From Polytrichum commune (Eukaryota > Streptophyta > Polytrichopsida > Polytrichales > Polytrichaceae), in NCBI GenBank assembly GCA_950295325.1, contig OX485806.1, forward strand, positions 51,703,169 through 51,767,168: DNA of 64,000 nucleotides. Direction: 5' to 3'. Under the pieces are notes generated by a model. It worked only from the letters and a program-made list of their open reading frames with translations, was not told where the DNA came from and ran no database searches. This document shows, piece by piece, positions 1 through 64,000 of this stretch. A program made the position numbers and the translations under genes. Position 1 is the stretch's first letter; each line of letters starts with the position of its first letter.

Positions 1-802
1 CGACAGTCTGGCAGAGCCCGACCTACAATCACCGACATTGCATATGCCAAGTAGGACTCTGATGCTTCTTTATGTAGCTCCATGGGAACGACCCGTACAT
101 CTTGCGGTCGATTCTCCTCTCGCCCACTTTCAAAATTACCTCTACCATCGGAAATGTCAAGAGAGTCTTCAGCTCCTCCACACTCAGGACCACCAGTCGA
201 CAACTCCTCCCCAGATGGATTCTGACCTCCTGGTGGAGCAACATAAATACACACTACGTTAAATTGGATGAGATATACTTACGTCTTCAGATATTACCAT
301 CTGCATGGCACTTTTATGGTTCATAGAAGTGAGTGACAGACGCTGAAGTCAGATCCCTCAAGTAACACCGATGCAAGTTGGGCAAAGTTCACTTAATATA
401 GTACATTATACCTGCTTTTACAAAGTCGCGCTTCGCAATTTCACCGCTGCCTTTCCAGACAGATAATAGCCTTCGTTGTGACAGGAAAGCTTTCGGCCAG
501 AAAACTCGACTCGAGTCGACAGGCCCCACAAAAAATAAATTCGATGCGACATCAGAATAAGGGACGAGACAAGTGCGCGCAACTGAGATTGGATGCACCA
601 GCCGAATGGACGCAGTACAAAACTGCATAGATGAACCTCCAAGAGGAATGAAATGGCAGGGGCTGAAGACCCTCGTTGAGAGGGCCATGAAAATTTGAAG
701 AGTTAAATGGTAGGGCTGTCCTATGGCCCCGGATGCAGCACTCTTGCACAGCTTTACCAATTGACGTTGAAAAATGTAGGTACTTTCCATCCTCACCGTC
801 AT
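1..802 (-). CDS. GYRA: DNA gyrase subunit A, organellar, 5' part (exons 1-2)
   Basis: This is the N-terminal part of DNA gyrase A, which with GyrB forms the A2B2 enzyme that supercoils plastid and mitochondrial DNA. Exon 1 is 802-412 and exon 2 is 229-1, continuing past the window edge. The 182-bp intron (411-230) has a CAG|GTATAA donor and a CCACCAG|GAGG acceptor, and the phase-1 junction keeps the frame open. Exon 1 codes about 130 residues rich in Ser, Arg, Leu and hydroxylated residues with almost no acid at its start, as expected of an organelle transit peptide. Exon 2 has an acidic, Gly-rich linker and then the family signature HKEASESYLAYAMSV followed by GRALPD, the start of the GyrA winged-helix region. 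The catalytic Tyr lies beyond the window. The start is taken at 802; the Met four codons later (790) is an alternative. One oddity: the residue after GRALPD is Cys where I expect Val. It is the only host gene I can name. Confidence 0.86.
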
Positions 803-3062
803 CTTGACCAGGAACTGTAATTCTCCATGGCTTCCCTCCGACTTGAGCTGGTCACTTCTCTATCGAAGCACAACAACGGAATCAGCATGCGAAGGTTCAG
901 ATTTCAGAAAGCCGGCCCGACACTCTCTGACAATTTGTTGAACCTGTCTATTGACCCCTGCGTCTTACAAACAACCCATTTTCTAATGTCATCGTCAAAC
1001 CTCAGAACTGCTTCGAATATGTTTTTAACATTTGCCAAATACCTTATCAGAGCTCCAAACACACGGAAAATCAAAGAAAAAGATAAATTTTCCGCTATCC
1101 ACCATATACAGTGGTACCAACAAACACGTCCAAATACTATGCCAACGTACGGCATAACCCGGAATAGGGTTGGCAAGAAGGACTCTTCACCACGGTGGTC
1201 TGACATTTAGGGTTTCGAAGTCGAGGAGAACCGACCACTACAGTCTACCCTCTCTGTGACCTGTCGGGAGTAAAAAAATTTGTAACACTTATGAAATTCT
1301 AGCACGGTACTGTACCAATTAGAGAGGGTGGGCAATTCAAAAAATAACACTTATAAGTTTTACAGTCACATGGTAAGAATAGAGTCATTAATAATACTTG
1401 TAAAATATCATTACATTAATTAATTAATGAGATTGCTTGCACTTCCTTAGTGATCAAATAAGAATCTATTGTTGTTTGATGAGACTCTTGACAACGGGAA
1501 ATAATGATAGAATTTTCTAAAAACGAAAGCTTTGTCTTAACTTTTAAGTTCACTAACATTGCTATGTTGCTATTCTAGAAATGTAGATAAGGTTGTTATT
1601 CCTTCATGCACTTGAGCAAATGAAACATTATGAACTCCCATATCACTAATTTATTAATCATCTTTAATAATTTCACATGCCTCTAATGCACTAAGTATAT
1701 TCAAGATATTTTCCTCTTATTAAAATAATTAAGATCAAACTCAACTTCAAACCTTGGGGAGCTGACTATCATAATTTTAGAAAGCCACACGAGTTTAAAT
1801 AAAAATAGGGTCAATTTAATTCGTTTAGGGTAAATTTTATAATTTTGTTATATTTACCATAGCATTGGAAATATGCCCCCTACATGATTATATGTAAAAT
1901 AGGGTGGTGAGTAATTCCTTCATTTTAGCAATCAGTAGAAAAAAAATAAGGTCATAGACATAGGATCCCCCTAAAAATGTGTAGTAGGATCAGTAGAATA
2001 ATTATGGGTTTGATTATTTGGATGAAAAATGTGTAGTTTTTGTTCAAATTTGAATCAAATGAGTTACTATGAAGGGAAATGTTTTGGGAGGTAGGAATGT
2101 GTTGGCGTTCCTCAACAACCATTGGGTTTTGCAACAACGCTAAACATGTGGGGCCTCGTTGGATGCTTAAAACTTGACAACCTTCATCGTCACCCTCAAT
2201 CACTTCTTGCGATCGGTTTTGGTTTCGTCACAACCTCAGTCGTCGATCGACAAGCTTACACTTTTCTGAGCATTTTCTAGGGTTTCTTTCATGCACATTG
2301 ATGATGCAGAGTGGCCACATCCTTTGCAATGTTTTCAACGTGTATTTGGTTTACGATTTAGTTTTCATGGTTTTTTTTTTGTTGGTTTTGTTGGTTGAAG
2401 TAATAAATATATATTGGATTTTCAAATGCATGAAGATGATGCACGGGTAGATCACTCTAAGACATTTTTGTGCACCACGTGCGGCTGGGGGTTTTTTGTT
2501 TTGGGGTTATTTGCCTTCAAGGGCTGAATTAAAGCCTCCCTGTACTTACTTAAATTTCAAAAATGGCCCATTTGTTTGCACCCTTCCAGTACTTATATTG
2601 TCCAAGTCACTGCAATTTTTGTACTCTATATTCCGTTTAAGGAATAAAAGCTAATCTACTTCCTAACGCAATTGACGAGTGTTGAGGGAAAGCATGGAAA
2701 CAAAGAAGGGTGCAAACAATAATACCATTGCAAATCGAGTTATGAAAAAAACACATAGGAAACCATAGCAAAGTAATACCAATTATCATCCATCCCCGTG
2801 AGTCCTAAACCCATTTACATACCATACTAAACATACCTTCTAGGATCCTTATCTTCAGCCCCTATATTAATTTTACAAAAAAATAATGGCCCACGTTTTA
2901 TGTCCATCTAACTTACTTATAATGGGATTGTCTACATTTAATGGCCCCTTCATTCTTTGGAATTTCTTTATAATTTTTATTTCAAATGATTTTAATCATC
3001 TCTATATTATGCCGCACGTCGTTTTTAAAATCCACTAAGTAATCTACCCGTGAGATGATGAG
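803..3062. other. GYRA upstream region and AT-rich intergenic DNA
   Basis: About 450 bp upstream of GYRA is of moderate G+C and then composition drops sharply near 1260. A 100-codon minus-strand open frame (1206-904) and an overlapping plus-strand one (827-1210) show no family signature. A telo-box-like CTAGGGTTTC lies near 2277 after a CT-rich stretch, which could be a plant promoter or 5'UTR, but no long frame follows it. I see no other gene in this stretch. Confidence 0.4.
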
Positions 3063-3070
3063 TTAATTCC

Positions 3071-3566
3071 TCAGGGAGTGCACTATTCATTAAAACCAAG
3101 CATCACGTGCGTGCATGCCCCTTATTAAAATACCCCTGTATACATTTTATTTTTGCTAAAATCAAGCAATATACTTACAAATCTCATTGCTTCAAAATAC
3201 ATTTCCATACATACACAAGGGTCCAAAAACAAATACAGAAATTGTATATAACATGTGTACAAATGTTTGGAAATGCAAAAATATGGCCCTATTATATGTA
3301 TAATATCAAATCATGGATTTTTAGTTATAAAGTCGTTACTTAGTGGATGAAAAAACACATGATTCTTGGTCCAGGTCTAACTTGAACGCGTAAACGCGTA
3401 AATGCATACTTTACATATATTTTTCTATAGCCTCATGTATATCTACTTCTTGCTTAATAGCAATATGTCTCTTGTACGTACATTTTGTACATGCTTGTTT
3501 TAAATAATACCCCTTTTGTGCACCCACGTGTATAAATACAGTACTTGAACGGTGCACTCCCTGGGG
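3071..3566. mobile_element. hAT-like MITE, 496 bp
   Basis: Both ends carry the inverted sequence CAGGGAGTGCAC (left TCAGGGAGTGCAC, right GTGCACTCCCTG followed by GGG), the CAGGG start being typical of hAT terminal repeats. An exact 8-bp direct repeat TTAATTCC flanks it at 3063-3070 and 3567-3574, the target-site duplication length of hAT elements. Subterminal CACGTG motifs occur near both ends. No transposase is encoded, so it is non-autonomous. The one or two unmatched bases at the extreme ends leave the exact border uncertain. Confidence 0.72.
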
Positions 3567-3574
3567 TTAATTCC

Positions 3575-4796
3575 CAATCCAAAGTCGGAGGAAACTATGT
3601 ATTATATTTTCCTAAGACTTGAATTTGCATCTTTTCTTATTGTTTTTTCTTGTATAATGAGCATGTTCAATTCTCTAAATTTGTGAACATAATTTTTTGG
3701 CCATGAAATTGTGAGAATTAAGGGTGGCATTGTTGTTTTTATTTGTCTTGCTAGTAGTGTCCAATATGCCAACCTTGTATTGACTGCCCTCTTGCTACAA
3801 CAACCCTTTCTATGTGATCAATAAAGCGCTATAGCATTTGCCAATCACCATGATAGACTTAGAGGATTGCGCTTTGCCTTGGAGGAAGACAAGGTGGAGC
3901 AGTTAAAGACTTCAAAGGTTGTCCCCCTTATGCCATCAACTAGTTTTAAATATTCATTGTAATTGGTGTTAAATTTTTCATAATTTATTAGTTTTATCAT
4001 GACATTATAGAGGATGTTGAACATGTGCCTTGATAGTATTGGAGGGTGCATAGTTGTATCCGTACCCTTCACATTGTAAATGTTTGTTACAATATTTGAA
4101 TAGGATTATAGTTGAATGTGTTTGTAGACACAATTAAAATAAATGTTTTTACTATTTTGTATTTAATTTTCTTGTATTTGAATGCAACCTTGTTTCTTTG
4201 GAGTAGGTAGTTATGCAAAATTTTATATTTTGTCACAATTGATTGTATTTCTTGGTTTGTTCTATCCATGTTGACAACTTGTCTATTTCAACTCGTATAT
4301 TTTGTTATCGCCATGTTTATTAGTATTATTTTAACTAGTATCCAAGTGCTATTGGTTGTGTTTTGAATGGTATTTTGAATGATTTAGGATTGGTATTACT
4401 TATTGAAACCAAATGAATGACAGTTTAAATGATATAAAATGTTTGTTGCTCACATAGTTGGATTTGCAATACTATAGTATTTCATCCACTATTTGGTATT
4501 TGTACGATTTATAGAAAAATAATTATGCCAAAAATTAACCTCTCTAAACAATTACAAATAATTATAAGGTGCTAAAATTATGTCAAAGTAGCTCTTTATC
4601 TACAAAAAGGAGGGAAAAATATTGAAAGGTGCATAAACATCCTCCCATTAAATACCCCATTATCACACGTGGTTACAAAACGCAAGGGGGTGTGATCGTC
4701 TTGAGCTTCAAATTGTACACATTCTTAATCACTCATTGTCACTAATGGTGTATCAGTGGTACCTAATGTCAATGTACCACCATAGATCATACCAAC
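3575..4796. other. AT-rich intergenic DNA
   Basis: Strongly AT-rich sequence with only short open frames that have no recognisable motif. I see no gene, RNA or clear repeat here. Confidence 0.4.
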
Positions 4797-4949
4797 GTGC
4801 TTTCAACGTTTATGAATGGTTATAGCAACTACATTGATACACCAACTTTCTCTAGTATCTTCACTATGTCCATCCAAGAATTTGTTGCCTTTGGCTGCAT
4901 GTCAGTGTCCACACCAAAATATATTGGTCTTACCCACATTGATGCCCAC

Positions 4950-5800
4950 AACTTACTTAACCGTATGGACTCAACTTCAATGATGTTAGTCATCTTTCAA
5001 GCCATGAACCCTCCTTAAACATTGGGAATATGTTTCCATCTCCTCAATTTTGCACCAAATTTGTTGATGTGTTATGCAAATGAGATATGCTACTGCGCTA
5101 TGCACTAGATCTATGAATGTATTATGCACCATATATGGTAATGTGTTTTGCAATGAAATTAACGGATCCAACTTTGTTAAGCACACAATTATTTCATACA
5201 AATCGTGCATGTAATCAAGCGTTCTTCCTCTCTAAGCCTGTGATGCCAATATTTTAATTATAGCTTAGTGCAGACACCCTCTCATTATGTGCCTACACTC
5301 ACATGATCTCTAGGTTGTGCATGAATATTTTTCTAATCGCACTCGATTTGATTATGTACTCATAGCTCATGTGGTGTTATGTAAATTTGCTATGTTTGAT
5401 GATTATGTTGATTATGAATGTCAATCTACGAATGTTCATTACAATCTATTGTTCATATCAGTGTAGACACACAATTATTATGTACCCATTCAACTAGATC
5501 ATCACTTTTGAGCTTATGAATCTACATTTGGTTACTTAATCCAACTAATTTAATAACTTGGACTTGTTGATCTAATAACATATCTTCACGTGCACATAAC
5601 ATATTGATTTATTGAGGTTTGTGATTGTAACATAATTGATCAAGACATGGCTGAAAACAAATTGTAGTTTGCTCAAAACACTTATAATTCTCATTACATG
5701 AGATTCAACTTCATGAACCTCAAACCCAACTATGAAATATGCGACACATATGCCAAAGATGATTTGTTTTCCCATGCTTTAGTCCTACATTCTACATGTG
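4950..5800 (+). mobile_element. Mutator-like element relic (terminal region)
   Basis: The sequence from about 4950 to 5165 matches the left terminal region of the large MULE at 30782 (the segment that includes TTGGGAA and the ATGTGTTATGCA units), and 5165-5790 matches about 31715-32310 over most of its length, with many substitutions. It keeps only three or four degenerate copies of the 30-bp unit found about 21 times in the larger element. It therefore looks like an older member of the same family whose transposase part is lost or too decayed to read. Its borders are approximate because no target duplication was found. Confidence 0.6.
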
Positions 5801-7395
5801 TTTTCATCCAAGGATGGCCAACAATCTGACCATAAGTGGAATATTGTTCTAGACAATCAAAGAACAATTGACAAACATTGCATCATGGAAAATCACAACG
5901 AGCCTCTAAGAGAGTTAAAGGGAAAAGCATATTACCGAGACATGGAAGTAGCAACTTTGATTATGAGGAACTTTAGAAAACACCTTAGCTACAACATTTG
6001 CAAACTAAATTGACTATTAGATTTATAGATCTGATTATTTTTGTCAAGTTGATATTCAATCATGAATTTTTTTCCATAAATACTCTAATATGTATGAATC
6101 CACCTTTTCTAGCATGTAGAAAAATGTCATGCACAAAGTGTTATAAAGAAAGCGTCATGCAAAAAATGTTATGCAAACAATGTCAAGCATAATGTGTCAT
6201 TCAAAATAGATCATGGAGACTATGTTATGAAAAATATATAATTAAAGTTGTATTGTGTAGTGTGTTATTCAATGTGGCATGCAATATGTGTTGTGCAGAA
6301 CAATTGAAGTACGCATCATTTATTGAATTATGGTATGTATTGCAATGAATGAACAAAATTTCATTTGACAATCTCATTCTACCCTAGCAAACTCCAAAGT
6401 CTTTGCAAATTTTATTGGAGGTATTTAATAAACCGGGATCAATTTTTGATGCTTATGTATCTACATGTAATTATTTGTAAATATAATTGTGGATTTCACT
6501 ATCATTTATTCATGTTTGTTGGTGTAGTAGTGCTACTTCATTGCATTTAAGAGAGACTTTGCCATATTCAATGTCATCATGGCACCATCATACAATACCA
6601 CACCCTCACCTCTTAGTGGTGGCTCAATGTCAAAGATTCCCTTGATAATGATAAGGAACCTATTCGGAAAATTGTAAGATCATCATATGTTCCATGTTGG
6701 TTTGATTTTGAAGTCATCAACAAGTTATTTTCCAATATTGAGTGTTTACCATTTTAATTTCTTTATTTATTTATTTTGATTTTAAAAAAATGAAAAAAAT
6801 CCCTTCCCACTTGCATGTTCTTCCATTACATGTAGATTTAGTCACAAAGGTTGTGGTTGCAACCTCAACATTGTCGCATCGCATTAGATTGTCAAGTTAT
6901 GATCGTTGCATCTTACCATTCGTAGATGTCAAGGAGGAGGAATGTATTAAACATGTGATTTATGGATGTTCTATGCATGGTTTTAAATTGAATGTGCTCA
7001 TTATTTTGTGAACATTGAAGTCTATAAGCGATTTCCTTTTATACTTCCATCTATGCCCAAAAACATGTTTCTAAATTTTTTGCACTGCCTCCGTCAATTC
7101 AATTCTCAGTCGACATAGTTTATAGAAATATAAAACTTGCTTAGTACTTGGAATGTGCTTGTGTTTTTTTAAGAAATTGAAAGTTGAATTTAATGATATA
7201 AAATATTTGAAACCCTTATTCTAAGCTTGCACTAGTTGATTAAAAAAGTAAAATAAAGGATTTATTAGGTTGATTATATATTTTTGAACTCCACTCACAT
7301 CATTATAAACGAGGGTGTTGTTTTTATGCCAAAATACCATAGTTATAGGATACTAGTGGGTGTATTTCCAATTATTTGGCCTTCCTCACCGCTCA
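5801..7395. other. AT-rich stretch, no recognised gene
   Basis: Contains repeated ATGTCATGCA-like words near 6120-6300 that may be decayed copies of the MULE 30-bp unit, and a few open frames of 60-90 codons (for example 6742-7011) without family motifs. Nothing else can be supported. Confidence 0.3.
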
Positions 7396-7401
7396 TCCAT
7401 G

Positions 7402-7947
7402 TCTTGTAAATAACAATCGTGTGTCACAACAACTCGAGTACCAACCACCATTAACAAATACAACTAAAACATAGAAAATGCACACATAAACAACGCACAT
7501 CCACAAAGAACAAAAATAATCAAACCCCAGAAAAAAGTTTAATTCTCTTTTCAAATACACAAAATGAGTCAAGTTATCTCTCATTCCATCACATGAGAAT
7601 CCAAGAGTGTAAATAAGGGGAGAAAAATTCAAGATTTATTGCAAAAACATGCAATCTTCACCTTACACAAACTCTCTTCACACACTCACTCACAAGGCTT
7701 GACTTGGCAAGAATGCCAAGCCAAGAAGGAGGTTCCTCACTTAAGAACATCTTTCCAACTTTTAAGATTCATCCATCCAAATTTAAATGAATGAAATCCC
7801 ATGAATAAGGTACGGCCGCCAATGTCGCATACCGTGACAACTGTCATGTAAATAACGACCGTGTGTCACTGCAGCTCAAGTATCAACCACCACTAACAAA
7901 TACAACTAAAATATAGCAAAGGCACATATAAACAACACACCTCCACA
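7402..7947 (-). repeat. Probable gypsy 3' LTR with duplicated start
   Basis: A 104-bp segment at 7402-7503 is repeated directly at 7844-7947 (both contain GTAAATAAC then ACCAACCACC), 442 bp apart. The segment between them (about 7510-7843) matches 17812-18143. On the minus strand the unit starts TGTGGAGGTGTG just after a purine-rich GGGGGGCA tract (about 7948-7956), as an LTR after its polypurine tract would. It lies just downstream of the minus-strand gypsy integrase, where the 3' LTR belongs. The duplicated start suggests two LTRs in tandem, one truncated. Confidence 0.5.
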
Positions 7948-8289
7948 TGCCCCCCTTAGTTGACTATGGAGCCCCGCCAAACAACTAAGACCAATGCCAA
8001 TCCAAAGGGCATGGATAATGAAGAATCCCTCTGCAACCAACTAATGTGTTGAATGTCATGCCAAAGAATTGTAGGCTGGGTGCAGTGTGAATCCCATCCT
8101 TAATCACCTCTGATGTTTGGTCATCAAGTTCCAAAGAATTAATTCCATTGTCTCACGTTTGATCGCGCCTCTAAATCATAAATTTTCATTTTCTATTTGG
8201 GTAGGCTCAACATGGTAAAATTCACACAAGCCATACAACTAATACGGGTTGTAGGATGCCAATGAGGCATGCCTACCAAATTGATAGCT

Positions 8290-8840
8290 CATAACAATCC
8301 AAAGCAACACAAGGTTCCAATCATGGTGGTTCCCCTAAAGTAATCCATACTTCTTCAAGCCCCGCTTGGTTGTTTGAACAACCTGTTTAGCCAAGTCGTC
8401 TGTCTCTAGATGATCTTGTGAGGTGGTGCGGCGATTTATGAGAGCCTTAGTGCACAACTCTTTAAAAATACCGAAGAATTCCCTCCCCTGGTTTGTCAAT
8501 ACCTCAACCAATGCTCCAAAACGTGCCAATACACGATCTAGAAAGGCTACCATGGCCAACTCTGCAGAGTTTTTGGGTAGAGCAACAAGCTCAATCCACT
8601 TGCTAAAATGCTCCACCATTACCAACACGTATTTTGCTCCACGTGGTGTGACAACCAATGGTCTTCCAAAGTCCAGCGATCAGTGGTAGTCCAGTTTCAT
8701 GATAGTTAAGGGTTGTAATTGAGGTGACAAAGTGTTGAAGCTAGACTTGACCCGGTCACAAACTCCACACCTCCCGACATAAGCAACAACCTGTTGATAT
8801 ATGCTAGTCCGCCAATATTGGCCACACAATGTCAAATGTG
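8290..8840 (-). pseudogene. Ty3/gypsy integrase, decayed
   Basis: The minus strand encodes the end of the zinc-binding region (a CGVCDRV motif near 8760) and then the integrase core, including YVLVMVEHFSKW with the first catalytic region, and FGALVEVLTNQGREF. In active relatives the latter has a DQG triad residue, here NQG, so the second catalytic Asp is replaced by Asn. A HLETDDLA segment follows in place of the usual catalytic-Glu block. The open stretch is 8658-8335; the upstream zinc part is in another frame. The enzyme would insert the cDNA copy; this copy cannot be active. Confidence 0.82.
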
Positions 8841-9149
8841 TCTTGCGTATGCCAAAATGGTCAAGTTCAAAGTGGCCCGTTGGTCCGGTCTAAGAACAAT
8901 ACGCCTTGTCCCATCCAACCACAATCAAAATAACAAACCGCTTTTCCAACGGAACCTTGTTAATTAATGTTCAATCCTAATTGTTTCCATTGCCAAGATA
9001 GACAAAGGAAAATCCCCTGCCAAAGCTTATGCAATACAGAAAAATCCTCCTATATATCCACAATAACTTGATGTCGATTAATTGCATCATCCAAACCCTA
9101 TATCCAAACCTTAACAACAATGCTAGAAAACAAAGTGAGCTAAGCAATT

Positions 9150-9850
9150 GTGTGCCAACCTAGAATCGCGTCTTGATTACAATCCCCATGCCACCTGGCT
9201 TCGGTCAAATCCTCACCCAAAGGATTTGGATTGCGTAAGAGTCCATCTGCATCCAAGTTGGTAATCACAGCACGGTGTATCACCTCAAAGTTGTATTCCT
9301 AGAGCAATAAAACCCACATGGAGAATTTGCTAGGAAGCTTATTCGACTCCATGAGCCACCGTAAATGCTAATGGTCGATCCCTAAAGTAAAGTGCTGACC
9401 ATAGAGATATGGCCGAAAATGGACAATAACCCACACCACCGCCAACGTTTTTCTCTTGTAGGACAAATATTTGGCCTCCGCAATGTTGATGCTTCACGAA
9501 GCATAAGCAACAACATGATCCCGGCCATAATCATTCTAAATGAGAACTACTCCTAAACCCAATGAACTCCAGTCCGTATGCAACTGAAAGGATTTGGAGA
9601 CATCCAAACGTTGAAGCACTGGAACTGCACCTAGTATCTACTTCAATGTCTCGAATGCTTGTTGCTGCTTATGACCCCAAGTCCAAGGTTGGTCCTTGCT
9701 CGTAAGAATGGTAAGAGGCTTGGTGATTAAGCTAAAATTCTTGACAAATCGATGGTAGTAATTTTCCAAGCCCAAAAAAGCATGAAGTCTTGACATATCG
9801 ACCGGTATCAGGATCTTCTGCAAAGCGTCCACCTTAGCTTGTTGCACCCC
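9150..9850 (-). pseudogene. Ty3/gypsy RNase H and RT thumb, decayed
   Basis: At 9847-9638 the minus strand encodes the RT connection segment (AKVDALQKI, then LHAFLGLENYYHRFVKNFS and TSKDQPWTW), typical of gypsy RT-RNase H joints. Lower coordinates continue with RNase H-like text broken by stops and frame changes, including a DHxHL-like block near 9370 and a short tract near 9190 before the integrase. It belongs to the same polyprotein as the neighbouring RT and integrase. Confidence 0.72.
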
Positions 9851-9984
9851 AAGACCTCATGGAATAATCATATGACATAAATATGCTAGTCGTTTATAGA
9901 AAAATTTGCACTTCCCATGGTACAAGCGCAGTCTCCACCGTCGCAATCATTAAAAAATGGCTTGCAGATGCCCCGCATGCTCCT

Positions 9985-10711
9985 ATGGTGTCTTGTTGAA
10001 GATGATCACATCAATAATGTAACACTAAGCAAAAGGCAAGCCAGACATGACTTAGTCCATTACTCTTTGAAAGTCAGCATGTACACTTATTAGGCCAAAT
10101 GGAAGAAACTTCCGATGGTTGCCTTTATCATTCCCATCTTGATTAACTCTCTAGAATGTGGTTTTCACTCAATCTCTAGTAAGTACTGGGAGTTGGTGAT
10201 AGTCAGATCTCAAGTCCAGGGTGCTAAAAACTTGAGAAAATCCAATGGTATCGAACAATTCATCCGATATTGGCATGAGACACCAATCCGACTTGGTTTT
10301 CCGGTTAATTGGATAGTAATCCCCGCACATCCGCTTCTCCGTCCAATTGCCAAAGATATCCTTCTTCGATGGCATAACCATAGCACAATCATACTCCTTG
10401 TTGGAAAATTCAATGAATCTTGCTGCCATGAGCTTTCGGCAACAAACATGGACACCAATCCTCTCGGAAACACTAAGCCTATAGGATCTCCAAAAAAATA
10501 AGGTGGTAGTCCTCCAACTGAATATGGATTTGTTTTTTTTATAGCCTTCAAGATCTTGAAGGCTAAAAGCAAAACACCTATAGTATAAGCAAATGAACTC
10601 TCGTAATTTTTGTGCCTCAACACTAGTGAGATGAAGGCCTAATTCCAATCGCCAATCATCAAACTCTATGCTCTCCCTCTCCACCAAAGGGAAACCATCT
10701 AATGTTGGCAT
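9985..10711 (-). pseudogene. Ty3/gypsy reverse transcriptase, decayed
   Basis: The minus strand shows DWRLELGLHLTS and YRCFAFSLQDLEGY (protease-RT linker), PSKKDIFGNWTEKRMCGDY (RT fingers), FSTLDLRSDYHQLP (first catalytic Asp block) and, near 10040, CYIIDVIIF where an active enzyme has YIDD or YVDD. The first Asp of the pair is therefore lost, and in-frame TAG codons flank this motif. The main open part is 10711-10169; the rest is in shifted frames. Confidence 0.85.
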
Positions 10712-10954
10712 AAACTCTAACTGCTACTTAGAGTAGGGCCATTAATCATGCCCCCAACCTCAGTGCTAGCAATAAAATCTGGCCTCTCTTCATTACCACC
10801 AATATGTGATGATGAAGCCACCATCAGAGGCAAAGAAACCAAAGTAGTATAAACCCGTTGAGAAGTTTCTCCATCACCTGCTGCTCAAATCAAGAGATTT
10901 GTTTGGCTTCTACAACCATGGCCTCAATTCCCTCTTCCATGGATGCGGACTGCT

Positions 10955-11800
10955 ATGCCCCCTGGTTTTGGGGTTTAAGTTCTAAGATGTCATCCACCTT
11001 CTTATCAAAATGTGTAAGCACTGCAAAAAATGCTACAACTAAAGTAGATAGTGGTGCAAGGTTGGTCCAAATTAAAGCCACCGAGGTTGGTGAGAAAAAG
11101 TACCAAAGCCTGCAACATCCACAAAAATTAGATCACCAAAGAGATGACAAACATAATGTCTACCTTCCAACACCTTGTCCCGAGAGTCCCCTAATAGAGG
11201 TACATTCTCGAATATGTACCATGGAGGGAAAGGTTGGTGGGCAAACCACCACTGCATGAGCCGGATGAGGTCCCAAAAAAAACTAGACATGGGATCTTCC
11301 AACCTTTGGCCAACTCCAGCACGTGAATGCCCATAGTATGGCCATTCTACTATCACCAAAACCAATTGGCGTGGGTACAACACCATCAACTGGTGGAATT
11401 GATGACAAACCACACTCGTGGACACTTGGTTGTCATCCACATAAACATATTGTCGAATTGTGAGACCAACCTCCAACATGGCCGTTAATCTTGTCTTGAT
11501 GTCCTCAAACAATTCTACCAAAGTGATCCCTTGGTCTACCATAACCATGAAATGGGATGTGCCAACGCCAATGGGGTATCACGTATGAGTGGTGTTGTAG
11601 AACTAAAAAATAGGACATTGTCCTTACGCCTTTTGAATAGCTTGGCATAATCGCACCAGAGAAGAATATGATCCTTGGGATGGCGCACCAATACACCCTT
11701 AGGTTGATCTCTCCCGTTCATTTTCAACACTCTCCATGAATGCCAAATTTTCCTCCAATAATGCGGAACCATAGGACAATGTATCCACAACAACACCACA
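10955..11800 (-). pseudogene. C5-cytosine DNA methyltransferase-like domain within gypsy pol
   Basis: Between protease and RT the minus strand encodes, in order, motifs of C5-cytosine methyltransferases. GITLVELFEDIKTRLTAML at about 11530 matches motif I (SAM binding). VYVDDNQVSTSVVCHQ follows at the motif II position. EWPYYGHSRAGVGQ near 11325 sits where motif IV has the catalytic PCQ. YIFENVPLLGD near 11200 contains the ENV of motif VI. HQPRW near 11078 resembles motif VIII, and a frameshifted tail IWTNLAPLSTL continues to about 10960. Such a domain would methylate cytosine in DNA using SAM. Here the catalytic Cys is replaced by Tyr (TAC for the expected TGC), so this copy is inactive. The segment 11800-11549 is a decayed upstream extension. 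From memory, cytosine methyltransferases have been reported in retrotransposons of dinoflagellates and charophyte algae. The call rests on motif order and is not confirmed by a search. Confidence 0.62.
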
Positions 11801-11903
11801 TCTAGAAATTGTGGATAATGGAATTGTGGTCGCGGCCGCTGCGAATGTCACAAGAATAAGTTCCCTACGGCCGTCCCCGGCCGACCAACCTTATTGAATC
11901 TAA

Positions 11904-12414
11904 TGCCCCATCCCCACTTGACATTAGCAAATAACCAAAGATTTCACTAAAACCCAGGTAAAGCTCCCTCGGTTATAGCGGACACGTCCGGCCATCCCAA
12001 TGCACCTACAAGAACTTGCTCCGGAGATTTCCAAGTAGGTTTTAGTTAAGTAGCTTTCACACATGTTCATTGTTTTATCTACCAACCAATGAATGTTGGA
12101 TAGTTTTTGTCCCATCCCCAAATGCCTTAATACTTACCATCGGTTTTTGTTAATGGAGCTCTTCGTGCCCTCATAGCTAAGACTAAAAGCAACCAATCAC
12201 AAGAGCGGGAGGCAACACTTTTAGAGGTCCTACATTCTTGCCTCATGTCTAGGTATCGATGGGAGAGTCGGTAGTTTTAGCTTAAAACCTCTACTTTTAA
12301 GCCATGCCACATCATTTGCCAACTAGGCTCGGCACTAGATAATGTCGATGGTGTGAACGTTCATTTTTAAGAACCCACTTTTAGGCTTAGCTAATGTCAA
12401 GTGAGGAGGGGGCA
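11904..12414. mobile_element. PIF/Harbinger-like MITE, copy 1 (511 bp, intact ends)
   Basis: The termini are 25-bp inverted repeats beginning TGCCCC and containing CACTTGACATTAGC, with two mismatches, flanked by the 3-bp direct repeat TAA (11901-11903 and 12415-12417). That combination fits PIF/Harbinger-type MITEs. It lies inside the gypsy element and has no coding capacity. A second copy spans 30505-46995, split by later insertions; comparing the two defines the empty sites of those insertions. Confidence 0.8.
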
Positions 12415-12428
12415 TAAGCTTCCTCTGT

Positions 12429-12720
12429 CTAGTTGTCCAAGCTAAAAACAAGGAAATAGAGTGTTTGTTGACCAACTAAAATATCATAGTTGGTTACATC
12501 AATCACCGTACACCTAAGAAATAGAGGTGCAGGTGGATCTCTAGGTTTCACTTGGAAGCTAATCTGTAATGGCTCCCGAGTAAAACCAGTGGCTTGCTTC
12601 ACGTGGCCAATAAAGGTGACGATGGTAAATGGGCAAGGAGCCAAGTCGTCGGTCGTCAACCGTAATTCTTAAGCAAGTCTTGTGCTGATCATAACTGGTT
12701 GTGCCCTTAAATCCATCATT
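12429..12720 (-). pseudogene. Ty3/gypsy aspartic protease region, decayed
   Basis: The minus strand encodes VMMDLRAQPVMIS, resembling the active-site D-S/T-G block of retropepsins but with Arg in the Gly position. It is followed by TTDDLAPCPFTIVT, PLQISFQVKPRDPP and NYDILVGQQTLY, which resembles the flap and C-terminal strands (the I-L-G type motif) of gypsy proteases. Single stop codons interrupt it. Its place upstream of the methyltransferase-like domain and RT fits a gypsy pol. Confidence 0.65.
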
Positions 12721-12853
12721 ACACACTGGGATGCAACCCGAATAGCGTTGCCACCAACCTAACTGGCCACCAAAATGCCGATATCATTCATCATGCCGGG
12801 TTGAATGCCGCGGCACTTACGAATAAATCTAGTAACTACATTAAATAGATGAA

Positions 12854-14370
12854 CTACTCCCGTGGATTTTGGTGAGTCATAAGATGTGGTCGGCCCTTAT
12901 CATTTGAGGTGTGTGCGACAAAAGACGCAATGGCCTCCGTTGCAAGCCTCGCTCGCCATTTGGCCGCTTCCACGGAATCCTTGGCAGGGAAGTCTACGGT
13001 GGCTTGAGCCACAATTAGAGAAGACAAAAATGCCTTTCCTTCCAAAATCTTGTGTATTAGGTGTAAGACTATAGCCAGTTGGATGTCGGTAACAACCACT
13101 CCATTGTTGTGAACAAAGGTGTGTGCAACACCTTGAATGCCAACGTGTGTACTATGTCGGTCGCCGGATTCCAAGCTTTCATGTTTGATAATGATCGTCG
13201 TGCTAGACTAATATGATCCAAAAGATAATGATCGTCATGCCAGATTAATATGATCCAAGGGACCATTTCCCTGGGTTCACGAGCTCTCCACATACTTGTC
13301 TATGGTCAAACTTATGGCTCATAACACGGATTGAGCACGTGCCACAACTGTCAAAATTACTACTTCCATTGAAGCTCTGAACACATAATAATATGAATTG
13401 GAAGAACTAGCCTGAGCTATGAATGGAGTTGGCAATTCCAAGAATTGGTCAGATGACGTAAAATTCTTAAACCTCGCCTCCAAGGTAGTCGTGCTTGACC
13501 AATTTGATCCGTGGGGCCATTGCCCTGGGCTCGTAAACTCTTCACATACTCATCTGTGGCTAAATCATACTCGTTTCCATGGCAAATCTCGCCAACCTTA
13601 TATATATAGTATGAATTGTGTTATCATTTTCCCACCTAAAATCTTGAATCTATTGTTTTTTATCCGGGAATTGAATAAAATTCTTGTAGAAGATCAAAAT
13701 CTGGCGGAGCTGTAAAGAAACTAATGATGCTTGGATTGCCTAGGCATAACGAAAAAGTGAAACGACCCGACTAGACATACTTGCGTATACGGAAGCATGA
13801 ATTTTATTTTTAGGTTCACCAATGAAAGGTCCCTCCACATCCACCACAAAGACGTCATCTGTTTACTGCGTCTTATTCATAGGAGCGACCAATGATTTGG
13901 AAGTCGTGTCTTCATTTAATGCGGAAACCAACTCCACTCGAGTTTCCTAGTTTCGCTTCACCTAGCGCAGCTCCATCCAATGAGCATATCTCCACTGCTC
14001 ATAAGTTTGGAGCGATTCGTGTTCCAAATGTTTGGGAAAATCCTCGAATGTATACCAGTCATTAAAACTACTATTACATCGTTGTTTCCTTCTTATCGAC
14101 GTCTTAAACTGAATCTTTCTATCTTACAGAGAAATGTTCCCTATTTGACCGGAAAACAAGTTTTGGATTCTTCCTCGCGTCTCCTCCCCCATATCGTTAA
14201 AGGTTCCTACCCAAAGAACACGAGACCAAGTGGCAGTTTCCCATGCCAAAGTAGGTTTAAAACCCTTGTTGGATGCTATCACTGGTTCAAAATTTTAAAA
14301 GATCAAATGATCAACCTTTCGATATTTTTGGAAATGAGGAACGAAGATGTTGGCTTCGAGTCGTAATTAT
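12854..14370 (-). pseudogene. Gypsy gag-like region, decayed
   Basis: Minus-strand frames upstream of protease contain segments such as FPKHLEHESLQTYEQWRY (about 14030), VELVSALNEDTTSKSLV and DDVFVVDVEGPFIGEP (about 13900), and an open frame at 13174-12854. They are broken by stops and frame changes. Two related segments (about 13190-13330 and 13470-13570) look like an internal duplication. No zinc knuckle was recognised. The assignment as gag rests mainly on position. Confidence 0.45.
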
Positions 14371-14390
14371 AAACCCACAATGAGTCCGGT

Positions 14391-15480
14391 TATTGGAAGT
14401 ACAACCTACAATAATTGGATGTTAGGGTGTAAAAGACAAATGTGAAAAATATCCAATACTTACAACCATCACCAACCTTATGGCCCGATGATCATCAAAC
14501 CAACCTCAACATGAGGGAATACAAACACCTCCTACTTGGTGCATATATAAGGGTCTCGTTGATCATCACTCTGAGCTCACCCCCATGATAACCTGTTACA
14601 AATTAGTCCAATACAAAATGAGGCAATGCTTGAAAATTCCAGCAATACAACCCGTCACGAGGGAAGATACCAAAACAAAATACAAAATAATACAATTGTA
14701 GCACTAAATCATATTCTTCAAACAACACTTAAGCAAATATTAAAATTGACCATGCACAACTAGCACCCGCATGCAGTTGGTAGTCAAATGTGAGATATCC
14801 ATGTTGCCGTGGAAACATATTGCTCATAAACGCATCTCTCATCTTTCTACAACAACATAAAATCTCCTTCTCTATAAAAATCCCTGGAATTTGTATTGCT
14901 AAACACAATTTGACATTAATAATTATGTTATTAAATCGAATGGTTATTCTATGTTCTAAACAACTCTCAATGCCAATCCCTCGGCAATCTCATGCACATA
15001 TCCCTAAATGAATCCCAATGCCCGTCTATTTGCCACCCAAAGATTCAAGTATATGGATGCTTAAATGTATTCTTTTTATTTTTTTTAACCAAAAAAAAAA
15101 CACCACCTTGTGCCAAGTACATCTCCATACTTGATGTGAAGAAAAAAAAAAAACCAACCGTATGTTCATTGCAATCCCACGCCCTCCGCATGTTCTCGGA
15201 TGCTCCCGCGAACTCTCCCTGTGAGTATCAAATTGTCTTTGAGACCCTAACTTCCGTTCTTGATTAATTAAAATTTCTTTGGCAAATTCTTGTGAGAAAA
15301 TGCTTCTTTCATAAATCCAAAAATGGAACCTTGAATAAAATTTATTTGAATGAATTTTCATTTTATTCTATTTTTGTGTGACCAATTAAAAGACTGGACA
15401 ACATTAATAATAATAATAATAGCCAGTTCGGAGGGAGAAACATCTTGCGGTTGGTTACTGGCCCAACCTGGCCTGCAGCT
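14391..15480. other. AT-rich stretch, no recognised gene
   Basis: Moderately AT-rich sequence with poly-A runs near 15090 and 15145 and an AAT microsatellite near 15405. Open frames on both strands (for example 14790-15011) lack motifs. It could include unrecognised 5' parts of the gypsy element. Confidence 0.3.
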
Positions 15481-15489
15481 CCAGGAGTT

Positions 15490-15690
15490 GGGGGGGGTGG
15501 GGGGGGGCGGAACATGGGATACGCTGTTCGGGGGTCCTAGGGGCTGGGGACCTAGGGAATAGCCTAGGCTAGGGGGATGGGAACCTAGGTACAAGGCAGA
15601 AAAGGGGGGGGGGGGGGCGGATGAGAAGGGAAAAAAAGGAAAGAGGGGGGGGGGGGGGGGGGGGAAGGAAGAAGGAAAAGGGAGGGCCGG
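15490..15690. repeat. Long poly-G and polypurine tract
   Basis: Several uninterrupted G runs (15490-15508, about 15605-15618 and about 15645-15664) lie in a plus strand that is almost pure purine from about 15597 to 15697. The sequence can form G-quadruplex or triplex structures. The open frames seen here (proline and serine runs on the minus strand) are low-complexity artefacts. Confidence 0.85.
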
Positions 15691-15755
15691 GGGAGGGGCT
15701 ATCGGCCCTTGTAACCGGTCGCCGCGTGACACCAAATGGCCCTTGTAGCCAACTG

Positions 15756-17480
15756 TGAGCCCAAATGGGTGTGCCCACATTTGTGTTAGGACTAGAAGTC
15801 ATTAAAACTTAGGACCTGGATATTTCAAAAACATAAAAAGAGTGTTAATGGTTAGTGTTGATTGAAATTACATTAGCTTGATTTTTGGTTACAGTAAGGT
15901 TAAATGATTGGTGGAATTAGACTTTAGATTCGTGAGAATTAAGGGTCGCTCAAGGCAAGGCCCAAGAAAGGGTTTTAGAGTCGGGATTAGTATCCCTTCT
16001 GGCCATTTTAGGAGGGACAGGGTTTAGAGGATAAACCCCTGGATTCAAAGGCTAGGAGTGCTCGGGAGGGCAGGGAGCAGGGTCAGCACTACTGGTTCCT
16101 TTCTGAGCCGAGAAGGAGACGGAATGCAGCAGCAAGGAAGGCAAGGAGGCTGGCCGAAATCAGGCCAAGAGACAAGAACAATTGGGCAATGGCTCTCGGG
16201 ACTAGAGGCATAAGCTAGGAGGAATGCTCTTGGAGGAGGAGCGACGCCCACAGAGATACTTAAGCTCTGCAATTGGAAGGTAACTGGGCAGGAAGAGATA
16301 GAAATGTGAAACAGGGGATGAGCCCCTGAAGCTCACCAACCCTTGTGGGACTGTCACCCTCTAACATAGTGACATTGGCACATCGAAGGCCTTCGGATCG
16401 AACAGGACAAGTAGGGAACCCGAACACCGAAGGGAGGAGGAATTGAGTTGGCAGATTTGGCATTTTAGGGCGGGGATCACCGCCGCTGGCCAGCAGACTC
16501 CTAGGCGCTTGACCGCCAGCCAATGCTACGAATTTGAAGCTCTGAAGGCCAAGGCCATATGATAGAATTGGATGATCAGTGGAATTGCCAGGGAGAAGGC
16601 AAGCGGCAGTCCATGAGTTGCCAGCTGAGGCTCAAAGCCCCTAAGGTGGCGGCGAGGTGGTAGCATTCACATTCTGGTTGGGATTGTTGGATAGCGGTGG
16701 GAATCCAGTGTAGAAAGACGGATACTAATGCAAGATTCAATTGCGAATGCTTTCACGACTGGAGGGAAAAAAGGAATGTCGGGTGCCCAAATTCATGAAT
16801 GTCAAAATTTGAGACTGCAATCGCTGGGGGCTGTGTGTGGGGGTCGGTGATGATATGAAGAATCACAGGTTGGAATTCCCGACCATGTTCTGGGCATTAG
16901 CGAGGTTCCAGTGCGAGGCTAGCTGGGTATGCGGCTCCAGTGCTAAGCTGAAAGGGTGCTAGTTGCCTCTGATGAGTTCCTAGGGCAGTCCAGGAGCTCT
17001 TTGATGTACATTCAGTGGAAGCAGTCTGGAGGCGAAGGGCTGGGCTCGAAGTAGTTGGGTGCTCCAGCCGAGCAACCTGAATGGAAGGTTGGTGGTTCTC
17101 ATAGGATGGATGGAAGGGGTGTGAGCTGATTGGGATCTGAGGCAGGGTATTGAAGCCAAACCGAACTGTGACTCGGAGATGGCCGCAACCTAAGTTCAGA
17201 ATTGTGTTAGTGTGGTAGGGTTCAGTGTTTTGAGTGTAGTTGTTAAAGATCTAAGAATGATTATGCAAGGCCACTACCACAAGTAAAAGAGTATTCTTGA
17301 ATACTTGTAACCTAGGGTTGTTTTAATAAAAATGGGTGCTCAACATTCATGTGGCCAAGCATTGGGTACGCCCTCCAAGGGGTGAGTTAAGTTTAAGTAA
17401 TTACATGTTGGTCACATGTCTCCACCTGGACTACCACGCATAAGGGTGGGGGTTTGTGGCTGACACCAACAATAGCTTAA
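15756..17480 (+). repeat. Unclassified dispersed repeat, copy 1
   Basis: Starts TGTGAGCCCAAA and is similar over its first 350 bp to 58338-58700 (shared order of AAGTCATTA, AAAACATAAAAA, TTACATTAG and GGGTTTTAGAGT). It is richer in G+C than its surroundings, has no convincing coding capacity, and ends near GACACCAACA at 17462-17471. A TG start and CA end would suit an LTR or large non-coding retrotransposon derivative, but no target duplication was found. Confidence 0.5.
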
Positions 17481-17811
17481 GCTAACCAAGGGCTTCGCTT
17501 TTGCAATCGGTTTTTTTTTTTTGGGAATAAATTTGTATCTGAATTGGAATCAATAATGTTCATTTAAGCTTTTAAATGACCAAATGACAAGAAAATTTGT
17601 GGATAATTTAATAATTTATCATTATAAATCACATTGATGTGCCATTTACAAGCAAACATTCTTCTTCTTGTTGCTCCGCAAATCTGCGGTGTTCTTCGCT
17701 TCAACACTTTGCAATTCTGTCACTCCTTATCCTCACGTCCTTTTTTGTATGTTATATCTCAAGAATGAAGATGTAGAAAATAATAATGAAGGATTCTTAC
17801 CAAGTGAGAAG

Positions 17812-18143
17812 GAAAAAAATCGAACCCTAGTAAGAGATCTAATTTTCTCTTCAAATACAAACAATGAGTCATGTTATCTCTCACTCTACTACAGAAAAAT
17901 CCAAGAGTGTAAGTTAAGGGAGAAGAACTCAAGATTTATTACAAAAACATGTAATAAATCTTCACCTCACACAAACTCTCTTCACACACTTACTCACAAA
18001 GCTTGACTTGGCAAGAATGCCAAGCCAAGGGAAAGGCTCCTCAATCAGGAACATCTCTTCAACTTCTAAGATTCATCCATCCAAATCTAAATGAATGAAA
18101 TCCCACGGATAAGGTGTGGCCACCAACGCCGCATATCATGACA
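17812..18143 (-). repeat. LTR-like copy matching 7510-7843
   Basis: This 330-bp segment matches the LTR-like unit at 7510-7843 in the same orientation, sharing for example TTGACTTGGCAAGAATGCCA and AAGATTCATCCATCCAAAT. It is either a solo LTR fragment or the 5' LTR of the minus-strand gypsy element, separated from it by the repeat at 15.5-17.5 kb. The outer 104-bp block seen at the other copy is missing here. Confidence 0.5.
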
Positions 18144-19370
18144 TCCCTCACATAATAGCAATCTCCTTAATTTAATACTTGCAATTCTTTGGCTTTCCCA
18201 ATTGCAATATCTTTCAAGCATTCTTAAATTCATTTTAAGCTTTTTTTGTTTATATGTTGCAGTGTTTGCTTATTGTACTCATAATATATAATATGTATAT
18301 TGTGCAAAGATGCAATCTAAAATTGTTTAGGACGAAAGGTCTAAACCACTTAAGTTTAGGCCATATGGCCTAAACTACCCCATTGTCACCAATTCTAACT
18401 GCATGGCCTAAATCACTTCCATCAGTAATTTAAAATGCATGACCAAAAGCCTCTTGTAGTTTAACTTATGGATATGGGGGAAAAACCCATAAAAACACTC
18501 AAGGAAGACTTAGAAGATGATTATATGTCATCTAGGTGTCTAAGATAATTTAATGAGGACTAACACAAGTTTATTTCTAATTATTCAGGGTTTAGATGGT
18601 CAATGGGATAGATAATGGTGGTGTTCATGATTCCAAAACCTCTCAACAAAAGTACATGCATTTGTAGCCGCTGATCATTCTCACTCTAATCATCTAGGCA
18701 AAATGGTATGTTAGTGAGTTCGTTTTTATTAAACCTTTTGTAATGTGTAAACATTAGCACAAACATTGTCAATGGTCTTGCATATTGTATCTCATTTTTG
18801 TTTTTTTACCAATGCCATGGGCATTATGGAATGGTCAATTATCTCATGCTGATTAATTATTTATAATGTAACTTGAGATTTTTGTACAACGATATTCATT
18901 AATTAATAATTTTAATCTAAATTTGCTACCATGTTCTAGTTGTTTGTTGAATTATAGCCACAACATCCACATTTGTTTCACATGCCACATAATCCAATGT
19001 GTGAAGAGGGTCAAACAACCATGAACATGTTCATTATTTTATCCCTATTATTCTTAGGGACAATCTATTGTTTTTTCTTCTTTAGTCAATAATTCAACAC
19101 TTTGAGTGGTCAATTCATTTCGTACAATCTAGATTATTGACTTATGCACTTAGCCTTTATAATCCAGCTAAATAAGTTTTATCAACCAAAAATATTCAAT
19201 GTGAAATCATGTATATGTCAGAGGTCCTAACATTACCCTTCAAACACTTAGCCATTTCTAATTTCCAATACTTTATTTCCTCCTCATGCCATTGTCTTCT
19301 TAGATTGCCACGTTTAATTGATAGCCAACTTTCACCGTTGGTTAACCTTCTGGTTACCAATCCTACCAAC
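18144..19370. other. AT-rich intergenic DNA
   Basis: No gene, repeat or motif recognised; only short open frames. Confidence 0.35.
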
Positions 19371-19480
19371 TGTTGGAACCAAAATGCACACGTGTTTAGT
19401 TACAGAGGAATTATGTTAGAAAGATTTTATCTACTTTAGGGTTACCTATTTACTTTAGTCAATGTAGACAACCTAGAAGA
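19371..19480 (+). repeat. 5' LTR remnant of copia element A
   Basis: Begins TGTTGGAACC and shares GCACACGTGTTTAGTTA and CTATTTACTTTAG with the 3' copy at 22714. Much shorter than a full copia LTR, so probably deleted at its 3' end together with the primer binding site. Confidence 0.6.
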
Positions 19481-19530
19481 AGGTATAGAAAAAAACACAC
19501 AAAACCATATCATTTGTCAAAGGATCACCA

Positions 19531-21931
19531 TGGCTAGAGACAACGAACTTCTTGGGGGCAATCATTTTGACGGAGGTGCAAACTTTCAAGTGTTGGCATA
19601 TTGCATGAAGGGAATGCAACCTGAAATCAATGTTGGACTGATTGAAAGACTATGAACACCGTCTTCTTGAATGATGAAATCAAATTCTTAAAGGTCAGGT
19701 ATACAATATGGAAGAACCACCTCAAGAATCCAATCATGAACAAGATTCTTATAATGGTGAGCTAGCAGGTCAAGTAGTTGACGCTTTCCTAGTTGAACTC
19801 AACATGCTAGAGTCTCCCCAACAAACAAACTTGTGGTATCTTGATTCGGGAGCCATACATCACGTTTCTAGAGACCTGTCAGTGCTCACATCGATTCACC
19901 CAGCTAGTGGGGATTGTGTCCATTTTGCAGGTGGACATGTCGATATCCCAATCTCATTTGGAATAATAAAATCAATCTTGTTTGTTCTCTATATGCAAGG
20001 TATCAATTTATTTTGGTGGAATATAGGATCTATGTCCGACAAAAGAAAGACCTTTATATTCAAATCGGAAGGATGTTTCATAATCAATAATGGTACACTT
20101 AACATTGTGACATTTTCTCCGAGAGAAAATGAGAAATGTTTGTACAAGCTTGGGGCGGATTCGACAACCTTAGATCTAGAATTGAACTTACTTCATCACC
20201 AACGACCTTTTGGCACAAAAGACTTGGACATTTCCACACTTGAGGCATCTAGCAAATGATCAACTTTGAAGCAATCAACGGCATCCCCAACATCCATTTA
20301 AAAAAAAAAACATGTAGCAGATGTCAATTCGGCAAACACATTAAAACAAAGATGCCCAAGGATGCCACATTCCACGCCACAAAAATCCTTGACTTAGTTA
20401 CTCCAATGTTTGCGGACCTTTTAGAGTCAAATCCATAGGATGAACAAGATATTTCGTTATGTTTGTGGATGAATTCTCCAAAATACTATGGGTCTATTTC
20501 ATCTCCAATAAAAACCAAGTTTTAGATAGATTTCAATAGTTTGTACATACTATGGAGAACTCCACTAGGCATACCATTCAAACTCTTTATTTAGACAATG
20601 GTGGCAAATACATCTTTCAAGGTTTTTGTGATTTTTGCTCTTCGAAAGGTATCATCAGAGAATTTTCCCTGCCACACACACCACAATGCAATGGCGTGGC
20701 AAAACGCCGCAATCGCTCATTGCTAGACATTACACGATGTCTACTACTAGATAAAACTCTTTTAGACCACCTTTGGGGGGAAGTTGTCAAGGCTGCCAAC
20801 ATCATTCTTAATACATGGTCTACCAAGGGTAACCCCGACAAAACCCTGAATGAATTATTTGGTGTTTGATGACCCCACCAAATTCCAACCTCGCAAATCT
20901 CCAATGACCCCATCGAACTCCAATCTCGCAGGTCTTTGATGATCCCACCAAACTCCAACCTTGGAGATTAGACCGCATGCGCCGATTCCCATGACACCTC
21001 TAGGACTTTGTAGCTCACGTACAACTCATACAACCTAGCACTACTGTTTTTCTTCTCGACGATCAAGCCGACACCATCACATTCCATGAGGCTAGCAACA
21101 ATCCCTAGTGGCAAGCCGCCATGCAGAAAGAAATTGATTCCACTAAATTTCCACATGGTCTCTTGTGTGTCTTCCCATGGACAAAACGGCAATTACCTCT
21201 TGATGGCTATACAAGGTCAAACATAGTTTTAATGGTGGGCCTGATTGCTACAAAACTCGCCTCGTTGCCCATGGCTAAGAGCAAAAATTTGGGATCGATT
21301 TTACCAATATCTTTGCCCCGATGGTATGTTGAGAAACCATCCAAATTTAATTGCCATAGCTGTACATCTGAATTGGCAGATACACCAACTTGACGTGCTC
21401 ATCAACTTCCTCAATGGTGTCCTTAATAAAGATCTCTTCATGCAACAACCTCAAGGTTTTATCAAACCTAGTGAAAATCCTCTCGTTCACAAATTTTTTT
21501 ATGACTTACGACAAAACCCCCAGTCTTGGAGAGATGCAACTACACCTCATGTTGATGCAACCTTTTATAAAATGTTAGTTGGAAAACTTCTCATTTTCAT
21601 GGAAACTCGATTAGATCTCACCTATGTTATTAATGTTGTTAGCAGATTCATGCAAAACCCTCAAGAGACTCACTTGCAAGCTGCAAAACACATTCTCCAC
21701 TATCTACGTCGGTATCCAAACTTGGGAAAATCAAAACATTTTGAAATAGATTACCATTCCATTCGTCATAAATTAGAAAATAACACCATCAGAATAGAGT
21801 ATATTTCATCCCAAAAACAACCAATAGGTCTCTTGACAAAATCGCTAGGGAGAACAAAATTTAAAGAGTACAAGAGAAAACTCTACCTTTGTAATTCTAT
21901 CCCTCTTATCCCTGAAAAGTTTACAGAATGA
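19531..21931 (+). pseudogene. Ty1/copia gag-pol remnants, element A
   Basis: A gag start (MARDNELLGGNHFDGG) occurs at 19530. The frame 19708-20259 carries the protease motif WYLDSGAIHHVS. The integrase zinc segment CSRCQFGKH is at about 20315, and the integrase core has LYLDNGGKYIF and LPHTPQCNGVAKRRNRS (20552-20869). RT follows from about 21120 in shifted frames, with LDVLINFLNGVLNKDLFMQQ and then a jump to DATFYKMLVGKLLIF. The catalytic YVDD part is deleted. A second jump after YLRRYPNLG removes the RNase H catalytic part and leaves only its tail (IEYISSQKQPIGLLTKSLG). At least two internal deletions and several stops make it non-functional. Confidence 0.82.
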
Positions 21932-22713
21932 TGAGGATAGGAAGCTATCATTGAACCATCAAAAAACATAGTATCTATGTTATAGTAATTCTCCTTCCCT
22001 TTTCAAATTCCATCTTATTGATAGTAATTTAAGTAGTATTCAAGGTTTGGATACACTATTTCTCAGGCACAAACTATCGCTTGTCTGTATCGACGAAACT
22101 GTTTCATGTATCTATTGTTCCAACTATCGCACTTCTCTTTACTATTTGTAGAAGAACTCAAATGATAGTCATCCCTATCCTCCTCGAATTTTGCCACCCC
22201 TCTCCAACTGTATCTCTAAATATTCTAAATGTTCCAAAAAAAACAACTTGTATGACCTCAACTCACTCTCAACTTACTATCGTAGTGCAGGGCGATGCTC
22301 GTCATGTCTCGCAAGGTACTGGACAAGACCTAGAGTATCCATTCAAACCATATCCAAAGCGGCCAATTCCAGTGTGTTACCAACACAATACCTCCAAACA
22401 CGATTCACCCGCCAAAGTCTCCACAAGAATGAAATATTCACTCTCTGATGAAAACGAGGCCAAATTTGACTGATCACCAATTCATCACTTAGAAGGGGCA
22501 ACAACGTCATTCTTTCACGAATTGCGTGTCCCGAAAGTTCATTCAAAGGCCACTCAACCTCATCAAAGACATGACGCTCGATCATGTCTATCAACAATGT
22601 GATGATCTGTTTGAGCACTATTAGTAGAGTTCATATCAACAACAATAAAACCCTCAATTTTGAGTCCATTAGACCTCTTTTATCTCAAGCGTAATTAAGT
22701 GTGTAAGAAGGTA

Positions 22714-22826
22714 TGTTGGAACCATTATGCACATGTGTTTAGTTATAAAAGATTTAGATCAAAATGAGCTTATTTATTTTTGGCTTACTTATTTACTTTA
22801 GGATTATCTCAAAGGTTAGGAAGACT
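22714..22826 (+). repeat. 3' LTR remnant of copia element A
   Basis: Begins TGTTGGAACC after the purine-rich GTGTAAGAAGGTA and matches the 5' copy for about 110 bp with many differences. Its far end is abutted by a Harbinger-like terminus at 22829, which may have truncated it. Confidence 0.55.
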
Positions 22827-22828
22827 AA

Positions 22829-22852
22829 GGGCCGCTTTACACTAAAGTAGAG
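22829..22852 (+). repeat. Harbinger-like terminal repeat
   Basis: TAA followed by GGGCCGCTTTACACTA closely resembles the terminus of the Harbinger element whose right end is at 56491-56496 (reverse complement GGGCCGGTTTACACTA). It may be the left end of the element to which the transposase relic near 24.1-24.5 kb belongs. The partner end was not found. Confidence 0.45.
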
Positions 22853-24109
22853 AAATCCACCAGTCATATATTCTAGGAGAATTTTGAAATTTGATTGGCC
22901 AATGGTGGTTTGCACTACGGCCAAGAGTCTTTTGGTAAAGATCTTTATACATGAATGAAGAATGACATGATTGCCGACGTGGCGACATTTTTTTGAAGGG
23001 GAGTTCTCCGGAGGTCAAGTTTCTAGGGCAACTTCAAACCCTTGGATAAGAAATTGCAATTTGAATAAAATATTTAAAAAAAAATTGAATCATTAGATTA
23101 AAATCTTATCATATTCAAAACCTATTGAGGTGGTTGGTTCTTCCTCTTTCACTTCGACACTCTCTTGCTTGGTTGTAGAGGCAAGTTGGAGGTTTATGTG
23201 TGAAAAATTTGTATGTAGAATTTTTTTTAACTAGATGGTTGGTTACTCGCATCTTCCTTTTATTTGTAGCCAAGATGGGAACTACATAGGTAGTGAATTT
23301 TTTTTAACATCCAAGTCAATTCCCAACTAGTACCTTTTGATCTTACAAACCAAATTCTTCTTCAACTAGTAGAAACTTGATTTGAGTGTTTGAACCATGT
23401 GAAAACAACATAGGAAAATAAAGAGATAAAGGAAGTGTCATACAAAATGTAGAACCTTAAGCCAAACCCACAAACAAGAAGAGAGATGCAGTAGGAAAGA
23501 AGAAAGCCCTAGCAAAAAAAAAAAAAATGTGAAAAAAAAAATGTGCTTGGACAACTAAATTAAGCACTTGATCGCGCTTTGAGGGAAGATACAACTGGAG
23601 TTGAAGAATGTAAAAAACAAAGTATGTATTCAAGGTATGTGTTTAAAACATTCCATCTATTTAAGGAATTTTAAATTTTTGTTTTTTATTATATAGCAGA
23701 TGTTTTTAGCATGTACTACTCTAAATATTTCAAGGCCATTTTTTAAGATATAATTTTTTTTTTGAAATATTTTAACATACTTCGACACATCATAACTGTT
23801 CCATGTAATAATTTTTTGCTAGCATCAAATGATCTTGGATAGTTTTTTTTTTATCATACGTTTAATCTTTTCACGGTTTATTCTTGTTTCAACAAAAAAA
23901 ATTTAAAATTGTACAATGCTTAAATTACTTGTATCATTCCCTACAAGGTCATTGAATTCTACTTGCACATCTTGATTTTGTACCTTCCTCATTTCAGCTA
24001 TGCTTGCTTTTAGGATATAAAGTGTATCTACATTTCTTAGATTATCAAATGTTTCTAATGACATCTTTTTCATTTTTTTTCTTCTAATTTTTTTATTAAA
24101 TTTAAATCA
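22853..24109. other. AT-rich stretch, no recognised gene
   Basis: Poly-A/T rich with no supported frame. It may be internal non-coding DNA of the Harbinger relic that starts at 22829. Confidence 0.3.
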
Positions 24110-24530
24110 AATTCATCACACATATAATGCACAAGTTATAGAAGAATAAACAAGCCGTAATAACATCTAAGATAATTCTTACTGACATATCAATCCTCTA
24201 TAATAACATTTTACATTTTCCCTTCAAGATGTCAAATGCAAGTTCAACTTCCATTTGAGTGCTTGATTGGATAAAAAAATTATATTGTTTTTCTCTTAAG
24301 AGATTTGTCTTTTCTTCTTTAAAAAATAAATAAAATCATGGACACATTGAATATGCAACATTTTCAATGAATTTTTATGGTAAAATATCCTATTCATAGT
24401 TTTTTTTTTAAGTTTTTTTTTTTTGAAATAATTACCAATCATGTATACTTTTAGCCCAACCAAAACCATAATCCTCAAATTTGCATTCAAAATCCATGGC
24501 TTCCTCCACTATCAATTTATGCCATAAATC
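24110..24530 (-). pseudogene. PIF/Harbinger transposase C-terminal relic
   Basis: The minus strand reads EDYGFGWAKSIHDW (about 24450-24410), then a frame with VELAFDILKGKCKMLL and DVITACLFFYNLCI down to about 24120. This matches the end of DDE_Tnp_4 transposases, where V-E-R-A-F-G-I-L-K contains the catalytic Glu and a conserved V-T-A-C-I-V-L-H-N-L-C helix follows. Stops and frameshifts break it, and poly-A expansion occurs near 24400. The catalytic Asp blocks were not found. Confidence 0.6.
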
Positions 24531-26242
24531 TGGCTTAAGTAATTGGCCGCATCCAGCACGTGCATAGCCTCCCTTCTTCTCCTCATCTATGCCTCCCATT
24601 CATCATCTAATTCGTCAGTATCGAATTCTATGCATGCAATACCGCAAAAACCTATGTCCTAAAGGTCAGTTGTAATCATGTTCACATAAATGTTTGCTTA
24701 CCATGTTGTAAAGCCACAATGTCTACCTACACTTTAAAATATAAGTGGTACGTTTTAAAATATAAGTGGAGTGCAAAACCTCCATGTTGTTGACACCTAT
24801 ATTGAAATTGATACAAAAATATCTTCATACAAAATGTAGTCTTATACAAAATTTGAAGCTTGTCGGTCAAGGACATTAGTGTTATTCTTGATACATACCA
24901 CATGAGGAAAGGCGAAGTTTTTGCTAGCATAGACATTGTTCCAAAGAGGTTGTTCAATACACCTCACCAGATTAATGCCCCTCTTCAAGGGATGCCTTCT
25001 GTGTAGACATAAGTTGTTGAATGTTGTCTTGCGAGGGAGCCTTGTGGTGCCGACACATAGAGTGCAATTGCAAATCATGTTTGTGTATCCTGCGATGTGT
25101 GCATGTACTTCCTCTCTTACCCATGATTTCTTGTCTCTTTGAAATTCTTGGTTTATCAGTTAGCGGTCTTCTCGCAGGGGTCTCCATCATTAGCTGCAAG
25201 GACATTCCCATGGAGTTATAATTAAAAATTGGATATAGACATAGCACTATCCAAGACTAAACAATAAGTTGTATGTACTGCAAAATGATGTGTTCACTGA
25301 AAATAACTCATTTCTAGACTTTGAAGAACAAGTTCAAGGTCTAGTAGAAGGGCATTTGACTTCACTTACATGGAACTTGGAGGTTGCTGAAAGTGTACAG
25401 TGCTCACATGCCCTACATTTTCCATACGCTACACTGGACCACAAACCAAATTGGCTCTGTATTAGAAAATAACTGGAGTTATATTCATCTATGAAGTCTA
25501 GGCATTTTTATAATTGTTGTTGTGCAAACAACAATTGCAAATTTGGGATACATGTAACCTAGTCCCAAGTATTTTGAGTTACATACTCAATACAAAGCAA
25601 TCTGAAACTAGAATGAATCAGAAAACCAAATAACACAAGAGGCAATAGCCACACGGTGGCAAGCCATATGGGCAGAGGCCATGCATAACAATCTATGTAT
25701 TTGGAGGAAGCCACTTTCCACATCTTCACTAACTACTTCATCAATCCCCATGGGCGGCAATATCCTTATCAGTTTCTGCTCTTGATCTCCACATATAACA
25801 AAAATACTCAAGAAAATTGTTGTATATCATGTGTACTAAGACCTCAATTTTGGAACGAGAACCATGAGAGATATGACTATAACCTGTATCCAAGAAATGA
25901 GCACAACAGGTCCATGTTAAGAGCAATCCCATTCATTATGCACTTCAATGTGGCATTTCACCAGAAGACACATCCGCATAAAAATCGGCAAAACCAGTAG
26001 GAAGAAAGAATCGTGGGTTGGATGTGCTGTGCATACCTTCCATTATCTTTTCAAATAGTCATGCCGTGGGTATGTCCTTTAAGCTTTGGTTGGTATCACT
26101 CCACAAAAAAATGCTAGGAATATGACACTGAATGTTCAATTGCACCTGCTCAAAAGTACCTTAGTTGTACTGAGAAATGCTCTTTGGCCCCTTGGTTGAT
26201 ATAAATTGAGGTACACATATCATTCTTCTTCTATAGACTCAC
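24531..26242. other. No firmly recognised gene
   Basis: Contains several open frames of 60-100 codons on both strands (for example 25695-26000 plus, and 25811-25608 minus with ILPPMGIDEVVSEDVESGF). The latter could be an exon of the minus-strand gene proposed at 26243-28850. None has a domain signature. Confidence 0.3.
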
Positions 26243-28850
26243 ATTGCAAAAGAACTGGGCCACACAGAGGCTAACATCCCAGAGGTTTCCATCACCTATA
26301 ACAACCCGGAGGTTGCCTGTGCCTACTACCAATGCATGTACAGTGGATGCTTTTAAAATGTCAAGTGTGCAAAGGCAAAGGCCTGAGACCATGGACGACT
26401 TACCTTGAAACATGCTTTGTAGGTGTCAGGTTGTAATTTGGCTTAAACCTAAGAATGTAGGTCTCACCATACTATAATCCTAAAATCTATACAGTTATGA
26501 ATAGTGCAATGCATACAAAACATCATTGACAGAAACCATTCTACAACACCACATCAACCTTGCAACAAGTATTACCAGTTGATAGGAGACACCCCAAGTA
26601 GGAAAATTTCACTCTTTTAGTCTCGTATCCATCAGCACACTTGGTTGCACAATGCAACAACAGAACTCTACATCAATATCATACAAATCAAAACCTTAAA
26701 ATGACCAGAGAAGCATGGAAATAGGTAGCTTCAGAAACCACTAGTATGACCTGAAGAATATCAAAATTCACGGCATGCTATGTTTGCACATGACATGCAC
26801 TAGCAATGATGTGAATACCCAGTAGAAGGCTCTGCAGAACGATACAAAAACAAATTCGTCAACTAGTGAAGCAGAGACATCTGCAACATATGTTGTCGGC
26901 CAAACGATCAAAATCAGCATAAAGGTCAATATCTGAGGTTATCCATGACAATAAGAGTAACCACCAGCTTCGACAAGAAATGTATCAGTATGGATTGAAT
27001 TGTCATGAGGTAATTATCATGACCTAAATACATAACCTGTTTGAGAGTGTATCTGAACATGCAATAATTACAAGCCATTGACTTCAAGCTGTCAGAGAGA
27101 TTATATTTCAAAGACCAATAAGCTTAAATGAGAACCCCAATTTGACACATGTTGGTGATGAGAGATACCATGGTATTCATGAGCCAATATTGCATCTTCT
27201 GTGGACTTCGCTCCTCCAGCATCATGCAGACATGTATAAAGTTTCTGATAAGCCCTGTACAATATACATATTCAAGGACAATCATCAAAGATAACATCAG
27301 GAAATATTTGACTACAGAAATATGCAGTATGGTGAAAAAAACTCGTTGCCAATACATATGTAATCAACCAGTTTCGACCAATACATATCCCTTTAACTTC
27401 ATAAGATCTTCACACTAGAATGTCCACCATCCGTCGTGTTGCTCACAGTAACGAGATATCAATCGTGCGGCTGGTTACCACACCCTCTGGCCTACGGGGT
27501 AAATGAAAAATTCCACTTGAAGACAGAACGTTCATGGCAACCAGAACATAATAGAGATCAACAAAGCCTTTGAAATGTATTGTGTATACTTAATGAAGAC
27601 TATGATTGTAAATGAAGTAAGAGGATCTACCTATTTCGAGGACGTGCATTGTGCAATGGAGGAGAGACTTCTGAAACCACATACTGGTCCAAATAACCAC
27701 TTCTGAACATAAATTGTTGGAGCCCAGATTAACCTCCTGTTCCTAACACCTCGCCTCATATCTCCTGATGGGCCAGCCCCACAGATATCACCTTGGAACA
27801 ATTCCACAGAGTTCCATTGTCCTGATTATTTTTCGGAGAGCACTTTAGATTTTCCATGGCCCATACACAGCAAGCGTGATAAAGTACAGATAGATTATGT
27901 ACAGCTCACCGAAGCCACATAAGGAGACAAATACATTATCCATTCTGCTTCAAGGATGCCAATGACAGAAGAGAATACATAAATGCTGCCAGGGGCCGTG
28001 GTGAGGATGTCCGAGCTTTTTTAAGTCAAAAATTTGCGAACGGCCCAGGAAGGCATCTTAAAAGTACAACCCGACTTCCCTTGGTGTTAACTTTTGGGAA
28101 CACAACTCCCTCCAACGTATCACGACAACAGATTGATTCCATCATTAAAATAATCTACGTTTCATTATAAAGCATAGGGTACGGCAGGCCCTGCTGCAAG
28201 GGCAAGTACTAATACTTTGTGTACACTTCTCAAGCAATTAGGTCGAGTACCATGCGACCAACCATGGTAGAATTTGATAAGTGTAGGGTACTCATATCGA
28301 AACCAATTGGCAAGCCAATCAAACTTCATCATCATCATCATAATCTATATTCAGCCATATCTAAAAAAAATTAAAAATTAAAATCTGGTGCTCATATATA
28401 CGAAACCCAAAAGGTGGACTCCACTGTTGCCATGAATTCCCTTCGCAATTTGTAATGTACACTTAGGCGTTATGTAGCAGTCTAGGACATGCAAATCTGC
28501 AACTATGACTGCTCCATATTTACGACGGAATTTCACACGAAAAATTCAGACTTGCAACGTAAACTCTGCATTCCTCAGTATTGTGCATGTCGTGCTTGGA
28601 TCTTACCTTTAGGGTGGGAAGAGGGGAGACGGAGTTGGCGAATTGACGTGCCTTCTTCAGTTCGAAAAGCTTTACAGGCAGATCATGGTTACCATCAGTG
28701 CCAAAAACAGATCTGCTCCTAGAGTCCAGCACAGAGGATGGCGAAGTTTTGGGATCCTGTAGATCCTTGACTCGAAGACGTCCGCGTCGTACTGCACCGG
28801 TTACCTCCAATCCGACATTTGATTCTCGAAGAATAAGTTCAGTTCGTTGT
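26243..28850 (-). CDS. Probable multi-exon host gene, function unknown
   Basis: Several minus-strand segments look like short exons bounded by plausible splice signals. The best is 28850-28607: acceptor ACAATTGCAG|AC, donor CTAAAG|GTAAGA, encoding GLEVTGAVRRGRLRVKDLQD and VKLFELKKARQFANSVSPLP. Further candidates are at about 27257-27170 (acceptor TTGTACAG, text LYTCLHDAGGAKSTEDAILA), about 26935-26880 (DIDLYADFDRLADNI), 26448-26404 (FKPNYNLTPTKHVS, donor CAAG|GTAAGT) and 26349-26243 (NLRVVIGDGNLWDVSLCVAQ, donor AAT|GTGAGT). Codon phases do not join in every pair, so some exons or borders are missing or wrong. I do not recognise the protein. The open 5' region to about 29320 may be its leader. 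Confidence 0.35.
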
Positions 28851-30500
28851 CTGCAATTGTGTGAGTCACCATGACTCCGGTCAAATTAACAAAGCGTAAA
28901 CAAGAATCTTATGCTCAAAGCCCACGCAAGAATCCCTTTCAAAGGTAGAGGCCAAACATTAAAACTTGGATCGCAGAAGAAGTCCCACCCAAAAAAACCT
29001 GCAAACTTCTGTGAGCATCAAAAGCTAGAGGGGGAATTTTGAAAATACGTGCACTCCTTGACTCGGAAAAACCCATCTGAGTCAGCAGCGAGACGAACAC
29101 CCATGTATCACTCCCCAACCAGCTGAAAACAAACGCAGCAATATCCTTGGTTAGAAACCCCAAGTAGTCTGTATAAGATCGCTCGCTCGCTGTCTACCTC
29201 TAACAGAAGGGACGAACCCAAACTTAAGGTAAGGTAAGGTAACGTGACACAATGATAGTGTAAGTTAAGTGATAACTTCTTCGCCACTTTTCTCCATGAA
29301 TCCTCCTCCCCCTGAGTATGCACTCGACCTACATTTCAAGTGTTGCACCTACCACCACCAGAACAAGGCAGCGGCAGCAACGGCAATCGAAGTTTTAGCT
29401 CCTTGGAAAACTTTTGCCTTCACCGAAATTATGAATGATAACTTAATCCAAAAAGGCATGGGACAGAAGCTTCACCGCTTCGTTATCGACTGGGATGACC
29501 CCCGAATGTTTCTGAAATGACCAGAGTAGTAAGTAGCATCAACAGTCATCCACACCAATTGATGTCTTCGAGGTATGAAAATGAACCACAGCAAAAGTAG
29601 ACAAACTCATTGGATCGCCAAAGCTCGATCAATGGACAGTGAGAACCAGTCGCTAGTTACAGATGAAGCGGTTGGATTTTTAAGACTTCTGGAAAACCAC
29701 CGATTACTTTAGAGAATATACCGGGGAGATTTTTGGGCATAATCAGTGGAGATTGTAGTGTCTACAAGTACAACAGGTTGCATGTTTACATCTTTCCGTT
29801 GTCTTCATGAATGTGAGGTATATTCTCTAAAGTGATCGGTGGCTTTCCTGAAGCCTTCAGCTTCAACCGGGTATTCTCATACTCAACCGGTTCATCTGCA
29901 ACTAGCGGTCTGTTTTCCCCGCTCATTGCCACGGTGGCCTGAGGTAATCACAACATAGAGCAGAACATTGTTCAGCCTCCTCCAACTTGTACCCGCAACT
30001 CAAAGGTAATTAAATAACCTCAAGATGAGAAGTTATGAAACTGGCAGCTTTGATAGTCCACATTGTCTTGCCAATTACAAGTCGGTGGAAGTGCATCCGC
30101 CCAGCAGCTGGCTCTCAACAGTGCCTCTTCACGCTGATTGATTTCATGTCCTTTGTGTGTGCTGTCGCCACAGCAATTCTCGGACTTGTACAAACGCTCT
30201 ACTATCTGCCTGCTTAGAATCGATTGAGCGCAATATGGTCGAGGAAACCGCGAAGGAATCGACCAATGTTGACAGTTCCAAAGCTGCGGGTGCGGGGACA
30301 ACAGCAGGCACCGGCACTCAAAGTCATTCCCCGCCATAATGGGTGCCACTTGACTTATGATCGCGGCAGGTAAGCTAATAACAGTAGTGCACACAGTAGT
30401 GGTGGAGAGGTCACTTTGCACTGCGAAGAAGACCACAGGAAGTGTAGAGCAACATGGATTTGCAAGTAACGCACACTTAAAATTTCCCCTGACCGCCAAG
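28851..30500. other. Intergenic region with a hairpin and unassigned frames
   Basis: Holds the inverted repeat at 29686-29853, a plus-strand frame 29269-29520 (APWKTFAFTEIMNDN, then QKLHRFVIDWDDPRM) and a 159-codon minus-strand frame (30499-30020) rich in Cys. Neither frame has a motif I can name. A GGTAA repeat is near 29228. The TAA target site of MITE copy 2 is at 30502-30504. Confidence 0.3.
29686..29853. repeat. 37-bp arm inverted repeat (hairpin)
   Basis: The arm at 29686-29722 pairs with 29817-29853 with three mismatches, leaving a 94-nt loop. The arms share ACTTTAGAGAATATACC. No flanking target duplication is evident, so it may be a small foldback or a microRNA-precursor-like structure. 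No known mature microRNA was recognised. Confidence 0.65.
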
Positions 30501-30781
30501 CTAATGCCCCCTTCCCACCTGACTTTACCAAATAACCAAAGTTTTCTCCTAAAGCCTGCGTAAACCTCTCTCGGTTATAGCAGAGGCATTCGGCTATCCC
30601 AATGCACCTACAAGAATTTGCTCCGGAGATTTTTGAGTAGATTTTAGTTAAGTAGTTTTCACATAGGTTCATTGTTTTATCTACCAAGCAATGAATGTTG
30701 GATAGTTTTTGTCTCATCCCCAAATGCCTTACTACTCATCTATCTTATCATCGGTTTTTGTTAATGAAGCTCCTTTAGCCC

Positions 30782-31715
30782 GCCATACGCTAAAGAACCC
30801 CTATCGAGCTCTGTGCGCCTAAGAATTTGCATCCCCTGACCCAGGTCTCAATGCCCAAACCATAACTTTCTAGACCTGCCCACACTGTTGCCCGCACCTA
30901 GCCTCACCAGATGGTACCTTGGACGGAGTTAGCTCCAAAACAACGTTAGTCATCCTTCGAGCCATGGACCTTCCTCTAAGCATTGGGAACATTCCGTGCT
31001 TCCTTCCCATCGGTTCTCAACCACATTTGCTAATGTTTCATGCAAACGACATCTGCGGATGTGCTATGCACTTAGATATGTAGAATGTGTTATGCATCGA
31101 AATCTCAGCAATATGTTGTGCGCCAATCCCAAATCTACAAATGTGTTATGCACTAAATCCAAATTTACAAATGTGTTATGTGTCATATTCATATTTACCA
31201 ATGTGTCATGCACGAGATCCAACTTAACAAATATGTCATGTGTCATATTCATATTTACAAATGTGTCATACGTCGTATTCAGATTTACAAATGTGTGATG
31301 CGTCATCTTCATATTTATGAATGTGTCATAAACTAGATCTAGATATACAAATGTGTCATGCACTAGATCCAGATTTGTGAATGTGTCATGCATCATATTC
31401 AAATGTACAAATGTGTCATGTACTACATCCAGATTTGCAAATGTGTCATGCACCAGATCCAAATTTATAAATGTGTTATGTATTAGGTCTACATTTATAA
31501 ATGTATTGTACACCCGATCCAGATTTGCGAATGTGTCATGCATCATATTCAAATGTACAAATGTGTCATGTACTACATCCAGATTTGCAAACATGTCATG
31601 CACCATATCCAAATCTATAAATGTGTTATGCACTAGGTCTACAGTTATAGATGTGTTGTGCACCAAATCCAGATTTACAAATATGTTATGCACTAGATCT
31701 ACAAATGTGTTGTGC
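30782..31715 (+). repeat. Left terminal inverted repeat of the MULE, with 30-bp array
   Basis: The reverse complement of 41885-42614 matches this region closely from the end inward through about 30782-31340. The inner part in both copies is an array of the same 30-bp unit, but the arrays differ in length. Confidence 0.82.
31081..31704 (+). repeat. Array of about 21 30-bp units in the MULE left terminus
   Basis: Units keep an exact 30-bp register; the consensus begins ATGTGTCATGCACTAGATCC and ends AGATTTACAA. A higher-order repeat of five units (150 bp) is visible: 31351-31500 is repeated at 31501-31650, with two units identical. Because 30 is a multiple of three, long open frames with a ten-residue repeat occur on both strands (229 codons on the minus strand). 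I take these as by-products, not genes. Confidence 0.9.
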
Positions 31716-34700
31716 AACAAAATTAATAGATCTAGTCTTATTAGTGCTAGCAACTACTTCGTACAAATAATGATTGTAATGAAATGATCTTTCTCTCTTA
31801 GCATGTGATGCAATAATTTCATAGCTTAGTGCACACATTTCTTTTGCCCCGTATTACATACACATGATTTGTAGATTGTGTATGAGTATTTTTTTTCACA
31901 CTCTATTTGATTATGTACTAGTAGATGATGTGGTCTTATGAGATTTGCTACATTTCATAATTAGGATGATTCACTACAATCTATTGTTCATAATAATGTA
32001 GATTATAATTATTTTGTACCTCTTTGCTTGGATCATCACTAATGAGTCTTATGAATCTCTAATTAGTCAGTTAATGTGGTTGGTTTAATAACGCAAACTT
32101 GTTGATCTAATAATATATATCCGCCTACACATTACATATTAATTTGCTGAGTTTTGTGGTTGTAACATAAATTACGAAGACATGGTTGGAAACATGTTGT
32201 AGTTTGTGTAAAACACTTGCAATTTTAATTATAGGAGAATCAACTTCATGGACCTCAAATCCAACTGAGACAGACAACAAAGATCCCAAAGTTTATTCGA
32301 TTGTTTTTCAAGTTGTACATGCAGATGTGATAATGAGATTACAAGAATCGATTCAATATCCACCACGAGGCCCATTCGCCTTTGAGGACCTCTAGTGGAC
32401 TCAACAAGTTTTGTCTGGAAATGGTCATTAGAACACCATCAACTATGCAGTCATACCCTGGGAGAGGCTTCTTGACTTCATAGTTGGTGAACAAAATAAT
32501 GACCTTTTTCCATGCAAGTTTACCAAGGAAATTATCAAGAAAAATCTTTCAAATTCCCTCAGCAATCCAAGAGCCAACAATCCTAGCATTGCAACCAGGT
32601 AATGTTATCCATTTCAATCCTCTCAATTGGCCATTTTTCAAATTAATGCACCATCGCCTATTCATTCTATTGCTTGGATGTAAATCATGAAGTTTAAAGG
32701 CCTTAAATTATAATTGTTGTCTCCATCTATACATTGAGTCTCTAATTTGAGTGATTCAAGCTTGATAATAGCAAACATCAATAATTAGGATGTTATGTGA
32801 CAAATCGACAACCAAATTATCAATGCTTAACATTCTCTATCGTATTTAGATATAGATGCAACTTTGGGCCAGAGGATAAGACAAAGATCGTTCCACATGA
32901 CATGCTAGCGCTCCTAAAATCTACGCAAAAAAATATAAAAATAAACCATATGAAAATAAAGCCAAGCAAGGCCACAAGACTATCCCCGACTATGACGTTT
33001 TCTCTATTAATCGCAAGACGGGCCAAAAAATACAAAGGATTGGGAAAACTCTGACAGGTGTGTTCATTAAGCGTGGGTGTCTTTGTTGTTTTGTTGCGAA
33101 GAGGCCTTATCTTGATGGCTCATTATATCAACTCATATATGAGTTATAAATCATACAAATAAAGATGAACAACTGTGTCATGGAAGTACAATGGTTGGTT
33201 TTCCTCGTGCATTAGGGTCAAATATTTTTGAAGACATGAAACTTTGCATAGAGCAGATGCATGCCTTGGGATTATCTCTAGCTCAAAACATGAATCAATA
33301 CAAATAAAATGTGAAGGAGTTGGCAAAGTGTAACAAACGAGTGACAAAAGATGTTTTTTTGCGAGGTACGGAATATCTACAAGAAGAGAGCTGAAGAGTT
33401 GTGGGAAAAATACCCTTCGGATCCAATCAGCGTATGAATGTGCATACATGAGAACCCTGACTATGTGTTGTTTTATCAAGAACACTTTCTTCTAAACCTT
33501 AACAACATTAATCAAGAAGATATCCCATTCAACCTTGGAATTCAGACGGAATGGCAGCAACAGATGATGGTCAAATTTGGCCATAACAATGTAATTGCAA
33601 TCAACGCGACATTGGGAACCAACCAAACCAGGGTATGTTGCTAACTTTGACATTTAAACTTAAGAATTTATGTACAATCTATGCTAAAGTTTGCGTTATG
33701 AAATTTTTTTATCATCATTTTATTGATCTATTGGTTGTACAATATCCGCTTTATAAAGTCATGGTATTTGATAATTGGAGGAATGGGATACCGGTAGCAT
33801 TTTTTGTTGTATCACGAAATCATAAAGGTGATCTTAGATTTGTGTTTGATGTATTGCTTTGCAATGTTCAAACCTTTCACGAGACATGAAGTCCATCATC
33901 AATAATTGTTGACAATGCACAAGCCAAAATCAACACTCTCAGGTATATGCCTCTATGTTATGCATTATGTGATATGCATACATTGTGTTATGTATTTAAT
34001 GTGATATATATCATATGCATTGCATGTTTTGAAGTATGTGTCATGTTACATGTATTGTGCATTAAATATCGCATAAAAACAGTTGCAATATTGCTTAAAC
34101 ATCTATTGTGGGGTGATATAATGAATATCCATCTAAGGTTTTCATATGCATGTGTTATTAGTTCAGGGTCCTAGTTTTTCACACCATCATATGCGTAATT
34201 CATTGCAGTTTATAAATGTTTAAAAATTAATTATGAGTTTGATTCATTTTCTTTAGGAAAGTGTGGCCTTTTGCCCAAATTTTCCTATGCTTATGGTATG
34301 TGAGAAAAACATGGGCAAAAACTGCGGTAAAAAAAATTAACAACAAGGTTGAAATAGCAGTTGTTTTACAACAAATTGGACTTGTCATGTATGGAAAGGA
34401 GTGTTTCATTGATTATGATCCGATGTTATAATCACACGAACAACTCCGTGATATACAACATGATCATCCAAAAGTAGCGACATTCATGAAATACATGAAT
34501 GAAGTTTGGATATATAAAATTTCCATGTGGTATATCAACAGTCATAACATTGCACATGTTGGACTGAACACAAATGTTGCAATCAAGTCATATCACTCAA
34601 ATTTGAAAAGTATATTGAACTCTACGAAAGAACGTTTCGATGGCCGCTGCATGGATTGGCTAATTTATCATATTACTGGAGAGGTTGTCATCCATTATTA

Positions 34701-35086
34701 GTATGGCGTTCAGTGTAAGGCATTTGGATTCATTCGCAATCGCAACCAAGAGGGCATCGTCGCTTCAGCTATCAATCGAGCCGATGCCATACTAGATTTC
34801 ATCGTTCTGATATGCATTGATGATAATGTTGTGTCGCGGCCCGCATTTTCTTAAAATCTTAAGTAACCTTGTTTTAAGTTTAAAGAATAGGTTTGACCAA
34901 GGAAAACATAATAAGTAGAGTACTTTATAAGTAGATTGTTAGATAGGTTATTTAGAATTGAGAAGAAAAATTAAAATCCTTAAAGTAGTTAAAAACATCA
35001 AATTAAGTTAGTGTTAGGAATTCCGTTTCGACTTGGAAATCTTAGAGCGGAGCGGACCGCACAGGCGACGGTGGGCCGCAACCACC

Positions 35087-36232
35087 ATGGCGACCCAAAC
35101 TCGGAAGAGGATCGTGGACAAACCACTAGCCCTCCGCAAGGTGCACGTGGTCACCCCCACTGGTCGAGAGGAGAGCAATGAGTTGGAGGCAGATTTGAGG
35201 CGTATGGGCTGCCTCGGGTTATGGGAAAAATCTTGGAGAGTACGCTGTGAGGAGATGGTGAGGGAGTTGGTCATTGGGGAGGTGGACCAAGTTTACGCTT
35301 CCACCATCCGGGGCCGACCGGATAGGTGGAATGCGGAATTGTGGAGTAGGGTTTACGAGTTCAAGCAGGGAGGGGAAGGTATGGCCACTAAGAGAGAAGA
35401 TTGTATCAGGGACAAATTCTCCCAGAGGTTGGATCCCAAGTATGGCTACTTTGTGAAAGATTGTAAAGACGAGAGGAAAATGAGAATGTTAGCTTTTCTA
35501 GTGCCTATCTTTAGTCCGGAGAAGCCCTATAACATCACTCTTACCCTTGCTACCACCTTACTTCTTGCATACTCCGAGAAGAAGGTGGTGGATTGGGGAA
35601 GCATCATTGGGAAGTTGGTGTACAAGTTGGCAACCAACACTAAGTGCGGCCAACCTTCCTACATTGGGCCTTTCCTCTTCCATCTTTACACACACGGAAA
35701 CCTACTCACAAACGAAGAGGAAACCCAATGGACATCGTATCAGTTCATGCGGGAGCTCCAGACTACCGATTCGGAGCCGGAGATGGGTCATGAGGATTTG
35801 AAGGAGGAAGATGTGGTGGAGTTGAGCAACGAAGAGCGGCCCGTGACCAAAAAACGGAAATTAATGTTGGGAAATCGTGCGACACGGACCAGGTCCGCCA
35901 CCAAGCCCGTAGGAGGTGAAACCTCCACCTTCCCCTTGGAGGACAATCCGGTGGACTCCATTATCCGCGACTTGGAGGGAGTAGGGTCCCGAATTGTGGA
36001 ATATGAGCTGCAAATGCAACAAGTAGGAGAATTGGTGGGCAATCCTCCGCGGGAGAGTTTGGTTGCCGCAATACAGAAGGCCATCCAAGATCCGCGCCGG
36101 TTGCGAGAGCTGGAGCGTAACGTGGACCACTTTACTACGGAAAAGCGGAAGACCGCGGAGCGAGTGCGGAAGTTGGAGGCAAAACGAGAAAAACTCCTTA
36201 AGCAGGTAAATGATACCACCCTCACGGTATAA
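35087..36232 (+). CDS. 381-codon intact frame, plant transposon-associated protein
   Basis: The start ATG sits in ACCACCATGGCG, a strong plant initiation context; an open frame extends 18 codons upstream. The middle (about residues 105-225) has KREDCIRDKFSQRLDPKYGY and then a helical stretch MRMLAFLVPIFSPEKPYN, TLATTLLLAYSEKKVVDWGS, YIGPFLFHLYTHGNLLTNEE. In pattern this resembles the putative plant transposon protein domain found in gag-like ORFs of some plant LTR elements, but I could not confirm that. The C-terminus is basic with a coiled coil (RELERNV to REKLLKQ). It ends at a TAA directly followed by an in-frame continuation, so the intact length may be a truncation. Function unknown. Confidence 0.55.
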   Translation: MATQTRKRIVDKPLALRKVHVVTPTGREESNELEADLRRMGCLGLWEKSWRVRCEEMVRELVIGEVDQVYASTIRGRPDRWNAELWSRVYEFKQGGEGMATKREDCIRDKFSQRLDPKYGYFVKDCKDERKMRMLAFLVPIFSPEKPYNITLTLATTLLLAYSEKKVVDWGSIIGKLVYKLATNTKCGQPSYIGPFLFHLYTHGNLLTNEEETQWTSYQFMRELQTTDSEPEMGHEDLKEEDVVELSNEERPVTKKRKLMLGNRATRTRSATKPVGGETSTFPLEDNPVDSIIRDLEGVGSRIVEYELQMQQVGELVGNPPRESLVAAIQKAIQDPRRLRELERNVDHFTTEKRKTAERVRKLEAKREKLLKQVNDTTLTV

Positions 36233-36966
36233 AAGGTGAGTGATGTGGTGAATATCCCGGTGAATGTGTGGTGGAAAGCCAAGATGTTCGACGCAGAATT
36301 GAAGAATGCGGGCCACGTTTCCGGGTCGAAAATGATTATCTTCATTATGGATCAAGGGAGTAAGATGGACGCATATTTGAAAGCAATGAAGGCCCTCATT
36401 GCTAGCTGCACGGAGTTGTTTCCCGTCGTAGTCGAGTCATCAGAGGAAAGAGAGTCCTCATCGAGTTACTCCGACTTGACCCTCATGACATGGTGGAAAT
36501 TCAGGGTGCCGCGGTAGAAGGTGGAAACCAACATGCGGAAGAGGTGGACCAGGTGGAGGACATCACGGCGATCACAGCCCTGCCAGTTTCCACCACTGAG
36601 GTGTTAGTTCCCAATGCCACCCTAGTTTCCGCCGCGGTTGGAGAGGAAACCTTGGGTGATTGTCACGTGGCCGAGGTGACAACACCGAGCCTGGCCACGA
36701 ACTTTCAAGTGGTTGCTCGGGATCCGCCGCCACTTGCAATTGTTGCTTCGGGATTTCCGCCGGACAACCAACTGTCCGCACCATTGGCACCGGACGTTGC
36801 AGAGACGGTGGACCGCATGGGAGTGATTTTCGGACCCGATGGACACGAGGTGTCAGTGCCACCACCACGTGCTCCATCTTTGGCAACGGACAGAGTGGAG
36901 CGCCGCGAGGAGCGGAAGCAGAATAAGAAAGAAGCCAAGTTGAAGAAGCGGAATGATAAGGAGTAG
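36233..36966 (+). pseudogene. Continuation of the 35087 frame after a stop and a frameshift
   Basis: After the TAA at 36230-36232 the same frame stays open to 36517 (VNIPVNVWWKAKMFDAELKN, SSEERESSSSYSDL). A second frame, 36490-36966, then carries an Ala/Val/Pro-rich acidic region and a Lys-rich tail (ERREERKQNKKEAKLKKR) ending in TAG. One stop and one frameshift therefore separate it from a single ancestral frame of about 625 codons. The charged tail suggests nucleic-acid binding, but that is a guess. Confidence 0.5.
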
Positions 36967-38635
36967 ATTTAGTTAGGATCCCATTTTGGGTTGTTTTGGG
37001 CAAGTAGTTAGTTGGCCCCGAGTTGTGTGCTTTGTCATTTTCTTTATTTAGGTTCTGACCTCTCATTGAGGTGGATTGTCAGGACTGCCATGTGGCCCAC
37101 GATTTCCAACATGGAAACCATGGCATGTGGGTGTTAGTTTGGTTTAAGAGGGAGCACTTCGGTGTTTTCCTCATTATTTTGCAATGCAAGTGTTCTTTTG
37201 TTCAATTCAGACCTTATGCTTTACTCCACCTTCAGTTTGAGTTGAGTTTTAAGTCCATGTGTAATGCAAGTGGTCCCTCATTTCCTTACTTGAGGTTTCC
37301 GAGTTTTCCGCCATTCCCTGTCACTGTGTAGGTTAGTTAGGTTAGTATTCCGTGATAGGACAGGGGGTCAGTAATACCTCGAGGTGCGTGTGGTTAAAAC
37401 GCCCATGTGTGAGCAGGTGATGGAAGGAGAAATCTTAAGCACAGAAAGGCGGAAATGATTGGACGAGCAAGGGGAAAGAACCCCACCGTGGGGTTGTTGG
37501 GCAAGGGGAGTTCCGCACACACGGTAGGTTTTTCCCCACTTACTCCGTCCAACTAGGGACCGACAATGAGCAGCAGTGGATAGACCTGTCCAATAGTAGG
37601 GGGAGAGTTCTGGTTTACGCCTTCCGCTTGCCGTGACCTGGAGGTGGATCATACCGATCACCAGTAACGGACTGGTCTAGAACACTCATGCATCTGCCGC
37701 GATTGGCGCTTGGTTCCCACCGCGGATGGTAGGCGTGGTAGCCCCATCCCTATGTTAGCCCCGTCGTCACGGAAATCAACAGACCTTAGGTCCTATCCTG
37801 TGTGACCGGTGGAACAGCACAAGCTACCCATTGTGAGGATAGGAGCGTAGATGTTGTGTTTCCATCTTTCTCGAGGGAGGATTCGGTTTCCGCGGGTGGT
37901 ATAGTGGAAACTGTGCCATGATGGAAACCGGATCAAGTTGGTTTTGTAGATCCAAAACTTCCTCCACCTTTCCCCCGTCAAAAGGGGTGGCACGCGTCGG
38001 ATACTTGAGTGGGACACCTTCCCGAGGGAGGGCTGCCCCCATCATAACACTAGTCTAAGGGGGTAGTAGTTAGAAGGAGGAAGTGGAGATAGGGAGACAA
38101 CCCTAAGAAATCAACCCAAAGGGTGAAATCCTGATGAACAACTACCAAGTCTCTCTGAGCATTCTAGCCTAAAACACTAGAATTATGGTCCTTGTGACAC
38201 GGTCGAAAATCTAGCGGATAGTGGAAATACAAGTAAGATCCGCTACCTCTATCGCGGAAACCTTATCCCGGAAGTCATGACCTGTAATAAGGAATCTTAG
38301 AATCGAGTGTATATAGTTGTTCTACTATGGATTCAGGACGCTGAGTCTATTGTTGTTACTACTCTAAGGTGGGAACTTGTCCATACCCTGTGTTGTGTTC
38401 CCTACCTCGGTCCACTACCGGAAAGGCGGAAATATCCGTGCCATACTTTCCGTAATATCCCAGATTTCTTAATCCGAATTGTGTTGTCTTAGTTTCTGGT
38501 GTTTCTGGTGTGTGTGTTTGTGAAAGATTTCCTCCCTCTGTGTTGTGAACGACCGCAGGTTCTTCATGGGAACAAACTTGGCGCGGCTGTGACGTTTCAC
38601 GCGTTTATCAGGTTAATTTAATGAATATGCCACCA
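36967..38635. other. Non-coding 3' part of the 3.8-kb insertion
   Basis: About 1.7 kb without a supported frame, containing repeated words such as GGCGGAAAT, GCGGAAACC and CCGGATC. It has the length and composition of a long terminal or untranslated region of an LTR element. No repeat of the 5' end was found. Confidence 0.4.
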
Positions 38636-39078
38636 TTGTGCTACGACACGTTGCATATATCAGCTCTGTCAATATTTGTCCTAATATATGGACCATCTAC
38701 TCCCCCAATTTAGAGTGGGCACAGTGCAACTGTCCAATTGCTGCCCAATGAATGATTTGTAAGCATACTATGAAAGTATTTAAAATATTGCACCTTGAAA
38801 TTGAAGACGGGGTCATTGTCCGACATGCTGGCATGGTGCATGGAACCCAAATAACACTTCCATAATCTCGGTGCTTTGCAAATCTGCAAACAATTGAAGA
38901 GGAAAATATTGAAGATGATATCAACTTTTGTAATAATGTTAATAATGTTGGTCAAGTAGAAAACCCGGTTTGCTTCAATTTCAAAACATATCCACTTGAT
39001 ATGTTGTCGCAAGTTTCTTTCTCTAATCAAAATCTTGGAGATGCAGCACATATCCTCGAGTTCTCATATGAAACATAA

Positions 39079-41884
39079 TTCCAAAATTCCAAAATTCCAA
39101 AATTCCTAGGTCACAAAATTCCAAAAACGATGATATTGTTATACGAGTCTCTTGCCAAAACCGTGATATAATACCCTAGTCTACAAGAACATTTAGTTGT
39201 AGACTTAAAACATATAAAAAGAAAATTAAAATATTTAATTACAAGAGGTGTGGCGATATTTCGGAAAAAAGATAACACAACATTCTTCCATGCATGTGAC
39301 GGTGACCGTTCATTGAAAATACATAGAAGTTTTCTTGAAGGGTCTTCTAGAGGATCATCCAATAAGCATATTGCTTACGGATGGGAGTAGAGTTTGGTAG
39401 GATATGAATCAAATTATATTTATTCATTGCAAAACATATTAAATTTAAAATGCTAAATGCTCAAACCTTAGTGATTTCTTGTAGTCACCAAACATGTTTT
39501 AACATGCCCCCCAATTTTTTCTTGTCCAATATGTGGTCTTGGAATATTATGTATTTTATTATTCATATTAATCTGATCAATTCATGCAATTTGAAGCCTA
39601 ATACGAAGTGTGCCAGTTACTCAAAGACAAATTTACTAGTTTGATGCACCTAAGCAATCAAAGCTTGTACCATGCAACCATCACAAGTGGAAATTTTCAA
39701 TTGCATTAGATCTTCAAAATGACTACCACAATTGCACCTTGGATTGTGCCAAGATGAACCCAAACCTTACAACTTGACCTATGTGTAAGATCTTTGCAAC
39801 CAACCTTCATCACCTAGCCTTAATAATTGTCCAACACCCAAAATTCTCCAAAATGAGCTCACCCTAGTTTTAGGCACGCAATAAACCTCTCTATATACTG
39901 AATCAGACCTCAACTAAATAAAATCCTCTCAAGAAATGGAGAAGATATCAATCTCAATGATTTAAAATCTATAAAAATCTTGCAATGAAATGACAGGGAT
40001 GAGAGAAAGGGCAAAAAATATGTGCTGATGAATGCAGTCTAAGTCACAAACTTCCTATGTAAGGAATCTCAGTTGCAAGATATATTCTGAGGAGATGGCT
40101 ATAAAGATCTATCTCAGTGACTGAAATAAATTTGTGATAACCTTGCAGTGATGCCCATGAGAGGGGGGGGGGGAAGAAATCATATTCCTAACTCACAGAC
40201 TTCTTGCATACTCTCTTTCTAAGGAATTCCAGTTGAATGAGATTTTCTAAGGAAATTGTAGTGATTCTTCAGCGTCGGTCTTGATTTGACTACTTGTCTT
40301 TGATTCATGCCATATAGTTGTCAACTCCTCGTGTTTCTTGGTATAAATTATATTTCTCACAACTCTGTGTGCAATTCTACCAATGAACGCTTTGATCTTC
40401 GTTGCGATTTCTTCATGTTGAATTGATTCAGAATCCAACAAGGCAATAATATCAAAATTGAAGCATTCCAATATACATTCAGAGCCTACCAAATCCGGGA
40501 AATAAATCCAAGCAAACCTCATCAATTATTGGACAACGATATTAATTGCTATTGAACAATCTTTATCACGAGCTTAAAAATTCTAAAATTCTAAAATTAA
40601 TCCTCGTGAGGGATGGGCTAAAGGCCGTGTGTGACCATACGGATTTGTCATAAATAACTTAAGCACCCTGACAATCTACGAACAATCCACTTCAAATGTG
40701 AGAGAATCATATTTTTTATTATCATAAATAATCGTTGCCATCTCACGCCATTTAATATCCGTGTGACTCCATGGAGCAACCGGTCCACGAATAACATACC
40801 TCCCAACTAGGCACAAAGTCAATTGGTTTGTGCAACCTCAATATCACAAGAATCATCACCATCTCTCACAAATCTTGTCCTCTTTAAAATTTGCAAAACT
40901 TGAAGGTTGGGCATCTCACTGAGAGCCATCGTGGCATTGGCATCATTTGCCATGGCCCTTGCGCCTCCAAGCCACATGCGGCACTCTGGTCAAGGGCATA
41001 TTTCTCCCAAGGTTTATATTGCCTTGCACCATCACCATACTATTGCGCAGCCTCTGGCATGTTGTTGTCCATGGCTGCCACCTCCCCTTGTAAATCTGAA
41101 AAAAAACAGCCATCTTCATGCTTCAAGAAAGCTACTCAATCTTCAATAATAGACGTCCCAACTGGTTGGTAAAAATGCCTCATTGCTGAAAAACTGGCAG
41201 CTCATTATTTATGAGCTTGCAAATATGAACAAAAAGCTCAGTTCATTGCGAAGTACATAAAATTTCTTGTAGGGTCTTTGAAGAACAACCTTCAATTCTA
41301 TCAATAGAGGAAGGAAAGTTCCCCTTCAAGGTTGTACCAAGTGTGGGCAAATCCATGTGCAATTTTCCTTCTAAACAGGTGGAGAGCCTCAAGGAAGTTT
41401 TCTCCAATTATGGACATTGGAGAGACCGCAAGTTAAAGCGATGAAATCAAGCCTAATCACCAAATCCCCCACTCTATTCCCCTAACCTTCGAAAATCCCA
41501 GAGAACAAACAAGCAGAGCCTAAAACAACACGTTGTAGGCACTCTCTAGAAGAGTAAATGAAGAAATTGAAGCTCGAAAGCATGAAAGCTTACGATGGCT
41601 ATAGACGCGTAGAACCCTAACACATGGCATGCTCTCTAAAATGCAGGGTTGGAAATGGGACAGTTGGTCATGTAACCCCAAACCTTTTTCCCCCAACCCT
41701 AAGTCTTGCAATAACAAAAATTTGCCAATCGCCTCAGCGTGGAAGGGGAGTGAAACATGCATTGTACTGCAGAAGCCATGTTTCCCAAAGGCATGTTGAT
41801 GAATGTAGAGCCCATCACCGGTAATAACTCCACCAAGTCCCTTCACTTGGCGTGTCATGCCATTTCGCTTCCCTTGTGGTGCAC
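39079..41884. other. MULE 3' cargo region
   Basis: Lies between the transposase stop and the right terminal repeat. It holds an AATTCCAAA microsatellite (39077-39105), a poly-G tract near 40160, a 92-codon minus-strand frame (40525-40247; LLDSESIQHEEIATKIKAFI) and a 123-codon minus-strand frame (41891-41520). The minus strand from 41890 to 40870 looks like host-type transcribed sequence and could be captured DNA, as MULEs often carry. No protein was recognised. Confidence 0.35.
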
Positions 41885-42614
41885 AACACATTTTGTAAAT
41901 ATGGATTTAGGGCATAACATATTTTTAAATATGGATCTAGCGCATAACACATTTTTCAAAATGACACTTTAGTGCATAACACATTTGTGAATATGGATCT
42001 AGCGCACAACACATTTTTCAAAATGACACCCTAATGCATGACACAGTTGTAAATTTGAATATGACGCATGACATATTTGTAATATGAATATGACAAATGA
42101 CACATTTGTAAATCTAAATATGATGCATGACACATTTGTAAATCTGAATATGACGTATGACACATTTGTAAATCTGAATATGACACATGATACATTGGTA
42201 AATTTGAATATGACGCATGACACATTTGTAAATTTGGATTTAGTGCATAACACATTTGTAGATTTGGGATTGGCGCACAACACATTGCTGAGATTTCGAT
42301 GCATAACACATTCTACATATTTAAGTGCATAACACATCCACATATATCGTTTGCATAAAACATTAGCAAATGTGGTTGAGAACCGATGGGAAGGGAGCAA
42401 AGAATGTTCCCAATGCTCAGAGGAGGGTCCATGGCTCGAAGGATGATTAACGTCGTTTTGGAGCTAAGTCCGTCCAAGGTTCCGTCCGGTCAGGCAAAGT
42501 GCGGGCAACAGTGTGGGCAGGTCCAGAAAGTTATGGTTTGGGCACTGATACATGGGCCAAGGGACGCAAATTCTTAAGTGCACAGAGCTCGATAGGGGTT
42601 CTTTAGCGTCCGGC
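41885..42614 (-). repeat. Right terminal inverted repeat of the MULE, with shorter 30-bp array
   Basis: Reverse complement of the left terminus: GCC, ACGCTAAAGAACCCC, then the GAGCCATGGACC segment, then about 14 units of the 30-bp repeat between 42330 and 41885 (words such as ACACATTTGTAAAT on the plus strand). The 9-bp target duplication follows at 42615-42623. Confidence 0.85.
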
Positions 42615-42710
42615 CTTTAGCCCTAATAACTAAGATTAAAAGCAACCAATCACAAGGGCGGGAGGCGACACTTTTAAAGGTCCTACATTCTTGCCCCATG
42701 TATAGGTTCC

Positions 42711-42924
42711 TGTTGAGTTATCCTAAAGTAAGAGTAACTTGAGCGAAGTAATAGTAACTGTATGTTCCACTCCAGTCTACTGACTATTGGGGATTCAGTT
42801 TACTATAAGTTACAGCATTGTAAAAGTCGCCCCAACATCAATATAAAAGCCACTCACCTCAAGGTGAAACATAGTTGTGATATTATTTTTCTCTCTCTCT
42901 CTCGTTTTCTCCTCTGTCGCAACA
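42711..42924 (+). repeat. 5' LTR of copia element B
   Basis: 214 bp, TGTTGAGTTATCC to GTCGCAACA. Contains a TATA-like ATATAAAAGCC near 42840 and a CT microsatellite near 42890. Two differences from the 3' LTR. Confidence 0.93.
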
Positions 42925-43415
42925 CGTTATCAGCACGAGGCTCTTGGGTTTTCACTCTTGCTTGATAGAATAACATAGTATTTTTCTTCTCATCTTATAG
43001 CATCTTGGGGTATTCACTCTTGCTTGATAGAATAATATAGTATTTTTCTTTTCATCTTATAGCATCTTGGGTTTTTCACTCTTGCTTGATAGAATAGTAT
43101 AGTACTTTTCTTTTCATCTTAGAGCATCTTGTCTCCTTGTTTTTATCATTACACTAGCATGGCTTCTTCTACCTCTAAATCTCCGCTAGAGAAGAAGATA
43201 GCCAAAAGCATACAACCTCTAACTTTTCCAGAGTTGGAGGCCGATGGGAGAAATTACTTGAAGTGGTGTATCGATGTCAAGGCATACTTGGTAGCTGACG
43301 ACCTAGAAGGCATTCTGAATTATCCGGTACCAGACAATTTTACAGCATCACAGAAGAGTTGGGCGTTAGTTTTTATGTGAAAGCATATTGATGATTCACT
43401 TGAGCAACAATATTT

Positions 43416-43995
43416 CAGACCTTATACCACTAAACCTGTAGTCATCACTAAAGTGGCACTAATTACACTAAATGGGGTATAGTGGTGCGAGAAACATCGC
43501 CTCAAAAAAACTAGTTAACTATAGTGGTGAGAGAAGTAGCGCCTCAAAATAGTTAGTTAACTATAGTTAGTTCCATAGGTGAACCCTGAGATTTGAAAAA
43601 ATCGAATTATCAAGAACAGTGATAAAGGCAAGTGACGCTTATATGAACTAGAATTGATAAAAAAGTGATACTCTATATTCATATTATTGGTCGAACACGG
43701 TAACGTCCGGAAATGGACTTTCACTGTGCAATGGTTCAGTTGGGTTGTTTGTTGTGGATTTGTTTGGGTTCGAGTCCCTTGATGGCATTGGTATTTTTTT
43801 CCTACAGCCTGCTGATGAGAGTCGGCATCGTAGTTAACTATAGTGGTGTGGTAACAGGTCGGCCTCGTGGACCTATTTAACTGTAGTGGTTGCAGAAGCG
43901 GGCCAGGTTTTGCAATAGTTAACTATAGTGATGCCCTAAACCAAGTACAAGAAAAGTAGTTAAAATAATTAACTAATGTAGTGGTATAAGGTCTG
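43416..43995. mobile_element. 580-bp hAT-type MITE inside copia B gag
   Basis: Perfect 17-bp terminal inverted repeats CAGACCTTATACCACTA (43416-43432 and 43979-43995) are flanked by a perfect 8-bp direct repeat CAATATTT (43408-43415 and 43996-44003). Removing it with one repeat copy restores the gag frame between EQQY and LQIED. The subterminal regions repeat TTAACTATAGTGGTG-like motifs at least five times on the same strand. It has no transposase. It must be younger than the copia insertion it interrupts. Confidence 0.92.
43700..43800 (+). repeat. tRNA-derived SINE-like Pol III promoter unit
   Basis: TGGTTCAGTTGG (43732-43743) fits an A box and GGTTCGAGTCC (43767-43777) a B box, 35 bp apart start to start, followed by seven T at 43794-43800, a Pol III terminator and a common plant SINE tail. 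The flanking arms do not pair as a tRNA acceptor stem, so it is not a tRNA gene. Its borders are unknown. Confidence 0.55.
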
Positions 43996-45108
43996 CAATA
44001 TTTACAGATTGAAGACCCAGCAGACTTGTGGAAGCAACTGGAGGCTAGATTTCGCCACGAGAAGACCATCTTTTTGCCTAAGGCACGTAATGATTGGGCA
44101 AACCTCAGGGTTTATGATTTTTCATATTTCTCATCCTACAACAACGAGCTATTCAAGATTGTGTCTCAATTGCACTTGTGTGGGGAGGACAAGACCGATG
44201 AAGGCATGATTGAAAAGACTTTATCAACTTTCCCAACTGCGGCTGCATTGCTGGCCCAAATGTACCGGACTATGAGGTTTCGAACCTACTGCGAGCTCAC
44301 ACAATTCCTGCTACTCGCTGAACAGCAACAGTAGTTGCTACTGAAGAACAACGAATCTAAACCACCCCATGAGGCCAACGCAACGGAGATACCAACCAGG
44401 AGGCCCAAGGGAGGCTGGAAGTCCAATCAACAGAAGCCGAATCGAGCTCCTTACTCCAAGTCAAACGATAAGTCTTATAACCCTTCATCTGGCTCTGGCT
44501 CTCGTTTTTCCAATAAGTCCAATCGGTCTAGTTCTCGCAAATGTTTCAAGTGTGGTAGAAACGGTCACATGCAGAAGGAGTGCCGAACAGGCGAGTGCAA
44601 AAAGTGTGGTCGCCCCGGGCATCTAACCCGGGACTGTAAGACCAATGAATGTCAAAGGTGTGGCAGAACTGGACATGAATCTCGCGAGTGCCGGGCCGGA
44701 GCATATACGGAGAAGTTGTACAAGGAACTCCAAGAGCTTCGGAAAAGGCCAAAGGGAGTCACACTCCCTGGACGCCCCATCTCTTGATGGCACCAACCCT
44801 GAAAATTACACAGTAATAGTCGAGTCATTGAGCACTCACAACGTCATTGAGATGACGGATGGTGACATGGCTTTGCTAGATAGTGGCTCAACACATACAA
44901 TCTTGCGTGACCCACGGTATTTTGAGTTCTCGAGACATGATTCCGAAACTCCTTCATGGCAAACCTGTGAGCTCAGCATAGTTGCCGGAAAACGGAAGAT
45001 GACCTTCCGTGAGGGCCGGGCGAGAGTGAAGCTCCCCGGAGGCGCCACCCTCATCTGCTCCAATGCCATGTTCGCCCCGGAGGCACAACGAAGTCTGATC
45101 AGCTTCAG

Positions 45109-45178
45109 CGACCTCCGGGCCCATGGAATTCATGCCCTGACTGCGACCTCCGGGCCCATGGAATTCATGCCCTGACTG
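45109..45178 (+). repeat. 35-bp tandem duplication in copia B pol
   Basis: Two identical 35-bp copies (45109-45143 and 45144-45178), each containing GGGCCCATGGAATTCATGCC. As 35 is not a multiple of three it breaks the frame. Confidence 0.95.
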
Positions 45179-46616
45179 CGACCAGGGATGATGAGGAGAG
45201 TCTCAAACTGATGCAAGGAGGCACATGCCTCGCTACCGCACGTTGTGGGGCTAACGGCCTCTATGAGATTCCGATCTCTTCTCTCACTGCAGGACACCAA
45301 GACCACTCAACATATTCAGTCACCATACCTGAGAAAGCCAAGCTCTGGCACTGGAGGATGGGCCACCCAGGAGTGACCATGTTCAGAAGGATGATACCGG
45401 TTCTAACAGGTCATGAGGTCTGCCTTAGCGATGCCAACAAACTTGGAGTGTGCGGGGCGTGTGCTTAGGGAAAACTCATTCTCAAGCCTTCGCATTGGAA
45501 GTTGCCGCAGGAGCTCCCTCCACCACTCCATCGGCTCCAAGGGGACATATGCGGTCCCATCGCTCCTGAATCTGGGCCTTTCAGCATCTTTCTTCACCAA
45601 ACGGGCTACACTCAGAAGTTGTTAAGGAGATTTGACATGGACAAAGCCAACCCTCTCTCAGCTCCAATGATTGGTAGAAGCAGCACCAAAGATGATCCAT
45701 ATCATCCATGCTAGGAAGAGGAGGAGGAGTTCACGGACAGAACCCGCTATCTTGCAGCCGTAGGCGCCTTGTTATACCTTGCAACTTTCACAAGACCCGA
45801 CATTTCTTTCACTGTGAGTGTTTTGGTAAGGCACAGTCATAAACCTTCCATAAGGCATTGGCGTGTTGTCAAGCATGTTTTCAGATATTTGCGTGGCACC
45901 GAAGACTTGGGACTTCACTATGTCAAGACTGGCTCCTCGGAAATTATTGGTTATGCGGATGCCGGCTACAAATCTGATGTCACCACAGGCAAGTCCCAAA
46001 CTGGGTACATTTTCCTTTACAGTAATGCACTCATCTCTTGGAAAAGTGTCAAACAGACGGTGACAGCAACCTCCACCAATCATTAAGAGTTGATTGCTTT
46101 TCACGAGGCCACTCAAGAAGCTGTTTGGCTTCGAAATCTCCACAGGTTATTGATAACTCAGACCGGCCTCAACACCCCCATCAACCCAACCATCATATAC
46201 GAGGATAATGCAGCATGTGTAGCACAAGTGGGTGCTGGATTTATCAAAAACGGCCGGGTGAAGCATATCGATCCATAGATTTTCAGTTACACACAAGAGT
46301 TAATCACAAGTGGTCAAATTCAGGTACAAAACGTCGAATCTGCCCACAATATTGCTGATCTCCTCACAAAAGCTTTACCAACCTACACTCATCGTCGACT
46401 TGTACAAGCAGCTGGAATGAGACTTTTACATGAGATTAGTTCCAATTAGATACACTCTTTTCTATCATCTGAGATTTTTTCCTATGAGAAAGGTTTTTTT
46501 GTACTCAGAGGTAGTTTTTAATGAGGTATCTAGGGATTGAGGAGGAGAATTAGTAGATCACAATCACTAGATTAAAATTTTATTTTTTAACAGTTACTTA
46601 TTCCTTCGAGGAGGAG

Positions 46617-46830
46617 TGTTGAGTTATCCTAAAGTAAGAGTAACTTGAGCGAAGTAATAGTAACTGTATGTTCCACTCCAGTCTACTGACTATTGGGGAT
46701 TCAGTTTACTATAAGTTACAACATTGTAAAAGTCGCCCCAACATCAATATAAAAGCCACTCACCTCAAGGTGAAACATAGTTGTGATATTATTTTTCTCT
46801 CTCTCTCTCGTTTTCTCCCCTGTCGCAACA
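46617..46830 (+). repeat. 3' LTR of copia element B
   Basis: 214 bp, preceded by the polypurine tract GAGGAGGAG and followed by the target duplication GTTCC. Two substitutions relative to the 5' LTR (TTACAACATT for TTACAGCATT, and CTCCCCTG for CTCCTCTG). Confidence 0.93.
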
Positions 46831-47074
46831 GTTCCGATGGGAGGATCGATGTTTGAGGCTTAAAAAAACCTCCACTTTTAAACCATGCCACAACATTTGC
46901 CAATTAGGCCCAGGACTAGATAGTGTCGATGGTGTGAAGGCCGTGTTTTTAGAACCAACTTTTAGGCTTAGCTAAAGTCAAGTGGGAAGGGGGCATAAGT
47001 CGGGTCTAGAAATTCAAGCGTTAAGGTTGAAGTATGTTAATGAGAGGATCCTTGAGAGGTGAAGGATAACTTGC

Positions 47075-47401
47075 CTTGGTCGGATTATAGAACCACAGGA
47101 TGTGAAGAGTCGCTTCAGGCCAGTAGTAGATTTCCAAGTTACTGATACGCGCATGGATGCAGAAGCACTTGAGTTTTTTAATTCACAAATGTGCCCTGGT
47201 CGGATTGTAGAAGCACGGGATGTGAAGAGTCGCTTCAGGCCAGTAGTAGATTTCCAAATTACTGATACGCGCATGGATGCAGAAGCACTTGAGTTTTTTA
47301 ATTCACAAATGTGCTTCTTGTCCACTTCTGCTCTTGTATGCATTACGTTGAAGGCACTGCAATGGCGAGCAGAAAGGGTAAGAATGTGGCTAAGAGATTA
47401 A
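47075..47401 (+). pseudogene. Open frame with in-frame 120-bp tandem duplication
   Basis: The segment 47075-47194 is repeated at 47195-47314 with few changes, all but a handful of bases identical. Both copies encode VKSRFRPVVDF, then TDTRMDAEALEFFNSQMC. The period is exactly 40 codons. The frame continues to 47401 (FLSTSALVCITLKALQW). The repeated unit is well preserved and reads as coding, but I do not recognise it and the upstream part is cut off by the MITE end at 46995. Confidence 0.45.
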
Positions 47402-47959
47402 CATGTCAGGAACCTCATCCATGATAGCTTCTCAATGTTAACCAGAAAGTTCAGGAAATATGCCACGAACCTTTGCCGAAGGATGCAGCAAAGCAGAAAG
47501 TACAATAGCTTTAAGCGGCAAATTTTACCCGTAAAGAATAATATTTTTCACAACAGAGTCGTAGGTAGGTCCCTTGTGGAGTGATATTTCGGCTTTCATA
47601 TACAGATCCTTAAAGAAATCATCAGTCTTTTTGACCCCTATCTGCCTCTTTTTTCTGGATCAATCCTTAAAACGCAATGTGCATCTTTCACGTGATAGTC
47701 TGATGTAGAAATATGTAGTCGAATGAGGATACTTCTTTGTAAATGTCACCATCTGGCACCAGCCACAATTAAGGCTGTTTAGTTGCACTTGAAATTATCC
47801 AAAAACGTGGCATGCAGGTTATGCCTCATTCTCTGCCTGCACAAGTGAGCCCCCATACTGGATAGGCCACCATACTCTGCTGTCATCACATTGCAAACGT
47901 CAAATTCCGGGGAGGTAATTCAATTCCCCACAAAATGGTAGAGAAGCATCCGGGAGCTC

Positions 47960-48352
47960 ATGTACAATCATCTTAATTGGGGCTTGAGGCACTTCGCAGA
48001 CCAAAGTGAGGATATGATATTGCTGATTATTGCAAACGCTAACATGTTTAATTATGAACCTTATCTTTTGTCTCCCGAGAGTTTTAGCGAGAACTGCAAG
48101 ACCCACCTCCACTCATGTAGATATAAGTGGAGGGTGTATTGGAACAACAATGGTCGGGACGAGAAAAACATTCCTCCAGATTGTGACCCCAGGGTGTGGA
48201 GGGAAATGGTGGCGTACTGGGGAAGTTTGGAGGGGCAGGAGGAATCTGAACGTGGGAAAAAAACACAAAAGGCGCGAAAGATAGACTCCCGTTGTGGACA
48301 GAAGTCGAAGCACATGCGAGTGGACGAAATGGTCGGTGACCTCTGCTTCTGA
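47960..48352 (+). pseudogene. Ptta/En/Spm-like plant transposase fragment
   Basis: A 130-codon frame whose second half reads IPPDCDPRVWREMVAYWGSL, then KKTQKARKIDSRCGQKSKHM. The pattern of a P-x-D-x-W-x-x-(L/M)-V-x-Y-W block followed by a basic N/K-rich region and a G-S/K-K motif resembles the plant Ptta/En/Spm transposase family (Transposase_24). Downstream frames to about 48760 (DGGAAAP-like and RMDEMHSPVREFAESSRMRR) could be its C-terminal part. The match is by eye, and the N-terminal half is unassigned. Confidence 0.42.
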
Positions 48353-48764
48353 AGCACACTGGATAGGCCACCATACTCTGTGATTAAGGACAGAATGTTT
48401 GTTTACTATCATGTCCAAAAATGTGCTCATTTGCATGCGTCTGGCCTCGATGCCGGGGGGGCAGCTGCTCCCAAAACACTAGAACCACAGTTCAAGGCGT
48501 TTAGAAAAACAGTCCAACAACATATGAAGGACCAAAAAGTTGAGAATGCTTAGATTTGCAGCCGTATGGACGAAATGCACTCCCCTGTAAGGGAGTTTGC
48601 GGAGAGTAGCCGTATGCGTAGACGGGCACCTACTGGGGATGTCCACATTGCCCCCCCGGTGGAGATGACAAAATCTTCTGTCCCTGCACCGAAAACACAC
48701 ATTGCAGAGACAACTTCAAGTATGTTGTGCACTGCAATCCCTGAAACATTATTCCAATAATGAC

Positions 48765-51700
48765 AAGAGGAGGATATTCTGCAGAATCCAGGCCCATCCT
48801 CGTGGACCGGAGGCAAGGGCATAGCGCAGGCCGCGAAGCAATCCAATGCAATTGAGGTCACATCCCCTCTGAAAGCCCTCGTAAAAGCGTTAGAACATGC
48901 CGGTCGTGAAGGCTTCGATGGCACCTCACCTACGAAGAAGAGGGCTCATGTGTCGGTGGATATGGACATGTGTGGCATGGGACTGCTATATTATGTTCAG
49001 AATGCAACCCCATAAATATAGTGTGTATTACCAGGTATTGTGGAAATGTAGATTCCAATACTCTATTCCTGATGAACTTATTTGGGGTTAGAAAAATCTC
49101 GAAACTAAGTCATGGACAGGTTCTCCGGTTTCTAGCAAATGAGGATTAAGCAATCAAGCTCTCTGCAGAACACATGTTGAAGGTGAAGCATGCCAAATGT
49201 TGTGCAGTGTCAAGGGCGGCAATAGTAGTGTAAAATACATCAAAGAAATTGCTTTAGAGTAGGAGTTCATAATGTCTTGTGAGAGGATATTGAATCATTT
49301 GCAGAATGTATTTTAGGTTTGATTGGTGCTCATGCTTGCTTTAAATTCGGTGTGGGAAGAAATGCCGGGTGTTGGAGAAAGTTGGATTCTAGTACTTTTC
49401 CTGATGAGCATATGTGGTATGGACACATAGGCTATATATGAGCCTATATAGAATGAAGGTATGGACAGTTTCTCCAGTGTCTAGCAGAAAAGGATAAGGC
49501 AAATCAAGTTCTGTGTGGAACACATATTGAATGGTAAGCATGCTATATGTTGCGCACTGTAAGGTAGCAATAGTTGCTCGAAACAAAACCAAGAACTTAC
49601 ATTTCCCCAACTACTACTGTCCAATCTAGGGTATTTCCTCAACCACAGTGGCCTCATTAGGACGTGGCTCTATTCTGCTATGAAACCTTTGGAGAGTGGA
49701 GTTTGTAAATATCCGCTAAACCCCCTTTAAACAGTTGTCCAGAAAAAGTTTTCTGCAAGCTACATGTGGTCTGTCAATCTCTGCATGCAAATTTGAAACT
49801 GAGCAGCAGCAGTTGACCCATTGATGTTGGAATTGTGTATCATTTTCTTAGTCAGTGGATTCTATGTTATGGCTATGATTCTATCAGGGTATTCAATGTC
49901 AGTTGTATAAATGAAGATGCTAATCATTTTCCTGTTCTCATGTAATTTTGTTTTCCTGCAGATGAATGATTGGTCGTTTTCTCTACTAAAGTCTCAAATG
50001 AACTTCAAAGCATTTGGTAAGCTCCCTGTTGACAATGTGGTACATTTGCATAGTTGAGTTCAATTGGATTGGACAGCTTTTGGAAAAGAAAAAACCCTTT
50101 ACTGGACGGGTTGTTGGGCATGTTCCTTATGTTGTAAGGTAGATGTATGTAATTGAGTTTATGATCTCAAATGGACACCTTAATTTGAGTGGTGTATGGG
50201 GTGTGTGAATCCATGAACAAACACCAAAAGGACATGAGTTGAAAACATATGGGATCATGTGCTCAGAATATTTAACCATTTTAGAGGCAATAATCGACAT
50301 TTTACAATCATTGAATGAGAAGTAGAATCTTCAGTTTCAAGTGAACAGATATGCATACAAGCTTCAAAAATTATGAGGAAAGTGGATACGGACACAATTC
50401 GGATGTGCTAATCATCTCACACTAATTGTGTGTTTCATATCCTCTGAGAAGTGGGTACAGAGAGAAAAATGTTTGTTTAAGACCCACTTACATGGTATAT
50501 GTTCATTTGCAGGGGTGAAACCATGTGTTGTGCCCATTCACGTGGAGATTTGATGTCCATGGTGGTTATCGTACCTGAAGTAATGGTCTTGTTCTGGCAC
50601 TTCTAGATACTTCAACTTTTTAAATACCAGGGTTTATTTGATCGCATATTCAATGTTGTTCACTGATATTCACAACTTCGTAGGATTGATTGTTAGTAGG
50701 GGATGTTGTGTGGCTTTATTTTTCTGAACGTAATGATATTGGGGGAGCAAATACACCCATGTCCACTGTAGATGTGCCTCAACATGGTCCAATAGAGAAA
50801 GGTCCATCGCTTGCTCCACCTTTGTGCCCCGGAAGTGCAAGTGCCCCAAACAAGTAATTCATGGTCTTATCTTTGTTTTTTTAGGCGGCTTGTTTTTCCT
50901 ATAGATATGTGAATGTGTGCAGGTTGCTAACATTGTAAGTTAAATGTGTTAACTTCTATAGTTCGTTGGCTTTACCTGCTATTGGGATTTGAATTTATGT
51001 ATGGACGCCCACTTTGAACTTGATATGCCCTTCGCAAGTAATCTATATTTAATCATTTCTTAGTTAGGTTACAGAGCTGTAGATTTGGTGATCCTTATTC
51101 TTGTCTGTTGAGCCAATTATTGGTGTAATTTGAAGAACTAGTAGGAAGGATATTTTTTGGATTTTGACCTATTTCAATATTGATCTTGACAGCATTTCCT
51201 TAATGATGATCTGTGTACTAATTTCTTAAGGAGAACAATTTTTTCATGACATCCCTAATTACCTACGGAGTATGCATGGATCAAAAACGACATCTTAAAA
51301 GACTTGGAAAATTTTAGCAATAATTCCAACACAAATTACACAATTGGATTCCTCTCAATGCAGCTCTTACATCACGTTCAAGATGAATCCGCTAAGACTT
51401 TGATCAAGGTAATTGGAAGGGTGAGAACATTTGTCCCTTCCCAATTTGCATCTGACATGTCTCTGCTCCCCATGAACATGTATTCATAACAAATAGCAGT
51501 AATTTTTTTCTCACTTCCTCTCTCTGTATCTTGACAAGAGTGTCTCTGTTACATTGGTGTTGAAAGGGTTCAATTATCTTTTCACGCTTCCATTGTTGGA
51601 AAATTAAAAATTTCAAATACAATTTTTGTCACAAGCTAAATTAATATGTCATTGGTAAGAAGTTTCGCCTCTCTTACGTCTAGTGCATGGGCTCATTTCA

Positions 51701-52070
51701 ACGCCCAAAATGAAGACAAGCTAAATTTTCAATTTTCCATGATTTTTTGATAAACTACAACACATGACATTTCAATGACATCTAAATGAATGACCACCCT
51801 TTATGTGCATTGTTCCCCATTGAATGACATTGAAACCTTTGTATTTTGCCCACTTAAAAGTTCCGGATTTCCTGCTAGTGGATCCATGAATCTAAGCTCC
51901 AGATTTGCAGCTTCTCAATTCTCTCATTTGGCTATAATGTTATGCCTAAGATGCTCACTTTGTCATTCAGGTGCATGCATGCTCTAGGTGTGCAACTTCT
52001 CTGTGTCAATAAATGCATTAAATTTTCGAGGGATGTTTTGCAGCAGTGTTGATTCTAGTTCGTCGGATTG
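48765..52070. other. Intergenic region, no recognised gene
   Basis: Several open frames below 75 codons. The plus strand at 50745-50852 (STVDVPQHGPIEKGP) ends at a possible donor AACAA|GTAATT and could be an isolated exon. Two similar segments near 49090-49240 and 49460-49570 (both with GGACAG or GGACAGTTTCTCC, ACACAT, TTGTGCA-like words) look like an old duplication. Nothing further can be supported. Confidence 0.3.
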
Positions 52071-52076
52071 AAAACT

Positions 52077-55000
52077 GGTTTACACTGTGGACCATGAAGT
52101 TATCCTAGGGTGATGTAAGAGCATTGATTGCTTGCTGAACTTGTCCCGGGACAACTTCGGTGTACACTAGAGAAAAAATGGCAGAGGGACCATGGACGTC
52201 GAGGTCCCCAAAATATAAATTTTAAAGCCTAATAAATGCATTGACATGGTCCAATGGGTTTTGTGTTGAGAGAGGCAAGAGAGGTGAAAAGACAAGGGCC
52301 CATGGCAGTGAAATGCATTTTTAATGAATTTTTTTGGGAGTTGTGCATGATATAGTGGCTGCCTTTCATTACAAAGAAATGGTATAATCCAAAAAACTAG
52401 TATAATGTCTAAATCCCCAAAAGTATGAAAACCTTAAATTAACTAAAATCAATATAATGTTAAACGGACAGTAAAATGGTAAAATGGTAAAATAAAAAAT
52501 AAAAAATAAAAAATCATTATAATGTTAAATTAAACTAAATTAGTATAACATTAAAGAATAATAATTAATATGAAGACAATAAAAATACAAATTACGGTCA
52601 ACAATAGAATAGTAAAACATGAAATGAACTAAAATTTGTATATAACGTTGTTGTATACAACATGCTCTCATTTCTCTTACCAAGTTGTTGTGGCATTCTG
52701 AAATAGTTTGAGATTTTCTTTTTGCAAGAATAAATGGATTTACTACAAATGAAGAATCACGTATAAAATCACAATAAGAGTGGTCACAGAATTCGCAATG
52801 GATAGAAGATTTGAGAATCTTATTTTTTAGGAGTAAACAATTGTCCATTACGGAAGTGATGCATGGTCATAATCTGTTTTTTTCATCTTCTAGTGTATTT
52901 CGACATCTGTCAATATTCAATTTTATAGAAGGTTAATAAATGGACGAGCATCCTGAAGCAGCAAGAACAACAAAAATTATGACAGCAGAACCAGCAACAA
53001 CAATAGCATCAATGACAATATCAACAACAAAATTTGTTCATGAGAAGAAGAGAATGAGAGTAACAGTAAAAGGTACCGGAGAAGACAAAGAATGATATTA
53101 TAGAAGTCAGTGAATCCGAAGAAGATTAAGAAAAAAGATGGTGCGGATAAAATAGACAAACTTTGAGGTGCATCACCTCATTGCCATTCGAGGCGAGATG
53201 AACGAAGAATTTACAAAAATTGCAAAAAAACAAGATAATTTTTTCTAACAATAAATATATTTCAAATTAATAGTAAATATAATAATAATATTTTTTTTGA
53301 ATAAAAAGTAAGTTGAATGAGGTTTAATGCGGGAGTATGAAGGCGTATGTGGGCCGTATAATGAGGCCGTAGAAGGCCTTGGCCTTAGCCATATAGCCTC
53401 TATGTCAACCCTCTCTAAAAAACGGATTCAGATTCTCCCGTATTTTGACTCGCGCGTGCATGAGGTGTCAAACCCTCAATCTATCCTAAAAATTCACCGG
53501 CTTGACCGGTTAACCACTAATACCTTACACCTACTTCGTTCATTATGATTTTGAATTTTTTTTATTATGTGGTTACTATATTTTTATTTTATTTATATAC
53601 TAACATTGTTTTTATAAAGCACGTTATTTTTTCAGACCACTACAATTGATATGTTCATGTATATTTTTACAGTTTTTTGTTGTCATGTGCAAGTTTAAGT
53701 ACTTGGATTAAATTATAAATTCTTTTGATAGCTGCAATCAAAGGTTTGAATCATTCTTCATTGTTCTGTAAAAACAATATTAAAACATCATGAAAGAATA
53801 TGGATCTGACAAAAAGATAGATAAATTTTTTGAATAAGATAAAACGCAAGAATGTATATGGTTTCAAGAAATTGACAAATGGCATGGGAATAGAGCATGT
53901 GTACAAAATCAGATTCCAACAAAGACAACGGAATCATTTACATAAGATGTTATTCTATCTACACGCATTTCTTGTCAAACAACATCAGTTCCTACACCAA
54001 CAACATGTGGATCACCAAAAAAATAAAAATTTAAAAAAATATTGAAATTTTCTTAGAACAGATTGTCGGCAATTCCGGACTTCTTCTTGCATCGTTCCAA
54101 TAATCTACCAATTTCCTTTAAATCATAGATAGAAATTTTGTTGCTCTCTTAGATAAATATTAGTTACAACTCTATTGTATCACTATCATTTTTGCAATTT
54201 GTATATAGTATACCGCATTTAACCGTATTTTGTGTTGCCATAGACTTTTTACCAGTAAATTATGCATAATTATGGCCTCCTTTAAAAGGTCATTTGCATT
54301 CTCATTTTTTTCAATAAAAATAAATCCATTTCTACATCATTTATTTCGTCTGGAATTGGAGCATCGGCCCTGGCCAAAATTTCTCTTCACTTCAGCAAGC
54401 CCCGCTCTTTTCCTTCACAATTCTCTTCCTTCTCATAATTCTATTTCATTAAATCTTGGAGTTAGTTTGTTTTCTGTTCCTATAATTTGGTCCTCTTCGA
54501 TACCTTCATTATTCACAATACATAAATTATGCAATACTATACACATAGCTACAATATATGACATATTCCTCAATGATTTCTCCAATCGCTTCATTATCAG
54601 CCTCAATCTACCTTTCAGTATACCAAATGTCTTTTCTACACATATTCTAGTTGAAAATTGTACGAAATTCCAATTTGTTTCTTTTCTGGACAATGCAACA
54701 TTCCCACCATGGAACGCACAGTTGATCCACGGCCTCACCGGATACACAATGCCTCCGATAAATTTGTATGGCTGGAATATTTTCTCCATACATGCCCATC
54801 CGATTTTCGTCACCTAGAATACAACCCATTCGTATAGACTTTTTGCCCATCCAAATTGATAATCCCAAAACATACAATTTGGTCCAACAATCCCTTGTAA
54901 AATTGTTGAATAAAACAATTTCCTACAGTATTTATCTTCCCCACCGACTACCAAAGCTAAAATAGGAATATGCAAACCATTTATTGCCCCTATAATGTAT

Positions 55001-56496
55001 AGTATACCATGCAGTTGTCTCAACTTTCTAGCTAAAACCCTAAACTGCGATGCATTCGGAGTTTGTATAAAACATGGTTGCAAATGCTTCCTAAGAGCCT
55101 TACAAAATTCCCTCACTATTTTTGATAATATATTCTTATGAACTCCATACAAATTTTCTATACTTTGCAGTCCATCGTCGCTACCTAACCTATGCAATGA
55201 CATTGCTACCAAATCTTGCACTGGTACATGAATTCAAAATTGGATTTTTTTTTCAAATACAATATTCTCCCGTTTAAGTATGCATCCCGGTTAAATGCGC
55301 AATTTTTTTGACAAAAGGTAGGGTTCACATTTTATTGTTTGAACATGTCATGCAGAGTCATTTCTCGCAAATGCATGATTTTTTAAGTTTGACATACAAT
55401 GTTAGTTTGTTAATGTTTTGTTGAAATGTCTCAAACAATTATCACAGTTCATCATACATTTGTTCAGCTTTCATTTGAACACCGGAGCAAAGCAATTGGT
55501 TGTTGATGTCGAGAACAATGTTGTGTAAAGCTTCAAAGCCATTGAGGTCGGTAACACTTTTAGATTTAACAAATGTCTCAATAGGCTGGATTTTGTTGCA
55601 GTATGCTCTCCCAATTGTCCCATACTTTTTGGATGGCACCTTTACTGACTTCATACTCCCGCCCTAGTGCCCACCTGCTCAGCACGTTGAGCTTACTTGA
55701 CTTTGCAATGATTCACATCGATCGGTTTACCTCAGGTTGCTTCAAGTTTTATCCGTTTCCCGTTGTGATTCATCGAATCATAAGGTTTAGAAAGCGATAT
55801 GAGTGAGTTAGCACCTACCAACTAATTGCGCACCAACGGCTCCAGTTCAAAGTGCGTACTTAAGCGGGAGATTATTGTATGGTCCCAACCTCTCACACAA
55901 AAATCTAAAAGTATTATATGTCATTCAAGTTCGCTTCCTAAAATCTCTTTCTGCCCACGATCCCAACAACAAGCCTTCTACAAATCCGGACATCCGTTCT
56001 GGACTCCATATGTTTCTCTTTCTATATCCCATACTTTCGTACTCCAAGCTCAAAATTGCAATCTTCTTCCACTTTCCTTACAAAAACATTGCCTTGAATG
56101 TCCACAACATGTTTCACAACCATGTACAAACACATGCATAATCCTAGAAACAAAACAAGGTTCCTCCTCCTCTCCTTCATTGCAACCATGCTTGCTGAAA
56201 TTCAAAGTGAATACAAGCAAAAACAAGAAATGAGGTCAAGACAAAACTATTGAAGCCAAGAGAATGGTCAAAGTTGATTTTTTTTGAAACTGTCTTTATG
56301 TGCATATATTAGAAAAATCAACGCCTTCATTTTTGGTCCATGGTCTTTCCTCTTGGTCCACATTCGGTTTACACCTAGTGAAGGGCCTATGGCTCTCAAA
56401 ACTATTTTTTTTTATGAAGTCGGACCATGGAGTCGGACCATTGACAAACGCCATCCTCCTTGGTCCAACTTCATGCTCCATAGTGTAAACCGGCCC
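52077..56496 (-). mobile_element. Decayed PIF/Harbinger element, 4.4 kb
   Basis: The left terminus at 52077-52101 (GGTTTACACTGTGGACCATG) and the right terminus at 56467-56491 are inverted repeats with two mismatches in 25 bp. The right end continues GGCCC, giving GGGCCGGTTTACAC when read inward, as expected for this superfamily. The outermost bases of the left end are altered, so no target duplication is readable. The interior encodes a Harbinger transposase on the minus strand and further unrecognised frames, including 55654-55442 that could derive from the second (Myb/SANT-type) Harbinger protein. Confidence 0.7.
54433..55221 (-). pseudogene. PIF/Harbinger transposase (DDE_Tnp_4), one in-frame stop
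   Basis: The frame starts at or above 55221 with VAMSLHRLGSDDGLQSIENL and NILSKIVREFCKALRKHLQP. IIGAINGLHIPIL occupies the first catalytic block (normally D-G), GWAKSLYEWVVF follows, then a TAG, then in the same frame VTKIGWACMEK, GGIVYPVRPWINCAF (second block, normally D-x-x-Y-P) and RICVEKTFGILKGRLRLIMK with the catalytic Glu. IVAMCIVLHNLCIVNN ends the domain. Both catalytic Asp residues are replaced, so it is inactive. The TAG replaces what is CAG in related sequences I recall. It would cut and join element ends at TWA target sites. Confidence 0.85.
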
Positions 56497-56499
56497 TGA

Positions 56500-58335
56500 G
56501 ACTGATGAATTGAGGATCTAAGTTGGTTGAAAAAATTACTGAGGATCAAAAAGTGAGTCCATTCACAACGGATTAGACCTGCTTTGACAACTCTATTGCG
56601 GCATCAGATCTAGGTTTTTATAGCAGAGCGTCGTTGTTGTGGTGTCTCAATTTTTCCCGTCAATTTGGCCAGCTGGGGTCTGTAGTTGTGGACTTCGATC
56701 ATCAGGGATAGCAATTGTGGTGGTGTATTTGCAAACACTATTTATACCCTTGTTTTTTGCTCCAAATCAGGGTTCGGGAGATATTTGAGCTCAACCAGTT
56801 AAAATCCGCCCCTTCACAACTTCTACCGGGTCTTTTAGGATTTGACCGGTTGCAAACCCGTTGCCATTAATTTGGACCGGCCAATATCCTATAGTTTTTT
56901 TCAAGTGCCGGCTAATTTCCTCTTCATTGTAATGACAACCAGCCAAAAACTTGGGCATTGATAAGTAAGCCGGTTTTCCAATGTAGCAAAGTTATATCTA
57001 CAAACAACATACACCATTCAACAACAATGTCCAAAGAACACATCAACAAACACCAATAATATGTAATGATATCAACATCCAACAACAATGATCTACAATT
57101 CATTACATACAAGAAACAACAACAGTGATCAACAACTTATCCATAGCAGGAGTTGAACCTAAAATAACCCATCAACCGGTTGATGGTCGTGGATTTACTC
57201 TTCTATCATACCTAGGTCTTAAAATCTCATATTAGGTTTGAGGCCACAACATGATAAAAGAGTAACCTAATGTACCATACTATATACAAAAATGAAATTC
57301 ATGAACTATTAGAGTCAAAATTAGGAGTATCATCTTCACCTTCAAGAGGAAAACGCCTTGAAAGGTATCTTTGTGGATGTGAAAACAACCATGTAAACTC
57401 TGTAGAGTTCCTCCATTCTTCCATTAGTACGTTATCAAGATCACCACAAAGATCTTCGATAGAAACACTCATAAAACATTCTAAACGCTAGCCGTCAACA
57501 ATGAAATGCAATAATGAAGCAAAAGCTTTGCATGTCCACCATTCACCAAATCACTACAAGCCTACAACGAACACATAACCTAAACCCTAGAACCAGATGA
57601 AATCTGGCCTAGATGAATCAAACCGGATGAAATCCGCCTATTTCACAATTCATCCGGGTAAAAATCCTCCTCCTCAAAATGGTTCCCGGTTGAGATCCGT
57701 TTTTTTTTTAAAATAAAAAATAAAAAATAATTTTAAACCACCGGTATCACATCCTCCACTTTCCCAATTTAACCAGACTTTTCACAAAACCAATCAGTTG
57801 CCATTACATTAAATACCGGTTCTCCCCCAGACATTGCTCCAAATTGTGGTTCATTGGGGTTGTGTTGAATCTGGTTGGCTTTTCATGATCTTGGGAAGCC
57901 TGAGTGGCAATGTCTCTCCTAGGCAGTAGCAACAAAGCAGGGTTTTGCCCTAGAAGGCGAGCGCACATGAGCACCCACCAGCCAATTAGCCAAGCGGTGG
58001 GCGACGGAAATCATCCGCTGGTGGATGGCAGCCCGCCCTCAGTCGGTTGTGGAAGGCAAAGCGGACCGTCCGCTCCAGCCCAGAAGGGATGGGTCCACCT
58101 CCACTCATTTCAAAAAAAATTCCCGGGAATTACATTAACCGACTTCTAATGAAAGTGGTCCAACTCCTTTGGAATGGAGTTTAAAAAATACATGCTCACT
58201 CTAAAAATTTTTACTTATTAGTTTTTGCTCTCCCATTCACAAACGCATATTGAAGGTTTAGTTTGGCACTTCACTTACAAGTTAGGGCTCTTTATTTGTA
58301 CCATGGAGGAAGGATTAAGATTTTTGGGGACCATT
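56500..58335. other. Intergenic region, no recognised gene
   Basis: Contains repeated ACCGG-rich words between about 56820 and 57830 and A-rich runs near 57710. No gene or clear element is seen; frame 57904-58149 has no motif. Confidence 0.3.
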
Positions 58336-58337
58336 GT

Positions 58338-60000
58338 GTGAGCCCAAAAATTGTGTCCACACATGTTCTTGAACATTAAAAGTCATTACAATCTGGTCTT
58401 GGATTTGTTAATCAAATTTTAAAACATAAAAAAGGGTGATGTTTATTAGTGTAGATCAAAGTTACATTAGGCTTGGGTTTTTGAGTTAATTAGGGAAGTC
58501 TAACATTAGCTTAGAAAGCTATGTCACGAGTGGGAAGAAGGTGAAGTTAAAGACAAGGGGTGTCAATTCAGGGTTTTAGAGTTCGAGTTGGGACCCTCAC
58601 TGTCCATTCAAGGGTGTTCCCAGGGTTTTGAGGATGTGATGGCTACGGTGCAAGGAGGCAGAGACTCTGGTCCTTGGGGGGTATGGGTTTTCAGGTGAAG
58701 GTGAGAGGCAGAGAGCTGCTGGGAGGTGTGTGGGAATTTTGCGCCGAAGGGGTAGTTCGATGCCCCTGTTCAGGGTAGCCAGTGGCCGGTTCGGGTGAAT
58801 AAAAGCTGTTGGTCCAACATTTTGGAAGCCTCTTTGGAGAGGGCAGCAGGAAGGTAGGAAACGGGCAGGAAGAGTTGAGGAGGTGTGATAAGGTGGTTCG
58901 GAGTCGGAGGCAAGAAGGAAGACTGGGCTGTTGGGAGGATGTCACACACTGTTGGGAAAATGCAAGTGTGGAAGTGATGCGAAGGGAACTGAAACAATTC
59001 AAGACGCTATCAAGCTGAGATTGGGTTGAGGGGATTTGGGCGGAAATGCTTCATCAATTGAATTCACTCTTCGAGCGGCAGCTGGCTAGAAATGGGTCAG
59101 GATTGAAGGGAGAGCATGACTACGGCTTGACAAGCTGTCAAGAGTGGCTGGCTACAGTATTAGATTGATCTCAGAATTAGCCAGATTCAGTTGCGAAGCA
59201 TGTGGGTCCAGCCCGGGAAGCTTGGATCTCGGAGGTTGAGTGTGCTGATTGCTGGGTGTAAGGGAGTAGAAACACCTGTGGCAGTGAGCTACAACCAAGA
59301 TGCTTGTAGGCTGTTGAATTTTGGCAGGGGAGGAAGCAAAAATTGCAAGGAGTGCTGGGAGCGGATGAGATTCATGGATGATTGAGGTTGCCCGGGGGAC
59401 TGAGAGACGAGACAACCTTAACAAGGGACTTAGGTTTCGCAAGAAGCTAGCAATCCCCTAGCTGGTTGGGTGACAGTTGAGGAAGCAGGGGACTTCCACC
59501 CAGCACCTGGGAATGAATGCCGCAAGAAGACCTTGTAGCAACCATGGCTGGTGGGAAGCCATGAAATGAGGTGGCCGTTGGGCGAGAGGGGTGCAACCTG
59601 CATTCTAGGCCGAACCAGTGTTGTGAGGTTGGAGGCATAGCTTGCTGGCCGAAGTTTGGAGGACTGCCATCATTGAGAATATTAGTGCAGGGAGCATGCA
59701 TCGCCTGTAGCATTGGTGGCAACTCATTAGGGTAGTAGAATGAATTGAATTGATCATGTTGGTTGACCATGGCCTTAGGCCAGGGGTTCAAACCCAGTCA
59801 ATAAGCATGATTAAATGATGAGAACTCACGTGGTGAAACCCACATTAAGGGAGTGTGAATGTGTGAATGTGGGCTAAAGTAATTTAGATAGTGTTGGATA
59901 GCGTTGGATTTGGGTGTGACTTTAGTGTGGCGTGTGACTGAGGTGTTTATGAACACTTTTGGTTTGATTAATAAAGAAAGGAGAGTCCATTAAACCAAGT
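58338..60000 (+). repeat. Unclassified dispersed repeat, copy 2
   Basis: Starts TGTGAGCCCAAA like the copy at 15756 and shares its 5' part in order. The interior is G+C richer and purine rich on the plus strand, with many unrelated open frames on both strands that I do not regard as genes. The 3' border is approximate (to the AATAAAGAAAGG region near 59970). Confidence 0.5.
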
Positions 60001-61920
60001 CATAAATTGGTTCGGATTCAAATCCCAATGGTTAATTATCATAGTTTTATAGTTTTATCATCACTTGTGAGTGGCAAAACTTGACATCATGATGCCCTTG
60101 GTATGACATCACTCTCCTTGTCCATTACTACTAAGATTCTCGACCCAACAACAAAGGACCGCATGTAAGTTAACATATTAGCCTCTGATGTCAAATTCTA
60201 CTTTAGGTGACTTCCATTTTTTGTAGGAATTGTTAAATTTACCATTTGGTTCGTTAAAACCATCTTAGAAATGCATTGCATTGTCACATCATTTGTCAAC
60301 ATTTGATTTTTCATCGGACACGTGAAGAAGAACAAGGTGTTAGCTATATATTAGAATTAATAAGCTTAGGTAACTTGGATGACAAGTCTATAACATATTG
60401 TACGCCTTCATGGTGTTATGTGGGCCATGGCTAAGATTCTTGAATATTTGGTTAGGTTTAGGTCTAATTTTTCAGGGAATCTTAGCCATAGTCCACACAA
60501 CTGCATGAAGGCATTGAGTAATATTAAGAGATACCTATTTCACACCTTACATACTACCTAGTGTGTGATTGATGAGTTTCTTGCACTATTTAATTAACTT
60601 GACTCGTTGGTGAGCAAACATTTAGCGATAAGGTAGATGTACCTAATTTGGTTCCTTATTTTAATTGAACACCGATTTTTGAGCGGTGTGCCTTCAAGAA
60701 CTATATCAAAAAGATAATTGTTTATAAAAAATAGGATTAAGTGCCCAAAATATGATAACCACATTAGGCTCAACAATCAACATAACCGGGAGGCACTCTA
60801 TGACCATTTAATGAGTGGTGCATAATTCTTCACCTTGTTAATGAATAAAATAAACATGTGAGCTCCGAAAGTATGATGACTGTAGCTACGACTTTGATTT
60901 GGATTTTCCAACCATCATGTTCAATTGACGTGTTTCATCTCGTAAGAAAAGTGGGCTAGTTGGAGTAATTCTATAAAACCTTTCTACCCTATTCAAAAAG
61001 GTTGCACACATTGGATAGATAACATATAAACCATACATATTGCTTCGTGATAAAGAGATTCCTTGGGCATTATTGGACGAATGGGCTCACAATTGAAATA
61101 GATGAAAATGGTTTTGGTATTATATTTGTTTTTTCCCTCAAACCACACATATTTAATTACATAAATTTCATACATATCATTTTTTTGTAGTGTATTATGT
61201 GATTTGGTCAAATTTTTTACGGGTTTAAAATAGCGTAACATGGTCGAAACATAAGTGAGTTGAAAAACGATTAGATTTAGTTTCTTGCAAGCATATGCAA
61301 TGTACACGGTTGGTACCACACCGTTTACGGCATTTTTAGTATCATATGCATAATGTGTCACCTATCTTATGTTGAGGCGTATGTTGGGTTAGACTAACAA
61401 TCATCAACTCCATCATTAGTGTCACATCATGACACTTCACGTTCAAAGGCACATGGTAATATTTTGGCATGAGTTTCTTCAATCCATCAGTTATGGTATT
61501 TAATGGCATGTACACTATTTGTGAAGGGCCTAAACTATGCTAAATATGATACTTAGTATTATATGGTATTTAATGTCACTATTGTGATTTTTTGGATGGC
61601 ACTTCTTATGAATAAGTTCACAATATTGCCATGGATGATGGATGACTTCATGCATTGGTCAAAACCCTACATTCTTTTGTCAACAACTTGTGATGAAATA
61701 TTGTCATGAATTATAAAAATTTGGATGAACACATACACAAATGCATATGAATAATGCTTGAAGTGAGATGATCTCCTCCAACCCTTGTTTTTCTCTTTAT
61801 TGCTCATTTTTAATCTGGTTCTTATAAACAATATGGGATAATTATTTTCCCACTACGGACCAACCTTATAGGTTTATTATAACCTTATTTCTTTTAGTAT
61901 TACATTTTTATGACTATGAT
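60001..61920. other. AT-rich intergenic DNA
   Basis: No gene, RNA or repeat recognised. Two segments near 60415 and 60480 are imperfect inverted copies (GGCCATGGCTAAGATTCTTG and GAATCTTAGCCATAGTCC), a possible small foldback. Confidence 0.35.
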
Positions 61921-61924
61921 CGAT

Positions 61925-62985
61925 CTAATGTTCCACCTTCAACACTCCCTCTTTGTGAGTAGTTAAAGATTTATAATAATATTGGGTTTTTAGTTTCTCA
62001 ATCCTATATAATGAATTGCCCATAAGTTTCCACATATTGTGTCTAATTTCTTTACTCCAACTCAAAGGACCTTCAAATATTGCCACATTGGCACATTCCT
62101 CACCACCTTGAGGCAAAATGTGGTTCTTCCACCAATCTCCAAACGGTCGTTGTTCCCTGGTGGAATATCACTACTCTTCGCCAAATTCCTCAACAACAAC
62201 GACGTTGTTTGCCTGTCCTTCACGTGCTTTTTTAATTGCAACTTCATTACCTTCCACTTGTTTGTTGTCAATCACAAATTATCCACCGCCATCAAACAAA
62301 TATGACTTGAAATGTTTGTTCACCACCATTACCATAGAGCCTTTCTTTCTCCCACTTGGACACTTCTCCAAATCATTTTTAATGCTTCTACTATCTTTCA
62401 CAAACACAAAATCTCTATATTTAAATTTTTTTCTTCCAAGAACATTGGCCAATATGCCTTCATACCTTTGCAACATCCAAAAAACATGCATTTGATTCCT
62501 TTTGCATCAAGCTTGCTCATTTTTTTTGTCCAAAACCATTGCATATACAAGGTTTCTAAACACATACATATATGCAGTACAAAGCCTCCTCCCGTTCCAT
62601 GTTTCTTTGAATGCAACAAAGCTCAAGGCCTTCGTTAGACAAACACGCGAATGCACAATCTCCAATAGTTTTGTCACAACCCACTTTGCATCACTACCCA
62701 ACATTGCCACATATTGTTTACCCTTGATGCATGCTTCGCAAACCAATGTAGAGATGGAACAAAATGCTTTGAAATGTATAAACGCTCTTCACATTCAAAT
62801 GTTTGATGATGGACATGATTTTTTTGACACGCTTTTGGTACTCATTCAACATTTTTGGATCTGCATTGGAAGGTGGAGGCTTTTTGGATCTGTTTACAAT
62901 GTCCCAAAGGTCCACGGAAGCCAAAACCATCTCCATTTTGAATTTCAAAGGCTAAATTTTCTATATGAAACTAATCCATGATTCT
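61925..62985 (-). pseudogene. Ty1/copia relic (element C), minus strand
   Basis: From high to low coordinates the minus strand encodes a gag start (MKFKMEMVLASVDLWDIVN, PPPSNADPKMLNEYQKRVKK; 62948-62718), then pre-integrase text (CEACIKGKQYVAM, then WVVTKLLEIVHSRVC; 62740-62650), an integrase C-terminal segment (KLDAKGIKCMFFGCCKGMKA; about 62515) and YRDFVFVKDSRSIKND. The linker LAKSSDIPPGNNDRLEIGG and the first part of RT (ECANVAIFEGPLSW) end near 61925. Gag is cut off after about 30 codons and most of integrase is deleted, so it is a deletion derivative. Frames shift several times. No LTR was found. Confidence 0.78.
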
Positions 62986-63029
62986 AACCCCTTTGTTATC
63001 GAGATACGCCATCGTACGCTCCAAAAATG

Positions 63030-64000
63030 GGTTTGTACACTTAAAATTCTCAAATCAGGCCCTTGGGACATAATATGCACCCTAATATATTCAACTTATG
63101 CCCTTACTCAATGAAGGTTTTTTCATTCTCAAATGAATTTTTTAGGTCCTTCTATGCCTCAAATCGTTCAGGTTTAACTATCTTCTTCTCAAATGTTCAT
63201 TTGCACATTAGCTCATGTAAGTTAGACCCTAGTGTTTTTAAACAAGTCGACTTTCTTTTAAAATGCACTCTTGTACCTCGATATCTTGAATCAAGTACTT
63301 GTACTTTCAAACAAAGGAAGTCATATTTATTTGGGATCAAATGTCAAGCCTCTCTTTCAAATGGTATTTAAAACATTCAATAATGCTCATCTTGGCCAAA
63401 AATGATTAGTTTTATTTTTCAAATGTGTTTTCCAACAATAAAATCATCCAAAAACACTCAAGTTTGTTCTTTTTGAGCTCAAATGGCTAGCTTATCATTC
63501 AAATGTCCTTTCCAACATTCAAATTACTCAAAATACTCAAAAATGCTCATTTTGAGCTCAAATGACTAGCCTATCTCTCAAGTAAACATTTCAACACTCA
63601 AATAACCTAAGCCATATCATTTGAATCTCCAAATACATTCAGTGGCCTCAAATAAATACTAAAGTCAAATTAAGATAAACCCCTTTGTTATTTAAATGTA
63701 TCATTGGAACTCAATGCTTTCAAATAACACATTTTCAATCTCTAATGATATTTTTGGTTTCAAATTTTGTGCTTCCAATCCAATCCATTCAAATAATGTC
63801 CATTTCAACTCAAAATTGTTTTTGTGGTGTCAAATGTGATTTTGGACTCTCAAATCACTCAAGTTAGATTTTGTTCATCACAAATAAAAGCATATGCTTT
63901 CAAACATGCCCTAGAACTATCAAATCACTCAACCTATATATTCTTCACCTCACATGAATCCACTTCCTCTCCAAAATGTTTAAAGACACTCTAAACACTC
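63030..64000. repeat. Degenerate short-period repeat rich in TCAAAT
   Basis: The word TCAAA or TCAAAT recurs more than twenty times at irregular spacings of about 20-60 bp (for example CTCAAATGACTAGCC and CTCAAATGGCTAGCT), with blocks such as GCTCATTTTGAGCTCAAATG repeated. It continues to the window edge. No coding frame is convincing. Confidence 0.55.

Follow-up and report, generated by a model that had tools for sequence, protein, structure and literature searches.

Retrotransposons are a main target of cytosine methylation, and a retrotransposon that itself encodes a cytosine methyltransferase (MTase) therefore presents a paradox. Split direct repeats are known from Ngaro/PAT and DIRS-type elements, and insertions of DIRS/Ngaro elements lack a target-site duplication. 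Tf1-type elements are self-primed, in that the sequence following the 5' repeat can pair with a segment inside it, and chromoviruses carry a chromatin-reader domain, the chromodomain, after the integrase.

The closest described element to the family analysed here is KnitGypsy-Dnmt3 of Klebsormidium nitens (de Mendoza et al. 2018), which has DIRS-like repeats according to the accessible part of that paper (PMC5890265). The same part reports that two copies of the dinoflagellate element SymbioDIRS-Dnmt3 methylated CG de novo in yeast, and that the Klebsormidium domain gave no methylation there, a result its authors call inconclusive. According to the available text of a 2019 article (PMC6338049), land plants, such as tracheophytes, do not have transposons of this kind. 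Excerpts of PMC12344493 mention elements with DNMT3 from streptophytes and dinoflagellates, the LTR family being named Copia there, unlike in the 2018 paper. The available portions of PMC9033089, PMC6453930 and PMC8616336 do not mention any land-plant element of this type. Searches of open-licence papers, judged mostly by title and the start of the abstract, turned up none on a land-plant gypsy element with DNMT3, on the leaky stop or PHD finger in DNMT3-carrying elements, or on circle integration by a DDE element.

Results

Architecture and decay of the window locus

The window is the whole 64,000-bp stretch of DNA that was analysed (C4:51703169-51767168 of a 408-Mb genome). The original prediction had placed a C5-cytosine MTase-like domain on its minus strand at 10955..11800, between the protease (PR) and the reverse transcriptase (RT) of an otherwise ordinary gypsy pol. 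Motifs I, IV, VI and VIII were indeed found together in one 168-aa open stretch (11578-11072, minus), where they read LFEDIKTRLTAML, WPYYGHSRAG, FENVPLL and QPRW; relatives have, for example, LFGGIGTGLAAVL, WPCQGHSRAG, FENVPLL and HRPRW. The predicted interval contains the MTase, but the remnant covers 11467-10980 alone and most of the remainder is linker. Domain order by similarity to copy L034 upholds the position between protease and RT. In contrast, "ordinary" does not describe an element with split repeats, a PHD finger following the integrase, and a leaky-stop context that groups the MTase with gag. The parts of the locus, in window coordinates, are as follows:

7400..18143, minus strand: entire decayed element, running from 18143 (5' end) to 7400 (3' end); 4-bp flanks GGGA / TGGA (3/4 agree)
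17806..18143, minus strand: repeat A1, the 5' terminal repeat, begins TGTC
18006..18021, minus strand: inner segment of A1, counterpart of the stretch that in younger copies is complementary to the putative primer site
17791..17805, minus strand: putative self-primer binding site, ACTTGGTAAGAATCC in the window copy (ACTTGGCAAGAATGC in many younger copies)
14789..17577, no strand: part of the leader that has no alignment with copy L045, probably one or more nested insertions
12959..14385, minus strand: decayed gag, by similarity to L034
12414..12893, minus strand: decayed aspartic protease, by similarity to L034; the DSGA site of relatives is DLRA here
11892..12417, no strand: nested 526-bp MITE-like insert, missing from the same site in L045
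11471..11878, minus strand: linker, protease to MTase
10980..11467, minus strand: decayed DNMT3-class cytosine methyltransferase, motifs I to VIII
10718..10726, minus strand: TAG CAG TTA, stop in UAG-CAR-YYA context, immediately before the RT frame
9794..10723, minus strand: decayed reverse transcriptase, by similarity to L034
9320..9790, minus strand: decayed RNase H, by similarity to L034
8257..9017, minus strand: decayed integrase (PF00665, E 7e-9 on 8335-8679)
7948..7957, minus strand: polypurine tract, AAGGGGGGCA
7842..7947, minus strand: repeat B1
7832..7845, minus strand: B1-A2 joint, near-palindrome GACAGTTGTC
7506..7839, minus strand: repeat A2
7400..7505, minus strand: repeat B2, the 3' terminal repeat, ends GACA

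The window copy is dead: Tyr replaces its catalytic Cys (WPC to WPY), its reading frame is disrupted, and the MTase has lost ~98 bp from the stretch separating motif I from motif IV as well as ~379 bp that include motifs IX-X. A further deletion of ~631 bp took the C-terminal part of the integrase together with the PHD finger. Relative to L045, which is not an ancestor of the window copy and makes the rates approximate, C-to-T changes amounted to 30% at CG (169/556), 32% at CHG (165/515) and 17% at CHH (327/1896), a pattern that fits the decay of a copy silenced plant-style, at CG and CHG. A tRNA scan of the window found none.

Other features of the window were also recorded. The 526-bp insert at 11892-12417 has imperfect terminal inverted repeats of ~26 bp (by eye), and pieces of this insert are found again at 30498-30772, 42620-42707 and 46835-46999. 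Internally repeated coding-like stretches at 31064-31753 (repeat units of the LVHNTFVDL type) and 41878-42609 match each other in inverted orientation. Plus-strand ORFs of 404 and 186 aa within 35018-36966 gave no Pfam match at E <= 0.1 and possibly represent an unclassified mobile element or gene. Probable Ty1/copia remnants lie at 19678-21931 (RVT_2, E 8e-12) and, on the plus strand, at 44335-45468 (CCHC zinc knuckles at 1.4e-13, plus a weak match to Pol_BBD).

Class of the methyltransferase

By itself, the window piece scored 12.8 bits against PF00145 (E 0.08; cut-off 22) and found no match in a sequence search of PDB; relatives alone made the class clear. Searched against proteins, it gave 48 candidates, 29 of which matched at E <= 1 (the best at 1.1e-59 with 59% identity); PF00145 is present in 12 of the 13 strongest and in 14 of all 29. 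A genome-wide search for relatives, suggested with the original prediction, returned at least 298 matches to the window piece (a lower bound; 472 candidates, 150 scored). Given these protein and genome matches, the MTase match of the window is not due to chance.

Searches with less-decayed relatives bore out the C5-cytosine MTase-like domain and narrowed it to the DNMT3 class. P0001 matched PF00145 at 7.7e-13 and L034 did so at 1.3e-12, while a profile of 28 relatives, which aligned motif X too, ranked DNMT3A first in PDB (1.5e-17, 66.7 bits) and DNMT3B next (60.6 bits). Lower ranks were taken by 4onj (40.9 bits; named 'DNA methyltransferase', and presumably tobacco DRM), DRM2 (33.8), HaeIII and HhaI (30.5 and 29.4) and DNMT2-type chains (24.0). 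With P0001 alone, DNMT3A was again at the top (1.4e-8), followed by HhaI (1.2e-5), 4onj (1.4e-3) and DRM2 (0.56). The predicted structure of P0034 (pLDDT 75.5, built from 29 sequences) had DNMT3A as its best Foldseek match (2.6e-15) and, by Z, DNMT3B/A (25.2), with HhaI at 22.0. As judged by these profiles and this model, the domain is of the DNMT3 class, the closest among solved C5 methyltransferases.

Motifs I, IV (PC), VI (ENV), VIII and X are unpermuted in relatives and younger copies; the window copy departs from this set in motif IV (PY) and in the deletion of IX-X. DRM enzymes have a permuted motif order, and a DRM identity is excluded by the order I-IV-VI-VIII-X. An MTase that acts on RNA in the manner of DNMT2, perhaps on the element's genomic RNA, would suit a position alongside Gag, where RNA packaging takes place, and DNMT2-type enzymes do act on tRNA (the matched PDB chains are named tRNA methyltransferases). 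However, both sequence and fold go with DNMT3 and not with DNMT2 (66.7 vs 24.0 bits), and we consider RNA a very unlikely substrate.

The family in the genome

Twenty copies were fetched from listed matches with long open frames around them, a choice that makes the sample lean to less-decayed copies. Where both are open, ORF1 (gag-PR-MTase) and ORF2 (RT-RNase H-integrase-PHD) are in the same frame. ORF1 was open over at least 1340 aa in 13 of the 20 copies and ORF2 over at least 1000 aa in nine; 13 copies have the MTase and gag-PR in a single frame. Pfam was scanned with eight pieces of L034 that cover both frames. On the ORF1 side, a CCHC knuckle (0.0013) and an aspartic protease (2.6e-4), both below cut-off, accompanied the PF00145 match. 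The ORF2 side contained RVT_1 (8e-25), RNase H (5.5e-38), an integrase zinc domain (6.8e-18), rve (9e-15) and, after the integrase, a PHD finger (PF00628, 6e-12); the phage-integrase family was absent from the matches at E <= 0.1 to these pieces. The order PR-RT-RH-INT with an rve integrase is that of Ty3/gypsy, with the MTase placed between PR and RT. At least 2 subfamilies exist, with ORF1 of ~1366 aa and ~1386 aa.

Candidates for PF00145 in the same genome numbered 352, of which 123 were scored, all above the cut-off. Several of them are fetched copies (e.g. C5:8788431 is L034 and C2:22814200 is L035), and no host DNMT gene was recognised among the 123. By hand count, ~53 of ~150 listed genome matches are on contig C4, mostly at 41-58.7 Mb and many with stops. 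C4 makes up 14.5% of the genome, and a heterochromatic or non-recombining region is possible there; the excess may also be a bias, as matches were ranked by likeness to the window copy, itself on C4.

The MTase is under purifying selection, as seen in codon comparisons among copies chosen for open frames. In ORF1 of subfamily A (55 pairs, 11 open copies), dN/dS was 0.21 for gag, 0.22 for PR, 0.45 for the PR-MTase linker, 0.26 for the MTase and 1.06 for the tail. In ORF2 (21 pairs) it was 0.05 for RT, 0.07 for RNase H, 0.22 for the integrase core, 0.48 for the C-terminal part of the integrase, 0.58 for PHD and 1.41 for a short stretch after RNase H, with few changes underlying the last four values. 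Comparisons of subfamily A versus B were set aside (dS 1.5 to 3.2). Of 50 loci, 45 retain the PC of motif IV, two have PY (the window copy being one), one has SC, and in two it was not found; ENV is likewise retained in 45, with KNV in four and another sequence in one. The 50 loci represent 45 copies, five being repeat fetches of the same copies.

These values bear on a structural or passenger role, in which the domain folds or oligomerises Gag and catalysis is irrelevant. DNMT3 catalytic domains assemble into tetramers and higher oligomers (PDB entry titles) and the MTase evolves faster than RT, both of which favor such a role, but the retention of PC and ENV in most fetched copies and in inspected relatives at 42-50% identity (EHV in P0155) makes it quite unlikely.

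Repeats A1 and A2 differed by a K2P of 0 to 0.024 in 13 copies (A1 incomplete in several), and this near-identity indicates recent insertion of many copies. The two repeats of the window copy have 54 differences over 334 sites, 44 of them transitions (K2P 0.189). Judged from its sequence, the window copy is an old dead member of a large, recently active family. Observed/expected CpG was 0.68-0.79 in four younger copies, 0.60 in the window copy and 0.56 in the whole window, indicating no evident loss of CpG through lasting methylation in the active lineage.

A putative leaky stop between the two open reading frames

TAG-CAR-YYA stands between ORF1 and ORF2 in 19 of the 20 fetched copies, the sequence after the TAG being CAATTA in 16, CAATCA in 2 and CAGTTA in 1; L049 is without this context. 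According to the accessible text of PMC2754532, CAR YYA after UAG is essential for TMV readthrough. Because the stop falls between MTase and RT, the MTase is on the gag side, and because the MTase precedes a TMV-type leaky UAG, the most likely outcome would be a Gag-protease-methyltransferase polyprotein made in bulk, with RT-RNase H-integrase-PHD supplied by readthrough alone.

Seventeen proteins (P0121-P0137) contain the MTase with no RT match, and 16 of them end no more than 71 residues past the MTase. These ends, known from the proteins alone, are as a shared stop would give. The MTase reads on into RT in P0138 (Marchantia), P0141-P0146, P0148, P0155 (Klebsormidium) and P0159; given that P0138 and P0155 have no stop between MTase and RT, a gag-level dosage of the MTase is not general.

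The PHD part matched CHD4, PHF12, KMT2D, ATXR5, DPF3, KAT6A, UHRF1 and KDM5 proteins among 60 listed of 157 PDB matches. From the properties of some of these proteins, our guess is that it may read unmodified H3 tails. A readthrough product that would carry a PHD finger with such chromatin-protein matches, together with the fact that DNMT3-type enzymes work on chromatin, could point to an MTase acting mainly in trans on host chromatin and reshaping silencing, instead of acting on its own cDNA. We view this as unlikely, since the MTase is fused to Gag-PR and is joined to integrase-PHD in the readthrough product alone.

Split repeats, target duplications and joints

In place of the two equal LTRs that end a Ty3/gypsy element, the repeats are ordered A1-coding-B1-A2-B2, with A of ~333 bp and B of ~106 bp in subfamily A. 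Both ends were readable in 5 of the 20 copies, which gave 4-bp target duplications, four of them exact (GAGA, CAGC, ATGC, CCAC) and one with a mismatch (GGTC/TGTC). Duplications of this length fit a DDE integrase. As they lie outside A1 and B2, a standard-LTR reading was rejected.

A purine tract immediately precedes B1. In 14 of the 15 copies examined, 9-15 nt of the sequence after A1 were complementary to inner A, compared to 8 nt or fewer in 200 leader controls; for L045 the value was 15 nt, and 0/2000 shuffles reached >=12. The first value for L036 (subfamily B) was 7 nt, no better than its controls (maximum 10 of 158). With the boundary shifted by 5 nt it became 12 nt, of a different sequence (0/2000 shuffles >=12), the weakness of this value being that the shift was chosen by eye.

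The A2/B2 joint consists of the primer-site end of A plus the purine-tract start of B, without a gap, in the 10 copies where primer site, purine tract and joint were all readable; the end of A carries a single substitution in a few of them. Among the other fetched copies, 2 had the joint without a readable primer site and 8, including both subfamily B copies, matched no pattern; by eye, the joint of L036 agrees within one or two bases. The B1/A2 joint is GACAGCTGTC in 15 of the 20 copies, and the outer ends of the element are TGTC...GACA, without the GC of this joint. The A1 scan of viral contigs returned 2 distant loci (24-25% identity), and the A2 scan 27 pattern matches with no relative among them.

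The A2/B2 joint suggests integration from a permuted two-LTR circle, and the simplest reading of the joints is that integrase would have opened this circle at the inner palindrome. Self-primed reverse transcription would yield a conventional linear cDNA with B-A repeats, the two ends of which would be joined such that the A2/B2 joint represents the U5 end plus the U3 start. The DDE integrase would open the circle at GACA-GC-TGTC, drop the GC and make the 4-bp duplications. The joint proposal that permuted circular cDNA integrates and that the element also supplies a DNMT3-type enzyme in Gag-like amounts is tentative, its chances being in our estimate slightly short of even.

Relatives of the element

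In one of the searches behind the named relatives, the best 120 of 267 matches were listed. Among the matches listed, MTase identity was 42% for K. nitens P0155, 44% and 47% for Marchantia polymorpha P0138 and P0139, and 48% (to P0001) for Calypogeia fissa P0059. P0032, labelled as a Candidatus Obscuribacterales bacterium MAG (2410-base contig), is 70% identical to P0001 and is probably plant DNA in a bacterial bin. A second domain order (order II), RT-RH-MTase with integrase and mostly PHD behind, was found in P0147, P0149-P0153, P0158 and P0160-P0162.

Trees were built from 31 MTases and 22 RTs, human DNMT3A being the single host row and on a long branch. The two trees agree in their main groups: nine order II rows come together (100/99 in both), Klebsormidium groups with P0159, and P0143-P0146 group with P0148. 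Marchantia joins the window-genome copies in the RT tree (94/90), and the window family joins Marchantia and Calypogeia in the MTase tree (97/96). The trees disagree on P0142, with less than half of its RT columns filled, and on rows within order II. In the MTase tree, L036 of subfamily B groups with P0121 (99/97), apart from subfamily A, implying that subfamilies A and B split before P0121 did. P0163 and P0164, which we take to be of a DIRS-like type with DNMT-RT fusions that do not match the RT of the window family, fall unresolved among gypsy rows.

A host DNMT3 pseudogene with a gypsy element inserted alongside would explain the decayed state of the window copy and nothing further. It is refuted by the genome matches (at least 298), by the MTase being in frame with gag-PR in 13 of 20 copies, by the agreement of the MTase and RT trees in their main groups, and by the same domain order in Marchantia and Klebsormidium proteins; its probability is negligible.

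Discussion

We interpret the window locus as a dead copy of a Ty3/gypsy family that would produce Gag-PR-MTase in bulk and use the MTase to methylate its own cDNA, so that copies arrive host-like. We assign this interpretation a probability of roughly 0.6. The MTase would be packaged with Gag as a major component of the particle and would methylate the cDNA of the element during or after reverse transcription. New copies would thereby arrive already marked like host DNA, presumably to the benefit of the element. Counting against this interpretation are the failure of the domain of the Klebsormidium relative to methylate in yeast (called inconclusive in the accessible part of PMC5890265), the lack of clear CpG depletion in younger copies, the weaker constraint on the MTase than on RT (0.05) and RNase H (0.07) in subfamily A, and the lack of a stop in P0138 and P0155.

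The MTase is of the kind that hosts use for silencing jumping genes, and the family with near-identical repeats is the place to look for self-methylation of cDNA. The position between protease and RT is common to Klebsormidium, Marchantia and the window family, making one old capture in a gypsy lineage testable. A concrete prediction of circle integration follows from the combination of A-B-A-B repeats with target duplications, a DDE integrase and a joint that is nearly exact to the base. The original prediction had named a few lineages with such elements, dinoflagellates and charophyte algae, and in this it agrees with the available text of PMC5890265; Marchantia- and Calypogeia-labelled proteins carry the MTase too. 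These proteins, from land plants that are not tracheophytes, and probably the window host as well, contradict the broad statement of absence from land plants in the available text of PMC6338049. That the window host is a land plant is likely, judging by its nearest named relatives and the CHG decay pattern.

Like the window family, KnitGypsy-Dnmt3 combines Ty3/gypsy domains and a DNMT3-class MTase with DIRS-like repeats, described as 'the same' as those of DIRS in the Fig. 4 legend of PMC5890265, within its accessible part. K. nitens P0155 (KFL_009030040), which we infer to belong to KnitGypsy-Dnmt3, shares the order MTase-RT-RH-INT after a protease-like part, but it has no stop between MTase and RT and no PHD match in its partial sequence, and it branches apart in both trees. 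The MTases of Marchantia P0138 (MARPO_0091s0058) and P0139 (MARPO_0008s0049) and of Calypogeia P0059, proteins annotated as hypothetical or unnamed in their sources, are 44-48% identical, and contamination is unlikely given contigs of 0.87, 2.9 and 25 Mb. P0138 has MTase-RT-RH after a protease-like part, as in the window family, but lacks the stop between MTase and RT.

The dinoflagellate retrotransposon SymbioDIRS-Dnmt3 likewise combines A-B-A-B repeats with a DNMT3-class MTase, as described in the available part of PMC5890265, but it has a tyrosine recombinase and no DDE integrase. More generally, the order A-coding-B-A-B is shared with DIRS-type elements, whose tyrosine recombinase is contrasted with DDE integrases in the accessible text of PMC12440569. 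In contrast to these elements, the window family has TG..CA ends, duplicates 4 bp of its target and encodes an rve integrase. It resembles Tf1 in the self-complementarity of the post-repeat sequence to the inner 5' repeat, and chromoviruses in having a chromatin-reader domain after the integrase, and differs from both in its split repeats and in having a PHD finger in place of the chromodomain.
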